From the NCBI RefSeq assembly GCF_030814655.1, contig NZ_JAUSVK010000001.1, positions 441,043 through 505,042 on the forward strand: 64,000 nt of DNA. Direction: 5' to 3'. The notes under the pieces were generated by a model. It searched no databases and had not been told where the DNA came from. It saw nothing but the letters and a program-made list of their open reading frames with translations. This DNA is from Labrys monachus (GTDB taxonomy: Bacteria; Pseudomonadota; Alphaproteobacteria; Rhizobiales; Labraceae). This document shows positions 1-64,000 of this stretch, piece after piece. The translations under genes were made by a program, and so were the position numbers. The first letter of the stretch is position 1. Every line of letters begins with the position of its first letter.

Positions 1-51
1 TATGCGCTCGACGTTCTCGGGCACAAGATCAGCCGCAGGATCGAGGCCTGA
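1..51 (+). CDS. 3' end of an upstream gene, product unknown
   Basis: Reading frame 1 is open from the first base to a TGA at 49-51 and gives 16 residues ending in KISRRIEA. The basic tail followed by a stop just before a convergent gene fits the C-terminus of a gene starting left of the window, possibly a membrane transporter subunit, but the stretch is too short to identify. It could also be a chance open frame. Confidence 0.3.
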   Translation, partial: YALDVLGHKISRRIEA

Positions 52-93
52 GCACCGCCGGCCGCGGGCCGGACGGGCGCGCCGGCCGCCTTC

Positions 94-1566
94 CTATTGC
101 GAGACGATCTTCACCCGGTCGCCCGGCTTGAGCTGCGCCCCGGCGTCGAGGCCGTTGAGCACGAGGAAATGGTCGAGCTGGTCCTGCGGCTCGACCATGC
201 GGGACGAGAGCGACTGCAGCGTGTCGCCCGCCCGCACGGTGACGATGTCGATATGTTCGGGGTGGACGTTGCGCTGCTCCTCCGCCGTCATGCGCCGGAA
301 AGAGTTCGCCGTCTCCTGGAACAGCGCGTCCGTGGGGGCATCGAGGGTCCTCGCCGCGAGGATGAGGCGATAGACGTCGCCGTCGAAGCGGATGGCGTAG
401 AGGCGGAAGCTCCAGTCCTGGCCGCGGGCCAGGCCGGTGGCCGCCTCGCTGCCGTTGATGGTCACGGTGGTGATGGAGCCGGTGTCGACGCCGGTGATCC
501 AGCCCGAGCCCAGATAGGCCGAAAGCGACTGGCCCTCCTTGGGCTTGACCGTGTCGAGGCGCAGGGCCCGGCCGTTGCCGTCTATGCCGAGAATCGCCTG
601 GGGCGTGTTGTCGAGCGTGAAGTTGGCCGGCGCGGTGAAGGTGAAGCCCAGGCGGGGCTGCCAGAAGATGCGCCCCTGCGTATAGCCCTGGCCCGGATCC
701 TCGCCATAGGTCAGGCCGTCGATGACCGACAAATAGCGGTATCTGTCGTGCTCGCCCGCCCCGGGCGGCCCGAAGGCCTGCGCCTCCTGGTTCGCCTTGT
801 CGATGCGCTCGGGCGTCGAAGGATGGGTGCTGAGGAAGTCGGGCGTGGCCGGACGAGTGCGCGCTTCCACCTGCCGGCGCATGGACGTCAGGAAGCGGAC
901 CGCGCCGTAGGGATCGAAGCCGGCCTTGGCGATGGTGCGGATGCCGATCTGGTCGGCGTCGAGTTCCTGCTGGCGCGAGAAGCTCGCGAGGCTGATCTGC
1001 GCGCGCTGCTCGCTGGCCGAGGCGCCCGCCGTATTGTGCAGCACGTCGGTCATCACGCTGGAGACGAGCTGCGACTTACGCTCGAGATTGGCGCGGGCGA
1101 GGGCGTGCCGGGCCGAGACATGCGCCATCTCATGGGCGACGACGGCCGCGATCTCGGCGTCGTCATTGGCGAGCGCCAGAAGGCCGCGGGTGACGTAGAG
1201 CCGCCCCGACGGCAGGGCGAAAGCATTGATCGAGGAGGCGTTCAGCACGGTGAGGCGATAGGGGATGTCCGGCCTGTCGGACTGGGCCGCAAGGCGCTGG
1301 ACGAGGTCGTCGAGATAGCGGTCGAGGCCGGCGTTGCGATAAGCCCCGCCATAGGCGGCCAGCAGCCGGTCGCTTTCGCGGTCGTCCGCCGTGGGCGGCG
1401 CGATGACGCGCGGCGCTCCCACCGGCAGGGAGACCGGCGTGGCCTTGACGGACGGAGACGGAAGAGGGTCGTTGTCGCCGACCGAGGCGCAGGACGACAG
1501 GCCGAGCCCGACCATCAGCACGCCGAGCCTCAGCCAGACCCCACCTTTCGACATACGGACCCGCAT
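94..1566 (-). CDS. M48-family metalloprotease, lipoprotein, with C-terminal LysM-like domain
   Basis: A predicted envelope zinc protease of the M48 (BepA/LoiP-like) type, probably acting in outer-membrane or periplasmic protein quality control. The N-terminus is a signal peptide ending in LGLSSC, a lipobox, so a lipid anchor is expected. The zinc motif HEMAH lies near residues 144-148, and the third-ligand region follows at QELDADQIG. The last 50 residues (VRAGDTLQSL through LKPGDRVKI) look like a LysM peptidoglycan-binding module. I chose the ATG at 1566; an ATG at 1554 is also possible, and a TTG at 1590 is less likely. It lies 20 bp behind the SNase-like gene on the same strand, so the two are probably co-transcribed. 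The family call is firm; the substrate is unknown. Confidence 0.9.
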   Translation of the reverse strand: MRVRMSKGGVWLRLGVLMVGLGLSSCASVGDNDPLPSPSVKATPVSLPVGAPRVIAPPTADDRESDRLLAAYGGAYRNAGLDRYLDDLVQRLAAQSDRPDIPYRLTVLNASSINAFALPSGRLYVTRGLLALANDDAEIAAVVAHEMAHVSARHALARANLERKSQLVSSVMTDVLHNTAGASASEQRAQISLASFSRQQELDADQIGIRTIAKAGFDPYGAVRFLTSMRRQVEARTRPATPDFLSTHPSTPERIDKANQEAQAFGPPGAGEHDRYRYLSVIDGLTYGEDPGQGYTQGRIFWQPRLGFTFTAPANFTLDNTPQAILGIDGNGRALRLDTVKPKEGQSLSAYLGSGWITGVDTGSITTVTINGSEAATGLARGQDWSFRLYAIRFDGDVYRLILAARTLDAPTDALFQETANSFRRMTAEEQRNVHPEHIDIVTVRAGDTLQSLSSRMVEPQDQLDHFLVLNGLDAGAQLKPGDRVKIVSQ

Positions 1567-1586
1567 CCTGCTTGCGCCTCGCCCAC

Positions 1587-2348
1587 TCAATCGCTTCCCG
1601 GCGCAATGCGTTCGATCGCCGCCGGCTCGGTAATATCGATGCGCGGCCCGTCACGCATGGTGACGACGCCCCGCGCGCGGACGACGCTTCCCGTCAGCGC
1701 AGCCTGGCCAAGCCCGGCTGCCTCGAAGCGCGACCATTGCTTGCGGGGCACCGCAAGCGTCACATCCTCGCGCCACACCCTTCCAAAATCGATCCATACC
1801 GTCGTCTTGGTCATACCGATATGCTGAATGCGACCTCTCAAAATGGCGAAGCCATCCGCTTGGCGAGCAACAGATTCGGAAGCGTTCGCATCTGCGATTG
1901 CATAGCCCGGATCGGCCCAGAGGCCAAGACGGGCTTTTCGTGCATTTTCTTCCGCAGTCATTAATTGTCCGTAACAGGCCTCTTCGCCCGGAATCGGCCG
2001 GATGCGGGCCCTTCCCTGCGAGGCCAGGACGAGGGCGAGATCCTCTCCCTCCACATAAAGGCCCGCATGCAGGGCCCCGTGCCGATCGGGCGGGGCGGCC
2101 GACAGCAGGATGGCGTCTCGGCCGGCGAGCGCCGGCAGGCGCAGGGACGCCAGATCGAGACCGGCGATCTGGACCACGCGGCCATCGGCGAGCGTGAGGC
2201 GATTGTCGTCCCTCATGCCTGAAATCGTCACACTCTCGCCCATCCCCGCCGTAACTGCACAAGGATCCGCCAGAGCCCGGCAACTCGAGAGCGCGAGTGC
2301 TGTAACAATGGCCTGGATGCCTATTTTTTTGGCAGAACGAGCGCGCAT
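1587..2348 (-). CDS. SNase-like (thermonuclease-fold) exported protein
   Basis: About 253 residues with an N-terminal signal sequence. ALALSSC could be a lipobox, or cleavage could fall after RALA. The middle resembles a staphylococcal-nuclease domain: VTISGMRDDNRLTLADGR is followed by an EDLALVLASQGRARI strand-helix and a KARLGLW end. The usual catalytic arginine/aspartate positions in the first sheet look changed (QIAGLDLAS where active nucleases have RLxGIDxPE), so activity is doubtful. A second, OB-like segment fills the C-terminal 90 residues. The ATG at 2348 is preferred over a TTG at 2369 because GGAA sits 6 nt upstream. It precedes the M48 gene, a pairing that suggests a shared envelope role. 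Confidence 0.7.
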   Translation of the reverse strand: MRARSAKKIGIQAIVTALALSSCRALADPCAVTAGMGESVTISGMRDDNRLTLADGRVVQIAGLDLASLRLPALAGRDAILLSAAPPDRHGALHAGLYVEGEDLALVLASQGRARIRPIPGEEACYGQLMTAEENARKARLGLWADPGYAIADANASESVARQADGFAILRGRIQHIGMTKTTVWIDFGRVWREDVTLAVPRKQWSRFEAAGLGQAALTGSVVRARGVVTMRDGPRIDITEPAAIERIAPGSD

Positions 2349-2418
2349 CGATGATTCCGAAAGTGGCAAACGGCGATTTTTTCCTTGCTCATCATAATCT
2401 TAGCCTATGGGCTCGAGA

Positions 2419-2435
2419 TTGGCACGCCCCTTGAA
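2419..2435 (+). promoter_or_regulatory. Sigma-54-like (-24/-12) promoter for glnK-amtB
   Basis: TTGGCACGCCCCTTGAA matches the TGGCAC-N5-TTGC pattern with the GG and G(C/A) elements at the correct spacing; the -12 GC is GA here. It lies about 100 bp upstream of glnK. RpoN/NtrC control of glnK-amtB under nitrogen limitation is well known in proteobacteria. No NtrC site was resolved. Confidence 0.6.
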
Positions 2436-2490
2436 AGGAGAGGAGCAGGCCGCAGGAACGCCCTCTCTCGAGAAGCGCCTGTTGCGGTAA

Positions 2491-2877
<387 letters not shown>

Positions 2878-2918
2878 ACAGATTCCAGATAATAATTACG
2901 AAACAGGAACTTCGCTCA

Positions 2919-4253
2919 ATGGCCCTTTCCCGTTCCCTCAAATATGCGGTGCCCGCCTTCATCGCTGCTGCATTGCTGGCGATGCCGGCTCTCGCCCAGA
3001 CAGCGGCCGCGCCGGCTGCGCCGAAGATCGATACTGGCGACACCGCCTGGATGCTGACTTCCACCGCGCTCGTCCTGATGATGACGATTCCCGGCCTCGC
3101 GCTCTTCTATGGCGGCATGGTCCGTGGGAAGAACGTCCTGGCGACGCTGGGCCAGAGCTTCGCCTGCACGGCCCTGATCACCGTGCTGTGGATGGTCATC
3201 GGCTACAGCCTCGCCTTCACGGACGGCGGTTCGCACCAGGCCTATTTCGGCGGCTTCAGCTACGCCCTGCTGCGCCCGATGGGTGTGAACGTCACCAGCG
3301 CGCTGGCGCCGACGATTCCTGAATCGGTCTATATGTGCTTCCAGATGACCTTCGCGATCATCACGCCGGCCCTGATCGCAGGCGCCTTCGCCGATCGCAT
3401 GAAGTTCTCCGCCTTCCTGTGGTTCATGGGCCTGTGGCTGATCTTCGTCTACTGCCCGATCGCGCATTGGGTCTGGGGCGGCGGCCTGCTCGGCGGCGAC
3501 GGCGTGCTCGACTATGCCGGCGGCACCGTCGTGCATCTGAACGCCGGTACGGCGGCCCTCGTGAGCTGCCTCGTCATCGGCAAGCGCGTCGGCTACGGCA
3601 CCGAGAACATGGCGCCGCACAACCTCGTCCTCAGCCTCATCGGCGCTTCGCTGCTGTGGGTGGGCTGGTTCGGCTTCAACGCCGGCTCCGCCGTTACCTC
3701 GAACGTCAATGCCGGCATGGCCATGGCCGCGACCCAGATCGCCACCGCCGCCGCGTCGCTCGCCTGGATGTTCATCGAATGGATCGTGGCCAAGAAGCCC
3801 TCGATCCTCGGCATGATCTCGGGCGCCGTCGCCGGCCTCGTGGCGATCACGCCGGCTTCCGGCTTCGTCGACCCGACCGGCGCGCTCTGCATCGGCGTCC
3901 TGGCCGGCATCGTCTGCTACTTCTCGGCAGTGTGGATGAAGCGCGGCTTCGGCTATGACGACGCGCTCGACGCCTGGGGCGTCCATGGCGTCGGCGGTGC
4001 GCTCGGTGCCATCCTGACGGGCGTGTTCGCGTCCAACGCGATCAATTCCGCCGGCAAGGGCTGGCTGATGGACGGCAATTTCGGGCAGATCGGCATCCAG
4101 GCGATCGGCGTCGTCTACACCTTCGTCTATTGCGCCATCGTCACCTTCATCATCCTCAAGGCCATCGACTTCACCATCGGCCTGCGGGTGAGCAAGGAAG
4201 TGGAAGTCGAAGGTCTCGACATCAACCTTCACGGTGAGACCGTCCACGGCTGA
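2919..4253 (+). CDS. amtB: Ammonium transporter AmtB
   Basis: A 444-residue inner-membrane ammonium channel. The N-terminus is a cleavable signal peptide ending near AMPALAQ, followed by eleven hydrophobic segments. FYGGMVRGKN, the pore histidine region VVHLNAGTAALV and the second histidine region WGVHGVGGALG are all conserved. The frame is open well upstream through glnK, but the ATG at 2919 with AGGAA 10 nt before it and an immediate signal peptide is clearly the start. It forms an operon with glnK, whose product gates the channel, and is followed by a strong terminator. Confidence 0.97.
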   Translation: MALSRSLKYAVPAFIAAALLAMPALAQTAAAPAAPKIDTGDTAWMLTSTALVLMMTIPGLALFYGGMVRGKNVLATLGQSFACTALITVLWMVIGYSLAFTDGGSHQAYFGGFSYALLRPMGVNVTSALAPTIPESVYMCFQMTFAIITPALIAGAFADRMKFSAFLWFMGLWLIFVYCPIAHWVWGGGLLGGDGVLDYAGGTVVHLNAGTAALVSCLVIGKRVGYGTENMAPHNLVLSLIGASLLWVGWFGFNAGSAVTSNVNAGMAMAATQIATAAASLAWMFIEWIVAKKPSILGMISGAVAGLVAITPASGFVDPTGALCIGVLAGIVCYFSAVWMKRGFGYDDALDAWGVHGVGGALGAILTGVFASNAINSAGKGWLMDGNFGQIGIQAIGVVYTFVYCAIVTFIILKAIDFTIGLRVSKEVEVEGLDINLHGETVHG

Positions 4254-4275
4254 AGGCTGCACGCTTGAAACAACG

Positions 4276-4311
4276 AGAGGGCGCTTCGGAGCGAAGCGCC
4301 CTCTTCTTTTT
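4276..4311 (+). terminator. Rho-independent terminator after amtB
   Basis: A 13-bp perfect stem (AGAGGGCGCTTCG paired with CGAAGCGCCCTCT) with a GAG loop is followed by TCTTTTT. It ends the glnK-amtB operon. Confidence 0.93.
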
Positions 4312-4518
4312 GGAAATGCCACCGAGGCGGCGGGCGGGATACGCCTCCGGGTGTCGCAACACATCAAGCGCGGGATGCCGGCTTGCCCGGCGGAAAGACC
4401 GGCAAGATGGTGAATTTCAACGGAAAAAGCTTTACCGGCCAGTCAAAGCGACGGGTCGCGCGGCGTTTCCGGACGATGAAAACGAGGGGACGTCGCCCTG
4501 CTGTCATTTGATGTCGTT

Positions 4519-4548
4519 TGCAAGTCTCTTGCACGCCCCAATGCAAGA
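4519..4548. promoter_or_regulatory. Candidate operator with three TGCAAG half-sites
   Basis: TGCAAG (4519-4524), CTTGCA (4528-4533) and TGCAAGA (4542-4548) form two overlapping inverted repeats sharing the middle arm. The first, TGCAAG-TCT-CTTGCA, is typical of LacI-type operators in shape. It lies about 80 bp upstream of the ABC binding-protein gene. The remainder of the 313-bp gap (4312-4624) shows no coding potential and no clear -35/-10. Confidence 0.4.
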
Positions 4549-4624
4549 CACGATAGTGCGCACGTTGAACGCCCGGGTAACGGGCGCGGATTTTCATTCA
4601 GGCGAGCCGCAGGGAAAAGTGACT

Positions 4625-6190
4625 ATGAAGGGTAAGAGCTTTACGGAGCGTGGTTCGGGGCTGATCCTCGACCGGCGCGAATTGATGTTGGGCGCCGCGG
4701 CGCTCGGGTTGAGCTTCGGCGCTCTGGGAGGAGTGGCATCGGCAGCGGACGCGCCCAAGAAGGGCGGCACGCTGCGCCTGGGCATGGAAGGCGGCTCGGC
4801 TTCGGACAGCCTCGATCCGCGCACCTATGCCGATTCCGTCCCGATCTCCTTCGGCTACCAGATCTGGAACGGTCTCGTCGAAATCGATGCGGCGGGCAAT
4901 GCGACCGGCGAGCTGCTGGAAAGCTGGGAAGCCAAGCCCGGCGCCAAGGAGTGGATCTTCAATGTCCGCAAGGGCGTGACCTTCCATTCCGGCAAGACGC
5001 TCGACGCCGACGACGTGATCTATTCGATCAATCTCCACCGCGGCGACACCAAATCGGCGGCGAAGGATCTCCTCAGCTCCATCACCGACGTCAAGAAGCT
5101 CAGCCCGACGCAGATCCAGATCACGCTGAGCGACGGCAATATCGACCTTCCCTACAATCTCTCCGACTATCACGTCCTGTGCGTGCCGAACGGCTTCACC
5201 GACTTCTCCAAGCCCGACGGCACCGGCGCTTTCAAGCTGGTGAGCTTCGAGCCCGGCGTGCGCGTGCTGACCAAGAACACGGGCAATTACTGGAAGCCCG
5301 GCCGCGGCAATTTCGACTCGATCGAACTTCAATACATTCCGGATGCGACGGCGCGTCTCCAGGCGCTGCTGGCGGGCCAGGTCGACGCCATCAACCGCCT
5401 CGATCCCAAGACCGTCGAGATCCTCACGGCCTCCGCCGATACCAGCGTCGTGCAGAGCAAGGGCACCGGCAACCGCTTCGCCTTCGTGGCGCTGTGCGAC
5501 ACCGACCCCTACACCAACGCCGACCTGCGCTGGGCGCTGAAATACGGCATCGACCGCAAGAAGATCGTCGACACCATCTATCAGGGCTACGCCACCATCG
5601 GCAACGACACCACCATCTCGCCGTCCAACAAATACTATGCCAAGGACGTGCCGCAGACGCTGTACGACCCGGACAAGGCGCTGTCCTACTACAAGAAGGC
5701 CGGCAGCCCGAAGCTGGAGCTGAAAGTGTCGGAAGGCGCCTATAGCGGCGCGACCGATGCCGGCGTTCTCTACCAGGAAGCCATGAAGCAGGCCGGCATC
5801 GACCTCACCGTCACCCGCGTGTCCGGCGACGGCTACTGGTCCAACATCTGGCTGAAGGAGCCCTTCTGCGCCGTCTACTGGGGCGGCCGGCCGAACGTCG
5901 ATCTCCAGCTGTCGCAGACCTTCCTGTCGACCGCCAACTGGAACGACACGCATTGGAAGCGTCCGGAGTTCGACAAGGTGCTGACGGCCGCCCGCGTCGA
6001 GGCCGACGAGCCCAAGCGCATGCAGATGTATGCCGAGTGCCAGAAGATGATCCACGACGACGGCGGCATGGTCTGCTACGCGGTCGGCGACTATCTCGAC
6101 GGCTATTCCAAGAAGGTGATGGGTACCGCGCCCCACGCCCGCTACGACATGTGCGATCAGCGCATCGCGGAAAAGGGCTGGTTCGCCTGA
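4625..6190 (+). CDS. ABC transporter substrate-binding protein, peptide/nickel family 5
   Basis: A 521-residue periplasmic binding protein of the SBP_bac_5 (DppA/OppA-like) family. Residues 1-42 are a signal peptide with a twin-arginine pair (LDRRELMLG) ahead of a hydrophobic core, so Tat export is possible. The mature start KKGGTLRLGMEGG and the VRKGVTFHSGKTLDADDV segment are typical of the family. The ATG at 4625 is preceded by AGGGA at about 9 nt; longer in-frame starts upstream run through the amtB terminator and are rejected. It heads an importer operon with two permeases and a double ATPase. The ligand (peptide, opine, glycoside or other) cannot be told from sequence alone. Confidence 0.93.
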   Translation: MKGKSFTERGSGLILDRRELMLGAAALGLSFGALGGVASAADAPKKGGTLRLGMEGGSASDSLDPRTYADSVPISFGYQIWNGLVEIDAAGNATGELLESWEAKPGAKEWIFNVRKGVTFHSGKTLDADDVIYSINLHRGDTKSAAKDLLSSITDVKKLSPTQIQITLSDGNIDLPYNLSDYHVLCVPNGFTDFSKPDGTGAFKLVSFEPGVRVLTKNTGNYWKPGRGNFDSIELQYIPDATARLQALLAGQVDAINRLDPKTVEILTASADTSVVQSKGTGNRFAFVALCDTDPYTNADLRWALKYGIDRKKIVDTIYQGYATIGNDTTISPSNKYYAKDVPQTLYDPDKALSYYKKAGSPKLELKVSEGAYSGATDAGVLYQEAMKQAGIDLTVTRVSGDGYWSNIWLKEPFCAVYWGGRPNVDLQLSQTFLSTANWNDTHWKRPEFDKVLTAARVEADEPKRMQMYAECQKMIHDDGGMVCYAVGDYLDGYSKKVMGTAPHARYDMCDQRIAEKGWFA

Positions 6191-6196
6191 CGGACC

Positions 6197-6237
6197 AGAA
6201 GGGGCGAGCCGCATCGGGCTCGCCCCTTCTTCCTTTC
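6197..6237 (+). terminator. Hairpin between binding-protein and permease genes
   Basis: A 14-bp stem (AGAAGGGGCGAGCC with GGCTCGCCCCTTCT, six-base loop GCATCG) is followed by TCCTTTC. The T-tract is weak and the operon continues beyond it. It probably acts as a partial terminator or mRNA-stabilising hairpin that keeps binding protein in excess over permease. Confidence 0.7.
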
Positions 6238-6317
6238 AAGACGCCGAAGGCCGAGGCACGCGCGGGGGGCTGCGCCGTGCGTGCGCCTCCTTAATTTCCG
6301 TTGGAAAGGACGCCGTC

Positions 6318-7271
6318 GTGGCACGTCTCATTGCTTGGCGCATCTTCCAGGGAGTGGTGACGCTCTTCGCCATTTCCGTGATCATATTCCTGCTGACACT
6401 GGCGCTGCCGGGCGACGCGGCGACGGCGGTGCTCGGCCAGTCGGCCACGCCGGCGACGGTGGCTGCCTATCGGCACGACGTCGGCCTCGACCTGCCGCCC
6501 CTGACGCGCTACCTGTCCTGGCTGTGGAACGTGCTGGTCCATTTCGACTTCGGCAAGTCCTATACCAACCAGCGCGTCATCGTCGACGACCTGTGGCCGC
6601 GCTTCAAGAATACGATGTGGCTGGCCTCCTTCGCCACGCTGCTTTCCGTTCCGCTGGCGATCGTCACCGGCGTCACCTGCGCGATCACCGAGGGGCGCCT
6701 GTCCGACCGGGCCGCGAATATCGGCGCGCTCATCGCCATCTCCATGCCGGAATTCTTCGTCGGCGGCGTGCTCATCCTGCTCTTCACCGGCAAGGGCATG
6801 TGGTTCCCCCCGACCGCCAGCAACGTCACCGCGGACATGGGCTTCTGGGCACGGGTGTTCGCGACGTTCCTGCCCGCCGTCGCCATGACGTGCCTGGTCT
6901 GCGCGCATATGATGCGCATGACGCGCAACTCCGTGCTGTCGATCATGTCGACGCCCTATATCGAAATGGCCTTCCTGAAGGGCGTGAAGCGCAGCCGCGT
7001 CGTCGCCCGCCATGCCCTGCCGAACGCCGCTTCCCCGATCATTTCGGTGGTGGCGCTGAACATCGCCTATCTGGTGGTGGGCGTCGTGCTCGTCGAGAAG
7101 GTGTTCACCTATCCGGGCGTCGGCCAATACATGATCGACGCGGTCAGCAAGCGCGACATCCCGGTCATCCTGGCCTGCGGCCTGCTCTTCGCCGCGATCT
7201 TCATCATCCTGAACACCATCGCCGACGTCTTGGCGATCATCCTCAACCCGCGCCTGCGGCATCCACGGTAA
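6318..7271 (+). CDS. ABC transporter permease, DppB/OppB type
   Basis: A 317-residue inner-membrane permease. N-terminal TM helix AISVIIFLLTLALPGD is followed by a periplasmic loop and five more hydrophobic segments. The cytoplasmic coupling motif is EMAFLKGVKRSRVVARHALP (EAA-loop type). A GTG start at 6318 is supported by GGAAAGGA 7 nt upstream. It pairs with the next permease, whose start lies 10 bp after this stop, to form the heterodimeric channel served by the upstream binding protein and downstream ATPase. Confidence 0.93.
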   Translation: MARLIAWRIFQGVVTLFAISVIIFLLTLALPGDAATAVLGQSATPATVAAYRHDVGLDLPPLTRYLSWLWNVLVHFDFGKSYTNQRVIVDDLWPRFKNTMWLASFATLLSVPLAIVTGVTCAITEGRLSDRAANIGALIAISMPEFFVGGVLILLFTGKGMWFPPTASNVTADMGFWARVFATFLPAVAMTCLVCAHMMRMTRNSVLSIMSTPYIEMAFLKGVKRSRVVARHALPNAASPIISVVALNIAYLVVGVVLVEKVFTYPGVGQYMIDAVSKRDIPVILACGLLFAAIFIILNTIADVLAIILNPRLRHPR

Positions 7272-7281
7272 TGAGGGCGGC

Positions 7282-8136
7282 ATGAGAATCTTCGGACACA
7301 AAGCGCCCCCCACGGCCGTCATCGGCCTCGGCATCATCCTGCTCAACATCCTGGTGGCGCTCATCGGCCCGTCGCTGATGCGTTATTCCGACACCCAGAT
7401 CGTCGGCAAGATGTTCCAGGGCATCTCGGCGACGAGTTGGCTGGGCACGGACAGGATCGGCCGGGACATCCTGACCCGGCTGGTCTACGGCGCACGCCTG
7501 ACGATCGGCATCGCCCTCGTCACCACTCTCCTGTCCTTCGCCATCGGCATCACGCTGGGCCTGATCGCCGCGGTGACGGGCCGGTGGATCGACGTCGTCC
7601 TTTCCCGCCTGGTCGACATCGTCCTCTCCATTCCCTCGCTGATCTGGGCGCTGATCATCCTCGGTATTTTCGGCCAGTCGCTCACGTCGCTGGTCCTGAC
7701 CCTGGCCTTCCTCGATTCGACGCGCGTGTTCCGCCTGGCCCGTGCGCTGGGCATGAACCTGGCCGCACTCGATTTCGTGGAGGTGGCGCGGCTGCGCGGC
7801 GAGGGGCTCTGGTGGGTGGTGCGGCGCGAAATCCTGCCCAACGCCATGGCGCCCCTGCTGTCGGAATTCGGGCTGCGCTTCTGCTTCAACTTCCTGCTCA
7901 TCGCGGCCCTGAGCTTCCTCGGCCTCGGCGTGCCGCTGCCTTTGTCCGATTGGGGCGGCATGGTGCGCGACGACATGCAGAGCCTGGCGCTGCATCAGTC
8001 GGTTCCGTCGATGTTCTCGGCTTCGGCACTCTATCCCGCCGCTGCGATCGCCCTTCTGACCGTCGGCATCAATCTCGTGGTCGACTGGTTCCTGTCCATC
8101 GATGCCCGCCCCTCCGGCGCGCAGGCCGAACTGTAG
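7282..8136 (+). CDS. ABC transporter permease, DppC/OppC type
   Basis: A 284-residue second permease of the importer. It begins with a single N-terminal TM helix (VIGLGIILLNILVALIG), then GTDRIGRDILTRLVYGAR, the conserved GTDxxGRD motif of DppC proteins, then five TM helices with the coupling loop EVARLRGEGLWWVVRREILP. GAGGGCGGC precedes the ATG. The gap to the next gene is 9 bp, which indicates one operon. Confidence 0.93.
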   Translation: MRIFGHKAPPTAVIGLGIILLNILVALIGPSLMRYSDTQIVGKMFQGISATSWLGTDRIGRDILTRLVYGARLTIGIALVTTLLSFAIGITLGLIAAVTGRWIDVVLSRLVDIVLSIPSLIWALIILGIFGQSLTSLVLTLAFLDSTRVFRLARALGMNLAALDFVEVARLRGEGLWWVVRREILPNAMAPLLSEFGLRFCFNFLLIAALSFLGLGVPLPLSDWGGMVRDDMQSLALHQSVPSMFSASALYPAAAIALLTVGINLVVDWFLSIDARPSGAQAEL

Positions 8137-8145
8137 GGAGCTGAC

Positions 8146-9819
8146 ATGGACCAGACAAATACGGACCAGAACCACCCCTCTCCGAAGGCTCCGGGGCCAA
8201 GCGGGGCGGGCAAGGACGATTTCATCCTCCAGCTCGAACAGCTGCGGGTCGAAACCATCACCGGCCGCGTTCTCGTCGACAATGTCGACGTCACCCTGCG
8301 GCCAGGCGAGATTCTGGGGCTGATCGGCGAGTCCGGGGCGGGCAAGTCCACCATCGGCCTGGCGTCGATGGCCTATGCCCGTGCCGGCATGCGCATCACC
8401 GGCGGCACCATCATGCTCGACGGCAAGGAGCTGCGCGCCTCGACCGCGGCGCAGCGCCGGGTGATCCGCGGCAAGAGCATCGCCTATATCGCCCAGAGCG
8501 CCGCCGCGTCGTTCAACCCGTCGATGACCCTGATGGACCAGGTCTGCGAGGCGCCGGTGATCCACGGCGTGATGACGCGGACGGAAGCGGAAGCCTATGC
8601 GCGCAAGCTGTTCCGCACGCTGCAGCTGCCCAATCCCGATACGATCGGCAGCCGCTACCCGCATCAGGTGTCGGGCGGCCAGCTCCAGCGCGCGATGGCG
8701 GCGATGGCGATGAGCTGCCGGCCGGACGTCATCGTGCTCGACGAGCCGACGACGGCGCTCGACGTGACCACGCAGATCGAGGTCCTCGCCCTGCTGCGCG
8801 AGCTCATCCGCGAATTCGGGACGGCCGGCCTCTACATCACCCACGACCTCGCCGTCGTGGCGCAGATCGCCCATCGCATCATGGTGCTGCGCCACGGCAA
8901 GATGGTGGAGGTGGGCGAGGCCCGCCAGATCCTGGAACAGCCCAGGACCGACTATGCCCGCGCCCTCGTCAACGAGCGGCGCGACGCCGAGCATCTGCAG
9001 CTGACCGAGCCGGTGCGGGATGCCCGTCCCGTCCTCAGCCTGACCAAGGTCACAGCCGGTTACGGGCCGGTGGCGGTGGTCAAGGATGCATCCTTCGTGC
9101 TCGCCAAGGGCGAGACGCTGGCGGTGGTCGGCGAATCCGGCTCGGGCAAGAGCACGATCGCCCGCATCATCGTCGGGCTGCTGCCGCGCTGGGAAGGCGA
9201 CATCACGCTGGACGGCAAGAGCCTCGCGCCGGCTCTCGGCCGCCGCAGCAAGGACATCCTGCGCCGGCTGCAGATGGTGCACCAGATGCCGGACGTGGCG
9301 CTCAATCCGCGCCAGACCCTGGCGCAGATCATCGGCAGGCCGGTGAAATTCTACTTCAACCGCTCGGGCGCGGACATCCGCAAGCGGGTGCTGGAACTGC
9401 TGCGCCTCGTCGGCCTGCCGGAGGATTTCGCCGACCGCCGACCCGGCCAGCTTTCCGGCGGCCAGAAGCAGCGCGTATGCATCGCGCGGGCGCTCGCGGC
9501 CGAGCCGGAGGTGATCATCTGCGACGAACCGACCTCGGCGCTCGATCCGCTGGTGGCCGAAGGGGTGCTCAAGCTGCTCAAGAAGCTGCAGGACGAGCTC
9601 GGCCTCGCCTATATCTTCATCACCCACGATCTCGGCACGGTGCGTCGCATCGCCCACCGCACGGCCGTGATGCTGAAGGGCGAGATCATCGCGCAGGGCG
9701 CCACCGCCGACATCTTCTCGCCGCCCTTCCACCCCTATACGGAGAAGCTGATCAGCTCCGTGCCGGAGATGGACACGCATTGGCTCGACCATATTCTCGA
9801 GGAGCGCAAGATCCTCTGA
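8146..9819 (+). CDS. Double ABC ATPase (fused DppD-DppF type)
   Basis: A 557-residue protein with two complete nucleotide-binding domains, so a single gene replaces the usual dppD and dppF pair. Domain 1 has Walker A GESGAGKST, signature VSGGQLQRA and Walker B VIVLDEPTTALD. Domain 2 has GESGSGKST, LSGGQKQR and VIICDEPTSALD. Both H-loops (YITHDLAVV, FITHDLGTV) are intact. A low-complexity N-terminal 25 residues precede domain 1. It energises the two permeases upstream. Confidence 0.94.
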   Translation: MDQTNTDQNHPSPKAPGPSGAGKDDFILQLEQLRVETITGRVLVDNVDVTLRPGEILGLIGESGAGKSTIGLASMAYARAGMRITGGTIMLDGKELRASTAAQRRVIRGKSIAYIAQSAAASFNPSMTLMDQVCEAPVIHGVMTRTEAEAYARKLFRTLQLPNPDTIGSRYPHQVSGGQLQRAMAAMAMSCRPDVIVLDEPTTALDVTTQIEVLALLRELIREFGTAGLYITHDLAVVAQIAHRIMVLRHGKMVEVGEARQILEQPRTDYARALVNERRDAEHLQLTEPVRDARPVLSLTKVTAGYGPVAVVKDASFVLAKGETLAVVGESGSGKSTIARIIVGLLPRWEGDITLDGKSLAPALGRRSKDILRRLQMVHQMPDVALNPRQTLAQIIGRPVKFYFNRSGADIRKRVLELLRLVGLPEDFADRRPGQLSGGQKQRVCIARALAAEPEVIICDEPTSALDPLVAEGVLKLLKKLQDELGLAYIFITHDLGTVRRIAHRTAVMLKGEIIAQGATADIFSPPFHPYTEKLISSVPEMDTHWLDHILEERKIL

Positions 9820-9892
9820 CGGCGGAGCCGCCTGGAGCCGGCCCCGCGCACCGTTCGATCACCTATTCATTGCATCGTTCCCGGATTTGACC

Positions 9893-11893
9893 ATGAGCGC
9901 CGTGCGCACCCTCGAGCATTTCTTCATTCCCCTCGCGGACGGCACGCGGCTGGCGGCGCGGCTCTGGCTTCCCGCCGACGCCGAGGCCCGTCCGGTGCCG
10001 GCGATCCTGGAATATATCCCCTACCGCAAGCGCGACGGCACCCGCGGCCGCGACGAGCCGATGCATGGCTGGTTCGCCGAGAACGGCTATGCCGCCATCC
10101 GCGTCGACATGCGCGGCAGCGGCGAATCCGACGGGCTGATGGACGACGAATATCTGCCGCGGGAGCTGGACGACGCCTGCGAGGTGATCGCCTGGCTGGC
10201 GGCGCAGCCCTGGTGCTCCGGGTCGGTCGGCATGATGGGCAAGAGCTGGGGCGGCTTCAACTGCCTGCAGGTCGCCGCCCTCCGCCCGCCGGCCCTGAAG
10301 GCGATCATCACGGTCTGCTCCACCGACGACCGCTACGCCGACGACATCCATTTCATGGGCGGCACGCTCCTCAACGACAATCTGTGGTGGGGCGCCATCA
10401 TGCTCGCCTATCAGGGGCGGTCGGCCGATCCCGCCTTGGTGGGAGAGGGCTGGTACGAGCAATGGCTCCGGCGCCTCGAACACCTGCCGTTCTTTCCCGC
10501 TCTGTGGCTGGCGCATCAGCGCCGGGACGCCTATTGGCGCCATGGCTCGATCTGCGAGGATTTCTCGGCCATCGCCTGCCCGGTGTTCGCCGTCGGCGGC
10601 TGGGGCGACGCCTATACCAATGCGATACCGCGCATGCTCGAAGGGCTCGGCGTGCCGCGGCTCGGCCTGATCGGACCCTGGGCCCATATCTATCCGCAGG
10701 ACGGCGTGCCCGGCCCCGCGATCGGCTTCCTGCAGGAGGCGGTGCGCTGGTGGGACCATTGGCTGAAGGGCGAGGATCGCGGCATCATGGCCGAGCCGAT
10801 GCTGCGCGCCTTCGTCGAGGAGTGGACGCCGCCCGGCCATCGCGATCCCGTGCCGGGCCGCTTCGTCGGCGAGGCTGTCTGGCCCTCGCCGCGGATCGGT
10901 CCGCGGACCTTCCATCTGGGGCCCGGCGCCCTGCTGGCGCAGTCGGGATCCTCGGAAGAAATCGCCTTCTCCTCGCCGGCCTGGACCGGCTCGGCGGCGG
11001 GCGAATGGATGGGGACGGGGGTTCCCGGCGAGGAGCCGGCCGACCAGCGGCATGATGACGCATTCTCCTGCGTGTTCGACAGCGACGCCCTCACGGAGCG
11101 GCTCGAACTGCTCGGCGGCGCCGAACTCGAAGTGGCGCTTTCCTCGGACAAGCCGCTCGCCCAGCTCTGCGTCCGGCTCTGCGACGTCGCCCCGGACGGC
11201 TCGTCGCGACGCGTCGCCTATGCGGTGCTCAACCTCACCCACCGCGACAGCCACGCCGAACCCGAAGCGCTCGTGCCGGGGCGCTTCTACGACATCGGGC
11301 TCAAGCTCAGCGATTGCGGCTATGCCTTCGCGCCCGGGCACAAGGTCCGCCTGGCGTTCTCGACCGCCTATTGGCCGCTGATCTGGCCGGCGCCGGAGGT
11401 GGCGACGCTGACGCTGCGCTGCCCGGGCCGGCTGCACCTGCCGGTGCGGGCCATGGACACCGCCGAGCCCGCCGTAACCTTCGAGCCGCCTCGCAGCGCC
11501 GCACGCGCTCCCGTCACCCAGGTCGCCCTGGGCCGGATGACGCGCACCCACACGCTCGACCTTCTCACGGACACCGCGACCTATGTCACCCATGGCGAGG
11601 GCGGGCTGTTCGGCGAGGGGGTGCTGCGCTTCGACGACATCGACACCACGCTGTCGCACAGCCTGAGGCGTGAATTGACCGTCAAGGGCAGCGATCCGCT
11701 CAGCGCGCGCTATCGCCTGACGCAGGAATACGAGATGGGACGGGAGAATTGGGCCATCCGCCTGGAAATATCGACCTCCATGCGCGCTTCAGCCGACGTT
11801 TTCTTCCTGGAGGGCGAAGTCAAGGCCTTCGCCAACGGCATTCTCGCGGCAGAGCGGCGCTGGGAGGAAAGCCTTGCGCGGGACCTGTTGTGA
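9893..11893 (+). CDS. CocE/NonD-family serine hydrolase (X-Pro dipeptidyl-peptidase-like)
   Basis: A 666-residue alpha/beta hydrolase of the CocE/NonD/PepX_C type. The nucleophile elbow GKSWGGF sits near residue 120, after RVDMRGSGESDG, the oxyanion-side motif. The C-terminal half (about 320-560) is the jelly-roll domain of this family. Members act as esterases, acylases or X-prolyl peptidases. An ATG at 9893 is preferred to a TTG at 9887. The gene lies 73 bp behind the importer ATPase on the same strand, so it probably hydrolyses the imported compound in the cytoplasm. No signal peptide is seen. Confidence 0.88.
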   Translation: MSAVRTLEHFFIPLADGTRLAARLWLPADAEARPVPAILEYIPYRKRDGTRGRDEPMHGWFAENGYAAIRVDMRGSGESDGLMDDEYLPRELDDACEVIAWLAAQPWCSGSVGMMGKSWGGFNCLQVAALRPPALKAIITVCSTDDRYADDIHFMGGTLLNDNLWWGAIMLAYQGRSADPALVGEGWYEQWLRRLEHLPFFPALWLAHQRRDAYWRHGSICEDFSAIACPVFAVGGWGDAYTNAIPRMLEGLGVPRLGLIGPWAHIYPQDGVPGPAIGFLQEAVRWWDHWLKGEDRGIMAEPMLRAFVEEWTPPGHRDPVPGRFVGEAVWPSPRIGPRTFHLGPGALLAQSGSSEEIAFSSPAWTGSAAGEWMGTGVPGEEPADQRHDDAFSCVFDSDALTERLELLGGAELEVALSSDKPLAQLCVRLCDVAPDGSSRRVAYAVLNLTHRDSHAEPEALVPGRFYDIGLKLSDCGYAFAPGHKVRLAFSTAYWPLIWPAPEVATLTLRCPGRLHLPVRAMDTAEPAVTFEPPRSAARAPVTQVALGRMTRTHTLDLLTDTATYVTHGEGGLFGEGVLRFDDIDTTLSHSLRRELTVKGSDPLSARYRLTQEYEMGRENWAIRLEISTSMRASADVFFLEGEVKAFANGILAAERRWEESLARDLL

Positions 11894-12029
11894 TCCCATC
11901 TTCCGGAAGAAGGCCTCGCGAAATCCATACGAGGGGGAATGGCAGCACTGTGCTTGGGCGCCTTGAACCGCCCGCCCAGTTCGGCTACGCACATCAAGCA
12001 AAATCGTAATCTGCCAGGAATTGCCGCTC

Positions 12030-12368
12030 ATGACCTATGTGGTCACAGAAAACTGCATCAAGTGCAAATATATGGACTGCGTGGAAGTCTGCCCGGTGGA
12101 CTGCTTCTACGAGGGCGAGAACATGCTCGTCATCCATCCCGACGAATGCATCGATTGCGGTGTCTGCGAACCGGAATGTCCGGCCGACGCGATCAAGGCG
12201 GACACCGAGAAGGGGCTGGACGCCTGGCTCGAAGTCAACGCGCAATACGCCAAGTCCTGGCCGAACATCACCATCAAGCGCGACGGCCCGGCCGATGCGA
12301 AGGAATGGGACGGCAAGCCCGGCAAGCTCGACCTGTTGTCGCCGGAGCCCGGCGAGGGCGACGCCTGA
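12030..12368 (+). CDS. fdxA: 7Fe ferredoxin FdxA
   Basis: A 112-residue seven-iron ferredoxin (electron carrier). Cys9, Cys12, Cys17, Cys21 and Cys25 in the first half and Cys40-x2-Cys43-x2-Cys46-x3-Cys50 give the [3Fe-4S] and [4Fe-4S] pattern of Azotobacter-type FdxA. The length and the acidic C-terminal tail match alphaproteobacterial FdxA. The ATG at 12030 is chosen over a TTG at 12021. It precedes carD, an arrangement common in Hyphomicrobiales. Confidence 0.95.
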
Positions 12369-12385
12369 GCTGAAGGCACCGGGAA

Positions 12386-12410
12386 ATGCCGGCCCCGGGC
12401 GGGCCGGCAT
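12386..12410 (+). terminator. GC hairpin downstream of fdxA
   Basis: ATGCCGGCCC and GGGCCGGCAT pair perfectly over 10 bp around a five-base loop, 18 bp after the fdxA stop. There is no T-tract, so it may be a Rho-dependent or mRNA-end hairpin rather than a classical terminator. Confidence 0.4.
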
Positions 12411-12547
12411 GAAGGTCTTCCCCGGAAGCAGGCACGCATCGCCGCCGGCTCCGGGACGTGCCGGCGAACCTCCGGTCCCGACCTTGTCGCTGTCATCCGC
12501 GACATCGTGCGCACGCGCCGCAATGCGGCTTTGCGTCTGCAAAAGCG

Positions 12548-12578
12548 TTGATTTTTATCCGTTTTTGATATATATAAT
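12548..12578 (+). promoter_or_regulatory. AT-rich promoter-like site in the fdxA-carD gap
   Basis: TTGATT (12548-12553) and TATAAT (12573-12578) are separated by 19 bp in an AT island that is exceptional here. A T7 tract at 12637-12643 follows about 60 bp after the expected start point, with CCCC and GGGG arms before it, so a short RNA or attenuated leader could be made. Otherwise it is the carD promoter with a leader of about 280 nt. The rest of 12369-12866 shows no convincing gene. Confidence 0.5.
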
Positions 12579-12866
12579 TTTCCCATGGGTTAGAGAGAGA
12601 CCAAGTTACCCCCGCCGCTGCTCCGCACAGGGGCCATTTTTTTGTGCTCAGCTACAAGGGATCTCTGTCTATCGGCGTGGTCAGCGCTGGCAGGCACTTT
12701 GGACTTTTTGACCGTCATTCAGTTCGACTATCCTCGCGGTGGCTTTTGAGCTTTGGCCTGGTTTCAATGTCGAATGATGTTCGCGGCAACGGATGTCCTG
12801 TCCGACCGCAATTGGCATGGCCTGAGATTGCGCGTCAGGTCACCATATAAGGAGCGTTGAAGCGTC

Positions 12867-13454
12867 ATGACGACAGCGAAGAAGACGTCCACAAAGCAAG
12901 GCTTCAAGACTGGCGAACACATCGTGTATCCTTCGCACGGCGTCGGCAAGATCGTATCGATCGATGAGCAGGAAGTAGCCGGTTTCAAACTCGAGCTGTT
13001 CGTGATCGTCTTCGCGAAGGACAAGATGACGTTGCGCGTTCCGACGACGAAGATCGTATCGGTGGGCATGCGCAAATTGTCGGAGGCGCCGATTGTCGCC
13101 AAGGCGCTCGAGACGCTCAAGGGGCGTGCCCGCGTCAAGCGGACGATGTGGTCGCGCCGGGCCCAGGAATATGAAGCGAAGATCAATTCGGGCGATCTGA
13201 TCGCGATTGCCGAGGTCGTGCGCGATCTCTACCGCTCCGATGCGCAGCCCGAGCAGTCCTATTCCGAACGCCAGCTCTATGAAGCGGCGCTCGACCGCAT
13301 GGCGCGCGAACTCGCCGCCGTCGACGACCTGAGCGATGCCGAGTCGGTCAAGGTGATCGAGGGCAACCTCGCCAAGGGTCCGAAGCGCGGTGGCGCGAAG
13401 GAAGCCGAGGCGGAAGGCGAGTTCGAGGAAGCTGCGGAAGAAGAAGCGGCGTAA
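12867..13454 (+). CDS. carD: CarD-family transcriptional regulator
   Basis: A 195-residue RNA-polymerase-binding regulator. Residues 11-70 form the RID domain (GEHIVYPSHGVGKIVSI, then LRVPTTKI), which contacts the polymerase beta subunit. The following helical domain contains WSRRAQEYEAKINSGDL, the DNA-backbone-contacting part. The C-terminus is an acidic Glu/Ala tail. CarD stabilises open complexes at rRNA and many other promoters. The ATG is preceded by AAGGAG. A strong bidirectional terminator separates it from convergent prmC. Confidence 0.95.
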   Translation: MTTAKKTSTKQGFKTGEHIVYPSHGVGKIVSIDEQEVAGFKLELFVIVFAKDKMTLRVPTTKIVSVGMRKLSEAPIVAKALETLKGRARVKRTMWSRRAQEYEAKINSGDLIAIAEVVRDLYRSDAQPEQSYSERQLYEAALDRMARELAAVDDLSDAESVKVIEGNLAKGPKRGGAKEAEAEGEFEEAAEEEAA

Positions 13455-13475
13455 GCGCCTTCATTCATCGTTTCG

Positions 13476-13514
13476 AAAGCCCGGCCGGATCCCTTCCGGC
13501 CGGGCTTTTATTTT
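13476..13514. terminator. Bidirectional terminator between carD and prmC
   Basis: A 14-bp perfect stem (AAAGCCCGGCCGGA with TCCGGCCGGGCTTT) is followed by TATTTT on the + strand. The same stem ends in CTTTCG on the minus strand. It can serve both convergent transcripts. Confidence 0.92.
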
Positions 13515-13550
13515 GGGCATTTTCGGCGACGGCCCCGATGCGGGCTGCCG

Positions 13551-14405
13551 TCATCCGGGGCGGCGCCCCAGCAGGGCCCGGGCGACACCGCTCAGGTCCT
13601 TGCGGGCCGGCGCGAGGATCGCCAGGCCCGCCGCCCGCATCAGGGCGGCGACGGCCTCTTCCTGGCCGATGCCGAGTTCGAGGGCGAGGATGCCGCCGGG
13701 CGCCAGCAGGGCGGGCGCGGCGCGCGTGATGGCGCGATAGGCGTCGAGGCCGTCCTCGCCGCCGTCGAGGGCAAGGCGGGGGTCGTGCTCGCGCACTTCG
13801 CGGTCGAGCCCTTCGATGTCGGCGGCGGGAATATAGGGAGGATTGGAGACGATGAGGTCGAACGGGCCGTCGAGGCCGTTCGTCCAGTCGCCCTCGGCGA
13901 AACAGGCGCGGTCCGCGACGCCGTTGGCCCTCGCATTCTCCCGCGCCGCCACCACGGCCTCCGCCGCCTTGTCGATGCCGATGCCGGTCGCCGCTGGCCT
14001 CTCGACGAGGAGGGCAATGAGGATCGCGCCGGTTCCGGTGCCGAGATCGAGCAGGCGGTAGGGGGCCTGCCTGTCCGGCAGCGCCTCCAGGCAGGCGCCC
14101 ACCAGCGTCTCGGTGTCGGGACGCGGCGACAGCGTCGCCGGCGCGAGGCGGAAGGCGAGGCCCCAGAAATCGCGCGTGCCGAGGATGCGATCGACGGGCT
14201 CGCCGGCGAGCCGGCGGGCGACGAAACCCTCTGCCTTCGCCACGGCTTCCGGCGCCAGCGCCCGGCCGCCATCGAGGACGATGCGGCTCGCCTCGACGCC
14301 GGCGGCTTCGGCCACCAGCCAGCGCGCATCGAGCTCGGGCGTGGGCAGGCCGGCCTCGCGCAAGGCGGCGAGCGTCCGGCGATAGAGCGCGCCGAGGGTC
14401 GTCAT
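13551..14405 (-). CDS. prmC: Release-factor glutamine methyltransferase PrmC
   Basis: A 284-residue SAM-dependent methyltransferase that methylates the glutamine of the GGQ motif in release factors. The SAM motif LLDLGTGTGAI and the catalytic NPPY in LIVSNPPYIP are intact, and a helical N-terminal domain precedes them. The ATG at 14405 fits the family start; the frame is open further upstream without a plausible start. It lies downstream of its substrate gene prfA on the same strand with a 157-bp gap. Confidence 0.95.
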   Translation of the reverse strand: MTTLGALYRRTLAALREAGLPTPELDARWLVAEAAGVEASRIVLDGGRALAPEAVAKAEGFVARRLAGEPVDRILGTRDFWGLAFRLAPATLSPRPDTETLVGACLEALPDRQAPYRLLDLGTGTGAILIALLVERPAATGIGIDKAAEAVVAARENARANGVADRACFAEGDWTNGLDGPFDLIVSNPPYIPAADIEGLDREVREHDPRLALDGGEDGLDAYRAITRAAPALLAPGGILALELGIGQEEAVAALMRAAGLAILAPARKDLSGVARALLGRRPG

Positions 14406-14562
14406 CGTGCCATGCTCCCGGGAGCGCGGATGTCCCGTCGGCTCTTCCTCTCCGTGGACGAGACGGCCGCCCCAAGGGCGTGCGGCGGGGTGGCCCGCGT
14501 GGCTGGTTCGGCGGGGGCCGTGTTTCCAGGGGCAGGCGGAGACGCCTGCGGTCCCAGGGCGA

Positions 14563-15642
14563 TCACGCCCTCGCCTCGTTCGCCGCCAGCAGGCGCGCCT
14601 GGTTCTCGGTGACGAGCGCATCGATCACCTCGCCGAGGGCATCGCCGGCGATGATCTGGTCGAGCTTGTAGAGCGTCAGGCCGATGCGATGGTCCGTCAG
14701 CCGGCCCTGCGGGAAATTATAGGTGCGGATGCGCTCGGAGCGGTCGCCGGAGCCGATCTGGTCGCGACGGTCCGCGGCCCTGGCGCTGTCGACGCGCTCC
14801 CGTTCCGCCTCGTAGAGCCGGGCGCGCAGCATGGCCATGGCCTGGGCGCGGTTCTTGTGCTGCGAGCGCTCCTGCTGGACCGCGACGGCGATGCCGGTCG
14901 GCAGATGGGTGATGCGCACGGCGCTGTCGGTGGTGTTGACGTGCTGCCCGCCGGCGCCCGATGCGCGGAAGACATCGACCTTCAGGTCCTTCTCGTCGAT
15001 GGCGATGTCGACTTCCTCCGCCTCCGGCAGCACGGCGACGGTCGCCGCCGACGTATGGATGCGCCCGCCCGCCTCGGTGACCGGCACGCGCTGCACGCGA
15101 TGCACGCCCGACTCGAATTTCAGCTTGGCGAACACGCCCTTGCCGCGGATCGCCATGGCGGCTTCCTTGTAGCCGCCCATGGTGCCCTCGGATTCCGAAA
15201 GGATCTCGGTCTTCCATCCCTGCAGGTCGGCATAGCGCATATACATGCGCAGGAGATCGCCGGCGAACAGGGCCGCCTCGTCGCCGCCGGTGCCGGCGCG
15301 CACTTCGAGGATGGCCGACTTCTCGTCCGCCGCGTCGCGCGGGAGCAGAGCGAGGCGGATCGAGGTCTCGAGATCGGCGACGCGCTGGACGAGGGTCTTT
15401 CGCTCCTGCTCCGCCATCTCCGCCATCTCGCCGGCCATCGCCGGCTCGGCGATCATCGCCTCGACACCCTTGAGCTCCTCCTGGGCCGCCTGCCACTCCC
15501 GGATCACGGCGGCGACCGGATCGAGCTCGGCGAGTTCGCGCGCCAGCGCCACATAGACCTCGGCGTCCGGGCCGGACGCGAGTTGCGCCTCGACGAAATC
15601 GCGGCGGCGGAGCAGGGCATCGAGGCGTTCGAGAGGGAGCAT
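14563..15642 (-). CDS. prfA: Peptide chain release factor 1
   Basis: A 359-residue class-I release factor that terminates translation at UAA and UAG. The tripeptide anticodon PVT (in [11 protein letters not shown]) marks RF1 rather than RF2. GAGGQHVN contains the GGQ that reaches the peptidyl-transferase centre and is the substrate of PrmC. The start [11 protein letters not shown] aligns with other alphaproteobacterial RF1 proteins, so the longer in-frame ATG at 15684 is not used. It lies 99 bp behind ptsP. Confidence 0.96.
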
Positions 15643-15741
15643 GGCGAACTGGATCCGTATGAAAGAGCGGAGTGCGGTCCGCATCCTGGCGCCGCGGCAT
15701 CGCGGCAGGGACGAGGCGGAGGAATATCCGCGCGTCGCCCG

Positions 15742-18006
15742 CTAAAGCGGAATGCCGCGCTGCTCGGCGAAGTCCCGCAGGGCCTCGCGCAGCGGCCGCT
15801 CGGCATCGGCGGCGACGTGGCGGCGGACGAGATCGCCCACCTCGCCCGCATCGGTCTCCAGCACCATGGCCTTGACCGGCCCGATCGCGGACGGCGTCAT
15901 CGACAGCTGGCGAAAGCCGAGGCCGATGAGCGCGAGCGCCTCCAGCGGCTTGGAGGCGAGTTCGCCGCACAGCGTCACCGGCACCCCGGCTTCGCCCGCC
16001 TTGTCGACGATCGACTTCAGGGCCCGCATGACCGAGGTCGACAGCGTATCGAAGCGGCCGGCCACGCGGGCATTGCCGCGGTCGACCGCGTAGAGGAACT
16101 GGAACAGGTCGTTCGAGCCGACCGACAGGAAGTCGACGCGCTCGAGGATCTCGTCGAGCTGGAACAGCAAAGCGGGGACCTCGACCATGGCGCCGAGCTT
16201 GACGAGGTCCGGCAGCGGCTTGCCGTGGCGGCGCAGGAAGGTGATCTCCCGCTCCACCACGTCGCGGGCGGCATCGAACTCCTCGACGGCGGCGACCATC
16301 GGGAACATCACCCGCAATTCCCGGCCCGCCGCCGCCTGCAGCAAGGCACGCAGCTGCGAGCGCATCAGGCCCGGCCGGTCGAGGCCGAGGCGGATGGCGC
16401 GCCAGCCCAGCGCCGGATTCTCCTCTTCGATCTGGTGCATGTAGGGCAGCACCTTGTCGCCGCCGATATCGAGGGTGCGGAAGGTCACCGGCCGGTCGCC
16501 GGCCGCCTCCAGCACGGCCTTGTAGAGGGCGTGCTGCTCGCCGGTGCGCGGGAATTGCGAGGCGATCATGAACTGCAGCTCGGTGCGGAACAGGCCGATG
16601 CCGTCGGCGCCGCTCTCCTTCACATGCGGCAGGTCGACCAGCAGGCCGGCATTGAGGAACAGCCGAATGTCGCGTCCGTCGCGCGTGCGGCTCGGCAGAT
16701 GGCGGAGCGCCTGGTACTGCTCCTGGCGCCGCGCGCGGAAGCGCACCTTCTCCGCATAGGCCTTCTCGACGTCGGCGGCCGGCCGGACCTGGACGTCGCC
16801 GGAGGTGCCGTCGACGATGATCGCATCGCCGGACTCGACGAGGTTGGTGATGCCCGGCACCTCGCCGACGGTGGCGATGCCGAGCGCCCGCGCCACGATG
16901 GCGACATGGCTGGTCGGCCCGCCTTCCTCCAGGATCAGCCCGCGCAGGCTGTCGCGGCTGTAGTCGAGCAGGGCGGCCGGGCCCATGGAGCGGGCGACCA
17001 GGATCGCGTCCTTCGGCATGGAATCGGCCGAGACGTGGTGGCCGTCGCCGGTCAGCTGGCGCAGGAGGCGGTTGGCGAGGTCGTCGAGGTCGTAGAGCCG
17101 CTCCCGCAGGATCGGATCGGCGACGCGCTGCATGCGCGCGCGCGTGTCCGACTGGACGCGTTGCACCGCCGCCTCGGCGGTGACGCCGGTGGCGATGACC
17201 TCGCGCATCTTGGTGATCCAGCCGCGATCCTGCGCGAACATGCGATAGGCTTCGAGCACGTCGAGGGTCTCGGTGGCGCGGGCGAGGTCGCCGCGGTCGA
17301 GCATGGCGTCGATCGAATCGCGCAGGCCGACGATGGCGTTGTCGAGGCGGTTGGTCTCGCGGCCGACATCGTCGGCGATGAGGGTCTTCACCACGACGCG
17401 GGGTTCGTGCAGCACGACATGGCCGAGGCCGACGCCCTCGGCGAGCGGCGCGCCGGTCAGGTGCAGGGGCCGACGGCTGGCGAGGTCGGCGCCCGGGCGG
17501 GCGAGCGCCTGGAGTTCGCCGGAGGCGATCATTTCCGCCAGCACCATCGCGACGGTGAGGAGCGCCTCGATCTCCTCTTCCGAATAGGTGCGCTGGGCCC
17601 GGTTCTGGACGACGAGGACGCCGAGCGTCTCGCCGGCGCGCAGGATCGGCACGCCGAGAAAGGCGTTGTAGATCTCCTCGCCGGTCTCCGGCTTGTAGGA
17701 GAAGGAGGGGTGATGCTGCGCGTCGGACGTGGTGACGGCCTCGGCCTCCTTGGCCACGAGGCCGACGAGACCCTCGCCCTTGCGCATCGTGGTGAGATGG
17801 ACGGCGTTGGGGTTGAGGCCTTCGGTGGCGTAGAGTTCGAGCGTGCCGTCGCTGCGCAGCACATAGACCGAGCACACCTCCGCGACCATGTTCGCGGCGA
17901 TCAGGACGACGGTCTTGTCCAGCCTCTCCTGCGCCGAGACGGGTTCCGCCATGACTTCGCGGAGCCGTTTCAGAAGCAGGCGCGGGCCGCCCATCGCGCC
18001 ACGCAT
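15742..18006 (-). CDS. ptsP: Phosphoenolpyruvate-protein phosphotransferase of the nitrogen PTS (EI-Ntr)
   Basis: A 754-residue enzyme that takes phosphate from PEP and passes it to NPr, feeding the regulatory PTS-Ntr branch. Residues 30-150 form a GAF sensor domain. The phosphohistidine is in GGPTSHVAIVARALG. The PEP-binding barrel follows, with GIGLFRTELQFM and the C-terminal VTLCGELASKP. The ATG at 18006 has GAGGAGG at 7-8 nt. It lies between lysC and prfA, the usual order in Rhizobiales. A GGCCGG stem-loop without a T-tract lies in the 187-bp gap to lysC. Confidence 0.96.
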   Translation of the reverse strand: MRGAMGGPRLLLKRLREVMAEPVSAQERLDKTVVLIAANMVAEVCSVYVLRSDGTLELYATEGLNPNAVHLTTMRKGEGLVGLVAKEAEAVTTSDAQHHPSFSYKPETGEEIYNAFLGVPILRAGETLGVLVVQNRAQRTYSEEEIEALLTVAMVLAEMIASGELQALARPGADLASRRPLHLTGAPLAEGVGLGHVVLHEPRVVVKTLIADDVGRETNRLDNAIVGLRDSIDAMLDRGDLARATETLDVLEAYRMFAQDRGWITKMREVIATGVTAEAAVQRVQSDTRARMQRVADPILRERLYDLDDLANRLLRQLTGDGHHVSADSMPKDAILVARSMGPAALLDYSRDSLRGLILEEGGPTSHVAIVARALGIATVGEVPGITNLVESGDAIIVDGTSGDVQVRPAADVEKAYAEKVRFRARRQEQYQALRHLPSRTRDGRDIRLFLNAGLLVDLPHVKESGADGIGLFRTELQFMIASQFPRTGEQHALYKAVLEAAGDRPVTFRTLDIGGDKVLPYMHQIEEENPALGWRAIRLGLDRPGLMRSQLRALLQAAAGRELRVMFPMVAAVEEFDAARDVVEREITFLRRHGKPLPDLVKLGAMVEVPALLFQLDEILERVDFLSVGSNDLFQFLYAVDRGNARVAGRFDTLSTSVMRALKSIVDKAGEAGVPVTLCGELASKPLEALALIGLGFRQLSMTPSAIGPVKAMVLETDAGEVGDLVRRHVAADAERPLREALRDFAEQRGIPL

Positions 18007-18193
18007 ACGATGCCTCCTCTTTCGGCACACGATGAATCGAGAACGGGTTTCGTTCAAGGTGAAACGAAACGCGCGCTAACTTTCTGTCCTGTCGCAAGAA
18101 TTTCGGGAAAACGGCTGGCGCTTCCCTCGTTCTTGTCCGGCCGGGGAATCCGGCCCGTCCGCTGCCGAGTCGCCGAGGACCAAAGCGGATAAA

Positions 18194-19444
18194 TCAGGCC
18201 TTGTCGAGGCCGTATAGCGTGTGCAGCGTGCGCACGGCAAGCTCGGTATAGGCGGCGTCGATCAGCACCGAGATCTTGATCTCGGAGGTGGTGATGGCGC
18301 GGATGTTGATACCGCGTCCCGCCAGGGCCTGGAAGCAGCTTGCGGCGACACCCGCGTGGCTGCGCATGCCGATGCCGATCACCGAAACCTTGGCGACGTC
18401 CATGTTGGCTTCGACATTGTCGCAGGCGACGATCTGGCGCGCCTTGTCGATGACGTCGCGGGCGCGCTGGAACTCGGCCTGCGGCACCGTGAAGGTCATG
18501 TCGGTCGAAGCGCCGTCGGCAGAGATGTTCTGCACGATCATGTCGACATTGATGTTGGCGTCCGCCAACGGCACGAAAATGGCGGCGGCGACACCCGGAC
18601 GATCGGCGACGTCGCGCAGCGTGATCTGCGCCTCGTCCTTCGAATAGGCGATGCCGGTGACAACCTGCTGTTCCACGATGTCTTCCTCGTCACAGATGAG
18701 GGTTCCGGGATTGGGATTTGCGGGGTCGTCGAAGGACGACCGCACATAGGTCCTGACCTTGTGGACCATGGCGAGCTCGACGGAGCGTACCTGCAGCACC
18801 TTGGCACCGAGCGACGCCATTTCAAGCATTTCCTCGAAGGAAATGCGATCCATGCGCCGGGCCTTCGGCACGATGCGGGGATCGGTGGTGTAGACGCCGT
18901 CGACGTCGGTGTAGATGTCGCAGCGCTCGGCACCGATGGCGCCGGCGATCGCCACGGCGGACGTGTCCGAGCCGCCGCGGCCCAGCGTCGTGATGCGCCG
19001 GGTGACGGGCTCGATGCCCTGGAAGCCGGAGATGACGGCGACTTCGCCGGCCGCGAAGCCGTCGTCGAGATTCTTGGAGGGAATGGCGGAGATGCGGGCC
19101 GAGCCATGCGCCGCCGAGGTCTCGATCGGCACCTGCCAGCCCTGCCAGGAGCGCGCCTTGATGCCGATGCTGGTCAGGGTCATCGCCAGCAGGCCGGACG
19201 TCACCTGCTCGCCGGACGCCACGATGGTGTCGTATTCCCGCTGGTCGTAGAGCGGTGTCGCCTCGTTGCACCAGCCGACCAACTCGTTGGTCTTGCCGGA
19301 CATGGCGGAGACGACGACGGCGACGTCGTAGCCCGCCTCGACTTCACGTCGGACGTGCTGGGCCACGTTCTTGATGCGCTCGACAGTGGCGACGGATGTG
19401 CCGCCGAACTTCATGACGAGGCGGGGGCGCGGGCTGCCGGACAT
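18194..19444 (-). CDS. lysC: Aspartate kinase
   Basis: A 416-residue monofunctional aspartokinase, first enzyme of the lysine/threonine/methionine pathway. The kinase motif VMKFGGTSVA opens the protein and TLGRGGSDTSAVAIA is the nucleotide/aspartate site. Two ACT domains follow (from about 265: TGIAYSKDEAQITLRDVADR, and then VSVIGIGMRSHAGVA), which implies feedback inhibition. The ATG at 19444 places the kinase motif at residue 11; longer in-frame starts are unlikely. ptsP lies downstream. Confidence 0.96.
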   Translation of the reverse strand: MSGSPRPRLVMKFGGTSVATVERIKNVAQHVRREVEAGYDVAVVVSAMSGKTNELVGWCNEATPLYDQREYDTIVASGEQVTSGLLAMTLTSIGIKARSWQGWQVPIETSAAHGSARISAIPSKNLDDGFAAGEVAVISGFQGIEPVTRRITTLGRGGSDTSAVAIAGAIGAERCDIYTDVDGVYTTDPRIVPKARRMDRISFEEMLEMASLGAKVLQVRSVELAMVHKVRTYVRSSFDDPANPNPGTLICDEEDIVEQQVVTGIAYSKDEAQITLRDVADRPGVAAAIFVPLADANINVDMIVQNISADGASTDMTFTVPQAEFQRARDVIDKARQIVACDNVEANMDVAKVSVIGIGMRSHAGVAASCFQALAGRGINIRAITTSEIKISVLIDAAYTELAVRTLHTLYGLDKA

Positions 19445-19881
19445 ACCCACTAGGCTCCGATAATTCCCGGGCAAGAGCCGGCGCGGCATGCGCCGGCGGA
19501 AATGCCTTCGAGAGGTGATGCCGCAGGACCGCAGGCCAGTGGATGTTCTCCCTGACCGCGGCAATCCTGCATGAGGCGAGAATTCGGCCGCCTCCGGGCG
19601 ACCGCGCCGCGCGGTTTAAGCGAAAGGGCGCGTCATGGCAAGGAAAACACGGTCCGGGCGCCCTGCCGATGTCGCCGCTCCCCCCAGCGGCGCGGCCGGC
19701 CGGCGGCGGCATCGCCGGCCCCGGGCGACCGCCGTCCCGGGACCCGCCCCGGCCGGCCGTCATCGAAGCGAGACATTCCCGTCAACAACCTGTCGTGCTC
19801 GCGACGCTACTCCCCTGCGGCAGGCAGACTCAGGAACTGCCCGGCGACAACATTTATTGTCAAAAAAGGGATTTGGGGATC
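19445..19881. other. Divergent intergenic region between lysC and autotransporter 1
   Basis: 437 bp carrying the promoters of two divergent genes. The lysC-proximal part contains a weak GGAG site only. Frames are open on the + strand into the autotransporter but have no codon pattern or start of note. The last 30 bp, with an A6 tract and GGGGAT, form the autotransporter ribosome-site region. No clear promoter was assigned. Confidence 0.5.
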
Positions 19882-22800
19882 ATGGGTGGGCAGAGAAGAT
19901 CGGCCGGGCATTTTCCGGCCCGGATGCGCAGTGGCATCGGCATCGGCCGTCGAAGCCGCCTTCTGGCGACGACGGCGCTGGTCGCCTGCATCGCCGGCGC
20001 GGGGCAGGCGCTGGCAGGGCAGCTCACGGCTGCGGCGTTCCAGGCCTATGACGCCGCGGATGCCGGCTCGATCGTCGCCGGCCCCGGCGCGCTCTATTCC
20101 GTTTCGCTGGACGCGATCCATCCCACCCAGATGAACGAAGGGCTCACCGAAGTCGGCAAGAAGATCGCCGGCTTCGACCTGGAAAGCCCGTCGCAGCTCC
20201 AGGCGGATCTCCTCACCGACATCGAGCCGGTGGTGATCGGGCCGGGCGGCCAGCTCTATGTCACGGACGGGCACCACACCTTCACCGCGCTGCAGGAATC
20301 GGTCTACGGGGCGTCCAACCCGACCGTCTACGTCAATGTCATCGCCAATTATTCGAACCTGACGCAGGCCCAGTTCTGGGCGCAGATGCAGGCCGCCAAT
20401 CTGGTCTTCCCGATCGACAACGGCGTGGCCCAGGCGTTCGACACGTCGAACGGATCGCCCCTGCCGGCATCGCTGACCGGCCTCACCAACGATCCCTATC
20501 GCGGGCTGGAATATTCGATCCTCAAGAACAAGAGCTCGACCCTCTTCAAGACGAGCGCCAACATCACCGGCGCCGCCGGCGTCGGCACGCCCGGCCTCGA
20601 CAAGATGGCGGGCTACTACGCCGATTTCATCGAGGCCGACGCCTATCGCGGCGCCAATGAGGGGCGGGGCCTGGCCTATCTGTCGCCGGGCGACATCGCC
20701 TATGCCGCCAAATGGAATCTGACGCCGACCAGCCAGACCAGCCTGCCCGGCATTGCCGGCACGGTGACGGCGGCACAGCTGCCCGGCTTCATCCTCGGCA
20801 ACGACATCACCATTTCCGATCCCGTCTCCGACGCGACGATGGCGGGCGGCGCGCTGGACGGCAACGGCACCTTTACCGGCATCACCAGCCTCACCAATGG
20901 TTCGGTGACGATCGGCACGCCCAAGGTCGGCTTCGTGATGCAGCTCGGCGCCGACAACGGGCATAAGGTGACGCTGAGCGGGGCCAACACCTATACCGGC
21001 GGCACCACGATCCTGGCCGGCACGCTGGTCGCCGCCAGCGACGCCTCGCTCGGAGCCGCACCGGGAACGTTCGCCTATCCCACCGATCCCGGCAAGATCC
21101 TGTCCGCCCTCCAGAGCGCCAACGGCATCATCTTCAACAGCCTGGAGGAAGGCAACGGCACCCTGCAGATCGGCACGACGGCGGGCGGCGGCACCCAGGC
21201 CTTCACCACCGACCGGCCGATCGGCGTCGGCGGGGAGGCCGCCACCATCGACGTCAACGGCTATGTCGTCACGCTGGGCGGACCGATCGTCTCGCTCGGC
21301 GCGCTCGGAACAGGCGTCGGCAACCAGTCCGGCACCTCCGACATCACCGTCGACGACAACAGCGCCGGCAGCAACGGCGTGCTGGTCCTGCAGGGCGACA
21401 ATCCCGACTTCTACGGCAATTGGATCATCGGCAACAACGGCACGCCGACCCTGCGCGTGATGGACGACGCGGCGCTCGGCGCCACGACCGGGCCGGCGGC
21501 CCTGATCGGGGCGATCGACCTCAATGGCGGCATCCTGCAGACCGGCGCCGACATCGACGCGCCCGAACGCAACATCTTCCTCGACAGCGGCAGCAGCATC
21601 GACACGGACGGCCACAGCTCGACCTGGGGCACGCTCACCGACATCCAGCGCACGCTGGTGATCGACAACACCGATACCGCCAACAAGGGCTCGCTGACCT
21701 TCGATTCGATGGTCGCCGGCGGCACCGCCACCCTGCAGCTCGCCGGCGGCACCGCCGGGGTGGACGTCACCTTCACCAACGGCATCACCCGCGAGGGGGC
21801 CGGTACGCTCGTCCTGCAGCCGCAGGCGGGCACCACGCTCGGCGGCACCTCGCCGGACGCGGTGTTCTCGGGCGATCCCGGCCTGGTGAACGGCATCGCG
21901 CCGACCTGGATCGTCACCAATAATGGCGGCAAGAATGCCGTCGGGCCCTATGATTTCGTCGGCTACGACTCGGCCAAGGGCTATGTCGTCGCCACCTATT
22001 CCTCGTCGCTGGGCAATGACGACACGGCGGTGGTGAAGCTTGGCTCGGCGACGACGCTTTCGGGCGACGGCGCGGCCTTCGCCCTGAACACGAACGGGCA
22101 GAACCTCGACCTCGGCGGCCACGCGCTGACGCTCGGCGACGGCACCGACGCGGCGGGCCTGATCATGAACGGCGCGAGCACCAACGCCATCAGCGACGGC
22201 GCGCTCGACTTCGGCGCGAGCGAGGGCGTGATCTGGCTCTCGGGAACCAAGAACGCGATTTCCACGACGATCAGCGGCTCGAACGGCCTGACCTTCGCAG
22301 GCAGCGGCTCCGTCACCCTGACGGGCAACATCTCGCTCGCCGACAGCAGCGTGCTCACCATCGATTCGGGCACGGTCACCCTCGGGACGGCGAACATGCT
22401 GTCCTCGGGCACCGCGGTGGTGCTCGCCGATACCAAGTCCCACCCGGCCGCGGCGACGCTGGCGCTCACCGCCGGCAACCGCGTGGCCGCGCTGGACAGC
22501 GCCGGCAACAATGCGGCGGTGACCCTCAACAACGCCGCCCTGACCATCGGCGACGCCGGCAATCTGGACTCGACCTATTCCGGCACCATCACCCAGAAGG
22601 ACGGCGGCGTCGGGACCGAGATCGTCATCGACACGGCCGGCCTCGTCGACTTCTCGGGCATGTCGAGCAAGTCCATCGTGCTCAATGCCAGCAGCAGCAT
22701 CGATATCGAGAAGGGCGACCTGCGCGTCGGCGCCAGTGCGTTCAAGAATACCAACAACATCGCCACGGCCTCGGGCACCGAGATCCAGTTCGCCCAGAAC

Positions 22801-25044
22801 GGCGGCGGGGTGTTTGCCGGCAATATCACCGGCGGCGGCGCGCTGCACCTGATCGGCGGCACGCTGCAGCTCACGGGAACGGGCAACAGCTATGCCGGCG
22901 GCACCATCGTCGAGCAGGGATCGACGCTGGACCTCACTACCGCCAACGTCTCCTCCGGCAATGCCGACATCGTCAATGCCGGCGGCCTCGTCGACTTCGA
23001 CCAGGCGACCGACGGCACCTATAACGGGGTGATTTCCGACGGCACGCAGATGGAAGGCGGCGGCGCCACGCTCTCCGGCTCGCTGCTCAAGGACGACAGC
23101 AGCGGCGCCAACAGCGGCAACCTCACCCTCGCGCAGGTCCAGGCCTATACCGGCTTCACCTATGTCGAGGCGGGCACCCTGACGCTCGGCGCCAAGGATG
23201 CCGTCGCCACCTCGGCCGGCGTCGTTCTCGGCCGCGTCGGCGGCGAAATCGACGCCGGTGCGGTCACCGACACGCCGACGCATGTCGTCACGCTCGCTCT
23301 GGGGAATGACGAGACCCTGCAGAGCCTCACCGACGAGGCCGACAACCTCACCGAGGTGGCGCTCAACGGCCATACGCTGACGCTCGGCCAGAGCGGCACC
23401 GTCGTCAACCCCGATGCGAGCTTCACCTTCAACGGCGTGATCGCCGACGGCACCGGCGGTGCCGGCTCGCTGGTCAAGGACGGCAAGGGCATCGCCACGC
23501 TCGGCGGCGCCAACACCTATTCCGGCGCCACCGACGTCAAGGCGGGCGTGCTGCAGGCCGGAGCCGCCGGCAGCTTCAGCGCCAATTCCGACTTCACCGT
23601 CGAGAGCGGCGCCATGCTCGACCTCCAGGGCTTCGACCAGACGGTGAAGGGGCTCAGCAATGCCGGCCTGGTCTCCTTCGCCGGCACCAAGGCGGGAACG
23701 ACGCTGACGGTGACCGGCAACTATGCCGGCAATGGCGGCAATGTGGCGATGCGAGCCTATCTGCAGGGCGGCGGCGCCGCGGATCTCCTCCACATCGAGG
23801 GCGATGCGACGGGCACGACGTCCCTCACCATCCTCAACCAGGATGCCGGCGGCACCGCGACGACCGGCCAGGGCATCAAGGTCGTTCAGGTCGACGGCGC
23901 GGCCGATGCGAGCGCCTTCAAGCTCGCCCAGGCGGTCGAGGCCGGCGCCTACGAATACAACCTCTTCTATGACGGCACGGCGGGGGCGCCCGATCCCGAG
24001 TGGGATCTGCGCACGATCGGCCTGTCGCCTTCGGCCCAGACGGCGCGGCCCTATGCGGCGATGCTCGGCAATTTCGCCGAGGCGACGCTCGGCTCGCTCG
24101 AAGAGCGCAACGGCAACCGGATCTGGCCGAACGGCGCCGCCAGGGTCGCGGCCGACCTGCCGCCGGCCGAGGCGATGACCTATGCGCCGCAGGGGCCGAC
24201 GATCGCCGGCGCCGGGGCTTGGGGGCGGATCGGCGGGCAATATTCCTCCTACGATCCCAAGCACGGCACCTCCTACACCCAGGGCATCGGCTTCCTGCAG
24301 GCCGGCTATGAAGGCACGCTGTTCGAAAGCGGCCTCGGCACGACCACGATGGGCGCCTTCGCTACGGTGGGGACCTCCCGTGCCGATATCGACCTGACGC
24401 CCGACCCGGTCACCGGAGCGGCGCGCAAGGGCAAGATCACCATGACGGGCTATGGCGTGGGCGCCAACCTGACCTGGCTCGGCGACGACGGGCTCTATGC
24501 CGACGGCCTCGGGCAGTTCACCTGGTACGACAGCGACCTGTCGAACAAGGCGGGCGGCAACAACCAGGGCTATTCGACGGCGCTGAGCCTGGAAGTCGGC
24601 AAGCGCTTCGATCTCGGCAATGGCTGGGCCGTCGTGCCGCAGACGCAGCTGGCCTGGACCCATGTCGACTTCGACGACTTCACCGACATCGACAACGCCT
24701 CGGTGAAGCTGGGTAACGGCGACAGCCTGAAGGGGCGGGCCGGGCTGCGGCTCGAGAACCTCGCCAGCTGGCAGGGTGCCGACGGCCAGCCGAACCGCCT
24801 GCAGGTCTACGGCATCGCCAATGTCTCCTACGAATTCCTGAACGGCACCAAGGTCGACGTGGCTGGCCTGTCGCTCCAGGAAGGGCAGAAGGATCTATGG
24901 GGCGAGGTCGGCCTCGGCGGCACCTATGCCTGGGACAGGAACTGGAGCCTCTACGGCGAGGCGTCCTACGGGATGGCGCTGGCTTCGGCCGCGGGCGACA
25001 ACTACACCGTCAAGGGCAGCGTCGGCCTGCGCTACAAATGGTAG
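19882..25044 (+). CDS. Autotransporter-like protein with N-terminal ParB/Srx-like domain
   Basis: A 1720-residue type V secretion protein. A long signal sequence (GRRSRLLATTALVACIAG core) leads into a ParB/sulfiredoxin-like domain at about residues 60-300. Its key motif VTDGHHTFTAL puts Asp129-Gly-His-His-Thr where ParB-like nuclease families have their signature. From about 350 the passenger is a beta-helix of autotransporter-associated strand repeats (LSGANTYTGGTTI, LGGANTYSGATDV). The last 280 residues form a beta-barrel ending in LRYKW with a terminal aromatic. The ATG at 19882 is chosen; 19924 is an alternative. It is monocistronic, with an IS630 element starting 47 bp after the stop. 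The role (adhesion, or an enzymatic head) is unknown. Confidence 0.88.
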   Translation: MGGQRRSAGHFPARMRSGIGIGRRSRLLATTALVACIAGAGQALAGQLTAAAFQAYDAADAGSIVAGPGALYSVSLDAIHPTQMNEGLTEVGKKIAGFDLESPSQLQADLLTDIEPVVIGPGGQLYVTDGHHTFTALQESVYGASNPTVYVNVIANYSNLTQAQFWAQMQAANLVFPIDNGVAQAFDTSNGSPLPASLTGLTNDPYRGLEYSILKNKSSTLFKTSANITGAAGVGTPGLDKMAGYYADFIEADAYRGANEGRGLAYLSPGDIAYAAKWNLTPTSQTSLPGIAGTVTAAQLPGFILGNDITISDPVSDATMAGGALDGNGTFTGITSLTNGSVTIGTPKVGFVMQLGADNGHKVTLSGANTYTGGTTILAGTLVAASDASLGAAPGTFAYPTDPGKILSALQSANGIIFNSLEEGNGTLQIGTTAGGGTQAFTTDRPIGVGGEAATIDVNGYVVTLGGPIVSLGALGTGVGNQSGTSDITVDDNSAGSNGVLVLQGDNPDFYGNWIIGNNGTPTLRVMDDAALGATTGPAALIGAIDLNGGILQTGADIDAPERNIFLDSGSSIDTDGHSSTWGTLTDIQRTLVIDNTDTANKGSLTFDSMVAGGTATLQLAGGTAGVDVTFTNGITREGAGTLVLQPQAGTTLGGTSPDAVFSGDPGLVNGIAPTWIVTNNGGKNAVGPYDFVGYDSAKGYVVATYSSSLGNDDTAVVKLGSATTLSGDGAAFALNTNGQNLDLGGHALTLGDGTDAAGLIMNGASTNAISDGALDFGASEGVIWLSGTKNAISTTISGSNGLTFAGSGSVTLTGNISLADSSVLTIDSGTVTLGTANMLSSGTAVVLADTKSHPAAATLALTAGNRVAALDSAGNNAAVTLNNAALTIGDAGNLDSTYSGTITQKDGGVGTEIVIDTAGLVDFSGMSSKSIVLNASSSIDIEKGDLRVGASAFKNTNNIATASGTEIQFAQNGGGVFAGNITGGGALHLIGGTLQLTGTGNSYAGGTIVEQGSTLDLTTANVSSGNADIVNAGGLVDFDQATDGTYNGVISDGTQMEGGGATLSGSLLKDDSSGANSGNLTLAQVQAYTGFTYVEAGTLTLGAKDAVATSAGVVLGRVGGEIDAGAVTDTPTHVVTLALGNDETLQSLTDEADNLTEVALNGHTLTLGQSGTVVNPDASFTFNGVIADGTGGAGSLVKDGKGIATLGGANTYSGATDVKAGVLQAGAAGSFSANSDFTVESGAMLDLQGFDQTVKGLSNAGLVSFAGTKAGTTLTVTGNYAGNGGNVAMRAYLQGGGAADLLHIEGDATGTTSLTILNQDAGGTATTGQGIKVVQVDGAADASAFKLAQAVEAGAYEYNLFYDGTAGAPDPEWDLRTIGLSPSAQTARPYAAMLGNFAEATLGSLEERNGNRIWPNGAARVAADLPPAEAMTYAPQGPTIAGAGAWGRIGGQYSSYDPKHGTSYTQGIGFLQAGYEGTLFESGLGTTTMGAFATVGTSRADIDLTPDPVTGAARKGKITMTGYGVGANLTWLGDDGLYADGLGQFTWYDSDLSNKAGGNNQGYSTALSLEVGKRFDLGNGWAVVPQTQLAWTHVDFDDFTDIDNASVKLGNGDSLKGRAGLRLENLASWQGADGQPNRLQVYGIANVSYEFLNGTKVDVAGLSLQEGQKDLWGEVGLGGTYAWDRNWSLYGEASYGMALASAAGDNYTVKGSVGLRYKW

Positions 25045-25060
25045 GGTGAACGGCGCCTCC

Positions 25061-25091
25061 GGGAGCGCGGGCGTCTCGCCCATAGGCGCTA
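25061..25091. repeat. Left fragment of palindromic repeat, cut by IS630
   Basis: GGGAGCGCGGGCG followed by CGCCCATAGGCGCTA matches the outer arm of the complete element at 57979-58133 in either orientation. It ends at the TA dinucleotide duplicated by the IS630 insertion and resumes at 26150. Confidence 0.75.
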
Positions 25092-26149
25092 GAGCGGAAT
25101 TTGTCTGAGTGGAATCGGAAGGGATTCCACTGGATGGCTTAGTGTGATTCATAGGTTTCCGGGCTATTCCGGAGATGAAGCATGACGAAGCGTGGTGAAG
25201 CCTATTCGCAGGATTTGCGAGATCGTGTGCTTGGGGCGCTGGATAGCGGGATGTCGGCGAGCACGATCGCACCAATCTTCAGGGTGAGTGTGTCCTACAT
25301 CTACAAGGCGGCAGCGCGGCGGTGCGCGACGGGGGAGGTCAGTGCCCGCCCCCAGCGCAATCATGTTCCGCTCAAGCTTGCCAAGCATGAAGAGGTTCTG
25401 CGGGCCAAGGTCGCGGCGGATCCGGATGCGCGTGTCGCGGATCTGCGGGCCTGGGCGGAGGAAGAATTGGGGGTCAGCATCAGCCATGCCCCGATGTGGC
25501 ATATGCTCAAGCGGCTTGGGCTGACATATAAAAAAAGACGATCCACGCCAGCGAGCAAAAACGCCCCGATGTCGCGGCCGCTCGCCGCAAATGGCACAGC
25601 AACCAAATCTGGCTGAGGCCCTCGCGTCTGGTCTTCATTGACGAGACCTGGGCCTCGACCGCGATGGCGCGCCACTACGGCAGGTGCAAGCGCGGACAGC
25701 GCCTGATCGACTACGTGCCGCATGGCCATTGGAAAACCACGACCTTCATTGGCGCTCTGCGCAGCGGGGGATTGACAGCTCCCTGCGTGCTCGACGGCCC
25801 AGTCAACGGCGATTGCTTCAAGGCCTATGTCGCGCAGATCCTCGTTCCCACCCTCAATTACGGCGATATCGTCATCATGGACAATCTGAGCAGCCACAAA
25901 GTCCCGGGTGTGCGCCAAGCCATCGAGGCCGCAGGGGCGGAACTGCTTTACTTGCCCGCCTACTCCCCCGATCTCAATCCGATCGAGAACCTCTTCGCAA
26001 AGCTCAAAGCTCTCCTGCGCGCGGCTGCAACCCGATCCATCCACGATCTCTGGGACGAAATCGCCAAAACTCTCCCGCGCTTCTCCCCGTCCGAATGCAG
26101 AAATTACTTCTCTAATGCTGGATATTCTACAGTCTGAACAATTTCGCTC
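25092..26149 (+). mobile_element. IS630-family insertion sequence, 1058 bp
   Basis: Terminal inverted repeats read AGAGCGGAATTTGTCTGAG on the left and AGAGCGAAATTGTTCAGAC on the right (reverse complement), counting the A of each flanking TA. A TA target duplication is visible at 25090-25091 and 26150-26151, as expected for IS630/Tc1-mariner elements. It holds one transposase in two overlapping phases. It sits inside a palindromic repeat 47 bp after an autotransporter gene and looks intact. Confidence 0.93.
25182..26137 (+). CDS. IS630 transposase, produced by -1 frameshift
   Basis: The first phase (25182-25616) encodes 144 residues with a helix-turn-helix (MSASTIAPIFRVSVSYIYK). The second phase, whose in-frame ATG is only at 25664, encodes the DDE catalytic domain. 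An A7 tract at 25530-25536 lets a -1 slip join KRLGLTY to KTIHASEQKRPDVAAAR and on into VFIDETWAST. The fused product of about 318 residues contains all three acidic residues: FIDETW, IVIMDNLSSH and the Glu in DLNPIENLFAKLK. Programmed -1 frameshifting is known in IS630 members, so this is not read as a pseudogene. Confidence 0.9.
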
Positions 26150-26410
26150 TAACATATGGGCAAGACCCGCCTTCTCCCGAGCCGGGACACCGCATTTCCT
26201 TTGGAAATGCTTGGGGTCCCGGCAGGGGGATGAGGGTCTGAACGTCAACGCAGATAGCTCAATAGTCGCGCTGGAATTGCAGAAGTCCAGGCCCTCATCC
26301 GGCGCTTCGCGCCACCCCAGCATTTCCGCAGGAAATGCGACGTCCCACTCGGGAGAAGGAAAATCGCGCTATTGTCGGCAAAGTTAGCGCATAGGGGCCT
26401 CCCGCCCGCT
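26150..26410. repeat. Right part of mosaic palindromic repeat
   Basis: This segment continues the element broken by IS630. Its ends (CCCGCCTTCTCCC near the left, and GGAGAAGGAAAATCGCGC then AGTTAGCGCATA near the right) match 57979-58133 nearly base for base. An extra inner block at 26250-26316 (GATAGCTC through CTTCGCGCCACC) is shared with 39598-39660 and absent from the shorter copy. Nested stems ATTTCC/GGAAAT are present. Confidence 0.85.
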
Positions 26411-26457
26411 CTTCCTTCTCCGCCCGCCAAGCCGCCCGGATCGCCCGGGGAAGGTGT

Positions 26458-26492
26458 CTTCGGGCGCCGTCTCGAAGACGGGCCGCCCGAAG
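26458..26492 (-). terminator. Hairpin after the OmpA-like gene
   Basis: CTTCGGGCGCCGTCT pairs with AGACGG-GC-CGCCCGAAG, a 15-bp stem with a 2-nt bulge and a CGA loop, lying 10 bp past the stop of the minus-strand gene. There is no clear T-tract. Confidence 0.55.
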
Positions 26493-26501
26493 ATCGGCGC
26501 G

Positions 26502-28547
26502 TCAATCCTGCAGGACCGGGGTGATGCGCCGCAGGGTGACCCGGCGGTTCTCCTGTTCCGGATCCTCGGTCGGGATCTTCAGATAGCGTTCGCCGAGCCC
26601 GGCGGTGACGAGGTTGCGGGGAGCGATCACGTAATATTGCGTCAGCGCCTGCTTCACCGCCTCGGCCCTCTTCTTCGACAGAGCGAGGTTGTAGGCGTCG
26701 TCGCCGACTGCGTCGGTATTGCCCTCGATGACGAAGACCTCGTCGGGATGGGCGGCGACGATGCGCTCGATGATGCGGCCGATGCGATCGAGATGGGAGA
26801 CTTCCTCCTCGCGGATGAAGGCCTCGTTGAAGCCGAAATGGATGGTGTCGAGCTCGACGCTCGGGATGGCCCGGCGGATGAAGGGCTGCTCCATCACCAT
26901 TTCCGGGTCCGCAAGCAGGGCGGCGCGCGGAAAGCGCCGCTGCAGCGGCTGCAGCGGCCGGGCGGCGAATTGCTGCTCGATCTGGTCGTCGCCGACTTCG
27001 GCCGCCCAGATGCTCTGGGCCCGCGGGCCGCCGCGTGGGGCGATGTCGACGTCGAGATGCAGGCGTCCGCCACTGGTCGCCCGCTGGATGCGGTTGCTGC
27101 GCTGGCCGCGGTCGTTGAGCAGGCGGCTGCGCAGCTCGTTCCGGTCCGACTGCAGATATTGCCCGAAGGCGTCGCGGTCTTCCGGGCTGTAGCGCTGGTC
27201 CGTGGCGGCATCGCGGAAGACGAGGATGCGTCGGTTGAGCTGGTCGAGGGTGAGCAGGGCCGAGGGGCGCCGGTCCGCCAGAATGGCGGGAATGTCCTGG
27301 GGCCGCGGCGAGCCGAGATGGAATTGCGGCCGGCCGAACTGCGGATCCCAGCCGGGCCGGATCGGCACGGCCTTGGCGCGTCCGTCGCCGGGCAGGGGAC
27401 CGCCGTCCTCCTCTTCGGCGACACGGCCTCTGAGGGCTTCCCTCGCCGCGTTGAGGCGCTGGATCAGGCCGCGTTCCGTCGAGGGCGACAGATTGCCCGC
27501 CGCGAGCGCGCCGCGATAGACGCCGAGCCGCTGCCGCAGGGCCTGGTCGCTCATATGGTCGAACGGTGTGCCGTCGGCCAGGAGGCCGAGCGCGCGCTGC
27601 TCGGCGGCGGGATCGGCCGCCGCCCGGCTGGAGGGCGTCTTCGGCCGGCCGTCATCGGCGCTTGCCGGCGGCGCTTCGGCCGCTGGCCGGTTGCGCGGGG
27701 GAGCGGCGGTGTCCGCGGTTCCCGCCTGCCGCCGCTGGAACTCCTGCCGGATCGATTGCATGCGCTGGTGGAGCATGTCGCGCTGCGAGGGCGACAGCGC
27801 GGGATCGGCGAGCAGCCGGCGGCTGTCGAGGAGACGCTGCCGCAGGTCGTCATCGCTCAACTGGCTGGCCGGGCGCTGGTCGCGCAGCAGCTCGGCGGCC
27901 GGGCCTCCTTCCGGGGGCCGGCCCGCGACGGACGGCGTCTGGTCCTCGCGCGGCTGTCCGGCGGAAGGCTGCTGCGGCTTGCGCGGCTTCGCCGGGGCGG
28001 CGACGTCCGGCTCCCGAGCGGGGGCGGCTTCAGGTGCCTTCGGGGCGGCCGGCCTGGCGGCCTCCTCGGCGGCGGCCGGGGCCGATTCGGCCTTTCCGCC
28101 GTCCTTGCCTCCGGCTGTCGGAGCCGGCGGCTTGGCGCCGGGCGTCGATGCCTCATGGTCGGCGGCGGACGGTTGCTGCGGCTTGCGCGGCTTCGCCGGG
28201 GCGGCGGCGTCCGGCTCCCGGGCCGGTGCGGCGTCGGGCGCTTTCGGGCCGGCCGGCCTGGCGCCGGGCGTCGACGCCTCATGATCGGCGGAAGGCGGCG
28301 GCTGCGGCGCTTTCGGCGTCTCGGCGGGGGCCGCCGGGGGGGAGGACTCCTGCTTCGATGCCGGTGGCGCGTTATCCTTCGGGTTCTGCCGGCCCTCGGT
28401 GTCGGCCTTCTTCCGCGGCTGGGGAATGGCCGGCGTTTCGACGGCGCTGGTCGGCGCCTGGGCATCCTGGGCGAGAACGAGCGCCGTGGGCGACACGGCG
28501 AGGAGCAATGTGCCGGCCACGCTGAACAAACGCTTACGAAGGGTCAA
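26502..28547 (-). CDS. OmpA-family protein with long Pro/Ala-rich linker
   Basis: A 681-residue exported protein. The signal peptide ends near TALVLAQ. Residues 30-220 are Pro/Ala/Lys-rich with two near-identical copies of a segment of about 40 residues (ADHEASTPGA, then PAREPD, then AAPAKPRKPQQPS). The middle (about 230-450) is helical with LRQRLLDSRR and LRQRLGVYRG repeats. The C-terminal 130 residues form an OmpA/MotB-like peptidoglycan-binding domain (FVIEGNTDAVGDDAYN, NRRVTLRRI). The start is TTG at 28547, supported by GGAGG 5 nt upstream. It is probably a cell-wall-spanning structural protein. Function is otherwise unknown. Confidence 0.85.
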   Translation of the reverse strand: MTLRKRLFSVAGTLLLAVSPTALVLAQDAQAPTSAVETPAIPQPRKKADTEGRQNPKDNAPPASKQESSPPAAPAETPKAPQPPPSADHEASTPGARPAGPKAPDAAPAREPDAAAPAKPRKPQQPSAADHEASTPGAKPPAPTAGGKDGGKAESAPAAAEEAARPAAPKAPEAAPAREPDVAAPAKPRKPQQPSAGQPREDQTPSVAGRPPEGGPAAELLRDQRPASQLSDDDLRQRLLDSRRLLADPALSPSQRDMLHQRMQSIRQEFQRRQAGTADTAAPPRNRPAAEAPPASADDGRPKTPSSRAAADPAAEQRALGLLADGTPFDHMSDQALRQRLGVYRGALAAGNLSPSTERGLIQRLNAAREALRGRVAEEEDGGPLPGDGRAKAVPIRPGWDPQFGRPQFHLGSPRPQDIPAILADRRPSALLTLDQLNRRILVFRDAATDQRYSPEDRDAFGQYLQSDRNELRSRLLNDRGQRSNRIQRATSGGRLHLDVDIAPRGGPRAQSIWAAEVGDDQIEQQFAARPLQPLQRRFPRAALLADPEMVMEQPFIRRAIPSVELDTIHFGFNEAFIREEEVSHLDRIGRIIERIVAAHPDEVFVIEGNTDAVGDDAYNLALSKKRAEAVKQALTQYYVIAPRNLVTAGLGERYLKIPTEDPEQENRRVTLRRITPVLQD

Positions 28548-28880
28548 TGGAGCCTCCTGGGTCTGTCGTCATCATGCGGATGCAGGCTGAACCGGAACTG
28601 AACACCCCCCCTGACACCGTGCCTCTTTCGCATCGGCGCCGTGCCCTCGCTCGGCAAGGGCGACGTCCGCCTCCCTTCGAGGGCCGGAACAACAAAACGA
28701 TGGGATTCCGCCGCGATGCGATCTGCATGCCGGGCCCGATCCCGGACGCTCGGTCCAGCCTCGCACGAGGAAGCGCGGCCCGGCCGGATCGCCGGGACCA
28801 GCCCGTAATGGCAAACCTGGACGATCGGCAGCAAACGCCGGCCGTTCCCGGGCCTCTCAGGAGGCTGGGGCGAGCGCAGG
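28548..28880. other. Gap between OmpA-like gene and autotransporter 2
   Basis: 333 bp with no convincing gene on either strand. A small GCCTC/GAGGC stem lies just past the autotransporter stop. The OmpA-gene ribosome site AGGAGG occupies its left end, and the OmpA promoter is presumably inside. Confidence 0.4.
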
Positions 28881-31781
28881 CTAGAAGGCGAGGCTGCCGG
28901 TCAGCCGCAGATCGCCGCTGGTCTCGCCGGTATCCCGCCGGAGGCCGCCGGTGAGGCTGATCATGGCGTTGTGGGCCTGATTGGTGAGGGAGACGCCCAG
29001 GCTGGCACGCCCGAACAGGCCATCGGCATCTTCCCGGTAGGTGCCGGTGTCGGAAATGGTGACGCCGTCTCCCGAGACGGCCCTGCCGCCGGCCGTGACG
29101 CCGCCGAAAAGCCTGACCTCGCCGAACGACATCGCAATCGGCTGGGCGACCGCCAGGCCGGCTTCTGCCGTCACGGCATCGCTGCCGGCGAAATCGACAC
29201 CGAGGCCCTGCATGGAGAAACTGCCGAATTCCGTGCGGCTGGCGGAGACCGCCACGGTCGGCGTGATTTCGAGGCCCCAGCCGATGAGCCGGCGGCCGGC
29301 GGTGAGCTTGCCTCCGAAGCTGTTGCCCTGCGTGCTCGCGGCGACGCCGGCGAGATCGAGATCCGTATTCAATCCCTGCCAGCCGGCATTGAGATCGACG
29401 AAGCCGCCATTGTCGAACGCCAGCCCGGCATAACCGGTGATGCCGGGGCCGGACAGCGTCGCCCGGGTGCCGGACGCATTGAAATCCAGGCGGCTGACGC
29501 CGTAGCTGGCGGCGAGACCGAGAAGGAGACGCCCGCCCGTGTCGAGCGCGAAGCTGCCGTCGATGCCGCTGGCGAACTGACCGGCGTGGCGGTCATAGCC
29601 GTTGCCGTTCCCGGTCTCGCCGAGGGCCCGGGCCCAGACGCCGTAGCGCGGAGCGTCGGTCTTCGCCGTGGCGAGGGCGGATGAGATCGGGTTCGACGGC
29701 TCTTCGGCAAAGGCATAGGGTTTGGTCTCGGGCTCGGGCTCGCTCCACAGGCCGTTCCTGAGCTGCGCGAGCCGGTCCTCGCCGGCATCGAAGAGGGCTT
29801 CGAGCTGTCCGCGCCCGGCACGGGGCAGCCTCGCGAGGCTGCGGCCGGCGGGCGCCGTGCTGTAGTCGAGCGACCAGCTGCGGTCTCCCTCCGAATAGGC
29901 CAGCCCCATGGTGATCAGCCCGTAGGACTGGCGCATGGTGAAGCTCGATTCACCCAGGGCGGCGGTGCCGTCGACCTTGATCACCGTCCCGCGCGGGAGC
30001 GCATCCCAGCGGATGCCGGCGAGGCTCTGGGGATCGTCGAGCACCGCCCTGGTCGTGCCGGTCACGTTGCCGGCGATCTCCAGCACCGGCGTGCCGGCCG
30101 AGGTTCCGACCGAAGCGAGATCGAAAGCGAGCGTCGAGCCGGTTCCGGCTGCATAATTGCCGCTCAGCAGCAGCCGGCCCGGCGTTGCTGCGAGGCTGCC
30201 GACCCTGAGCACGCCCTGGTTGAGAACGTCGCCGGCAAGGGCGCTGGTGCCGAGCGCCCACACGGTTCCGGTGTTGTCGATCGTGGCGCCGTCGACGCCG
30301 GATGCGAAGCCGGAACTGCCGCTGAAGGCCCACAGGCCGGAATTGGCGATGCTGCCGGTCCCCGTCATATCCCCGACCGCATCGGGCGCGACGGTGATGT
30401 TGCCCAGGATGGTGCCGGCATTGACGATGCTCAGTGTGGCCGCATCGGCGGCGATCGAGACGGCCCTACCGGTCACGGCGGTGGCGAACAGCGCCTGCTC
30501 GGGCGTCGACAGCCCCGCCAGATTGCCTGCCGTCGGCACCGTCGCCAGGGTCGTGCTGGCGACGATGGTTCCGCCCTGCGCATTCTCGACGTCGACCTGC
30601 GTCAGGCCGGTGCCGGAAAGCACGACGACCCCTCCCGCCCCGTCCGAACCAACCCAGCCGCTGTTGTCGACCGTGATGCTCCCGTCCGCCGTCTCGGCGC
30701 GGATGCCGGCATCGGCCGCGGTGACCTTGCCGGCATTGATGATGTCGACGGATCCGCTGACGCCGTGCCCGTAGAGCCCGTCGGAATAGCCGGCGGTGAC
30801 CGTCGCGCCGGCGTGGTTGTCGATGGTCACGTTGCCCGCGACCTGGGAAAAGCCTTCGATGCCGTAATAGGACGCGCTGGTCGACGGCTGATCCGGAATA
30901 TAGGCGGAACTCACGGTGCCGTAATTGTCGACGGTGACGGCCGCGGAGCCCCAGGCGACGATCGCGGGGCCGTTGTCGGCGGTGATCGATCCGAGATTGC
31001 GGACTACGGCGTCGCCATTGGCCGCCCAGGCCACCACCGCCTGGTGGTTGCGGCTGACGATGGTCGCGCCGGCGCCGTTGATCACCGTGGCCGTGCCGAA
31101 ATAGTCGATGGCCCGGGCGCCGGCGAGGAAGGCGTCGACCTTCCCCTCATTGTCGATGGTGACGGCGACCTCGGTCGACGATGCGTAGCCGCCATCGGCA
31201 TAGATGCCGCGTCCGTAGGTGCTGGTGATGGCGCCGTAATTGGTGATGGAGACGCTGCTGCCCTCGCCATGGGCGGAGCCGTCGATGCCCTCGGTTCCGG
31301 CCTCCGACGAATGGTTGGTGAAGGCATCGTCCTGGCCGGCATTGATCGTGGCATAATTGGTGATGACGATGCTGCCGTTTTGATTGACCCAGCCGACCAG
31401 GCCCTTGCCCGCCGAATTGATCGTCAGGTCGGAGCCGGTCGTGATGGTGATGTTGCCGTCCTCGGTCCGTGCCAGCACGCCATTGGCGCCGGTCGTCGTC
31501 ACGCTGGTGCTGCCGTCGACGGTGAGCGAAATATCGACGGCGCCGACCAACGCTCCGCGCAGCGAGATCGCGCCATAGTCGGCAAGAGCGGTGCTGACAT
31601 CCATATCGGTGACGGTAAGGCTCCCGGTGCCGGAATCGACCCAGGCCGCGACACCGCTGCCGTCGCACTGGGTGACCGTGACCGCCCCGGTCGTGACGCA
31701 GCCGGCGAATGCCGGAAGAGGTCCGGCGCCAGCCGCGACGGACAAGGTCAGGCCGAGGCCCCCCACAAAACGCTTCACCAT
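28881..31781 (-). CDS. Autotransporter 2 (beta-helix passenger, C-terminal barrel)
   Basis: A 966-residue autotransporter. The signal peptide is MVKRFVGGLGLTLSVAAGAG, cleaved near PAFAG. Residues 30-600 are repetitive beta-helix strands of the form VTIDNxG and NYGxI with a few cysteines only at the start (CVTTGAVTVTQCDG). The last 280 residues form a barrel beginning near APRYGVWARALGE and ending in LTGSLAF, with the terminal Phe expected for BAM recognition. The ATG at 31781 has GGGGGA 5 nt upstream; longer starts are ignored. The passenger has no recognised catalytic domain, so an adhesin or surface-layer role is inferred. Confidence 0.87.
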   Translation of the reverse strand: MVKRFVGGLGLTLSVAAGAGPLPAFAGCVTTGAVTVTQCDGSGVAAWVDSGTGSLTVTDMDVSTALADYGAISLRGALVGAVDISLTVDGSTSVTTTGANGVLARTEDGNITITTGSDLTINSAGKGLVGWVNQNGSIVITNYATINAGQDDAFTNHSSEAGTEGIDGSAHGEGSSVSITNYGAITSTYGRGIYADGGYASSTEVAVTIDNEGKVDAFLAGARAIDYFGTATVINGAGATIVSRNHQAVVAWAANGDAVVRNLGSITADNGPAIVAWGSAAVTVDNYGTVSSAYIPDQPSTSASYYGIEGFSQVAGNVTIDNHAGATVTAGYSDGLYGHGVSGSVDIINAGKVTAADAGIRAETADGSITVDNSGWVGSDGAGGVVVLSGTGLTQVDVENAQGGTIVASTTLATVPTAGNLAGLSTPEQALFATAVTGRAVSIAADAATLSIVNAGTILGNITVAPDAVGDMTGTGSIANSGLWAFSGSSGFASGVDGATIDNTGTVWALGTSALAGDVLNQGVLRVGSLAATPGRLLLSGNYAAGTGSTLAFDLASVGTSAGTPVLEIAGNVTGTTRAVLDDPQSLAGIRWDALPRGTVIKVDGTAALGESSFTMRQSYGLITMGLAYSEGDRSWSLDYSTAPAGRSLARLPRAGRGQLEALFDAGEDRLAQLRNGLWSEPEPETKPYAFAEEPSNPISSALATAKTDAPRYGVWARALGETGNGNGYDRHAGQFASGIDGSFALDTGGRLLLGLAASYGVSRLDFNASGTRATLSGPGITGYAGLAFDNGGFVDLNAGWQGLNTDLDLAGVAASTQGNSFGGKLTAGRRLIGWGLEITPTVAVSASRTEFGSFSMQGLGVDFAGSDAVTAEAGLAVAQPIAMSFGEVRLFGGVTAGGRAVSGDGVTISDTGTYREDADGLFGRASLGVSLTNQAHNAMISLTGGLRRDTGETSGDLRLTGSLAF

Positions 31782-32023
31782 GCAATCCCCCAGCACCGGT
31801 TCCACGCGGTGCACCCCATAACCCACGTAATTTGATACCGCTTCATCGATCGAAAACAAGCCCTCCACGTGCCGAATCCACAAAAGCAGGATGTTGAATC
31901 CGGGGAGGGTAAACGAGGTTGCGTCGGACGGACCGGAGCATGCCGCCAGGCGAATCTACATAACCTGTTGTTTTAATTGATTTTGTTAATCGAGAAGCCG
32001 ATCGGCTGTCCTGGGAAAATGTT

Positions 32024-32452
32024 CTAGCGATCGATACGCGTCGACAGGATGAGGGCGGTCGAGGTCCGTTCCACGCCCTCCAGCGCGCCGATACGGTCCG
32101 CCAGCTCGTCGAGCTCGCCGACCGAGCCAGCCTCGATGACGGCGATCATGTCGACGTTCCCGCTGACGGAATGCAGGGTGCGGACGGCCGCGATGCCGCG
32201 CAGGCCCGCCTCCACCCGCTTGATCAGCCTCGGCACGATGGTGAGCTGGACATGGGCGCGCAGCAGCGAGCGGGTGTGCTCGTCGGACAGGCGGAGCGTG
32301 TAGCCGGTGATGACGCCGCGGTGTTCCAGCCTTTCGAGCCGGCTCTGCACGGTGGTGCGCGACACGCCGAGGCGCCGCGCGATCTCGGCCGTCGAGGCAC
32401 GCGCATTCTCCCGGAGCACAGCGATCAGGGCGTTATCGGCATCGGTCGGCAT
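32024..32452 (-). CDS. Lrp/AsnC-family transcriptional regulator
   Basis: A 142-residue regulator with an N-terminal winged helix-turn-helix (STAEIARRLGVSRTTVQSRL) and a C-terminal RAM/ACT-like effector domain (VSGNVDMIAVIEAGS). It is divergent from a lysine-dehydrogenase-like gene across 123 bp, the classic layout of an amino-acid-responsive regulator beside its target. The probable ligand is lysine or a related amino acid. This is inferred from context only. Confidence 0.92.
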   Translation of the reverse strand: MPTDADNALIAVLRENARASTAEIARRLGVSRTTVQSRLERLEHRGVITGYTLRLSDEHTRSLLRAHVQLTIVPRLIKRVEAGLRGIAAVRTLHSVSGNVDMIAVIEAGSVGELDELADRIGALEGVERTSTALILSTRIDR

Positions 32453-32468
32453 TATGCCAGACTAGCAC

Positions 32469-32483
32469 CTTCATATGACGAAG
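32469..32483. promoter_or_regulatory. Candidate Lrp-type operator in the divergent promoter
   Basis: CTTCATATGACGAAG has CTTC/GAAG arms around a CATATG core and lies just upstream of the Lrp/AsnC gene in the 123-bp divergent region. The arms are short, so this is suggestive only. Confidence 0.3.
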
Positions 32484-32575
32484 AACAGCTCGGCATTTCG
32501 TCGATCCGGCAGCTTCGTTCCGACGAGACGACGGCATAGGCTGCGACGGACATCATCCATTCAGGAGGGGCTCCC

Positions 32576-33697
32576 ATGAAGAGAATCATTGTCGCCGGAG
32601 CGGGAAAGATCGGCAGCGCTGTCGCCGACATGCTCGCAGCCAGCGGCGACTACGCCGTCGTGCTCGCCGACCGCTCCGGCGGCCAGCTCGCCGCCGCGGG
32701 CGTGTCCGGCGCGGTCGAGCGGCGCGAACTCGATGTCCGGGACGGCGCTGCGCTCGACCTTATCCTCGCCGGCGCCTATGCCGTGCTGAGCGCGGCGCCG
32801 TTCCATCTCACTATAGGGATCGCGGAGGCCGCCGCCCGCGCCGGCGTGCACTATCTCGACCTGACGGAAGACGTGGCGAGCACGCGCCGGGTCCGCGACC
32901 TCGCGGAGACGGCGAACAGCGCCTTCATCCCGCAATGCGGCCTCGCGCCGGGCTTCATCTCGATCGTCGCCCACGACATCGCGTCGCGCTTCGACACGCT
33001 GGACAGCGTCCGCATGCGCGTGGGAGCGCTGCCGCAATATCCCTCCAATGCGCTCAACTACAATCTGACCTGGAGCACGGACGGCGTCATCAACGAATAT
33101 TGCGAGCCCTGCGAGGCGATCGTCGACGGCCACCGCGTCGAGGTCCCGGCCATGGAGGAGCGCGAGGAATTCTCGCTCGACGGGGTGACCTACGAAGCGT
33201 TCAACACCTCAGGGGGGCTCGGCAGCCTGTGCGAGACCTATCTTGGCCGGGTCCGCACCCTGAACTACCGCACGATACGCTATCCCGGCCATGCGGCGAT
33301 CATGAAGGCATTGCTCAACGACCTCGGCCTGCGCCACCGGCGGGACGTCCTCAAGGACATCCTGGAGAACGCGCTGCCGGCCACGGTGCAGGACGTCGTC
33401 GTGATCTTCGTGACCGTCAGCGGCAGGCGGCAGGGCCGCCTGGTACAGGACAGCTACGCCAGCAAGATCTACAGCCGGCGCGTCGGCGCCCGCCTGTACA
33501 GCGCGATCCAGGTGACGACGGCCTCGGCCGCTTGCGCGGTGCTGGATATGCTCGCCGCGGGGCAACTGCCGGCCCTCGGCTTCATCCGGCAGGAGGATAT
33601 TCCGCTCGAGGCCTTCCTCGCCAACCGCTTCGGCGCCGCCTATGCGCAGGGCGAGGAGGAGGCGCTGCGTCAGCGGGGGCGTCTGGCCCATAGCTGA
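32576..33697 (+). CDS. Saccharopine-dehydrogenase-family protein, probable lysine 6-dehydrogenase
   Basis: A 373-residue NAD(P)-dependent enzyme. The Rossmann motif IIVAGAGKIGSAVADML opens the protein and HYLDLTEDVASTRR plus PQCGLAPGFISI are typical of the saccharopine dehydrogenase/lysine dehydrogenase family. Length equals bacterial lysine 6-dehydrogenases, which oxidise lysine to an aldehyde that cyclises to piperideine-6-carboxylate. AGGAGGGG lies 6-7 nt before the ATG. The divergent Lrp-type regulator supports amino-acid catabolism. Carboxynorspermidine dehydrogenase is a related alternative. Confidence 0.78.
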   Translation: MKRIIVAGAGKIGSAVADMLAASGDYAVVLADRSGGQLAAAGVSGAVERRELDVRDGAALDLILAGAYAVLSAAPFHLTIGIAEAAARAGVHYLDLTEDVASTRRVRDLAETANSAFIPQCGLAPGFISIVAHDIASRFDTLDSVRMRVGALPQYPSNALNYNLTWSTDGVINEYCEPCEAIVDGHRVEVPAMEEREEFSLDGVTYEAFNTSGGLGSLCETYLGRVRTLNYRTIRYPGHAAIMKALLNDLGLRHRRDVLKDILENALPATVQDVVVIFVTVSGRRQGRLVQDSYASKIYSRRVGARLYSAIQVTTASAACAVLDMLAAGQLPALGFIRQEDIPLEAFLANRFGAAYAQGEEEALRQRGRLAHS

Positions 33698-33720
33698 CGG
33701 CCCGCGCGTGCCGCGTTTCG

Positions 33721-33749
33721 GGAGCGCCGGCGGCAGGGGCCGGCGCTCC
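33721..33749. terminator. Convergent hairpin between lysine-dehydrogenase-like and transglycosylase genes
   Basis: GGAGCGCCGGC pairs with GCCGGCGCTCC over 11 bp with a 7-base loop. It lies between two convergent stops 58 bp apart and could act for both strands. No T-tract. Confidence 0.65.
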
Positions 33750-33755
33750 GGAACG

Positions 33756-34592
33756 TCACGATTTGAGCTTCTGCGCGAAGAGGACGATCGCCCTCTGGTA
33801 GTTGGCCGACCTGTTCCAGTCGTTCAGCACGGAGAAATTGCCGCTGCCGGGCTCATAGCTTCCCCCGGCGGACCAGCCATGCTGCTTGAGCAGGTTGGCG
33901 GTCGAGGCCAGCACGTCGGCCGGGGAGCGGATCAGGTCGCGCCGGCCGTTGCCGTCCATGTCGACGGCGTATTTGAGGTAGTTGGAGCACAGGAACTGGG
34001 TCTGCCCGATCTCGCCGGCCCAGGCGCCGATCATGGCGCCCGCCGACTCGTCCCCGCGCTGGACGATGCGGAGCGCAGACATCAGCTCGTTGCGGAAGAA
34101 GTCGGACCGGCGGCAGTCATAGGCGAGCGTGGCGAGGGAGCGGAACACCGGCATGCGGCCGGAGACGACGCCGTAGTCGGTCTCCATGCCCCAGATCGCG
34201 ACCAGGATCTCGGGCGGCACGCCGAAGCGGCTCTCGATGCTGGCGAGCATGCCGGCATGGGAGCGCATCAGCGCACGGCCCTTGTTGACGCGGCCGGCGG
34301 TGACGCGCCCGGCGGCGAATTGCTCGAAAGTGCCCCCGAAGGTCTTGTGCTGGGTGCGGTCCAGCCGGATCACCGTCGTGTTGTAGGTCACGCCGTCGAG
34401 CGCCGCGGCGACGACGCCGGGCGAAACGCCCTCGCTGACCGCTTCCTGCCTGAACGAGGCGAGCCAGGCGGGAAAGCCGGCCGCATCATTGCCGCACTGG
34501 GCCGCACGCGCCGCAACGGTGGCGGACAGGCCGAACGCGGCGAAGGCCATGACGGCGAACAGGACATGAAGGAGTTTGGAACGCGGGTGCAT
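33756..34592 (-). CDS. Lytic murein transglycosylase, MltB-like
   Basis: A 278-residue periplasmic enzyme that cleaves the glycan strand of peptidoglycan non-hydrolytically. The signal peptide (LLHVLFAVMAFAAFGLSATV) is cleaved near ARAAQ. The catalytic glutamate is in AIWGMETDYG and the GEIGQTQFLCSNYLKYAVD segment is characteristic of the MltB/SltB superfamily. There is no C-terminal peptidoglycan-binding domain. The ATG at 34592 is chosen because longer frames run into the upstream gap. It is transcribed after the MFS gene with a 125-bp gap. Confidence 0.88.
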   Translation of the reverse strand: MHPRSKLLHVLFAVMAFAAFGLSATVAARAAQCGNDAAGFPAWLASFRQEAVSEGVSPGVVAAALDGVTYNTTVIRLDRTQHKTFGGTFEQFAAGRVTAGRVNKGRALMRSHAGMLASIESRFGVPPEILVAIWGMETDYGVVSGRMPVFRSLATLAYDCRRSDFFRNELMSALRIVQRGDESAGAMIGAWAGEIGQTQFLCSNYLKYAVDMDGNGRRDLIRSPADVLASTANLLKQHGWSAGGSYEPGSGNFSVLNDWNRSANYQRAIVLFAQKLKS

Positions 34593-34673
34593 GGGGATCT
34601 CTTGCGTGAACCGAGGGAGGGCGGGGAGAGGCAGGGCCTGTCGTCGGTAACGTATAAGTTGTTGCGGATCGGT

Positions 34674-34692
34674 ATACATCCTATGGTTGTAT
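34674..34692. promoter_or_regulatory. Palindrome, candidate GntR-type operator
   Basis: ATACATCCTATGGTTGTAT is a near-perfect palindrome (ATACA/TGTAT arms, CC/GG inner pair). It lies between the MFS stop and the transglycosylase start, 80 bp upstream of the latter. Size and symmetry resemble GntR/FCD operators, but no GntR gene is nearby. Confidence 0.35.
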
Positions 34693-34717
34693 CCGGACGC
34701 TCGATCCGATCGAAGGG

Positions 34718-36010
34718 CTAGAGCGCGGCCATGGCCGAAACCCGGCGCGCCATGCTCGTGCGGTAGATCACGAAGGTCGCGATCAGGCTGCATGCCGCCG
34801 CCAGCGACAGCCAGATGCCCGGCGCGGCATTGTCGTCCAGCGCCCTGATCAGCCAGGTCGAGATCGCGAGGGAAAAGCCGCCGACGGTCGTCGCCAGGCT
34901 GTAGGCCAGCGAAAAGCCGGAGGTCCTCACGCTGGCCGGCACGATCTCGGTGAGGGCGACGACCATGGCGCCGTTATAGCTGCCATAGAGGAAGGAGAAC
35001 CACAGCTCGACCTCCAGCATCTTCGCCAAGCTCGGCGCCGCCGCCAGCCAGGACAGCGCCGGATAGGCGGTCACCAGCATGAGCAGCGAGAACAGCGCCA
35101 GGATCGGAAAGCGGCCGATGCGGTCGGACAGGGCGCCCATCAGCGGCAGCCAGACGAAGTTCGAGACGCCGACGCACACGGCCACCACGAGGCTGTCCGT
35201 GCCCGACAATTTCAGCACGGATTTGCCGAATGTCGGCGTGTACACCGTGATGAGGTAGAAGGAGACGGTCGTCATCAGCACCAGCATGACGCCGAGCATC
35301 ACGATCTGCCAGTTCTCCGCCAGCGACCGGACGGCTTCGCCGAGCGTCGGCCGGTGGGTGCGCGCTTCGAAGGCGGCCGTCTCCTCCAGGCTCCTGCGCA
35401 GGAAGAACAGCAGCGGCACGATGAGGCAGCCGATGAAGAAGGGGATGCGCCAGGCCCATGCCGTGACGGTTTCGGGGAGGAACAGCCGGCCGATGCCGAA
35501 GCCGAGCAGGGCGGCGACCACCACCGCCACCTGCTGGCTCGCCGATTGCCAGGACACGTAGAAGCCCTTGCGGCCCGGGGTCGACATTTCCGCGAGATAG
35601 ACGGAGACGCCGCCGAGTTCGACGCCGGCGGAAAAGCCCTGGAGCAGCCGGCCGAGCAGCACCAGGAGAGGGGCCAGCAGCCCGATCGTCGCATAGCCCG
35701 GCACGAAGGCGACCAGGACCGTGCCCATGGCCATGATAGCGAGCGTGACGATCAGCCCCCGGCGGCGGCCGAGGCGGTCGATATAGGCGCCGAGGAACAG
35801 GGCGCCGAGCGGGCGCATCAGGAAACCGGCGCCGAAGGTCATGAAGGTCTGGAGGAGGGAGGTCGTCTCGTTCTCGGAGGGGAAGAAGGCGTGGGAGACC
35901 TGGGTCGCATAGATGCCGAACAGGAAGAAGTCGAACATCTCGAGAAAATTGCCGCCGGTGACGCGGAGCACCGTCCCCATTGTCGATCGCTGCGCCGCGG
36001 CGGCTGCCAT
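34718..36010 (-). CDS. MFS transporter, citrate/tricarballylate:proton symporter type
   Basis: A 430-residue inner-membrane symporter of the metabolite:H+ (MHS) family with 12 predicted TM helices. The start region [18 protein letters not shown] and [20 protein letters not shown] closely match the TcuC/CitA group, and the loop DRLGRRRG is the MFS signature. Expected substrates are citrate, tricarballylate or a related tricarboxylate. AAGGAAGG precedes the ATG. It is divergent from sthA across 285 bp. The subgroup call rests on remembered motifs, not alignment. Confidence 0.85.
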
Positions 36011-36295
36011 GTTCCTGCCTTCCTTGCCGCTCTCGCGAGGGCCCTGCCGGGATACCGGCCGTTATCTAGGAACAATGCCGTAGCGTGAACAAGTGAAAAT
36101 TCGCCGGTCCGGCCGGCAGCGCCCGACTTCGGGCCGGCGTAACCTGCGCCCGACCGATCTTCCTGACGGGTTCGTGACATTGTTTCGCCCTCCGCGACCC
36201 TTGGCAGGAGGAGGGCGGATATGCTTCATGCCGTGGTGCAGCATGGCGCCGGTCCGGCGCGCCGCGCCCCACGTTCCACCTCGCGCGAGGCTTCA

Positions 36296-37687
36296 ATGTA
36301 TGACTACGACATGGTCGTCATCGGCTCCGGCCCTTCGGGCCGCCGGGCTGCCGTTCAGGCGGCCAAGCTGGGCAAATCGACGCTGGTGGTGGAGAAGGGC
36401 AGGCGCGTCGGCGGCGTCTCCGTCCATACCGGCACGATCCCTTCCAAGACCCTGCGCGAGACCGTGCTGAACCTGTCGGGCTGGCGCGAACGCGGCTTCT
36501 ATGGCCGTTCCTACCGCGTCAAGCAGGATATCGGCGCAGCCGACCTGATGGCGCGCCTGCAGAAGACGCTCGACCACGAAGTGGAGGTTCTGGAGCACCA
36601 GTTCAGCCGCAACACGGTGCGCACGGCCCGGGGCGAGGCGCGGTTCATCAGCCCGCACGAGGTGGAGATCACAGCTGACGCCGGCGAAAAGCGCGTGGTT
36701 TCGGCAGCCCATGTCCTGATCGCCTGCGGCACGCGGCCGTTCCGGCCCGACTACGTGCCCTTCAACCAGACGAACGTGTTCGACAGCGACGAGATCATCG
36801 AGGTGCCCAAGCTGCCGCGCAGCCTGGTCGTGATCGGCGCCGGCGTGATCGGCGTCGAATACGCCACCATCTTCAGCGCGCTCGACGTGGCGGTGACGCT
36901 GATCGAGCCGCGGTCGAGCTTTCTCGACTTCATCGACAAGGAACTGATCGACGAGTTCATGCATGAGCTGCGCGATCGCAATGTCGGCCTGCGCCTCGGC
37001 TCGGCCGTCACCTCGATCGAGCGCAGCGAAAGCGGACCGGTCGTCGTCCGGCTCGCCGACGGACGCCACGTCACGGCGGAGATGCTGCTGTTCGCCGCCG
37101 GCCGCGTCGGCGCGACCGACAGGCTCAATCTCGATGCGGCGGGCATCACGGTGGACCATCGCGGCCGCATCTCGGTCAATCCCGCCACGCTGCAGACGGT
37201 GATCCCGCATATCTATGCGGCCGGCGACGTCATCGGCTTTCCGAGCCTCGCCTCGACCTCGATGGAGCAGGGCCGCGTGGCCGCCTGCCACGCCTTCGGG
37301 CTGGCGCCCCCGCCGCCGCCCGAATACTTCCCTTACGGCATCTATTCCGTTCCGGAAATCTCCACCACCGGCCTGACGGAAGAGGAGGTGCGGCAGAAGG
37401 GCATTCCCTACGAGGTGGGCGTGGCGCGCTTCCGCGAAACCTCGCGGGGGCACATCATGGGGCTCGACAGCGGCATGATGAAGATGATCTTCTCGCTGAA
37501 GACCCGCCGCCTGCTGGGCGTGCACATCCTGGGCGAGGGCGCGACCGAATTGATCCATATCGGCCAGGCCGTGCTCAACCTCAAAGGCACGATCGACTAT
37601 TTCATCGAGAACACGTTCAACTATCCGACGCTGGCCGAAGCCTACAAGATCGCCGGGCTCGATGCCTGGAACCGCATGGGACGATAG
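36296..37687 (+). CDS. sthA: Soluble (Si-specific) pyridine nucleotide transhydrogenase SthA
   Basis: A 463-residue FAD flavoprotein that balances NADPH and NADH in the cytoplasm. It opens with the FAD site MVVIGSGPSGRRAAVQAAKL. In the redox-disulfide region, lipoamide dehydrogenases have two cysteines, while here GGVSVHTGTIPSKTLRE carries none, the hallmark of SthA. The NAD site is VVIGAGVIGVEYATIF and the C-terminal dimer domain ends in NTFNYPTLAEAYK. The ATG at 36296 has GAGG 6 nt upstream. Confidence 0.94.
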   Translation: MYDYDMVVIGSGPSGRRAAVQAAKLGKSTLVVEKGRRVGGVSVHTGTIPSKTLRETVLNLSGWRERGFYGRSYRVKQDIGAADLMARLQKTLDHEVEVLEHQFSRNTVRTARGEARFISPHEVEITADAGEKRVVSAAHVLIACGTRPFRPDYVPFNQTNVFDSDEIIEVPKLPRSLVVIGAGVIGVEYATIFSALDVAVTLIEPRSSFLDFIDKELIDEFMHELRDRNVGLRLGSAVTSIERSESGPVVVRLADGRHVTAEMLLFAAGRVGATDRLNLDAAGITVDHRGRISVNPATLQTVIPHIYAAGDVIGFPSLASTSMEQGRVAACHAFGLAPPPPPEYFPYGIYSVPEISTTGLTEEEVRQKGIPYEVGVARFRETSRGHIMGLDSGMMKMIFSLKTRRLLGVHILGEGATELIHIGQAVLNLKGTIDYFIENTFNYPTLAEAYKIAGLDAWNRMGR

Positions 37688-37715
37688 GCCGGCCTCGTCA
37701 GCCTGAGGCATCGCC

Positions 37716-37735
37716 CCCCGCGAATGGCGGGGTTT
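37716..37735 (+). terminator. Weak terminator after sthA
   Basis: CCCCGC and GCGGGG form a 6-bp stem with a 5-base loop followed by TTT, 28 bp after the sthA stop. Confidence 0.45.
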
Positions 37736-38551
37736 CGACTGTCCATCCCCCGCCGGACCAGTGCCCGCAACAAGGCTCCGCTCTTCCGGGAGCCGAACGA
37801 ATCGAGTGGAATGCCGCCTTCGAGGCGGTTCCGCCCGATCCTCGCGGAGGGGAAAGCCCCTCTCTGCCGTGTCACACCCCCTCGGCGGCGATTCCGGTCC
37901 ATGTGCTTCCGGCCCGCTTGCGGGCGCGCTTCTTCTCGCTCAATTCGAGATTCAGGCGCGCGATCCGCTTGCTCACCGGCTTATCGCGGGTGGTGCCCCA
38001 GGCGACGGCGCGGTTCTGCAGGAGGCTGCTCATGCGTTTCCCGTGCTTCAGCATCCATGATGTTCTCATAAGTCCATGCTCCCCGTTCAAGTGGCGACGC
38101 TTCCATTCGCTTTTCGCGGAATTGGGCAGCCACGTCTTGGCGCCCCCACCCCGGAACAGACGGCGCAGATGCCCTCCGGTCGCGCGCCTGCGTGGTCTTG
38201 CTATCAACCTGCGGCACGCGAGACGGGCAATCCGTCATCTGTTCCCAACGCTCGACCCAACCCCGTGACGGATCGTGCCCATTGTCCCACCAAACGGTCA
38301 ATACGTCGCTTGACGTAGCCCGGCCGAAATCACGCTGAGGTCACGCCCGTCGAGCCTGTCGTACAACTGAGCTCCAAAGACGACGCCGTCGCGACGTCGG
38401 CGAGGCATGGTCGTGCCTGCCGGCGGCCTGGAAGGGGTGCGTGCCGCCCGCCTGCGCCCAGCCGGGACCATGCCGCCGACGCTGGGGCCATCGCCATCGA
38501 CGCGGCCAGGCTGTAAAGGGAGCTGCCCTCCCTCACATTTCCGGATGCCGC
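37736..38551. other. Region without a convincing gene, possible decayed sequence
   Basis: About 815 bp. Two overlapping minus-strand frames of 111 and 106 codons (37872-38207, 37981-38301) are open but lack a ribosome site, a recognisable domain and the strong GC-ending codon bias of neighbours. The longer one ends in a basic tail, ELSEKKRARKRAG. It could hold a small hypothetical gene or the relic of one. The end next to the alpha/beta hydrolase carries a short AGGGAG/CTCCCT hairpin. Confidence 0.35.
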
Positions 38552-39511
38552 ATGCGAAGGATCATTTTGAGCGCGTTGTTCTCCCTGGTCGCGACATTGT
38601 CGTGGGCAGCCGGAATAAAGTTCGTCCAGATTCCAGCCGACGCAAACGGCCCGGCGCTGAAGGCAATCATATGGAACCCCTGCGCCGCCGCTGTGCAGGA
38701 TCTGCCCATCGGCCCCTATGTTCTGACCGGACGGCGGGATTGTCCGACCGTGGGCCACAATTTGCCTCTGGTCGTCATCTCGCACGGCCATGGCGGTTCG
38801 TTCCTCAACCACCACGACCTTGCCGAGACCCTGGCCGACGCGGGATTCGTCGTCGCGGCGATCAACCACCCCGGCGACACCTTCTCCGACATGAGTCGAG
38901 CCGCCGATGTCTCCGTCTTCGTGGAGCGCCCGGCCGACATCAAGCGCCTTATCGACTACATGCTGAAGGAGGCGCCGGACGCCGCCAGCATCGACGGAGG
39001 TAAAATCGGGTTCTTCGGCTTTTCGCGCGGGGGCTATACCGGCCTCGTCCTTGCCGGCGGCAATCCGGACTTCCTCCACGCCAATGTCCCCTGTCCGGAT
39101 CCCGAGCTTCCGATCTGCGTGGCGATCCGGCGCAAGGAGGTCCCCAGGGAGCCGCTGACCCATGATGGGAGGATAAAGGCCTATGTCCTTGCCGACCCGC
39201 TCGACGAGTTCCCGACCGCGGACAGCCTCAAGGGTGTCAAAGCGCCGATTCAGCTCTGGGCTTCCCAGTTCGGAGGAGACGGGGTCCTTCCGCAAACCAT
39301 GCCCGCCCTCGCCGACAGTCTTCCCCGCCGGCCGGATTTCCATCTTGTCGGCGGCGCGGCGCATTTCGCCTTTCTGGCGCCCTGCTCGAAGGACCTGACG
39401 CGCGACGCACCGGACCTTTGCATCGATGCCGAGGGCTTCGATCGCATCGCGTTCCACAAGGAGATCGACGCGAAGGCACTCGCGTTTTTCAAGTCGCGTC
39501 TTCAGGAGTAG
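38552..39511 (+). CDS. Exported alpha/beta hydrolase (dienelactone-hydrolase-like)
   Basis: A 319-residue protein with a signal peptide (IILSALFSLVATLSWAAG). The core shows VISHGHGGSF, the oxyanion strand, and FFGFSRGGYTG, the nucleophile elbow with Ser in GxSxG form. Acid and histidine candidates follow at LADPLDEF and GGAAHFAF. Several cysteines (CPTVGH, CPDPELPIC, CSKDL) could form disulfides in the periplasm. Substrate unknown. Codon use is slightly less biased than in neighbours. It stands alone, followed by a palindromic repeat. Confidence 0.82.
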   Translation: MRRIILSALFSLVATLSWAAGIKFVQIPADANGPALKAIIWNPCAAAVQDLPIGPYVLTGRRDCPTVGHNLPLVVISHGHGGSFLNHHDLAETLADAGFVVAAINHPGDTFSDMSRAADVSVFVERPADIKRLIDYMLKEAPDAASIDGGKIGFFGFSRGGYTGLVLAGGNPDFLHANVPCPDPELPICVAIRRKEVPREPLTHDGRIKAYVLADPLDEFPTADSLKGVKAPIQLWASQFGGDGVLPQTMPALADSLPRRPDFHLVGGAAHFAFLAPCSKDLTRDAPDLCIDAEGFDRIAFHKEIDAKALAFFKSRLQE

Positions 39512-39552
39512 GTCTTCCGGCCGACGCGATGGCGGTCCGTCCCATCCTTCTG

Positions 39553-39712
39553 TGCGCTGGGAATAAGGCGCCTTCTCCCTTTCGGGACTTCGACGCAGTG
39601 GCTCGATAGCAGCGCTTCAAGCGTCGAAGTTCAGACCCTCATCCGACGCTTCGCGCCACCTTCTCCCATCCGGGAGAGGAAAAATCCCACAGGCTTGGCG
39701 CTTATGGCGGGG
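39553..39712. repeat. Divergent copy of the palindromic intergenic repeat
   Basis: The block GGCGCCTTCTCCC, the inner segment at 39598-39660 (GCTCGATAGC through CCCTCATCCGACGCTTCGCG) and the right arm GGGAGAGGAAAAATC align with 26150-26410. It lies between the alpha/beta hydrolase and the LysR gene, which converge on it. Confidence 0.75.
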
Positions 39713-39735
39713 AGGCCTGTTGTCGGTCGTGCTGC

Positions 39736-40641
39736 TTAGAGTGACGCCAGCCTCTCGCGCAGGCGCGCTGCGGCGAAGTCCAGGAAGACCCGCATCTTCG
39801 AGGGAAGCGCGCCCCGCCCGGCATGAAGCAGGTGAACCGGAAGGGGCTCGGTCTCGAAATCCGCCAGGATGATGCGCAGGGAGCCGTCACGCAGGGCGTC
39901 GGCGCATTGGTAGTGGAGCACCCGGGTCACGCCGACGCCGCGCGTCGCGGCCCAGACCGCGGCCTCGGCCGTGGAAACCGACAGGCGCGGGCGGATCGGC
40001 ACTTCGAGGCTCGCCCGGTCGTCCTTCCGCCGGAACGGCCAGGCGGTGGCCGGCGACAGGAAGTCGAAATTCACGATAGGCAGCGCCGCCAGGTCTGCGG
40101 GCGCCGTAGGATCGCCGTGGCCGGCGAGGAGTTCCGGGCTGGCGCAGACCACCGTCCGCATGGCGCCGATACGGGTCGCGACCATGCCGCTGTCCGGCAA
40201 CGGGCCGATCCGCGCGGCCATGTCGACGTGATCGTCGATCAGATGAAGGTTCCGGTCCGACAGCACCAGCCTGACATTGATCTGCGGATAGGCGGCAAGG
40301 AATTCGGCGACGACGGGGAGAATATGCAGCCGGCCGAACAGAACGGGCGCCGTCAGCACCAGCTCGCCGCGGGGCGCGTGAAACTCGCCGGCGGCGACCC
40401 GCTCGGTCTCGTCGATCGTCTCGAGGATGCGCCTGGCGGAGGCCGCGTAGACGGCACCGGCGTCGGTCGTCGCCACCTTGCGCGTCGTGCGGATCAGGAG
40501 CCTGGTCCCGAGATGGGTCTCGAGCTCGCTCACCTTGCGGCTGACGGTCGCCAGCGGCAGGCCGAGATCGCGGCTGGCGGCGGAGAAACTGCCCCTGTCG
40601 ACCACGCCGAGCAGGATCCGCATGGCTTCGAGGCGGTCCAT
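39736..40641 (-). CDS. LysR-family transcriptional regulator
   Basis: A 301-residue regulator with an N-terminal winged HTH (GSFSAASRDLGLPLATVSRKV) and a two-lobed LysR substrate domain. The start MDRLEAMRILLGVVDRGSF fits the family; an ATG two codons earlier is possible and the frame runs further upstream without merit. It is divergent from an AhpD-like gene across 121 bp, so it very likely controls that gene and perhaps the PNPOx gene after it. Confidence 0.93.
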   Translation of the reverse strand: MDRLEAMRILLGVVDRGSFSAASRDLGLPLATVSRKVSELETHLGTRLLIRTTRKVATTDAGAVYAASARRILETIDETERVAAGEFHAPRGELVLTAPVLFGRLHILPVVAEFLAAYPQINVRLVLSDRNLHLIDDHVDMAARIGPLPDSGMVATRIGAMRTVVCASPELLAGHGDPTAPADLAALPIVNFDFLSPATAWPFRRKDDRASLEVPIRPRLSVSTAEAAVWAATRGVGVTRVLHYQCADALRDGSLRIILADFETEPLPVHLLHAGRGALPSKMRVFLDFAAARLRERLASL

Positions 40642-40688
40642 GATCATTCCATATTCCGAGAAGTTCCTTCCCATTCGTAACCGATTAT

Positions 40689-40704
40689 CTTCCCTTTGTG
40701 GAAG
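40689..40704. promoter_or_regulatory. Candidate LysR box
   Basis: CTTCC-CTTTGT-GGAAG is an inverted repeat of T-N11-A type in the divergent region between the LysR gene and the AhpD-like gene, placed 48 bp from the LysR start. Confidence 0.45.
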
Positions 40705-40762
40705 GGCTACATGCCGGGGCATGGGAGCCGATCGCCGGCTGCCGCTCAGGAAAGAGAAAGCC

Positions 40763-41308
40763 ATGTCCCGTCTTGCCATTTCCGCCCGCGACGATGTTCC
40801 CGAGGCCTCGAAGCCGATCCTGGATGCCGTGCATAAGCAATTGGGGGCGGTCCCGAACATGTTCCGCCTCGCAGCCTCCAGCCCGGCGGCGCTGCAGGGC
40901 TTCAGCGCCAACAGCGGCGCACTCGCCAGGACGCTCGACCTCAAGACGCGCGAGGGGATCGCGCTCGCCGTCGCGCAGGTGAACGGCTGCGATTACTGCC
41001 TGTCGGCGCATAGCTATCTCGGCCTGAATCTCGCGGGGATCAGTGCCGCGGAAGTGGCGCTCAACCGGAAGGGCGACTCGGGTGACGCCAAGGCGGCGGC
41101 CGCGGTGGGTTTCGCGGCCAAGGTCGCGCGCGAACGGGGACATGTCGGCGATGTCGATATCGAGGCGGTGCGACAGGCCGGCTTCAGCGACAGCCAAATC
41201 GTCGAGATCGTCGCCCTCGTTGCCGAGAACGTCTTCACCAATCTGCTCAACGTGGTCGCCCAGACCGAGATCGATTTCCCCCTCGTCCGCGCCGACGAAG
41301 CGGCCTGA
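40763..41308 (+). CDS. AhpD/carboxymuconolactone-decarboxylase-family peroxidase-like protein
   Basis: A 181-residue all-helical protein of the CMD superfamily. The redox motif is CDYCLSAHS (Cys-x2-Cys followed by His), as in AhpD-like alkylhydroperoxidases, not in true carboxymuconolactone decarboxylases. CAGGAAAGAG precedes the ATG. It lies next to a divergent LysR gene and upstream of a PNPOx-like flavin protein, so a role in oxidative or electrophile stress is likely. Confidence 0.88.
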   Translation: MSRLAISARDDVPEASKPILDAVHKQLGAVPNMFRLAASSPAALQGFSANSGALARTLDLKTREGIALAVAQVNGCDYCLSAHSYLGLNLAGISAAEVALNRKGDSGDAKAAAAVGFAAKVARERGHVGDVDIEAVRQAGFSDSQIVEIVALVAENVFTNLLNVVAQTEIDFPLVRADEAA

Positions 41309-41374
41309 TGCGAAAACTAGGCCGGCGACCGATGTGCCGCCGGCCCGCGCCACACGAAGCCGAGGAGCATTGTC

Positions 41375-42007
41375 ATGTCCTATGGATTTCTCGACATCGC
41401 CGCCACCCCGAGCGTCCGCGCCGCGCAGGTTGCGATGGGCAGCGACGGGGTCTGGCAGGATTTCAAGGGCGATCGCGCATTCGACGCCTTCACGGCCAAC
41501 GAAGCGGCCTTCATCGCCGAGCGCGACAGCTTCTATATGGCGACGGTGTCGGAAACGGGCTGGCCCTATGTCCAGCACCGGGGCGGGCCCCGCGGGTTCC
41601 TCAAGGTGGTGGACGAGAAGACCCTGGCGTTCGCCGACTATCGCGGCAATCGCCAATATATCAGCGTCGGCAATCTCGCCGCCGACGATCGGGCGGCGCT
41701 GATCCTGATGGACCATGCGGGCCGGGCCCGCCTCAAGGTCTACGCGCATGTCGAGGCCGTGGCGCTCGATGCCGACCCGACTCTTGTGCAGCTCGTGGAC
41801 GAGCCCGGCTACAAAGGCAGGCCCGAGCGGATCCTGCGGCTGCATCTGGTGGCGTTCGACTGGAACTGTCCCCAGCATATCACCCCGCGGTTCACGGAAG
41901 CCGAAGTCGCCGAGGCGATCCGGCCGCTGCGCGACCGCCTGACGGCCCTGGAGGCCGAAAATGTCGCCTTGCGGGCCCGGGTCGCCCCCGATCACGGCGA
42001 GGCATGA
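41375..42007 (+). CDS. Pyridoxamine 5'-phosphate oxidase-like flavin protein
   Basis: A 210-residue split-barrel protein. The FMN-binding strand pattern SFYMATVSETGWPYVQHRGG and the FADYRGNRQYISVGNL segment are typical of the PNPOx-like family. A short C-terminal helix resembles a coiled coil (LRDRLTALEAENVALRARV). It is not pdxH itself, which has a different C-terminus. GAGGAG precedes the ATG by 7 nt. It lies 66 bp after the AhpD-like gene, probably in one transcript. Confidence 0.87.
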   Translation: MSYGFLDIAATPSVRAAQVAMGSDGVWQDFKGDRAFDAFTANEAAFIAERDSFYMATVSETGWPYVQHRGGPRGFLKVVDEKTLAFADYRGNRQYISVGNLAADDRAALILMDHAGRARLKVYAHVEAVALDADPTLVQLVDEPGYKGRPERILRLHLVAFDWNCPQHITPRFTEAEVAEAIRPLRDRLTALEAENVALRARVAPDHGEA

Positions 42008-42124
42008 GGCGAGCCGGGCGCGGAGCGGCGGACGGCAGGCTCCCTGTTCGTCCGCGGTCGGCGCCGCTGCACGGGATGTTTTTCGGCTGCGATCTCCTCT
42101 TGCGTGCCAGCAAAACCACGTTTA

Positions 42125-42190
42125 GCATTCGTGTATCCTGTATAAAGGTCATGTGTCCCGTATGCTGGACAACATCAAGAACACGAATGC
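42125..42190. promoter_or_regulatory. Inverted and direct repeats upstream of sugar ABC operon
   Basis: GCATTCGTGT (42125-42134) and ACACGAATGC (42181-42190) are a perfect 10-bp inverted pair 46 bp apart. Between them TGTATCCTGTATA and TGTGTCCCGTATG form a direct repeat 21 bp apart, two helix turns. This suggests an operator for a cooperative repressor with DNA looping. The 280-bp gap holds no gene. Confidence 0.45.
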
Positions 42191-42287
42191 CGTTTCCGCC
42201 GCCCTCGCATTTTCTGCGCAGCAGCGGGGCGGTTCCTGCTCCATCCAGTCTCGACCGTCCGCTCATCGCCACCACGGGGAACCTTCC

Positions 42288-43346
42288 ATGCCGAAATCGT
42301 CGAAGCTTTCAATTCTCGCCACCGTCAGCGCCGTCTGCCTCGGCCTCGCGCTGTCGCTGTCCGCCGGGAGCGCCGAAGCCGCGAGCAAATGCATCAAGGG
42401 AGACCGCAAGGCGCCCTTCACCCTCGGCTGGGCCAATATCTACTCCGTGCCGACCTGGATGAAGCAGACCCAGGGCACGATCGAGCAGGAAGTCGACGAA
42501 CTCAAGAAGCAGGGCCTCGTCTCCAAGCTGGTGGTGACGGACGCGCAGGGCAACGCCAACACCCAGATCCAGCAGATCCAGTCGATGATCGATTCCAACA
42601 TCGACGCCATCCTCGTCGATGCCGGCTCGGCCACGGCCCTCAACCGCGTCATCGCCGACGCCTGCGCCAAGGGCATCGCCGTCATCAACTTCGACAGTCT
42701 CATCGACGGCGAGGACCTCACCGCCAAGATCGATACCGACCAGCAGGAATGGGGCAAGCAGGCGGCCGAGTGGATGGTGTCCACCCTCGGCGGCAAGGGC
42801 AACATCATCGTCCTGAACGGACCCGCCGGCATCTCGGTCAGCGACGACCGGCGCAAGGGCGCCGAGCCCGTGCTCAAAGCCCATCCCGACATCAAGATCC
42901 TGGCCGAGACCAACACCGCATACAATGTCGCCCCGGCCCAGGAGGCCGTCACCAACCTCCTGTTCAACAATCCGCAGATCGACGGCGTGCTTTCCTTCGG
43001 CGGCGCCCTCTCGGCCGGCGCCCTGCTGGCGATGGACCGCCAGGGCCGCGACTTCGTGCCGATCACCGGCGAGAACTACCGCCAGTTCCTCGAATTGTGG
43101 AAGCAGCACGATCTCAAGGGCTGGGCCACGATGCAGCCGAACTGGCTCGGCGCCCTCGCGGCCTATGCGGCGGTGCAGGCCCTGAGCGGCAAGGACGTGC
43201 CGGCCTTCGTCAAGGTGCCGCTGCCGGTCATCGACAACGCCTCCCTCGGCGGCTATCTCGACCGGGCCTCCACCTTCCCGGCGGACGGCTATATCTACTC
43301 GACCTACGACCAGGCGCTGTTCGAAAAGCTGCTGGCGCAGAAATAA
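42288..43346 (+). CDS. Sugar-type ABC transporter substrate-binding protein
   Basis: A 352-residue periplasmic binding protein of the ribose/xylose (Peripla_BP_4) type. The signal peptide ends near SAGSAEAAS. FTLGWANIYSVPTWMKQTQG opens the mature fold and the ligand-pocket motifs NFDSLIDGEDLTAKIDTDQ and SFGGALSAGALLAMD are present. GGGGAA precedes the ATG by 7 nt. It is the first gene of an importer operon with one double ATPase and two permeases. The ligand is not necessarily a sugar. Confidence 0.92.
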   Translation: MPKSSKLSILATVSAVCLGLALSLSAGSAEAASKCIKGDRKAPFTLGWANIYSVPTWMKQTQGTIEQEVDELKKQGLVSKLVVTDAQGNANTQIQQIQSMIDSNIDAILVDAGSATALNRVIADACAKGIAVINFDSLIDGEDLTAKIDTDQQEWGKQAAEWMVSTLGGKGNIIVLNGPAGISVSDDRRKGAEPVLKAHPDIKILAETNTAYNVAPAQEAVTNLLFNNPQIDGVLSFGGALSAGALLAMDRQGRDFVPITGENYRQFLELWKQHDLKGWATMQPNWLGALAAYAAVQALSGKDVPAFVKVPLPVIDNASLGGYLDRASTFPADGYIYSTYDQALFEKLLAQK

Positions 43347-43365
43347 CGGCCGGATCGGCGCAGAC

Positions 43366-44907
43366 GTGTCCGCATCGATCCTCGCGGCCCGCGACCTCAG
43401 GAAGTCGTTTCACGGCAACCCGGTTCTGAAGGGCGTCTCCATCGCCCTGGAGCCGGGGCGCGTGCATGCGCTCCTGGGCGAGAACGGCGCCGGCAAATCC
43501 ACTCTGATCAACCTGCTGTCCGGCGCCCTGCCGGCCGATGGCGGCTCCGTCGAGATCGACGGCCGGCCGGTGACGGGCTGGACGCCCGGCCTCGCCGGCG
43601 CGGCCGGCATCGCCGTCGTCCAGCAGGAACTGAGCCTGACCTCGCATCTGTCGATCGCCGAGAATATCGGGCTCGGCGCGTATCCCCGGCGGTTCGGCCT
43701 CATCGACTACGGCGCCCTGGCGCGGCGGGCGAGGGCGGTGTGCCGGCGCGTCGGCCTGGAGGAAAGCCTGTCGACCCCGGTCGCCGCCTTGCCGCTCGGC
43801 CGCCGGCAGATGGTCGAGATCGCCAAGGCGCTCTACCGCGAACCGCGGGTGCTGATCCTCGACGAGCCGACCTCCTCGCTCTCCGCGCATGAGACGCGGA
43901 CGCTGATGGGGCTGGTGCGGCAATTGAGCCGCGAGGGCACCGCGATCCTCTATATCTCGCATCGTCTCGGCGAGGTGATGTCGATCTGCGATTATGTCAC
44001 CGTGCTCAAGGACGGCATGCGCACCGCCGACCGCGCCATGGCGGGCCTGGATTCCGAGGGGCTGGTGCGCCTGATGGTCGGGCGGGAGCCCGGCGACCTC
44101 TTTCCCGCCTGGCAACCGGCGGCGGAGCGGCGGCCGGTCGTCAGCCTGCGCGGCTTCCGCGCCGGCATCGCCCGCGACATCGACCTCGATATCCGTGCCG
44201 GCGAGGTTCTCGGCATCGGCGGGCTCGTCGGGCAAGGGCAGGAAGACCTGCTGCTCGGCCTCTACGGGGCGATCCCCGCCCGCGCCGTCGAGGCGCAGGT
44301 CAACGGCCGGCCCGGCCTGCCGGGCGCCGTCACCGCCGCCAACGCGGCCGGCATGGCCTATGTCCCGGCCGACCGCAAGCGCGAGGGGCTCCATCTCATC
44401 CATACGATCGAACGCAACATGCTGCTCCCGACCCTCGCGCGCGGCTGGGGCGGCCTTCCGCGCCGGCCCGGCGCCGAGAGGGCGCTCGTCGCCGGGCTCG
44501 CCGCTCGGCTGGCCATCAAGGGCGATGTCGGCCGTCCGGTGCAGGCGCTGTCCGGCGGCAACCAGCAGAAGGTCGCGCTCGCCAAATGGATGCCGAACGA
44601 TCCGCGCATCCTCCTCCTCAACGACCCCACGCGCGGCGTCGACGTCGAGACCAAGCGGGAGATCTACGCCATGCTGCGGAATTTCGCCGCCGAGGGCCGT
44701 GCCGTGGTCCTCTCCAGTTCCGACACGCCGGAACTGGTGCATCTGTGCGACCGGGTGGCGGTGATGCGGGAGGGCACCATCGCGGCCCTGCTGGAGCGCG
44801 GCGGCATCAGCGAGGAGGCGATCGTCGGCACCGCGATGGGCGGCGCGGTCGAGGCTCTCGACATCGCGGCTACCGAACAAGCAGCAGAAGAAGGGGGCCG
44901 GCCATGA
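43366..44907 (+). CDS. Sugar ABC transporter double ATPase, RbsA type
   Basis: A 513-residue protein with two ATPase domains. Domain 1 has GENGAGKSTLINLLSG, PLGRRQMVEIAKAL and LILDEPTSSLS. Domain 2 is the degenerate second half seen in all RbsA-type proteins: its Walker A is GGLVGQGQED and its signature is LSGGNQQKVALAKW with LLLNDPTRGVD. It starts with GTG at 43366. Its stop overlaps the next start by ATGA, a sign of translational coupling. Confidence 0.93.
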   Translation: MSASILAARDLRKSFHGNPVLKGVSIALEPGRVHALLGENGAGKSTLINLLSGALPADGGSVEIDGRPVTGWTPGLAGAAGIAVVQQELSLTSHLSIAENIGLGAYPRRFGLIDYGALARRARAVCRRVGLEESLSTPVAALPLGRRQMVEIAKALYREPRVLILDEPTSSLSAHETRTLMGLVRQLSREGTAILYISHRLGEVMSICDYVTVLKDGMRTADRAMAGLDSEGLVRLMVGREPGDLFPAWQPAAERRPVVSLRGFRAGIARDIDLDIRAGEVLGIGGLVGQGQEDLLLGLYGAIPARAVEAQVNGRPGLPGAVTAANAAGMAYVPADRKREGLHLIHTIERNMLLPTLARGWGGLPRRPGAERALVAGLAARLAIKGDVGRPVQALSGGNQQKVALAKWMPNDPRILLLNDPTRGVDVETKREIYAMLRNFAAEGRAVVLSSSDTPELVHLCDRVAVMREGTIAALLERGGISEEAIVGTAMGGAVEALDIAATEQAAEEGGRP

Positions 44908-45869
44908 GTATCGAGGCGGCGGGGGACCGTTCCCTCTACTGGCGGGTGCAACTCGGCCGCAACCACGGGGCGCGGGGCCTCTTCGCGGTGGTCGTGCTGT
45001 TCCTCCTGCTCTACGCCTATCTCTTCCCCGGCCTCCTGACCGTGGAAGGCTTTTCGAAATTCTCCCAGACCTGGTTTCCCCTGGCGCTCACCGCCATGGC
45101 GCAGGCCCTGCTGATGCTGACCGGCGGCATCAGCCTCGCCATCGGCGCGACGGTCAGCCTCGGGGCGGTGATCGCGGCGGTGACGATGACGCAGACCTTC
45201 GGCGTCGCCGGCGGCATCGCCGCGGTTCTGGCGACGGGCCTGGCCGTCGGCGCCCTGTCCGGCTTCGTCGTCGTCCGCCTGCGCCTGCCGGCGATCATCG
45301 TGACGCTCGCCAGCTCCTTCATCATCGGCGGGGCGGCCCTGCTGGTGCTGCCGCGGCCGGGCGGCGCCATTCCGCCCTGGTTCTCGACCCTTCTGGCCGG
45401 CGACACGCCGGTCGCGCTCGGCCTGCTGGCGCTGATCGTGCTCGCCTGGAAGCTCTATCTCGCCACGCCGCTCGGGCTGACGATCTATGCCGCCGGGGAA
45501 AACCCGGTCGGCGCCTTCCGCTCGGGCGCCCCGCTCGACGCCGCGCGCATCTCCGCCTTCGCCATCAGCGGCGCGCTGTCGACGCTGGCGGGCCTCTTCA
45601 TCGCGGCCCAGACCGGTTCCGGCGATCCGGTGATCGGCCAGGCCTTCACGCTGAACTCGATCGCCGCCGCGGTGCTCGGCGGCGTCGGCTTCCTGGGCGG
45701 GCAGGGCAGCATGCGCGGCGCGCTGGCCGGCAGCCTGCTCCTCGCCGTGATGATCAACGTGATGTTCTTCCTCGGCCTGCCGCCGGTCGCCCAATATATC
45801 GCGCAGGGCCTCATCATCGTCGGGGCGGTGGCGCTGCCCCATCTCGCCGGACGCTGGAGGTCGGCATGA
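44904..45869 (+). CDS. Sugar ABC transporter permease 1, RbsC type
   Basis: A 321-residue permease with about nine hydrophobic segments. LLMLTGGISLAIGATVSLGA and VVRLRLPAIIVTLAS are the conserved BPD_transp_2 motifs, and the coupling loop is AGENPVGAFRSGAPLD. Start and stop overlap neighbours by four bases (ATGA) on both sides. It forms a heteromeric channel with the next gene product. Confidence 0.92.
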   Translation: MSIEAAGDRSLYWRVQLGRNHGARGLFAVVVLFLLLYAYLFPGLLTVEGFSKFSQTWFPLALTAMAQALLMLTGGISLAIGATVSLGAVIAAVTMTQTFGVAGGIAAVLATGLAVGALSGFVVVRLRLPAIIVTLASSFIIGGAALLVLPRPGGAIPPWFSTLLAGDTPVALGLLALIVLAWKLYLATPLGLTIYAAGENPVGAFRSGAPLDAARISAFAISGALSTLAGLFIAAQTGSGDPVIGQAFTLNSIAAAVLGGVGFLGGQGSMRGALAGSLLLAVMINVMFFLGLPPVAQYIAQGLIIVGAVALPHLAGRWRSA

Positions 45870-46849
45870 GCGAGACCGCAAGCGACAGGGGCGCAAGCGC
45901 GCCGGCTGGCCGCAGGGTGGCCGGGATCCTGCGCAGCCGGCCGGTGCTGACGCTGGCGATGGTCGCCCTGGTGTGGATCGCCGCGAGCCTGACGAGCCGG
46001 GGCTTCGGCTCCTACGGCCATCTGCGCTACCTCGTCGAGCTGGCGGCGGTGATCGGCATCGTCGCCGCCGGCCAGACCTTCGTGATGATCGCCGGCGGCA
46101 TCGACCTCTCCGTCGGCGCCGTCATCACCATCAGCGCCGTCGGCGTGCCGCTGCTCTCCTGGCCGTGGGACCCGGGCGGCACGGCCGGCGTTGCCGGCAT
46201 CCTCGTCATCTCCGTCGCGATCGGCGCGGTCAACGGCATCGGGGTGGCCTATCTGCGCGTCCATCCGATGATCATGACGCTGGCGATGGCGACGCTGCTG
46301 CAGGGGGCGCTCATCCTGGTGGCGGGCGGCAGCGCCGTGTCGGTGCAGAGCCCCGCCGTCGTCTGGCTCGGCAATGCCCGTCCCTTCGGCGTGCCCGCCG
46401 GCATCCTGCTCTGGCTGGCGGTTTCGGCGGCGACCCTCTGGGTCCTGCATGCGACGCGCTTCGGGGCGCGGCTGTTCGCCCTCGGCGCCAATCCGCTCGC
46501 CACGCTGCTCTCGGGCGTCGACGTCTCCGCCACCATCGTCACGGTCTATGCGATGAGCGGCCTCACGGCCGGGCTCGCCGGCGTGCTGGTGCTCGGCATG
46601 AACGGGCAGGGCTATGTCGGCATCGGCGATCCCTATCTGCTGACCTCGATCGCCGCGGTGGTGCTGGGCGGCACCTCCATCCTCGGCGGCGCCGGCACCT
46701 ATGCGGGCACCATTCCCGGCGCGGTGATGCTGGTCACCATCACCGGGCTGATCACCGTGGTCAACGCCTCGGCCGGCTGGCGCAGCATCCTGTTCGGCTC
46801 GCTGATCCTCGGCCTGCTGCTGCTATCGGGGCGGGAGAGCCGCCGGTGA
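45866..46849 (+). CDS. Sugar ABC transporter permease 2, RbsC type
   Basis: A 327-residue permease. TFVMIAGGIDLSVGAVITIS and VAYLRVHPMIMTLAMATLL are the family motifs; the loop ALGANPLATLLSGVDV contacts the ATPase. It is the last transporter gene. Its 3' end overlaps the convergent amidohydrolase by 27 bp, so there is no room for an intrinsic terminator between them. Confidence 0.92.
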   Translation: MSETASDRGASAPAGRRVAGILRSRPVLTLAMVALVWIAASLTSRGFGSYGHLRYLVELAAVIGIVAAGQTFVMIAGGIDLSVGAVITISAVGVPLLSWPWDPGGTAGVAGILVISVAIGAVNGIGVAYLRVHPMIMTLAMATLLQGALILVAGGSAVSVQSPAVVWLGNARPFGVPAGILLWLAVSAATLWVLHATRFGARLFALGANPLATLLSGVDVSATIVTVYAMSGLTAGLAGVLVLGMNGQGYVGIGDPYLLTSIAAVVLGGTSILGGAGTYAGTIPGAVMLVTITGLITVVNASAGWRSILFGSLILGLLLLSGRESRR

Positions 46850-47764
46850 GGCGTCGCCGATGCGATAGACGCGCCGGGCCGTCTCCAGGAACAGGGCGGC
46901 CTGCTCGTCCGGCGAGAGCGCGGCGGTGAGGACCTTGAACGAGGTGAAGATGTCGCCCGGCCGCGCATGCAGGCAGGCGACGGGGAAATCGCTGGCGAAC
47001 ATCGCCCGCGCTGCACCGAAGCCTTCCAGGCAGGCGTCGATGACGGCGCCGAGGCTCTGCAGGGTCCAGCCATGGTCATAGGCGACGAGGTCCGAGATCT
47101 TGATCACGGTGTTGGGCTGCCGGGCCAGCGCCGCGAGGCCCCGGCGCCAGAGGGCCATGCCCTCTTCATCCCGGTCGATCGGGCTGCCGCAATGGTCGAG
47201 TACGAAGAGCTGGTCGGGGAAGTCGGCGGCGAGCCGGGCGGCATCGCCGAGCTGGTGCGGCTGGACCAGGAGATCGAAGCACAGCCCGTGGTGGCCGAGC
47301 CTCGCCAGGCCGCGGCGCCAGGCCGGGTCGTCCATCATGTCGCCGCGCGCCGCGAAGCTGCGGGCGGGGTCGGGATGCCAGCTCACGATGTCGCGGATGC
47401 CGACGACGCGGGGATGCTGTGCCTGGCGGTCGATCAGCGTCTCGGCTTCGGGGCTTGCCAGCGGGACATGCGCGACGTAGCGGGCGGCGACCCCGCCGGC
47501 CTTGTCGAGCCCGTCGAGCCAGGCGGTCTCGCCGAGGCAGTCGCCGGCCTGCCAGCCCGCCTCGACATGCACGCTGGCGACGACCGGCTCGCCGCGGATG
47601 TCGCGCCGGTAGTCGGCGGGAAGATAGTCGCGGCGGATGGCGTCGAGGCTGCCGAGCCCGCCTCGTTCCGCCTTGTCGGGCGCCAGCCAGGGATGGCGGC
47701 CGAGCCGCAGGTCCCACAGATGGTGATGCGCGTCGATGATCGGGCCGGCATAGGGTCGTGGCAT
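46823..47764 (-). CDS. Amidohydrolase-2 family protein (lactonase-like TIM barrel)
   Basis: A 313-residue cytoplasmic protein of the COG3618 type that includes L-fuconolactonase and dicarboxylate lactonases. IIDAHHHLWD carries the first metal histidines, FVLDHCGSP contributes a later one, and MFASDFPVAC has the catalytic Asp. The ATG at 47764 is preferred over an upstream start. It is convergent with the permease operon and divergent from the deacylase gene, so the locus probably degrades the imported compound. Confidence 0.87.
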   Translation of the reverse strand: MPRPYAGPIIDAHHHLWDLRLGRHPWLAPDKAERGGLGSLDAIRRDYLPADYRRDIRGEPVVASVHVEAGWQAGDCLGETAWLDGLDKAGGVAARYVAHVPLASPEAETLIDRQAQHPRVVGIRDIVSWHPDPARSFAARGDMMDDPAWRRGLARLGHHGLCFDLLVQPHQLGDAARLAADFPDQLFVLDHCGSPIDRDEEGMALWRRGLAALARQPNTVIKISDLVAYDHGWTLQSLGAVIDACLEGFGAARAMFASDFPVACLHARPGDIFTSFKVLTAALSPDEQAALFLETARRVYRIGDASPAALPPR

Positions 47765-47945
47765 GAGAGGCGGTTCCCCACCCGGCCCGGGGCGGCCGGC
47801 TGCGCCTCCTTCTGCCACGCCGGCGCAGCCTCGCCGAAGCGGAATTTTCGGGTCGATCCGACGGATGGACGGGAAAATCGCTGCGTCCTTTCAAGAGTCT
47901 TGCGGAGCTTCGCGCGCTTCGCTCCATCACAAGGACGGTCCGACC

Positions 47946-48962
47946 ATGCATTCCGGCTTCTATCATGCGCTCGACTTCGACCGGGACGGCAAGACGCTGT
48001 CCCATCTCGGCGTGCCCTTCTCGATCGACCGCTCGCCCTATTTCCATGTGAAGGTGCCGGTCTGCGTCGTCCGCAACGGCGAGGGGCCGTCCGTCCTGCT
48101 GATGGCCGGCAATCACGGCGACGAATATGAAGGCGAGCTCTGCCTCGCCCGCCTCATCCGCAAGCTCGACCCGGCCCGCATGCGCGGGCGCGTCACCATC
48201 CTGCCGCTGACCAACGCGCCGGCCGTGCTCGCGGCGCGCCGGTGCTCGCCGCTCGACGGCGGCAATCTCAACCGCGCCTTTCCGGGCGATGCGGCCGGCA
48301 ACGCTACCAGCCGCATCGCCTATGCGCTCGAGCACGACCTGTTTCCCCGCCACGACGTCGTGCTCGACCTTCATTCCGGCGGCACCTCGATGGAGCATCT
48401 GCCCTGCGCCCTGATCGAGCGGCAGGCAGACGAAGCGCGTTTCGAACGCTCGCTGGCGCTGATGCGCGCCCTCGGCCTCGGCCACGGCTTCATCGCCGAC
48501 AACGGCCCGCAGGCGCCGACCTCGATGGGCGCCGCCGGCCGTGCCGGCGCGATCGGTCTCAGCGGCGAGTTCGGCGGCGGCGGCACCGTCACGCCGCGCA
48601 GCATGGCGGCGACGGCGCGCGCCATCGACCGCCTGCTCGTCGCCCTCGGCATCGTCGAGACGCCGGTGCTCGCGCCAGCCGGCAACGAGCCGGAGCCGGC
48701 GCCGATGCGCATCCTCTCCCTCGCCAGCCATTCCCAGGCGATCTATGCCGGGCGCCACGGCTGGTTCGAGCCGGCGGTCGAGCTCGGCGCCGAGGTCGCG
48801 GCCGGCGACGTCGCGGGCTGGTATCACGATCTCGAACGGCTCGGGGAGACGGAGGAGGCGCTGCATTTCGCCCAAAGCGGCATCGTCATTTCCCGCCGCC
48901 TGCATACCATGTGCGAATCGGGCGACTGCCTCATCCAGGTCGCCCGCCCGGTCGAGGGCTAA
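47946..48962 (+). CDS. Succinylglutamate desuccinylase/aspartoacylase-family deacylase
   Basis: A 338-residue zinc hydrolase of the AstE/AspA family. AGNHGDEYEGEL carries the zinc His and Glu, NLNRAFPG is the substrate-binding region, and LDLHSGGTS supplies the third ligand. The C-terminal beta domain (from about 250) includes WFEPAVELGAEVAAGDVAG. DoeB-like deacetylases share this layout. AAGGAC precedes the ATG. It lies upstream of the TIM-barrel-like gene with an intervening hairpin. Substrate unknown, probably an N-acylated amino acid or sugar acid. Confidence 0.87.
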   Translation: MHSGFYHALDFDRDGKTLSHLGVPFSIDRSPYFHVKVPVCVVRNGEGPSVLLMAGNHGDEYEGELCLARLIRKLDPARMRGRVTILPLTNAPAVLAARRCSPLDGGNLNRAFPGDAAGNATSRIAYALEHDLFPRHDVVLDLHSGGTSMEHLPCALIERQADEARFERSLALMRALGLGHGFIADNGPQAPTSMGAAGRAGAIGLSGEFGGGGTVTPRSMAATARAIDRLLVALGIVETPVLAPAGNEPEPAPMRILSLASHSQAIYAGRHGWFEPAVELGAEVAAGDVAGWYHDLERLGETEEALHFAQSGIVISRRLHTMCESGDCLIQVARPVEG

Positions 48963-48964
48963 AG

Positions 48965-49004
48965 CGTTTTGTGTTTTGCCGAAATCGGCAGAACCACAAA
49001 GACG
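48965..49004. repeat. Intercistronic hairpin
   Basis: A long imperfect stem of about 17 pairs (CGTTTTGTG with CACAAAGACG on the outside, TGCCGA with TCGGCA at the tip) fills the 66-bp gap between the deacylase and the next gene. It may stabilise or partly terminate the mRNA. Confidence 0.55.
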
Positions 49005-49028
49005 CGTCGAGAAACAAAGGTCCGCACG

Positions 49029-50261
49029 ATGTCCGATCATTTTTCGCCGAAGGGAGCCGCCGCCATGCATCTGTCGATGTGGACCTATCCGTGGGACGTC
49101 CAGGACCTGTCGCATGACAGGGTGGCCGGGGAATTCGCGGACGCGGGGCTCAACACCGTCAGCCTCGCCACCTCCTATCATGCCGGCCGCTTCCTCCAGC
49201 CGCGCAGCCCGCGGCGCAAGGCCTATTTCCCGGAGGACGGCACCCTCTACTTCAAGCCGACGCCGGCGCGGTGGGAAGGGCTCGCCATCCAGCCCAAGCT
49301 CGCCGACGTGATCCGCGACGGCGGCGACGTGCTGGGCGAATTGGTGCGCCGGCGCGACGCCGGCGGCCCCGCCGTCTCCTGCTGGACCGTCTGCCTTCAC
49401 AATACGCGGATCGGCATGCTCCATCCGGAGGTCGCCACCCGCAACGCCTTCGGCGATCCCAGCTATTTCAGCCTCTGCCCGTCCCATCCCGATGCGCGCG
49501 CTTATGTGACGGCGCTGGTGGAGGATCTCAGCCACGCCTACAGGCCCGACATCATCGAGCTTGAGAGCCCGTCCTTCATGGGCTTCGCGCATGGCTATCA
49601 CCATGAGAAGGACGGCGTCGGCCTCACGGCCGAGGACGATTTCCTGCTGTCCCTGTGCTTTTGCGACGCCTGCCTCGCCCGTGCCGCCCGGTCCGGCATC
49701 GACGGGCGGAGAGCGCGCGAGCGCGTGAAGCGCTGGATCGCGGAAACCTGCGAGCGCGAAGTGCCGCAGCCGCGCTGGCCCGACTTTCCGGCCGCCGGGC
49801 TCGACGTGTTCAAGCCCTATCCCGACCTCCACGACTACCTGACCTGGCGCTTCGAACCGGTGACCAGCCTGATCGCCGAGATGCGCGAGCGCACCCATCC
49901 GGACACCAGGCTCTACCTCATCGACCTCAAGGACGGCTGGCTCGGCGGCTGCGACCTCGCGGCGGCGGGCGCCGTGTGCGACGGCGTCATCCTGTGCGCC
50001 TACGACATGAGCCCGCCCCAGGTGACGGCGCTGCTGCGCGGCGGACGCCAGGCCGTCGGGCCGGACAAATTCGTCGGCGCGGGCTTCCGTGTGTTCTATC
50101 CGGAGATGCAGGGAGCCGCCGATCTCGTCGAGCGCGTCCGCGCTGCCGCCGCGGCGGGCGCCGACGGTCTCAACTTCTACAATTACGGGCTGATCCCGCA
50201 GGCCCGCCTCGACTGGGTGAGGCAGGCGATCTCGGCGGCGCAGGAGGTTCATCTGGGGTAA
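49029..50261 (+). CDS. Protein of unknown function, TIM-barrel-like
   Basis: A 410-residue cytoplasmic protein that I do not recognise. It starts with a strand-helix pair (MHLSMWTYPWDVQDL, then AGLNTVSLATSYHAG). Acidic strand ends at DIIELESPSFMGF and YLIDLKDGWLGG and a final GADGLNFYNYGLIPQARLDW resemble glycosidase-type barrels. A CFCDACLARAA motif could bind metal. The ATG at 49029 has AAAGG upstream; the ATG at 49065 has GGGAG and is equally plausible. It follows the deacylase gene, so it may process the same imported compound. Confidence 0.75.
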   Translation: MSDHFSPKGAAAMHLSMWTYPWDVQDLSHDRVAGEFADAGLNTVSLATSYHAGRFLQPRSPRRKAYFPEDGTLYFKPTPARWEGLAIQPKLADVIRDGGDVLGELVRRRDAGGPAVSCWTVCLHNTRIGMLHPEVATRNAFGDPSYFSLCPSHPDARAYVTALVEDLSHAYRPDIIELESPSFMGFAHGYHHEKDGVGLTAEDDFLLSLCFCDACLARAARSGIDGRRARERVKRWIAETCEREVPQPRWPDFPAAGLDVFKPYPDLHDYLTWRFEPVTSLIAEMRERTHPDTRLYLIDLKDGWLGGCDLAAAGAVCDGVILCAYDMSPPQVTALLRGGRQAVGPDKFVGAGFRVFYPEMQGAADLVERVRAAAAAGADGLNFYNYGLIPQARLDWVRQAISAAQEVHLG

Positions 50262-50273
50262 GGCGCGGCGAAA

Positions 50274-50310
50274 CTGACCGGCACACCGGTGGGCGGGTCC
50301 CCGACCCGCC
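50274..50310 (+). repeat. Hairpin repeat R2, left copy
   Basis: CTGACCGGCACACCGGTG is followed by GGCGGGTC-CCC-GACCCGCC, an 8-bp stem. The same unit appears inverted at 55057-55105, so the four-gene membrane operon is bracketed. The 261 bp from here to the operon (50311-50571) show no gene and no clear promoter; an A7 tract lies at 50389-50395. Confidence 0.7.
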
Positions 50311-50571
50311 TCTTCGGCGCCGATCTCGATGGATGGCAGAAGCGGACAGGATGTCCGCGCTCCCGCCCCGGTCCCTCGCGGCCGTTGCAAAAAAAGCGGC
50401 GTGGTGGCAGTAAAGCCCCATGCAGAAGACGGCACCGGCCCGGCCCATCGGGATCCTGCGATTGTCTGCTCCGGTCGAGGCTTCCCGGAAAGAAGGCCGG
50501 CGTGCGGAAGGCCACGGTCCCGCGGCATCTTCTTGCCCCGCACGCGGCGACGGCGGCGGCTTTCGCGCCGG

Positions 50572-52074
50572 ATGCCGTCCGACGTTTCCCGTTCCCCGTC
50601 GACACAGTTTCGGACGCCCAACTTGAAAAGCAATGCCCTTCTTCGACTGCTGCAAGGCGTAAGGAAGCCTTCGCCGGACAAACGGCCTTCGATCGAGACC
50701 TTCCCGGATCTCGACGTCGACCGCATCGCCCGCGACCTCGGCCTCGAAAAGCAGGGGCGCGAGCGCGGGCGCAACGAGGAGCCGCCGACCGCCTCGCCCT
50801 CGATGGACCGGGTGGAGGCGCGCATCGTCGAGCGGATCGAGGCTGAGAAGAAGGCGGCGCACACCACGGTCGAGAACGAGCTGCGCACCTATGTCGAGCG
50901 CCTCTCCGCCCTCGATTTCGAGGGCCGGTTCAGCGAGATCCGCCAGACGGCGCCGGCCTGCGTCGGTGAATTCAAGGCCGAGATCTCCTCGGGCCTCGAC
51001 GAGCTCTACGGCCTGCGCCGCGGCGTGCGCGATCTCGACGAGGAGCAGCAGAATTTCCGCCGCAAGCACCGGATCGACCGGACCGCGCGGCTGCAGCAGG
51101 GCGCCTCGACCTTCCTGAAAGTGGCGCTGCTGATCGTGCTGTTCATCGTCGAGGCGATCGTCAACGGCAATTTCCTGGCCAAGGGCAGCGAGCAGGGCCT
51201 GCTCGGCGGCGTGACGGAGGCGATCTCCTTCGCCAGCCTCAACATCGTGGGAACCCTGATCATCGCCATGTACGGGGTGCGCCAGCTCAACCACCGCAAC
51301 ATCTTCCGCAAATTCATCGGCCTCGCCGCCTTCGCCTTCTACCTCGTCTTCGCCTTCACGCTGAACATCACGCTCGCGCATTACCGCGACGTGTCGGCGA
51401 CCTTCGTCGAGGGCGGCGGCGAACGCGTGCTCCATATTCTCGCCACCGAGCCGTTGCATCTGAACGATCTCAATTCATGGGTGTTCTTCGCCATCGGCAT
51501 CCTGTTCTCGATCATCGCCTTCATCGACGGGCTGTCGCTGTCGGATCCCTATCCGGGCTACGCCCAGCTCCAGAAGCGCCTCGAAGATGCGCGGCTGGAC
51601 TATTCGGAGCGCAGGGCCGAGCTCGTCGACGCCCTGCGCGACGTCCGGGACGAATATCAGGAGAAGATGGACGAGATCAGCCGCGACCTCTCGGCCCGGC
51701 GCAGCGAGTATGACGCCATCCTCGCCGGCCGCGCCCGCATGGTGAACCTGTTCATGCAGCACCAGAACCATCTGGAGCGGGCGGGCTCGGTCCTGCTCGG
51801 CATCTACCGCGATGCCAACGTCAAGGCGCGGACCAGCGAGCCGCCGGCGCGCTTCGCGCTTCCCTTCACGTTGGAGCGCATCGTCGTCGAGGCTGGCGGG
51901 GCGGGGGAGTGGAAGGCCGACGAGCTACGGGCCCGCGTCGGCGCCATCCAGGACATGCTGACGACGGAAGTGCAGGAGATCCACAAGGTGTTCGAGGCGG
52001 CGATCGACCGATACGCCCAGCTTGAGAACGTCGTGCCGGAGCCCGGAGCAGCCGATGGCTCGAAGGCAGCGTAG
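50572..52074 (+). CDS. Four-TM membrane protein with coiled-coil C-terminus, operon gene 1
   Basis: A 500-residue inner-membrane protein that I do not recognise. A charged soluble N-terminus (about 1-175) is followed by TM helices at about 181-203, 218-239, 247-268 and 301-322. A coiled-coil region follows (DYSERRAELVDALRDVRDEY) and a C-terminal helical domain (from about 440). The start is uncertain: ATG 50572 lacks a ribosome site and TTG 50623 has only GGAC. It overlaps the next gene by 20 bp. It probably forms the scaffold of a membrane complex with the three genes after it. Confidence 0.75.
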   Translation: MPSDVSRSPSTQFRTPNLKSNALLRLLQGVRKPSPDKRPSIETFPDLDVDRIARDLGLEKQGRERGRNEEPPTASPSMDRVEARIVERIEAEKKAAHTTVENELRTYVERLSALDFEGRFSEIRQTAPACVGEFKAEISSGLDELYGLRRGVRDLDEEQQNFRRKHRIDRTARLQQGASTFLKVALLIVLFIVEAIVNGNFLAKGSEQGLLGGVTEAISFASLNIVGTLIIAMYGVRQLNHRNIFRKFIGLAAFAFYLVFAFTLNITLAHYRDVSATFVEGGGERVLHILATEPLHLNDLNSWVFFAIGILFSIIAFIDGLSLSDPYPGYAQLQKRLEDARLDYSERRAELVDALRDVRDEYQEKMDEISRDLSARRSEYDAILAGRARMVNLFMQHQNHLERAGSVLLGIYRDANVKARTSEPPARFALPFTLERIVVEAGGAGEWKADELRARVGAIQDMLTTEVQEIHKVFEAAIDRYAQLENVVPEPGAADGSKAA

Positions 52075-52882
52075 GGTCCGCGGCCGTCGTTCGGGCGGCG
52101 CGGCGAGCATCGTCCTCGGCTCCCTTCTCCTGGTGCTCGCGGCCGTGGTCGGCGGCGGCTTCGCCTATCTCAAGTTGACGACGCCGGCGCCCCCCAAGCT
52201 CGAAGCGGGCACGCTCTGCCCGGTGGACGGGCCGCGCTCGATCACCGTCGTGCTCGTCGACGCCTCCGACGACCTGCCCGAGGCCGGGCGGCAGGAGGTG
52301 CTGACCCGCCTTGCGGACATCGCCGACACGCTGCCCCAATATGGGCGCCTGGAGCTGCGCGTCCTCTCGCCGGACGTTCGCGGCGGCCTCGTCAAGTTCG
52401 ACAGGTGCAATCCCGGCGACGGCTCGACCGTCGATGCGCTCACCGGCAACCGGCAGATGGCGCAGAAGCGCTGGGCGGACGGCTTCAAGGCGCCGCTGCA
52501 GGCCGCCCTGCTTGCCGAATTCTCGCCCGCGAAGGCGGAGGTCTCGCCGATCATGGAGACGATCCAGGCGATCGCCATCGACCGCTTCACCGGCCGGGCG
52601 GCCGAGACGATCCCCAAGCGCCTGGTGATCGTGTCCGACATGATCGAGCACGAGCGGGCCTATTCGCAATATCGCGGCGATCTCAGCTATGATCGCTTCC
52701 GCGCCTCGCCGGCCTACCGCCAATACCGCACCGATCTCGGCGGCGCGACGGTCGACATCGAATATGTGCAGCGGACGAAGCCGCCGATCGACGGGCGGGC
52801 GCATATGGCCTTCTGGCAGGCCTGGGTCCACGACAATGACGGCATTTGGGGCGCGGCCGAGAAATTGCAGGGAGTGAACTGA
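52055..52882 (+). CDS. Membrane-anchored vWA-like protein, operon gene 2
   Basis: A 275-residue protein with a basic N-terminus and one TM helix (SIVLGSLLLVLAAVVGGGFAY), leaving the rest in the periplasm. The domain looks von Willebrand A-like: ITVVLVDASDD is a variant MIDAS strand (Asp-x-Ser), and RLVIVSDMIEHE is the central strand with Ser-Asp. The two cysteines (GTLCPVDG, FDRCNPGD) may pair. It overlaps gene 1, and gene 3 follows 1 bp after the stop, so the operon is tight. vWA domains often bind partners in a metal-dependent way. Confidence 0.75.
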   Translation: MARRQRRVRGRRSGGAASIVLGSLLLVLAAVVGGGFAYLKLTTPAPPKLEAGTLCPVDGPRSITVVLVDASDDLPEAGRQEVLTRLADIADTLPQYGRLELRVLSPDVRGGLVKFDRCNPGDGSTVDALTGNRQMAQKRWADGFKAPLQAALLAEFSPAKAEVSPIMETIQAIAIDRFTGRAAETIPKRLVIVSDMIEHERAYSQYRGDLSYDRFRASPAYRQYRTDLGGATVDIEYVQRTKPPIDGRAHMAFWQAWVHDNDGIWGAAEKLQGVN

Positions 52883-52883
52883 C

Positions 52884-53969
52884 ATGGCGCGGCCGAGGAT
52901 ACGGAACGCGGCAGCCGACATCTTCGGGCCCCTGCTCTTCAGCCTGATCGTGCTGGCGGGCTGCTTCTACATCGTCGCCTCGAAGATCCAGCACTATCCG
53001 GCCTGGCTGGTGACGTCCGCCCCGGTGGCGCTGATGCTCGTCTATGCTGCGATGCTGCTTTCCCTGCGCGCCTTCCGGCTCCGGCTCGATCACGCCGCCG
53101 ACAACCTCTATTACATGGGCTTCCTGTTCACGCTGACCAGCCTCGGCGTCTCGCTCTACCAGTTCCGCGCGGAGGGGCCGGCCGAGGAGATCGTGCAGAA
53201 TTTCGGCGTCGCCATCGCCTCGACCATCGCCGGCATCGCCCTGCGGGTGCTGTTCAGCCAGATGCGTCAGGACCCCCACGACATCGAGCAGACCGCGCGG
53301 CTCGAACTCTCCGAGGCCGCCCGGCGCGTCCGGCGGGAGCTCGACGCCGCGGTCATCGATCTCGCCAATTTCCGGCGCGCGTCGCAGCAGATGCTCGTCG
53401 ACGGGCTGACGGATGTGCGCGGCGGCATGGCGGCGACGGCGACCCGGATGATGGAGGATTTCGCCGGCCTCACCGCCAAGGCCGCCGAGCCGCTCGAAGC
53501 GACCTCCAGGGTCTCCAGCGACACGCTGGCGGCGCTGGCGAAGTCGGCCGAGGAAAGCGTACAGGCTTCGGCCCGGCGCCTGGCCGCGGAAACCGACCAC
53601 CTCGCCGAGGGCACGCGGCACATTTCCGAATCGTTGGAGACGACGTCACGCCAGCTGGCCGCGGTGCAGACGCCGACCCAGCTCATCGAGCTCAAGCTCG
53701 AGCCCGTGCTGCGCGATCTCTCGGCGGCCGTCGCCGACCTCGCCCGTCGCGCCGACATCGGCGCCGAACGCGAGGGAGCGGCGTCGGCGGCCCTGGCGCA
53801 GGCGCAGAAGATGCAGGTCGAACAGAGCGAGCGGCTCGGCGAGCTTTCGGCGGCCATCGCCGCCCTGACGCGCCAGATCGAGACGACGACGGGCGTGCCG
53901 GTCAAGCGGAGGGCCTTGCGGCAGAAGCTGGTCGCGTTGTGGGACAGGAAGGCGGAGCCTGCCAAATGA
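52884..53969 (+). CDS. MotA/ExbB-like membrane protein with coiled-coil tail, operon gene 3
   Basis: A 361-residue protein. TM helices are at about 14-34, 43-62, 76-95 and 110-128. The segment YYMGFLFTLTSLGVSLYQF followed by NFGVAIASTIAGIALRVLF has the Gly-x-x-F-T and A-S-T-x-x-G patterns of the two pore helices of MotA/TolQ/ExbB/ZorA proteins. The C-terminal 230 residues are a long helical coiled coil, as in ZorA. The stop overlaps gene 4 by ATGA. It is probably the five-fold ring subunit of an ion-driven stator with gene 4. The assignment rests on pattern only. Confidence 0.72.
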   Translation: MARPRIRNAAADIFGPLLFSLIVLAGCFYIVASKIQHYPAWLVTSAPVALMLVYAAMLLSLRAFRLRLDHAADNLYYMGFLFTLTSLGVSLYQFRAEGPAEEIVQNFGVAIASTIAGIALRVLFSQMRQDPHDIEQTARLELSEAARRVRRELDAAVIDLANFRRASQQMLVDGLTDVRGGMAATATRMMEDFAGLTAKAAEPLEATSRVSSDTLAALAKSAEESVQASARRLAAETDHLAEGTRHISESLETTSRQLAAVQTPTQLIELKLEPVLRDLSAAVADLARRADIGAEREGAASAALAQAQKMQVEQSERLGELSAAIAALTRQIETTTGVPVKRRALRQKLVALWDRKAEPAK

Positions 53970-55015
53970 CGACGCAGACCTCGATCGGCACCGACCGGCG
54001 GGCGTTTCGCAAGGGCGTCGTCCTCGGCCTGACCATGGCCGAGATCATGCTGCTGCTGATCTTCTGCCTGCTGATCGCAGCCTCCGTCGTGTTCCAGCGC
54101 GAGCACAAGGCCAATCAGGACCTCGCCGCCCGGCTCGCGGAGAAGAGCGAGGATCTCGACCGGGCGATCGCCGACAGGAACGGCATGGCCCGCCTCGCCG
54201 AGGCCGCGCGGCGCGGCACCGCCGACGCGCCGGCGGCGGGCGACGACTGGCGCAAGCTCGTCGAGGCCCAGCAGGCGGTCGCGCGCCTGGGGGAGGCCGG
54301 CCTCACGGTCCAGCGCGTCACCGACCAGGCGCAGAAGCTCGCCACGGTGGTGCCCCTGCTGGAGCAGGGCGCGACCGCCTCGCAGATCCGCCAGGCACTC
54401 GACCAGTCGCACGAGCTGCGGCAGAGCCTCGAGGCCGCCGATCTCAGGACGGCTTCGATGGCCGATATCGCCCGCTGGGCCGCGATCGGCAAGCAGGCGG
54501 AAGCCGACCGGGGAGGGGGGCGCGGGTCGCATGACTGGCCGCCAATCGTCAGCCTGAGCGAGGCGAAGGGCTATCACTTCCCCGTCGCCAGCGCCGAGCT
54601 GACGCCGGATTTCGAGCAGAAGCTGAAGTCGAAGGTGGTCGACGAGGTCGCTTCGATCGTGGCCCGCTACGACGTCGACGTGGTCGAGGTGATCGGCCAT
54701 ACCGACGAGCAGCCGATGAACGCCGGCGGTTCCAACCTCGATGCCCGGCTGGTGCCGGCGCTCAGCGGCAAGGTGCCGATCGACAGCCTGTCTCCGGCCG
54801 ACAATGCCGGCCTCGGCATGGCGCGCGCCGTCTCGGTCGCGCGGGTGCTCAAGGCCGATCCCCGCCTCAGGGGCGTGACGGTGCTGCCGATGTCGGGGGG
54901 GCAGATGATCCTGCCGGGCGATACGCTCACCGACGGCACGTCGGGCGGCGACGTCCAGGCCCGCCGGCGCATCGAGATCCGCATGCGCCGCTCCGAAGGC
55001 CGGATCGCACCCTGA
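53966..55015 (+). CDS. MotB/ZorB-like protein with OmpA domain, operon gene 4
   Basis: A 349-residue protein. A single TM helix (LTMAEIMLLLIFCLLIAASV) has Glu26 at the position of the ion-carrying aspartate in MotB/ExbD (F-I-D-V-M or Y-A-D-L-M there, M-A-E-I-M here). A coiled coil covers about 45-180. The C-terminal OmpA-like peptidoglycan-binding domain contains VEVIGHTDEQP and ARRRIEIRMRR. It completes the operon with gene 3 as a likely MotAB-like stator pair. It is not a flagellar MotB: no motility gene is nearby. Confidence 0.83.
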   Translation: MTTQTSIGTDRRAFRKGVVLGLTMAEIMLLLIFCLLIAASVVFQREHKANQDLAARLAEKSEDLDRAIADRNGMARLAEAARRGTADAPAAGDDWRKLVEAQQAVARLGEAGLTVQRVTDQAQKLATVVPLLEQGATASQIRQALDQSHELRQSLEAADLRTASMADIARWAAIGKQAEADRGGGRGSHDWPPIVSLSEAKGYHFPVASAELTPDFEQKLKSKVVDEVASIVARYDVDVVEVIGHTDEQPMNAGGSNLDARLVPALSGKVPIDSLSPADNAGLGMARAVSVARVLKADPRLRGVTVLPMSGGQMILPGDTLTDGTSGGDVQARRRIEIRMRRSEGRIAP

Positions 55016-55056
55016 CGCCGACATGCTGTCCCCCTCGGCGGAGACGGATGCCGCAA

Positions 55057-55105
55057 GGCGGGTCGGGAGACCCGCCCACCGGTGCGCCGGTCCCCTGACC
55101 GGCAC
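55057..55105 (-). repeat. Hairpin repeat R2, right copy (inverted)
   Basis: GGCGGGTC-GGGA-GACCCGCC, then CACCGGTGCGCCGGTC and TGACCGGCAC, is the reverse complement of 50274-50310 with small changes. It lies 41 bp after the operon and may be its terminator. The broken Rrf2 gene begins about 100 bp on. Confidence 0.75.
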
Positions 55106-55206
55106 GCAGGCGCCGCGCTTGCGGAAGACGAAGAGCAGACTGGAAGCCAGCTCTTCGGGCGCAGCGTCTTGACGCCGCTCGCCGTTTGCGAGCAACTCCG
55201 ACTCAC

Positions 55207-55606
55207 ACCAAGCTGCAGAAGGCCGGCCTGGTGAGCGCCTCGAAGGGGGCGCGGCGGCTTCCGGCTGGCGCGGCCGGCCGAGGCGATCAGCGTGCTCGAC
55301 GTCATCGCGGCGATCGACGGCGACAAGCCGCTGTTCGACTGCCGCGAGATCCGCGGCCGCTGCGCGATCTACGAAGGCCGGTCCTGGACGCCGCGCGGCG
55401 TGTGCCCGATCCATGCCGTCATGCTGGAGGCCGAGGCGGGCATGCGCGACGTCCTGGCGGGGCACACCCTCGCCGGCATCGCCGCTGCGGTCGCCGCCAA
55501 GGCGGCGCCGGGCTTCGGCCAGGAGATCGCGCAATGGCTGGCGGGCCGGTCCGGTGCGCCGCGCCGGAGCCGCGAGGCCGACCGGCGGAACGGCGCGGAC
55601 GGCTGA
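55207..55606 (+). pseudogene. 5'-truncated, frameshifted Rrf2-family regulator
   Basis: The phase from 55207 reads TKLQKAGLVSASKGA, the recognition-helix end of an Rrf2 winged HTH. Near 55245-55255 the phase changes by one base and continues as GGFRLARPAEAISVLDVI, then CREIRGRC and CPIHAVMLEAE. The three cysteines match Fe-S-binding Rrf2 members (IscR/NsrR/RsrR-like). The first 50 or so residues of the HTH are missing; the DNA just upstream is the R2 repeat and unrelated sequence. The gene looks inactivated by the same event that placed the neighbouring operon. A sequencing error could explain the frame change but not the missing start. Confidence 0.7.
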
Positions 55607-55632
55607 TGACGGATGCGGGAAGGAGAGATGAG

Positions 55633-56382
55633 ATGGGTTACCGGATTTTCCTGGCCGGCGCCGCCGGCGCCGTCGGCAGGCGGCTCATTCCGCTTCTGCT
55701 CGGCGCCGGCCACAGCGTCGCGGGAACGACGCGTTCCGCCGCCAGGGCGGGCGAATTGAAGGCGCTCGGCGTCGAGCCGGTGATGGTCGACGTCTTCGAT
55801 GCGCGCGCCCTGTCTGCCGCGGTTGCCGCCGCCGGGCCGGAGATCGTCATCCACCAGCTGACCGATCTGCCGCCGGGCGTCGATCCGGCCCGCATGGCCG
55901 AGGCGATCACGGGCAATGCCCGCATCCGCGACGAGGGCACGCGCAACCTCGTCGCCGCGGCGATGGCGGCGGGCGCCCGGCGGCTGGTGGCGCAGAGCAT
56001 CGCCTGGGCCTATGCCGACGGCCCGGAGCCGCATCGGGAAGAAGATGCGCTCGACATCGGCGCGGAGGGGGCCCGGGCGATCAGCGTGGGGGGCGTGATC
56101 GCGCTGGAGCGCCATGTGCTGAAATCGCCGCTGGGAGGCGTGGTGCTGCGCTATGGCCGGCTCTACGGTCCGGGCACCGGTGTCGACGCGCCGCCGGCTT
56201 CGATGCCGCTGCATGTCGATGCCGCGGCCCATGCGGCGCTCCTCGCCATCGAGGGCCCCAGCGGCATCTTCAACATCGCCGAGCCCGGCGCCCGGCTCGC
56301 GACGGACAAGGCGCGGATCTTGCTCGGCTGGCATGCCGATTTCCGGCTGCCGCTCGGCGGGGTCCGGGAGACGGCGCCATGA
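55633..56382 (+). CDS. NAD-dependent epimerase/dehydratase family protein
   Basis: A 249-residue short, extended-SDR-like protein. The NAD motif is FLAGAAGAVGRRLIPLLLGAG, and EIVIHQLTDLPP and RLVAQSIAWAYADGPEP follow as in sugar-nucleotide epimerases and atypical SDRs. It is shorter than classical epimerases (about 310 residues), and the YxxxK pair is not clear, so the reaction is uncertain. AGGAG lies 8 nt before the ATG at 55633. It follows the broken Rrf2 gene, whose ancestor may have regulated it. Confidence 0.83.
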   Translation: MGYRIFLAGAAGAVGRRLIPLLLGAGHSVAGTTRSAARAGELKALGVEPVMVDVFDARALSAAVAAAGPEIVIHQLTDLPPGVDPARMAEAITGNARIRDEGTRNLVAAAMAAGARRLVAQSIAWAYADGPEPHREEDALDIGAEGARAISVGGVIALERHVLKSPLGGVVLRYGRLYGPGTGVDAPPASMPLHVDAAAHAALLAIEGPSGIFNIAEPGARLATDKARILLGWHADFRLPLGGVRETAP

Positions 56383-56545
56383 CGATGGCGGCAAACCGCG
56401 ATTTTCGTCACCGACGATGATTGCGGGCCACTCGTCATACCGGATTGAGCGCGGCCCGCCTATATGATGCCGGGAATCTCCCGATCCGGAATGGGCCTGT
56501 GCCCGCTCCGGTCATCTTCGGCCGCGCGGCGGCAAAGGAGGAGCG

Positions 56546-57913
56546 ATGCCAGACGACGTCCACGCCGAAGCGATCCCCGAGGGCGGGCCGGCCGGTGCCG
56601 TTCGCCGCCACCGTGTCGTCGTCGTCGGTTCCGGCTTCGGCGGGCTCGAGACGGTCCAGCGCCTCGCCGGCGCGCCGGTCGACATCACGCTCGTCGACCA
56701 GCGCAACCACCATATCTTCCAGCCCTTGCTCTACCAGGTCGCCACCGCGTCGCTGGCGACCTCGGAGATCGCCTGGCCGATCCGCAGCCTGATGCGCGGC
56801 CGCCCGGAGGTGACGACCCTGCTCGCCACGGTGACCGGCGTGGACATGGCGGCCCGCCAGGTCCTGCTCGACGGCGAGGCGCGCCTGCCCTACGACACGC
56901 TGGTGCTGGCCACCGGCGTGCGCCACGCCTATTTCGGCCATCCCGAATGGGAGCCGTTCGCCCCCGGCCTGAAGACGCTCGAAGATGCCACCCGCATCCG
57001 CCGCCGCATCCTGCTCGCCTTCGAGCAGGCGGAACGCGAGACCGACCGGCGCCGCCAGGATGCGCTGCTGACCTTTATCGTCGTCGGCGCCGGGCCGACC
57101 GGCGTGGAACTCGCCGGCACCATCGCCGACATGGCGCGCGATACCCTGCCGCCCGACTTCCGCAACATCGATACCCATCGCGCGCGCGTCGTCCTCATCG
57201 AGGCGGGTCCGCGCGTGCTCGCCGGCTATCCGGAGGATCTTTCGGCCTATGCCCAGCGCTCGCTCGAACGCCTCGGCGTCGAGGTGGAGCTCGGGCGCGC
57301 GGTTTCTGCCTGCACGGCGGAGGGGGTCGTCTATGGCGACCGGCGGCTGGAGGCGAGGACGATCATCTGGGCGGCCGGCGTGCGCGCCTCGCCCGCCGCC
57401 GAATGGCTCGGCGCGCCGGCCGACCGCGCCGGCCGGATCCAGGTCCTGCCCGACCTCACCGTCCCCGGCCATCCCGAGATTTTCGCCATCGGCGATACCG
57501 TGACGATCGCCGGGCCGGACGGCAAGCCCGTCCCCGGCATCGCGCCGGCCGCCAAGCAGGAGGGACGCCATGTCGCCGGCACCATCAAGGCGCGCCTCGG
57601 CGGCGCTGCCGGTCCGTCCGCGGCGTTCCGCTATCGTCATCAAGGCAGCCTGGCGCAGATCGGCAAGAAGCTCGCCGTCATCGATTTCGGCTGGATCAAG
57701 CTGCGCGGCGCGCTGGCCTGGTGGATCTGGGGCATCGCCCACATCTATTTCCTGATCGGCGTGCGCGCCCGCCTCTCGGTGGCGATCAACTGGCTCTGGA
57801 TCCACATCCGCAACCAGCGCAGCGCCCGCCTGATCACGCAGGGGAGGGGGGCGGAAGGGCTGCCGGAGACGAGCGGCTCATCGGGGAGCGCGGGCGCCCC
57901 GCCCGCTCTTTGA
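56546..57913 (+). CDS. ndh: Type II NADH dehydrogenase
   Basis: A 455-residue peripheral-membrane flavoprotein that passes electrons from NADH to quinone without pumping. The FAD site VVVVGSGFGGLETVQRL, the quinone-side LVDQRNHHIFQPLLYQVAT, the NADH site FIVVGAGPTGVELAGTI and the GIAPAAKQEGRHVA segment are all conserved. The C-terminal hydrophobic helix (WIWGIAHIYFLIGV) anchors it. The last 15 residues (GSSGSAGAPPAL) are encoded by a GC-rich inverted repeat and look like a read-in extension. AAAGGAGGAG precedes the ATG. Confidence 0.93.
   Translation: MPDDVHAEAIPEGGPAGAVRRHRVVVVGSGFGGLETVQRLAGAPVDITLVDQRNHHIFQPLLYQVATASLATSEIAWPIRSLMRGRPEVTTLLATVTGVDMAARQVLLDGEARLPYDTLVLATGVRHAYFGHPEWEPFAPGLKTLEDATRIRRRILLAFEQAERETDRRRQDALLTFIVVGAGPTGVELAGTIADMARDTLPPDFRNIDTHRARVVLIEAGPRVLAGYPEDLSAYAQRSLERLGVEVELGRAVSACTAEGVVYGDRRLEARTIIWAAGVRASPAAEWLGAPADRAGRIQVLPDLTVPGHPEIFAIGDTVTIAGPDGKPVPGIAPAAKQEGRHVAGTIKARLGGAAGPSAAFRYRHQGSLAQIGKKLAVIDFGWIKLRGALAWWIWGIAHIYFLIGVRARLSVAINWLWIHIRNQRSARLITQGRGAEGLPETSGSSGSAGAPPAL
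57883..57908. repeat. GC hairpin overlapping the ndh 3' end
   Basis: GGGGAGCGCGGGCGCCCCGC is followed by CCGCTC; the arms GAGCG-CGGGC and GCCCGCTC form a stem. It resembles the outer arm of the nearby palindromic repeat and encodes the C-terminal tail of the ndh product. It may be its terminator. Confidence 0.6.
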
Positions 57914-57978
57914 ACCGCCACGTCTGCCCGGAGATGCACCGCCCCGTTCCCGAACCGCGGTGCGAGCGGCAGGCGAGA

Positions 57979-58133
57979 GCGGGCGGGACGCCCATATGCG
58001 CTAACATAACGGAAATACCCGCCTTCTCCCGGTTCGGGACACCGCATTTCCTTTGGAAATGCGAAGTCCTGCATGGGAGAAGGAAAATCGCGCTATTGTC
58101 GGCAAAGTTAGCGCATATCGGCGTCCCGCCCGC
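57979..58133. repeat. Complete 155-bp palindromic intergenic element
   Basis: The outer arms GCGGGCGGGACGCCCATATG-CGCTAAC and its reverse complement at 58107-58133 match at 26 of 27 positions. Inside are CGCCTTCTCCC/GGGAGAAGG and ATTTCC/GGAAAT stems, so the whole unit can fold as one hairpin. Related copies in this window are at 25061-26410 (split by IS630) and 39553-39712. It lies between ndh and the convergent Gfo/Idh gene, 16 bp before the latter's stop. It resembles a non-autonomous MITE or a REP/RIME-type unit. Confidence 0.85.
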
Positions 58134-58149
58134 GCTCCCGGGGCTTTTT

Positions 58150-59292
58150 TCACGCGCCGGCGGATACCCAGGCGCCGCTGCGGCCGGATTCGATGATGGC
58201 GTCGCATATTTGCGTCGTTTCCAGCGCGTCGCGGAAGGTCGGCGCCGCCGGCTTGCCCGAGGACAGGCCCTCGATGAAGTCCGCCACCGTGTGCACGAAG
58301 GAATGTTCGTAGCCGATCGATAGGCCCGGCACCCACCATCTGCCGAGATAGGGATGGTCGCCGTCGGTGACGAGGATGGAGGACCAGCCGCGCAGCGCAC
58401 TCTCGACGCGGTGGTCGAACCATTGCACGCGGTTGAGGTCGTGCAGGTCCCAGGCGAGCGAGCCGTGCTCGCCGTTGATCTCCAGCGTGTAGAGCGCCTT
58501 GTGCCCCCGGGCGTAGCGGGTCGATTCGAAGGTGCCGAGCGAGCCGTTGGCAAAGCGCGTCAGCACCGCCGCGGCATCGTCGATGCCGACGGCCTGCACC
58601 TCGCCGCTCAGGGCGTTCCTGCGCTGCTTGACGAAGGTCTCGGTCATCGCCGTGAGGGTGTCGATCGAGCCGTTGATCCAGATCGCCCCGTCGATGCAGT
58701 GGGCGAGCAGGTCGCCGGTGACGCCCGAGCCCGCGGCGCCGACATCGAGACGCCAGGTGCCGGCGCCGCCCTGGGGCACGTCGGGCGAGATGGTCCAGTC
58801 CTGCAGGAATTTCGACCGGTAGTGGAAGATCTTGCCGAGCTTGCCGGATGCGACGATCTGCTTGATGAAGGAAACCGCGGGCACGCGCCGGTAATTGTAC
58901 CAGACGAGGTTGGGGACGCCGGCCTTCTCCACCGCCTCGACCATGGGCAGCGCTTCGGCGGCCGTGCGGGCGAGTGGCTTCTCGCACAGCACCATCTTGC
59001 CGGCCCCGGCGGCCGCGATGGCGATCTCGGCATGCAGGTCGTTGGGCGTGCAGATGTCGATGGCGTCGATATCCTCGCGCTCCACCAGCCTGCGCCAGTC
59101 GTCCTCGATCGATTCATAGCCCCATGTCTCGGCGAAGGCGGCGGCTTTTTCGGCGTTGCGGGCGGCCACCGCCTTGAGGACGGGCTGGTAGGCGAGGTCG
59201 AAGAAATTGCCGACCGTGCGATAGGCATTGGAATGGGCCCGGCCCATGAAGCCGTAGCCCACCATGCCGATGTTCAGTGTCTTGCGTGCCAT
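58150..59292 (-). CDS. Gfo/Idh/MocA-family oxidoreductase
   Basis: A 380-residue NAD(P)-dependent dehydrogenase of inositol/sugar type. The Rossmann motif [15 protein letters not shown] opens it, and [15 protein letters not shown] is the EKP catalytic signature. [19 protein letters not shown] carries the catalytic His/Asp pair. It is coupled to the upstream isomerase gene (9-bp gap). Together they probably oxidise and rearrange a polyol or sugar. Confidence 0.93.
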
Positions 59293-59301
59293 GGTTTCCC
59301 C

Positions 59302-60348
<1,047 letters not shown>

Positions 60349-60654
60349 CGTCTCTCCCTTGATATCCGTTATCGGCTTTTTTGAAATCGTTCGTAGCGGG
60401 CTGCATCAACGCCTGCGTTGCCGCCATCCGGCCCGCGAGCGTCCGGCTCGTCCCGACCGGCGGGCTGTTCATCCTCTTGCCTCACGCACCGGAACCGGCC
60501 GGTTCACCGCATTATCGCGACCGGGCCTGTTTTTCAAAGGGGTAAGTGCCGTTCTGAAATAATAATATAATAGAAGGAGTGGCATGGGCCCGAGCCTTTC
60601 CGCTTGGCCTGTGGCGAGGTCGCGCTCCCACGAATATCCGAGCCTCGCGTCCAA
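60349..60654. other. Gap with an orphan ribosome-site and start
   Basis: 306 bp upstream of the isomerase and downstream of autotransporter 3. An AT island (TATAAT at 60566-60571) is followed by AGAAGGAG and an ATG at 60584 that opens a frame of only 38 codons, running through the terminator below. No product is recognised. The isomerase promoter must also lie here. Confidence 0.4.
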
Positions 60655-60691
60655 ACGGAAACGCCCTCCTCCCGGGCCGGGAGGAGGGCGC
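60655..60691 (-). terminator. Terminator of autotransporter 3
   Basis: CGCCCTCCTCCCGG and its reverse complement form a stem of up to 14 bp with a minimal loop. On the minus strand it is followed by TTTCCGTTT, about 24 bp past the autotransporter stop. Confidence 0.8.
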
Positions 60692-60713
60692 TTGGCATAG
60701 CCGTCCGGTCGGG

Positions 60714-63700
60714 TCAGAACTTCCAGCCGACCGTGCCGTGGACACCCTGGTCCTGGGTGTCCTTGCCGAACTGGCCGGTATAGGCGATGTCCACCGTCAT
60801 GGTCTGGGTCACCGCGGCGCCGAGGCCGGCCTCGACGACCGCCGCGTCCTGGGCGATCGGCACGCCGGCGACGGAGAACGGGCTGGAGCCGTCGACCGTG
60901 AAGGTGCTGGTCGGGGTGATGTTGCCGAAGGCGTGGCGCCAGCCGAGGGTGCCGTTTGCCGTCATCCCGATGCCGCTGAGATCGAAGGCCAGCGAACCGC
61001 GCATGCCGAGCGTCGAGAAGGTGACGCCGGTGTTGCTGCTGCGCGCGGTGAGCGCAGCCTCGCCGCCCTTTTCGGTGAAGCCGTCGGTATGGAGGTTGAC
61101 ATAGGCCAGGCCCGCGAAAGGCTCGAAGCTGGCAGTGCCCGCATCGATCTTGTAGCCGACATCGCCGAAGACCTGCGCCGTCGCGGCATCATACTTGCCG
61201 TGGAGGGTGTCGGCGAAGTCGGGCAGCACCACATAGCGGTCGGTGCTCACAGTGTGCCAAGTGTAGCTGCCGCCGGTCCGAAGGCCGAGCGGTCCCCACT
61301 GGTTGCCGGCATAGAGGCCGACATTGTAGTCGTCGCTCGAACCGGACGAATTGCGGCCGTCGATGCTGAAGTCCGACTGGCCGTAGCCGCCGAGGATGCC
61401 GACCCGCCAGGTGTCGAACACACGGGTATCGATGCCGAGCAGGACCCCGCCGATCGAATGATCGACCGTTGCGGCATTGCCGTCGCCGTCGACATGGCCC
61501 CAGGAGCCATAGGCCCGGCCCCAGGCGGTGACGCCGTCGCCCTCGCAGAACGGGTCGTTCTGCGGACCGACATGGTTGGACCGGATGCCGGTATTGCTGC
61601 CCCCGGTATCGCAGAGGGCCTGCCGCAGCCGATCCGTCACGGCATCGCGGGTGATGTCGCTCTCACCGATCAGCACCGACTTGGTGGAGGCGTAGGCCTC
61701 GCCCGAAAGCTGGTTGAAGGCGGAGCGCGCATCGGCGTCGCTGGTGAGCGACCCGATGACGTTGTGGAGGTTGTTGTCGCCGGGAAGGCTGTCGAGGCCG
61801 GCCGCCGTGGCGATTTCATTGCGCGTCACGCCGGCCGCGGCGAAGGCCCGGTCCTGCGTCACGGTTTCCGTGATGGCGTGCGGGTTGCCCACGTCGTCGT
61901 AGCCGGCGGTCACCCCGTAGAAGGCTGTGCCGACGAAAGTGTCGTACTGGCCGACGACGCCGCCCGCCGCGGTCAAGACGGTGATGGGCGTGTTCAGCGG
62001 CACGTCGACCAGACCGTTGGGCGAGGTGGCGATCGATAAGGTGGCATTGCTCTGGATGGTGGCGACGCCGCTCACCGCGATCAGATCATGGATGCCGCCG
62101 GCGCCGACCTGGGCTTCATAGGTCGAGCCGCTTTCCTGCGTGAAATCGCCATTGACGGTCAGGGTGCCGATATCGGCGCCCCCATTGCCGCCGGGCCGGA
62201 CGATCGAACCGGCCTGGGCATCGAGGGAGCCGTCGGCCGGCGAGGCGGCGGCGGTTCCGATGGTGCCGGTGCCCGATAGGATGCCGCCGCTTCCCAGCGT
62301 CACCGCCGACGTCACGGAACCGTCGAGTTCGAGGGCGGCGCCGGTCACCGTGGTGGCGCCGGTATAGGTGTTGGTGCCGTTCAGGACTTCGCTGCCGCCC
62401 GAAAGCGTCAGCCCGCCGGTGCCGCCGATGGTGCCGCTATAGGTGTCGTGCGCATCCGTCAACGTCAGGAACTCGGCGCCCAGATCGACGGCGCCGGTGC
62501 CCGACAGACTCTTGATCGAGGCGCCGGCCGTGGTGGCGGAGATGTCGAAAGTGGTGCCGTCGGCGAGAGCCAGGCCGCTGGAGGCGGCGATGCTGCCGAG
62601 GCCGGACAGCGCCAGGGTGCCGCCGGAGACCGTCGTCGAGCCGGTATAGGTGTTCAGGCCGGACAGGATCAGCGTGCCGTCGCCGGTCTTGACGATGTCG
62701 CCGGCCGGCGTGCCGTCGCCGATGACGCCGCTGAGCGTGTCGGTCAGGCCGGTGCCGACATTGACCGTCGGGTCGCCGTCGATGACGATGTCGTTGGCGA
62801 CGGTGTAGGTGCCGGCGGTGAAGTCGAGCGTCGTGCCGGCCGCCATCTCCAGGACGCCGGTGCCCAGCGCGGTGTCGTTGCCGACCGCGATCGTGCCGTT
62901 CTGCAGTACCGTGCCGCCCTGATAGGTGTTGGCGCCGGAAAGCGTCAGCGTGCCGTCGCCGATCTTGGCCAGTTTCCCGCTGCCCGACAGAACGCCCGTC
63001 CATGTCGCGCCGAGGCCGTTGGTGTCGATGATCGACGGCCCGCTTCCCCCGAGCGTGGCATCGACGTCCGTCGCCAGGGCCGAACCGGTGACCTGGATGC
63101 CGCCGTCGTTCCAGTTGAACACGTAGGTGCCGGTCGCAGCGCCCCCGCCATAGCGCTCGGCCAGCGACGAACCGCCGATCTTCAGAATGCCGCCGTCGAG
63201 ATCATATTCGCCGTTGCCGTAGCCCGACAGATAGAGCGTGGTGGTGTTGGCGACGGAGAGGACGCCGCCGGTCTGGACGATCTTTCCGGTACCGGCCGTG
63301 CCGGGGTCGGCTGCGCTGCTGTCGCCGATGACGAGTTCGGTTGTCACCAGGCCCGTATTCGTCAGATCCAGCTCGCCGCCACTGATGTTCAGCGTGCCGG
63401 TGCTTTGACTATGGCCGGTGGTATTGCGGCCGATATCGAACATGCCGTCGTTGAGGGTGAGCGTGCCGCCTTGCAGGTTGTAGATGCCGGTGCCGCCCTG
63501 GTTGCCGATGTTCAACAGGGCGCAATGGGCGCTGGTCCCGCAGCCATCGGTGATCAATACGGTGCCGCCGCTCTGGGTCACCGTGCCGGTGCCGCCGAAA
63601 TCGCCGACCTGCAGGCCCGTAGTGAAGGTGAGCGAGCCGCCGCTGATGTTCAGATTGCCGGTATGGCCCGTGCCTTCGCCGACCGCCAGGTAGCTGATCT

Positions 63701-64000
63701 GCGTCGTGCCGCTGGTCTGCGCCATGGCGCCGCCGTTGATGTAGGCTTCGCCGTGGTTGATCGTCGCGCCGTCGATCGTCAGCGTGCCCGAACCGGTCTT
63801 GGTGAAGGTGCCGTAGCTGCCTTGCCAGCCGTCATTGGTGTTGTCGATGGTGCCGGAGAAGCTGCTGTCGGTGTTGTCGCCGCCGACGACGAGCGACTTG
63901 GTGCCGTTCTCGATCGTGCCGCTGCCGGCAAGGCTGCCGACAGTCGCGCCCGACGTCGTCGCGGAGATGTCGAAAATCGTGCCGGCACCGAGCGTCAGGC
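60714..64000 (-). CDS. Autotransporter 3, partial (5' end beyond the window)
   Basis: The frame is open from the right edge to a stop at 60714, giving 1095 residues without the N-terminus. The segment from 64000 down to the first internal ATG (63725) is clearly the same passenger (LTLGAGTIFDISATTSGATV), so that ATG is not the start. The passenger is beta-helix made of autotransporter-associated strand repeats (LSGANTYQGGTVL, LSGLNTYTGSTTV, LNGTNTYTGATTV). The last 280 residues are a barrel (GVTAWGRAYGSWGHVDGDGN through GVHGTVGWKF) with terminal Phe. One cysteine pair in the passenger (DGCGTSAHC) is unusual. Monocistronic, with its own terminator. Confidence 0.9.
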   Translation of the reverse strand, partial: LTLGAGTIFDISATTSGATVGSLAGSGTIENGTKSLVVGGDNTDSSFSGTIDNTNDGWQGSYGTFTKTGSGTLTIDGATINHGEAYINGGAMAQTSGTTQISYLAVGEGTGHTGNLNISGGSLTFTTGLQVGDFGGTGTVTQSGGTVLITDGCGTSAHCALLNIGNQGGTGIYNLQGGTLTLNDGMFDIGRNTTGHSQSTGTLNISGGELDLTNTGLVTTELVIGDSSAADPGTAGTGKIVQTGGVLSVANTTTLYLSGYGNGEYDLDGGILKIGGSSLAERYGGGAATGTYVFNWNDGGIQVTGSALATDVDATLGGSGPSIIDTNGLGATWTGVLSGSGKLAKIGDGTLTLSGANTYQGGTVLQNGTIAVGNDTALGTGVLEMAAGTTLDFTAGTYTVANDIVIDGDPTVNVGTGLTDTLSGVIGDGTPAGDIVKTGDGTLILSGLNTYTGSTTVSGGTLALSGLGSIAASSGLALADGTTFDISATTAGASIKSLSGTGAVDLGAEFLTLTDAHDTYSGTIGGTGGLTLSGGSEVLNGTNTYTGATTVTGAALELDGSVTSAVTLGSGGILSGTGTIGTAAASPADGSLDAQAGSIVRPGGNGGADIGTLTVNGDFTQESGSTYEAQVGAGGIHDLIAVSGVATIQSNATLSIATSPNGLVDVPLNTPITVLTAAGGVVGQYDTFVGTAFYGVTAGYDDVGNPHAITETVTQDRAFAAAGVTRNEIATAAGLDSLPGDNNLHNVIGSLTSDADARSAFNQLSGEAYASTKSVLIGESDITRDAVTDRLRQALCDTGGSNTGIRSNHVGPQNDPFCEGDGVTAWGRAYGSWGHVDGDGNAATVDHSIGGVLLGIDTRVFDTWRVGILGGYGQSDFSIDGRNSSGSSDDYNVGLYAGNQWGPLGLRTGGSYTWHTVSTDRYVVLPDFADTLHGKYDAATAQVFGDVGYKIDAGTASFEPFAGLAYVNLHTDGFTEKGGEAALTARSSNTGVTFSTLGMRGSLAFDLSGIGMTANGTLGWRHAFGNITPTSTFTVDGSSPFSVAGVPIAQDAAVVEAGLGAAVTQTMTVDIAYTGQFGKDTQDQGVHGTVGWKF

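Follow-up and report, generated by a model that had tools for sequence, protein, structure and literature searches.

What is done by a set of four membrane proteins, encoded in one tight cluster that includes a likely rotary stator pair, in an alphaproteobacterial genome? The question is raised by positions 50572-55015 of the window, the whole 64,000-nucleotide stretch of Labrys monachus DNA analysed here, where four + strand genes are packed together: gene 1 (50572-52074, 500 aa), gene 2 (52055-52882, 275 aa), gene 3 (52884-53969, 361 aa) and gene 4 (53966-55015, 349 aa). Genes 1 and 2 overlap by 20 bases and genes 3 and 4 by 4 bases, with a gap of 1 base between genes 2 and 3, and a codon-usage gene caller picks the identical four frames. 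Family-averaged hydropathy, together with the gene 3 model, gives 4, 1, 4 and 1 transmembrane (TM) helices for genes 1–4. The same gene order is present in 79 of 80 gene-3 loci, the remaining locus being broken by a contig end, and in 14/14 loci retrieved independently via gene 1; pairwise distances among the four genes are correlated (0.89-0.94). Because the four-gene unit is kept across many genera, it is not a product of chance. Genes 1–4 are a real, tightly packed and conserved unit, and coordinates, gene caller and conservation bear out a preliminary description of the locus as four overlapping or abutting membrane genes, including the check on conserved gene order that it proposed. In direct scans of PADLOC, NCBIfam, Pfam and PHROGs, genes 1–3 have no significant family, and no named system is matched by all four components, in keeping with the earlier suggestion that the system is not one already named. 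The papers searched held no matching description of the four-gene system, or of a staphylococcal-type nuclease (SNase) in antiphage defence.

The assignment of gene 3 as a ZorA-like stator A subunit is well supported; its four TM helices are followed by a long tail, also helical. Aligned by hhalign with the ZorA profile, its own profile spans 99 columns at an E of 1.3e-4 with TM2–TM4 in the correct register, against E values of 0.018 or worse when ZorA is compared with genes 1, 2 and 4. A Foldseek search with the gene 3 monomer gave no significant match, so that VIA and hhalign were needed for this protein. In VIA, the gene 3 model matches the solved ZorA structure 8vvn_D (rmsd 2.1 Å, 92 residues, 17% identity) with a Z of 9.4 that falls inside the helical-bundle background range, and the solved structures of ExbB, TolQ and PomA also match its fold, in line with the likeness to the MotA/ExbB class proposed at the outset. 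No match to PF01618 was found, and hhalign comparisons with ExbB, TolQ and MotA of relatives were not significant. The third TM helix is polar and lies below the hydropathy threshold. The TM3–TM4 pore-helix region (53088..53267, + strand) carries the invariant motifs DNLYYMGF..T..S and FG.A..T..G, with invariant columns at D73–F80, T83, S86, F107, G108, T114 and G117. The long C-terminal tail, previously described as a coiled coil, is helical in the model, with the refinement that its length varies (proteins of about 324–629 aa). A ZorA match within the tail in PDB-sequence searches was discounted, as the tail yielded only coiled-coil noise.

Gene 4 consists of one TM helix, a helical linker and an OmpA-type domain, and its profile matches that of PomB (E 1.9e-5); matches to OmpA, TssL and MotB are below cut-off, and that to PF00691 is likewise under its cut-off. 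A glutamate occupies position 26 (54041..54043, + strand) in 36 of 36 aligned members, and this invariant TM carboxylate aligns by motif (AEIMLLLIF in gene 4, ADLMxGLMxxF in ZorB) with the ZorB aspartate, D24/D21 (PMC11890865). A carboxylate is kept at this TM position, so function may, to judge from the alignment, be retained. In the OmpA-type domain, Asp247 of a GHTD motif (54704..54706, + strand) and Arg287 (54824..54826, + strand) are both invariant; we take them to be the positions of the two OmpA peptidoglycan-binding residues. The prediction from sequence that gene 4 is a MotB/PomB/ZorB-like subunit with a putative OmpA peptidoglycan-binding domain is well supported. Strong matches to PF01618 and PF00691, which had been proposed as a check, did not appear, but the stator conclusion is still supported because the ZorA-level profile and the fold comparison substitute for these families. 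The MotAB/ZorAB-like stator pair first suggested for the locus is retained, with the ZorA profile and fold matches on the gene 3 side and the PomB/OmpA profile and invariant Glu26 on the gene 4 side, and the assignment of genes 3 and 4 to a motor, presumably ion-driven, is well supported.

The AlphaFold2 model of gene 2 (pLDDT 88), with one N-terminal TM helix, is that of a membrane-anchored, predicted periplasmic von Willebrand A (vWA) fold. The vWA domain (residues 58-275; 52226..52879, + strand), located with Foldseek and VIA, matches vWA structures with a Foldseek prob of 1.00, and the top VIA value is against 4fx5 (Z 13.0, rmsd 3.1, 161 residues). AlphaFold2, Foldseek and VIA agree on the TM-anchored vWA-like protein that had been proposed here; single-sequence and profile searches of gene 2 against PDB sequences returned nothing. 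Cys55/Cys118, Asp69, Asp72, Ser194 and Asp195 are invariant. The TM helix, IVLGSLLLVLAAVVGGGFA, contains neither an SHLS/His motif nor a TM aspartate.

Gene 1 has TM helices at about residues 184-202, 218-236, 248-266 and 304-322 by family-averaged hydropathy, flanked by helical N- and C-terminal parts that are probably cytoplasmic. Its alignment (A3, 36 members) has a mean column identity of 51%, and single-sequence and profile searches against family models and PDB sequences gave no significant match. Genes 1 and 2 occur without the motor genes in several genomes of one genus. The two would form a separable paired module, joined to the motor by the four-gene system.

The preliminary description recorded no known effector, and this holds at the window's own locus: an adjacent nuclease is absent there, as in half of lineages, and the sole SNase-domain match in the window's genome, at window positions 1587-2369, looks degenerate. 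It does not hold in relatives: in 18 of 37 lineages, which are not fully independent, genes for exported SNases (thermonucleases) lie next to the operon, on its upstream or its downstream side and on one strand or the other. SNase genes are frequent in the accessory gene pool, with a mean of 2.35 per genome across 20 genomes, and in 7 of these 20 one lies within about 1.5 kb of the operon, the expected number being about 0.07 (P about 1.5e-12). At one locus, L151, a single ORF (12338-13804) encodes TM, OmpA and SNase, with the SNase attached to the gene 4 C-terminus by a short linker and a second signal peptide absent; further gene 4–SNase fusions were sought, and none was found beyond this single genome. 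The copy in the window may rely on an unlinked nuclease, or the motor itself may serve as the effector.

The four-gene operon is patchily distributed: of 4 further genomes from the window's genus, 1 carries it. Among 386 flanking genes, at least 12 match defence models at E<1e-70, whereas none of 298 genes does so in random regions of operon-bearing genomes (Fisher P 0.0017); this enrichment partly reflects accessory location, because the control regions are largely chromosomal. The models matched in the flanks are HerA-DUF4297, CBASS cyclase with E1-E2, AbiEi/ii, SNIPE/PD-Lambda-1 and PDC-S37. Gene 3 has no match in viral collections, and the single gene 1 match there, a 23,019-base contig called viral, was set aside as probably being contig G249:C12, which has the same length. 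Inverted repeats flanking the operon were rejected as candidate mobile-element ends, being 2 of 16 copies dispersed through the genome.

We infer a defence role, and it is moderately likely that the operon is a defence system of Alphaproteobacteria, Zorya-like and not described before, that acts from the periplasmic side on DNA entering the cell. Genes 3 and 4 would form an inner-membrane motor of the ZorAB/MotAB kind, ion-driven and with a putative 5:2 stoichiometry, in which the glutamate of gene 4, surrounded by a ring of gene 3 Ser/Thr, would be the site of ion passage, while the OmpA-type domain of gene 4 would grip peptidoglycan and the helical tail of gene 3 would reach the cytoplasm. 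The vWA domain of gene 2 is the likely periplasmic sensor or force-coupling adaptor. The motor would open in response to the presumed stimulus, an invader's disturbance of the envelope, for which injection of a phage genome is the most likely cause and another form of DNA entry a possible one, and the exported SNase would then cut its presumed substrate, the incoming DNA, in the periplasm. Because the periplasmic nuclease is recurrent and once fused, the likely function shifts towards defence against incoming DNA and away from general envelope tension; among the defence, envelope-tension and surface-machine options raised at first, nuclease linkage favours defence, and general envelope tension less. 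That the system is a distinct immune motor class, in which an ion-driven 5:2 stator works with a sensor module of the vWA type and an SNase in the periplasm, severs phage or plasmid DNA on its way through the periplasm to the cytoplasm and tells self from non-self by compartment alone, is a tentative and somewhat doubtful extension of this proposal.

The leading alternative, which we consider unlikely, is a non-defence envelope force-transduction machine, in which motor force would push the vWA protein against either peptidoglycan or the outer membrane and the nuclease would scavenge DNA or phosphate. For vWA-domain proteins found next to 5:2 motors, a role as transducers of force from TolQ-like motors has been proposed (PMC12204202), and gene 2, like them, is a single-TM-anchored vWA protein beside a 5:2-motor A subunit. 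A PBP1A gene upstream of the operon on pRL11 of R. johnstonii 3841, where the four genes and an adjacent nuclease occupy RL_RS31080-31100, SH3-domain genes that recur near the operon in four lineages and the motor-free gene 1–2 pairs also fit such a machine. However, the published transducers carry an SHLS/His motor-binding motif or a TM aspartate, and gene 2 has neither hallmark; here there is also a true B subunit, an extra gene 1 and a ZorA-like rather than TolQ-like core. The patchy distribution, the defence-rich flanks, the recurrence of the nuclease and its fusion to gene 4 argue further against it. The predicted A-subunit fold and the B-subunit TM/OmpA layout are shared with MotAB/PomAB and ExbBD/TolQR, but the four-gene operon is without flagellar, Ton or Tol context and gene 3 matches neither PF01618 nor the MotA/ExbB profiles significantly.

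The same motor and periplasmic nuclease could instead be a barrier to conjugation or natural DNA uptake, not to phages, which we regard as improbable. Gene 1 is found on 24 plasmid records, 15 of them conjugative or mobilizable, a distant gene 1–2 pair adjoins VirD4-like and MobA-like genes, and an exported nuclease would suit plasmid exclusion. Against this, many operon copies sit on large chromosomal contigs, the adjoining systems of tested function are mainly anti-phage, and no entry-exclusion family was matched.

The proposed defence system resembles Zorya (PMC11890865, PMC8565338) in its A-subunit TM core with a long helical tail, in gene 4, where, as in ZorB, a single carboxylate in the TM helix is combined with a peptidoglycan-binding domain of the OmpA/Pal type, and in its defence-island setting. 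Whereas Zorya types I–III combine ZorA and ZorB with ZorCD, ZorE or ZorFG, here the motor pair is accompanied by a 4-TM protein and a vWA protein on the periplasmic side; the TM aspartate of ZorB is a glutamate in gene 4, and the nuclease linked to the operon is of the exported SNase type. Neither gene 1 nor gene 2 matches any model of the Zorya effectors ZorC–ZorG, and the flanks contain, among the families shown, a single weak helicase-level match to ZorD (1.4e-11). That the operon is strictly a divergent subtype of Zorya, its genes 1 and 2 standing in for ZorCD, ZorE or ZorFG in the same cytoplasmic-side action, is very unlikely: ZorA is the top profile match for gene 3, the gene 3 tail is long and helical and gene 4 is predicted to bind peptidoglycan, but ZorC–ZorG are absent, the TM carboxylate differs, PADLOC ZorA and ZorB scores are insignificant for the operon, and the vWA domain and nuclease are predicted to be periplasmic whereas known Zorya effectors are cytoplasmic.

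The Zorya motor is understood structurally, and how it senses invaders and what its rotation is for are open questions. If a related motor has its partners in the periplasm and a nuclease joined to its peptidoglycan-binding subunit, both sensing and destruction would take place on the periplasmic side, and a distinction of self from non-self by location would become testable. The system would hand a predicted role to two protein families, those of genes 1 and 2, the motor-free pair would offer a natural means of separating sensor from motor, and immunity in rhizobia and other Alphaproteobacteria, so far little charted, would gain a further system. A conceptual precedent for a nuclease acting at injection is SNIPE (PD-Lambda-1, DUF4041), a membrane-located nuclease that cuts DNA during injection (PMC13190303); unlike the system proposed here, it is a single protein with a GIY-YIG nuclease on the cytoplasmic side and no motor. 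A SNIPE homologue is found close to the operon in S. fredii NXT3, a genome in which a further OmpA gene lies upstream and is not paralogous to gene 4.

Genes 3 (window 52884–53969, + strand) and 4 (53966–55015, +) encode a predicted ZorAB-like motor, preceded by gene 1 (50572–52074, +) and gene 2 (52055–52882, +). Each gene overlaps or nearly abuts its neighbours, and an independent codon-usage gene caller returns the same four frames across 50572–55015. The genome is a single contig of 6.92 Mb. Two inverted copies of a GC-rich 24-bp repeat, GACCGGCRCACCGGTGGGCGGGTC, flank the operon at 50276–50299 (+) and 55069–55092 (−); with 16 genomic copies (at most 2 mismatches), the repeat is REP-like and a possible insertion route.

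Gene 3 is ZorA-like. It matches no Pfam model, including MotA_ExbB (PF01618), a strong hit to which the preliminary description had named as support, and its relationship emerges from profile–profile comparison with ZorA (E = 6.6e-4; E = 1.3e-4 over 99 columns with more diverse members), which places FLFTLTSLGVSLYQF on TM3 and FGVAIASTIAGIALRVLF on TM4 of ZorA. Against genes 1, 2 and 4, E is 0.018 or worse; against ExbB/TolQ/MotA it is 0.38. The AlphaFold2 model has pLDDT 90–96 across TM1–TM2 and lower values in the tail. Foldseek alone finds nothing significant for it, with several MotA/PomA chains among the weak matches; VIA-align superposes it on the solved ZorA 8vvn_D (Z 9.4, r.m.s.d. 2.1 Å, 92 residues, 17% identity) and also returns PomA and several ExbB and TolQ entries. 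These structural matches support the assignment rather than prove it, as helical bundles can yield such Z values. Thr83, Ser86 and Thr114 are invariant in the family alignment and are what a polar ring would need. We infer ion flow through the gene 3–gene 4 pair and a 5:2 assembly.

A profile search with gene 4 identifies PomB (E = 1.9e-5), and single-sequence scans return OmpA, TssL and MotB models, all below cut-off. Within its predicted OmpA peptidoglycan site, the GHTD aspartate and a later arginine are both invariant; we take these to be the positions of the peptidoglycan-binding residues of OmpA. The TM segment, GLTMAEIMLLLIFCLLIA, aligns by motif to ISIADLMxGLMxxFLLI of ZorB, with an invariant glutamate as its carboxylate at the position of the ZorB aspartate, which is essential for defence (PMC11890865).

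The gene 2 model is a vWA domain on a single TM anchor (pLDDT 88), and two invariant cysteines fit a periplasmic location. An envelope force-transducer role is a possible alternative. vWA proteins have been proposed as force transducers of TolQ-like motors; both motor-binding features reported for those proteins are absent from gene 2 (PMC12204202). Gene 1 has four TM helices flanked by helical segments and resembles nothing in any library scanned.

The proposed conservation of the four-gene order is borne out. A gene 3 query against one-per-species genomes gave 106 related stretches; among the best 80 of these, 79 keep the order and strand of genes 1-2-3-4, and a contig end cuts the 80th. They include Bradyrhizobium, Rhizobium, Mesorhizobium, Ensifer/Sinorhizobium, Microvirga, Beijerinckia, Stappia, Pannonibacter, Tistrella and others. 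As this set had been chosen via gene 3, we cross-checked with gene 1. A search of 397 genomes of the order yielded 16 strong matches, with the window's genome included, and all 14 loci re-fetched with wider flanks carry the whole unit. Family-member distances of the four genes correlate pairwise at 0.89–0.94, so the genes move as a set. The distribution is patchy: of four other genomes from the window's genus, one has the operon. More distant complete units occur on Paracoccus plasmids and in other Alphaproteobacteria, the only class with matches in a phylum sample of 398 genomes.

On annotated plasmids, a 'thermonuclease family protein' (SNase) repeatedly adjoins the operon. Across 37 lineages (operon loci with gene 1 under 85% identity), no other flanking ORF cluster recurs as often as SNase (18/37), which lies immediately upstream, divergently, or downstream in the same or the opposite direction. 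SNase matches in 20 operon-bearing genomes total 47, a mean of 2.35, and 7 of these genomes have one no more than about 1.5 kb from the operon, against about 0.07 expected. In most of these nucleases the VDGDT / R..GIDAPE / R core is retained and a hydrophobic segment for export or anchoring lies at the N terminus. In one relative (G490, locus L151 12338–13804), gene 4 and SNase share an open frame, in which the glutamate-bearing TM and the OmpA domain are followed by a linker some 20 residues long and then the SNase; there is no second signal peptide, and this loss argues against a simple stop-codon error. The earlier statement that the operon has no known effector thus holds for the window copy, which has no adjacent SNase, but these relatives carry a candidate effector. 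The sole SNase-domain match in the window's genome, at 1587–2369 (−), about 48 kb upstream, is an exported-looking protein of 260 aa that appears to lack the usual catalytic motifs and looks degenerate.

The flanks of the operon are enriched for matches to defence genes. Of 386 genes within 7 kb of it in the 37 lineages, at least 12 match PADLOC defence models at E <1e-70, including HerA-DUF4297 (L067), a CBASS cyclase with E1-E2 (L096), AbiEi/AbiEii (L036), SNIPE/PD-Lambda-1 (L116) and PDC-S37 (L056, L076), compared with 0 of 298 genes in random 18-kb regions of operon-bearing genomes (Fisher P = 0.0017); as the control comes mostly from chromosomes, the enrichment is in part that seen for any accessory DNA.

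Genes 1 and 2 also occur without genes 3 and 4, at ten sampled loci, and are therefore a separable module, to which we infer that the motor was joined. Eight of the ten genomes lack any gene 4 relative; in G186 the sole match is marginal, at the level of OmpA, and in G378 a complete, separate operon lies on a different contig. None of these loci has an SNase. One distant pair (L149 4285–6629) adjoins VirD4/TraG-like and MobA-like genes (6919–8544, 9323–10966), which suggests conjugative or mobilizable elements as a further possible vehicle of the pair. A single genus of the order supplies five genomes that have the pair but not genes 3 and 4 (L145, L146, L147, L158, L160); in L145 the pair lies among housekeeping-type genes.

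The motor would work like ZorAB, but the operon has neither the known effectors nor the TM aspartate that define Zorya. As the preliminary description proposed, genes 1–4 match no named system in the libraries scanned, and the limited set of papers searched contains no description of such a four-gene system. The observations made here are of homology, fold, gene order, linkage, fusion and setting. The simplest mechanism would be Zorya-like, with a peptidoglycan-gripping motor, periplasmic vWA domain and periplasmic nuclease in one compartment: DNA entry would disturb the envelope, sensing of this would engage the motor, and the nuclease would cut its putative DNA target during the periplasmic stage. 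A role as a barrier against plasmids is also possible; gene 1 itself occurs on 24 plasmid records.

Two further families recur near the operon. A membrane-anchored SH3-domain protein, possibly another peptidoglycan-linked accessory, lies next to it in four lineages (L119 14634–15389; also L041, L065, L067, L073, L080, L086). A small conserved family with the motif GVGVSVGVRGLRIGTGPRG, DUF4236-like by eye, lies beside or near it at Mesorhizobium and Ensifer loci (L056, L064, L071, L076, L087, L089, L103). In the window, 60714–63725 (−) encodes an autotransporter-like protein of 1003 aa with repeated passenger units.
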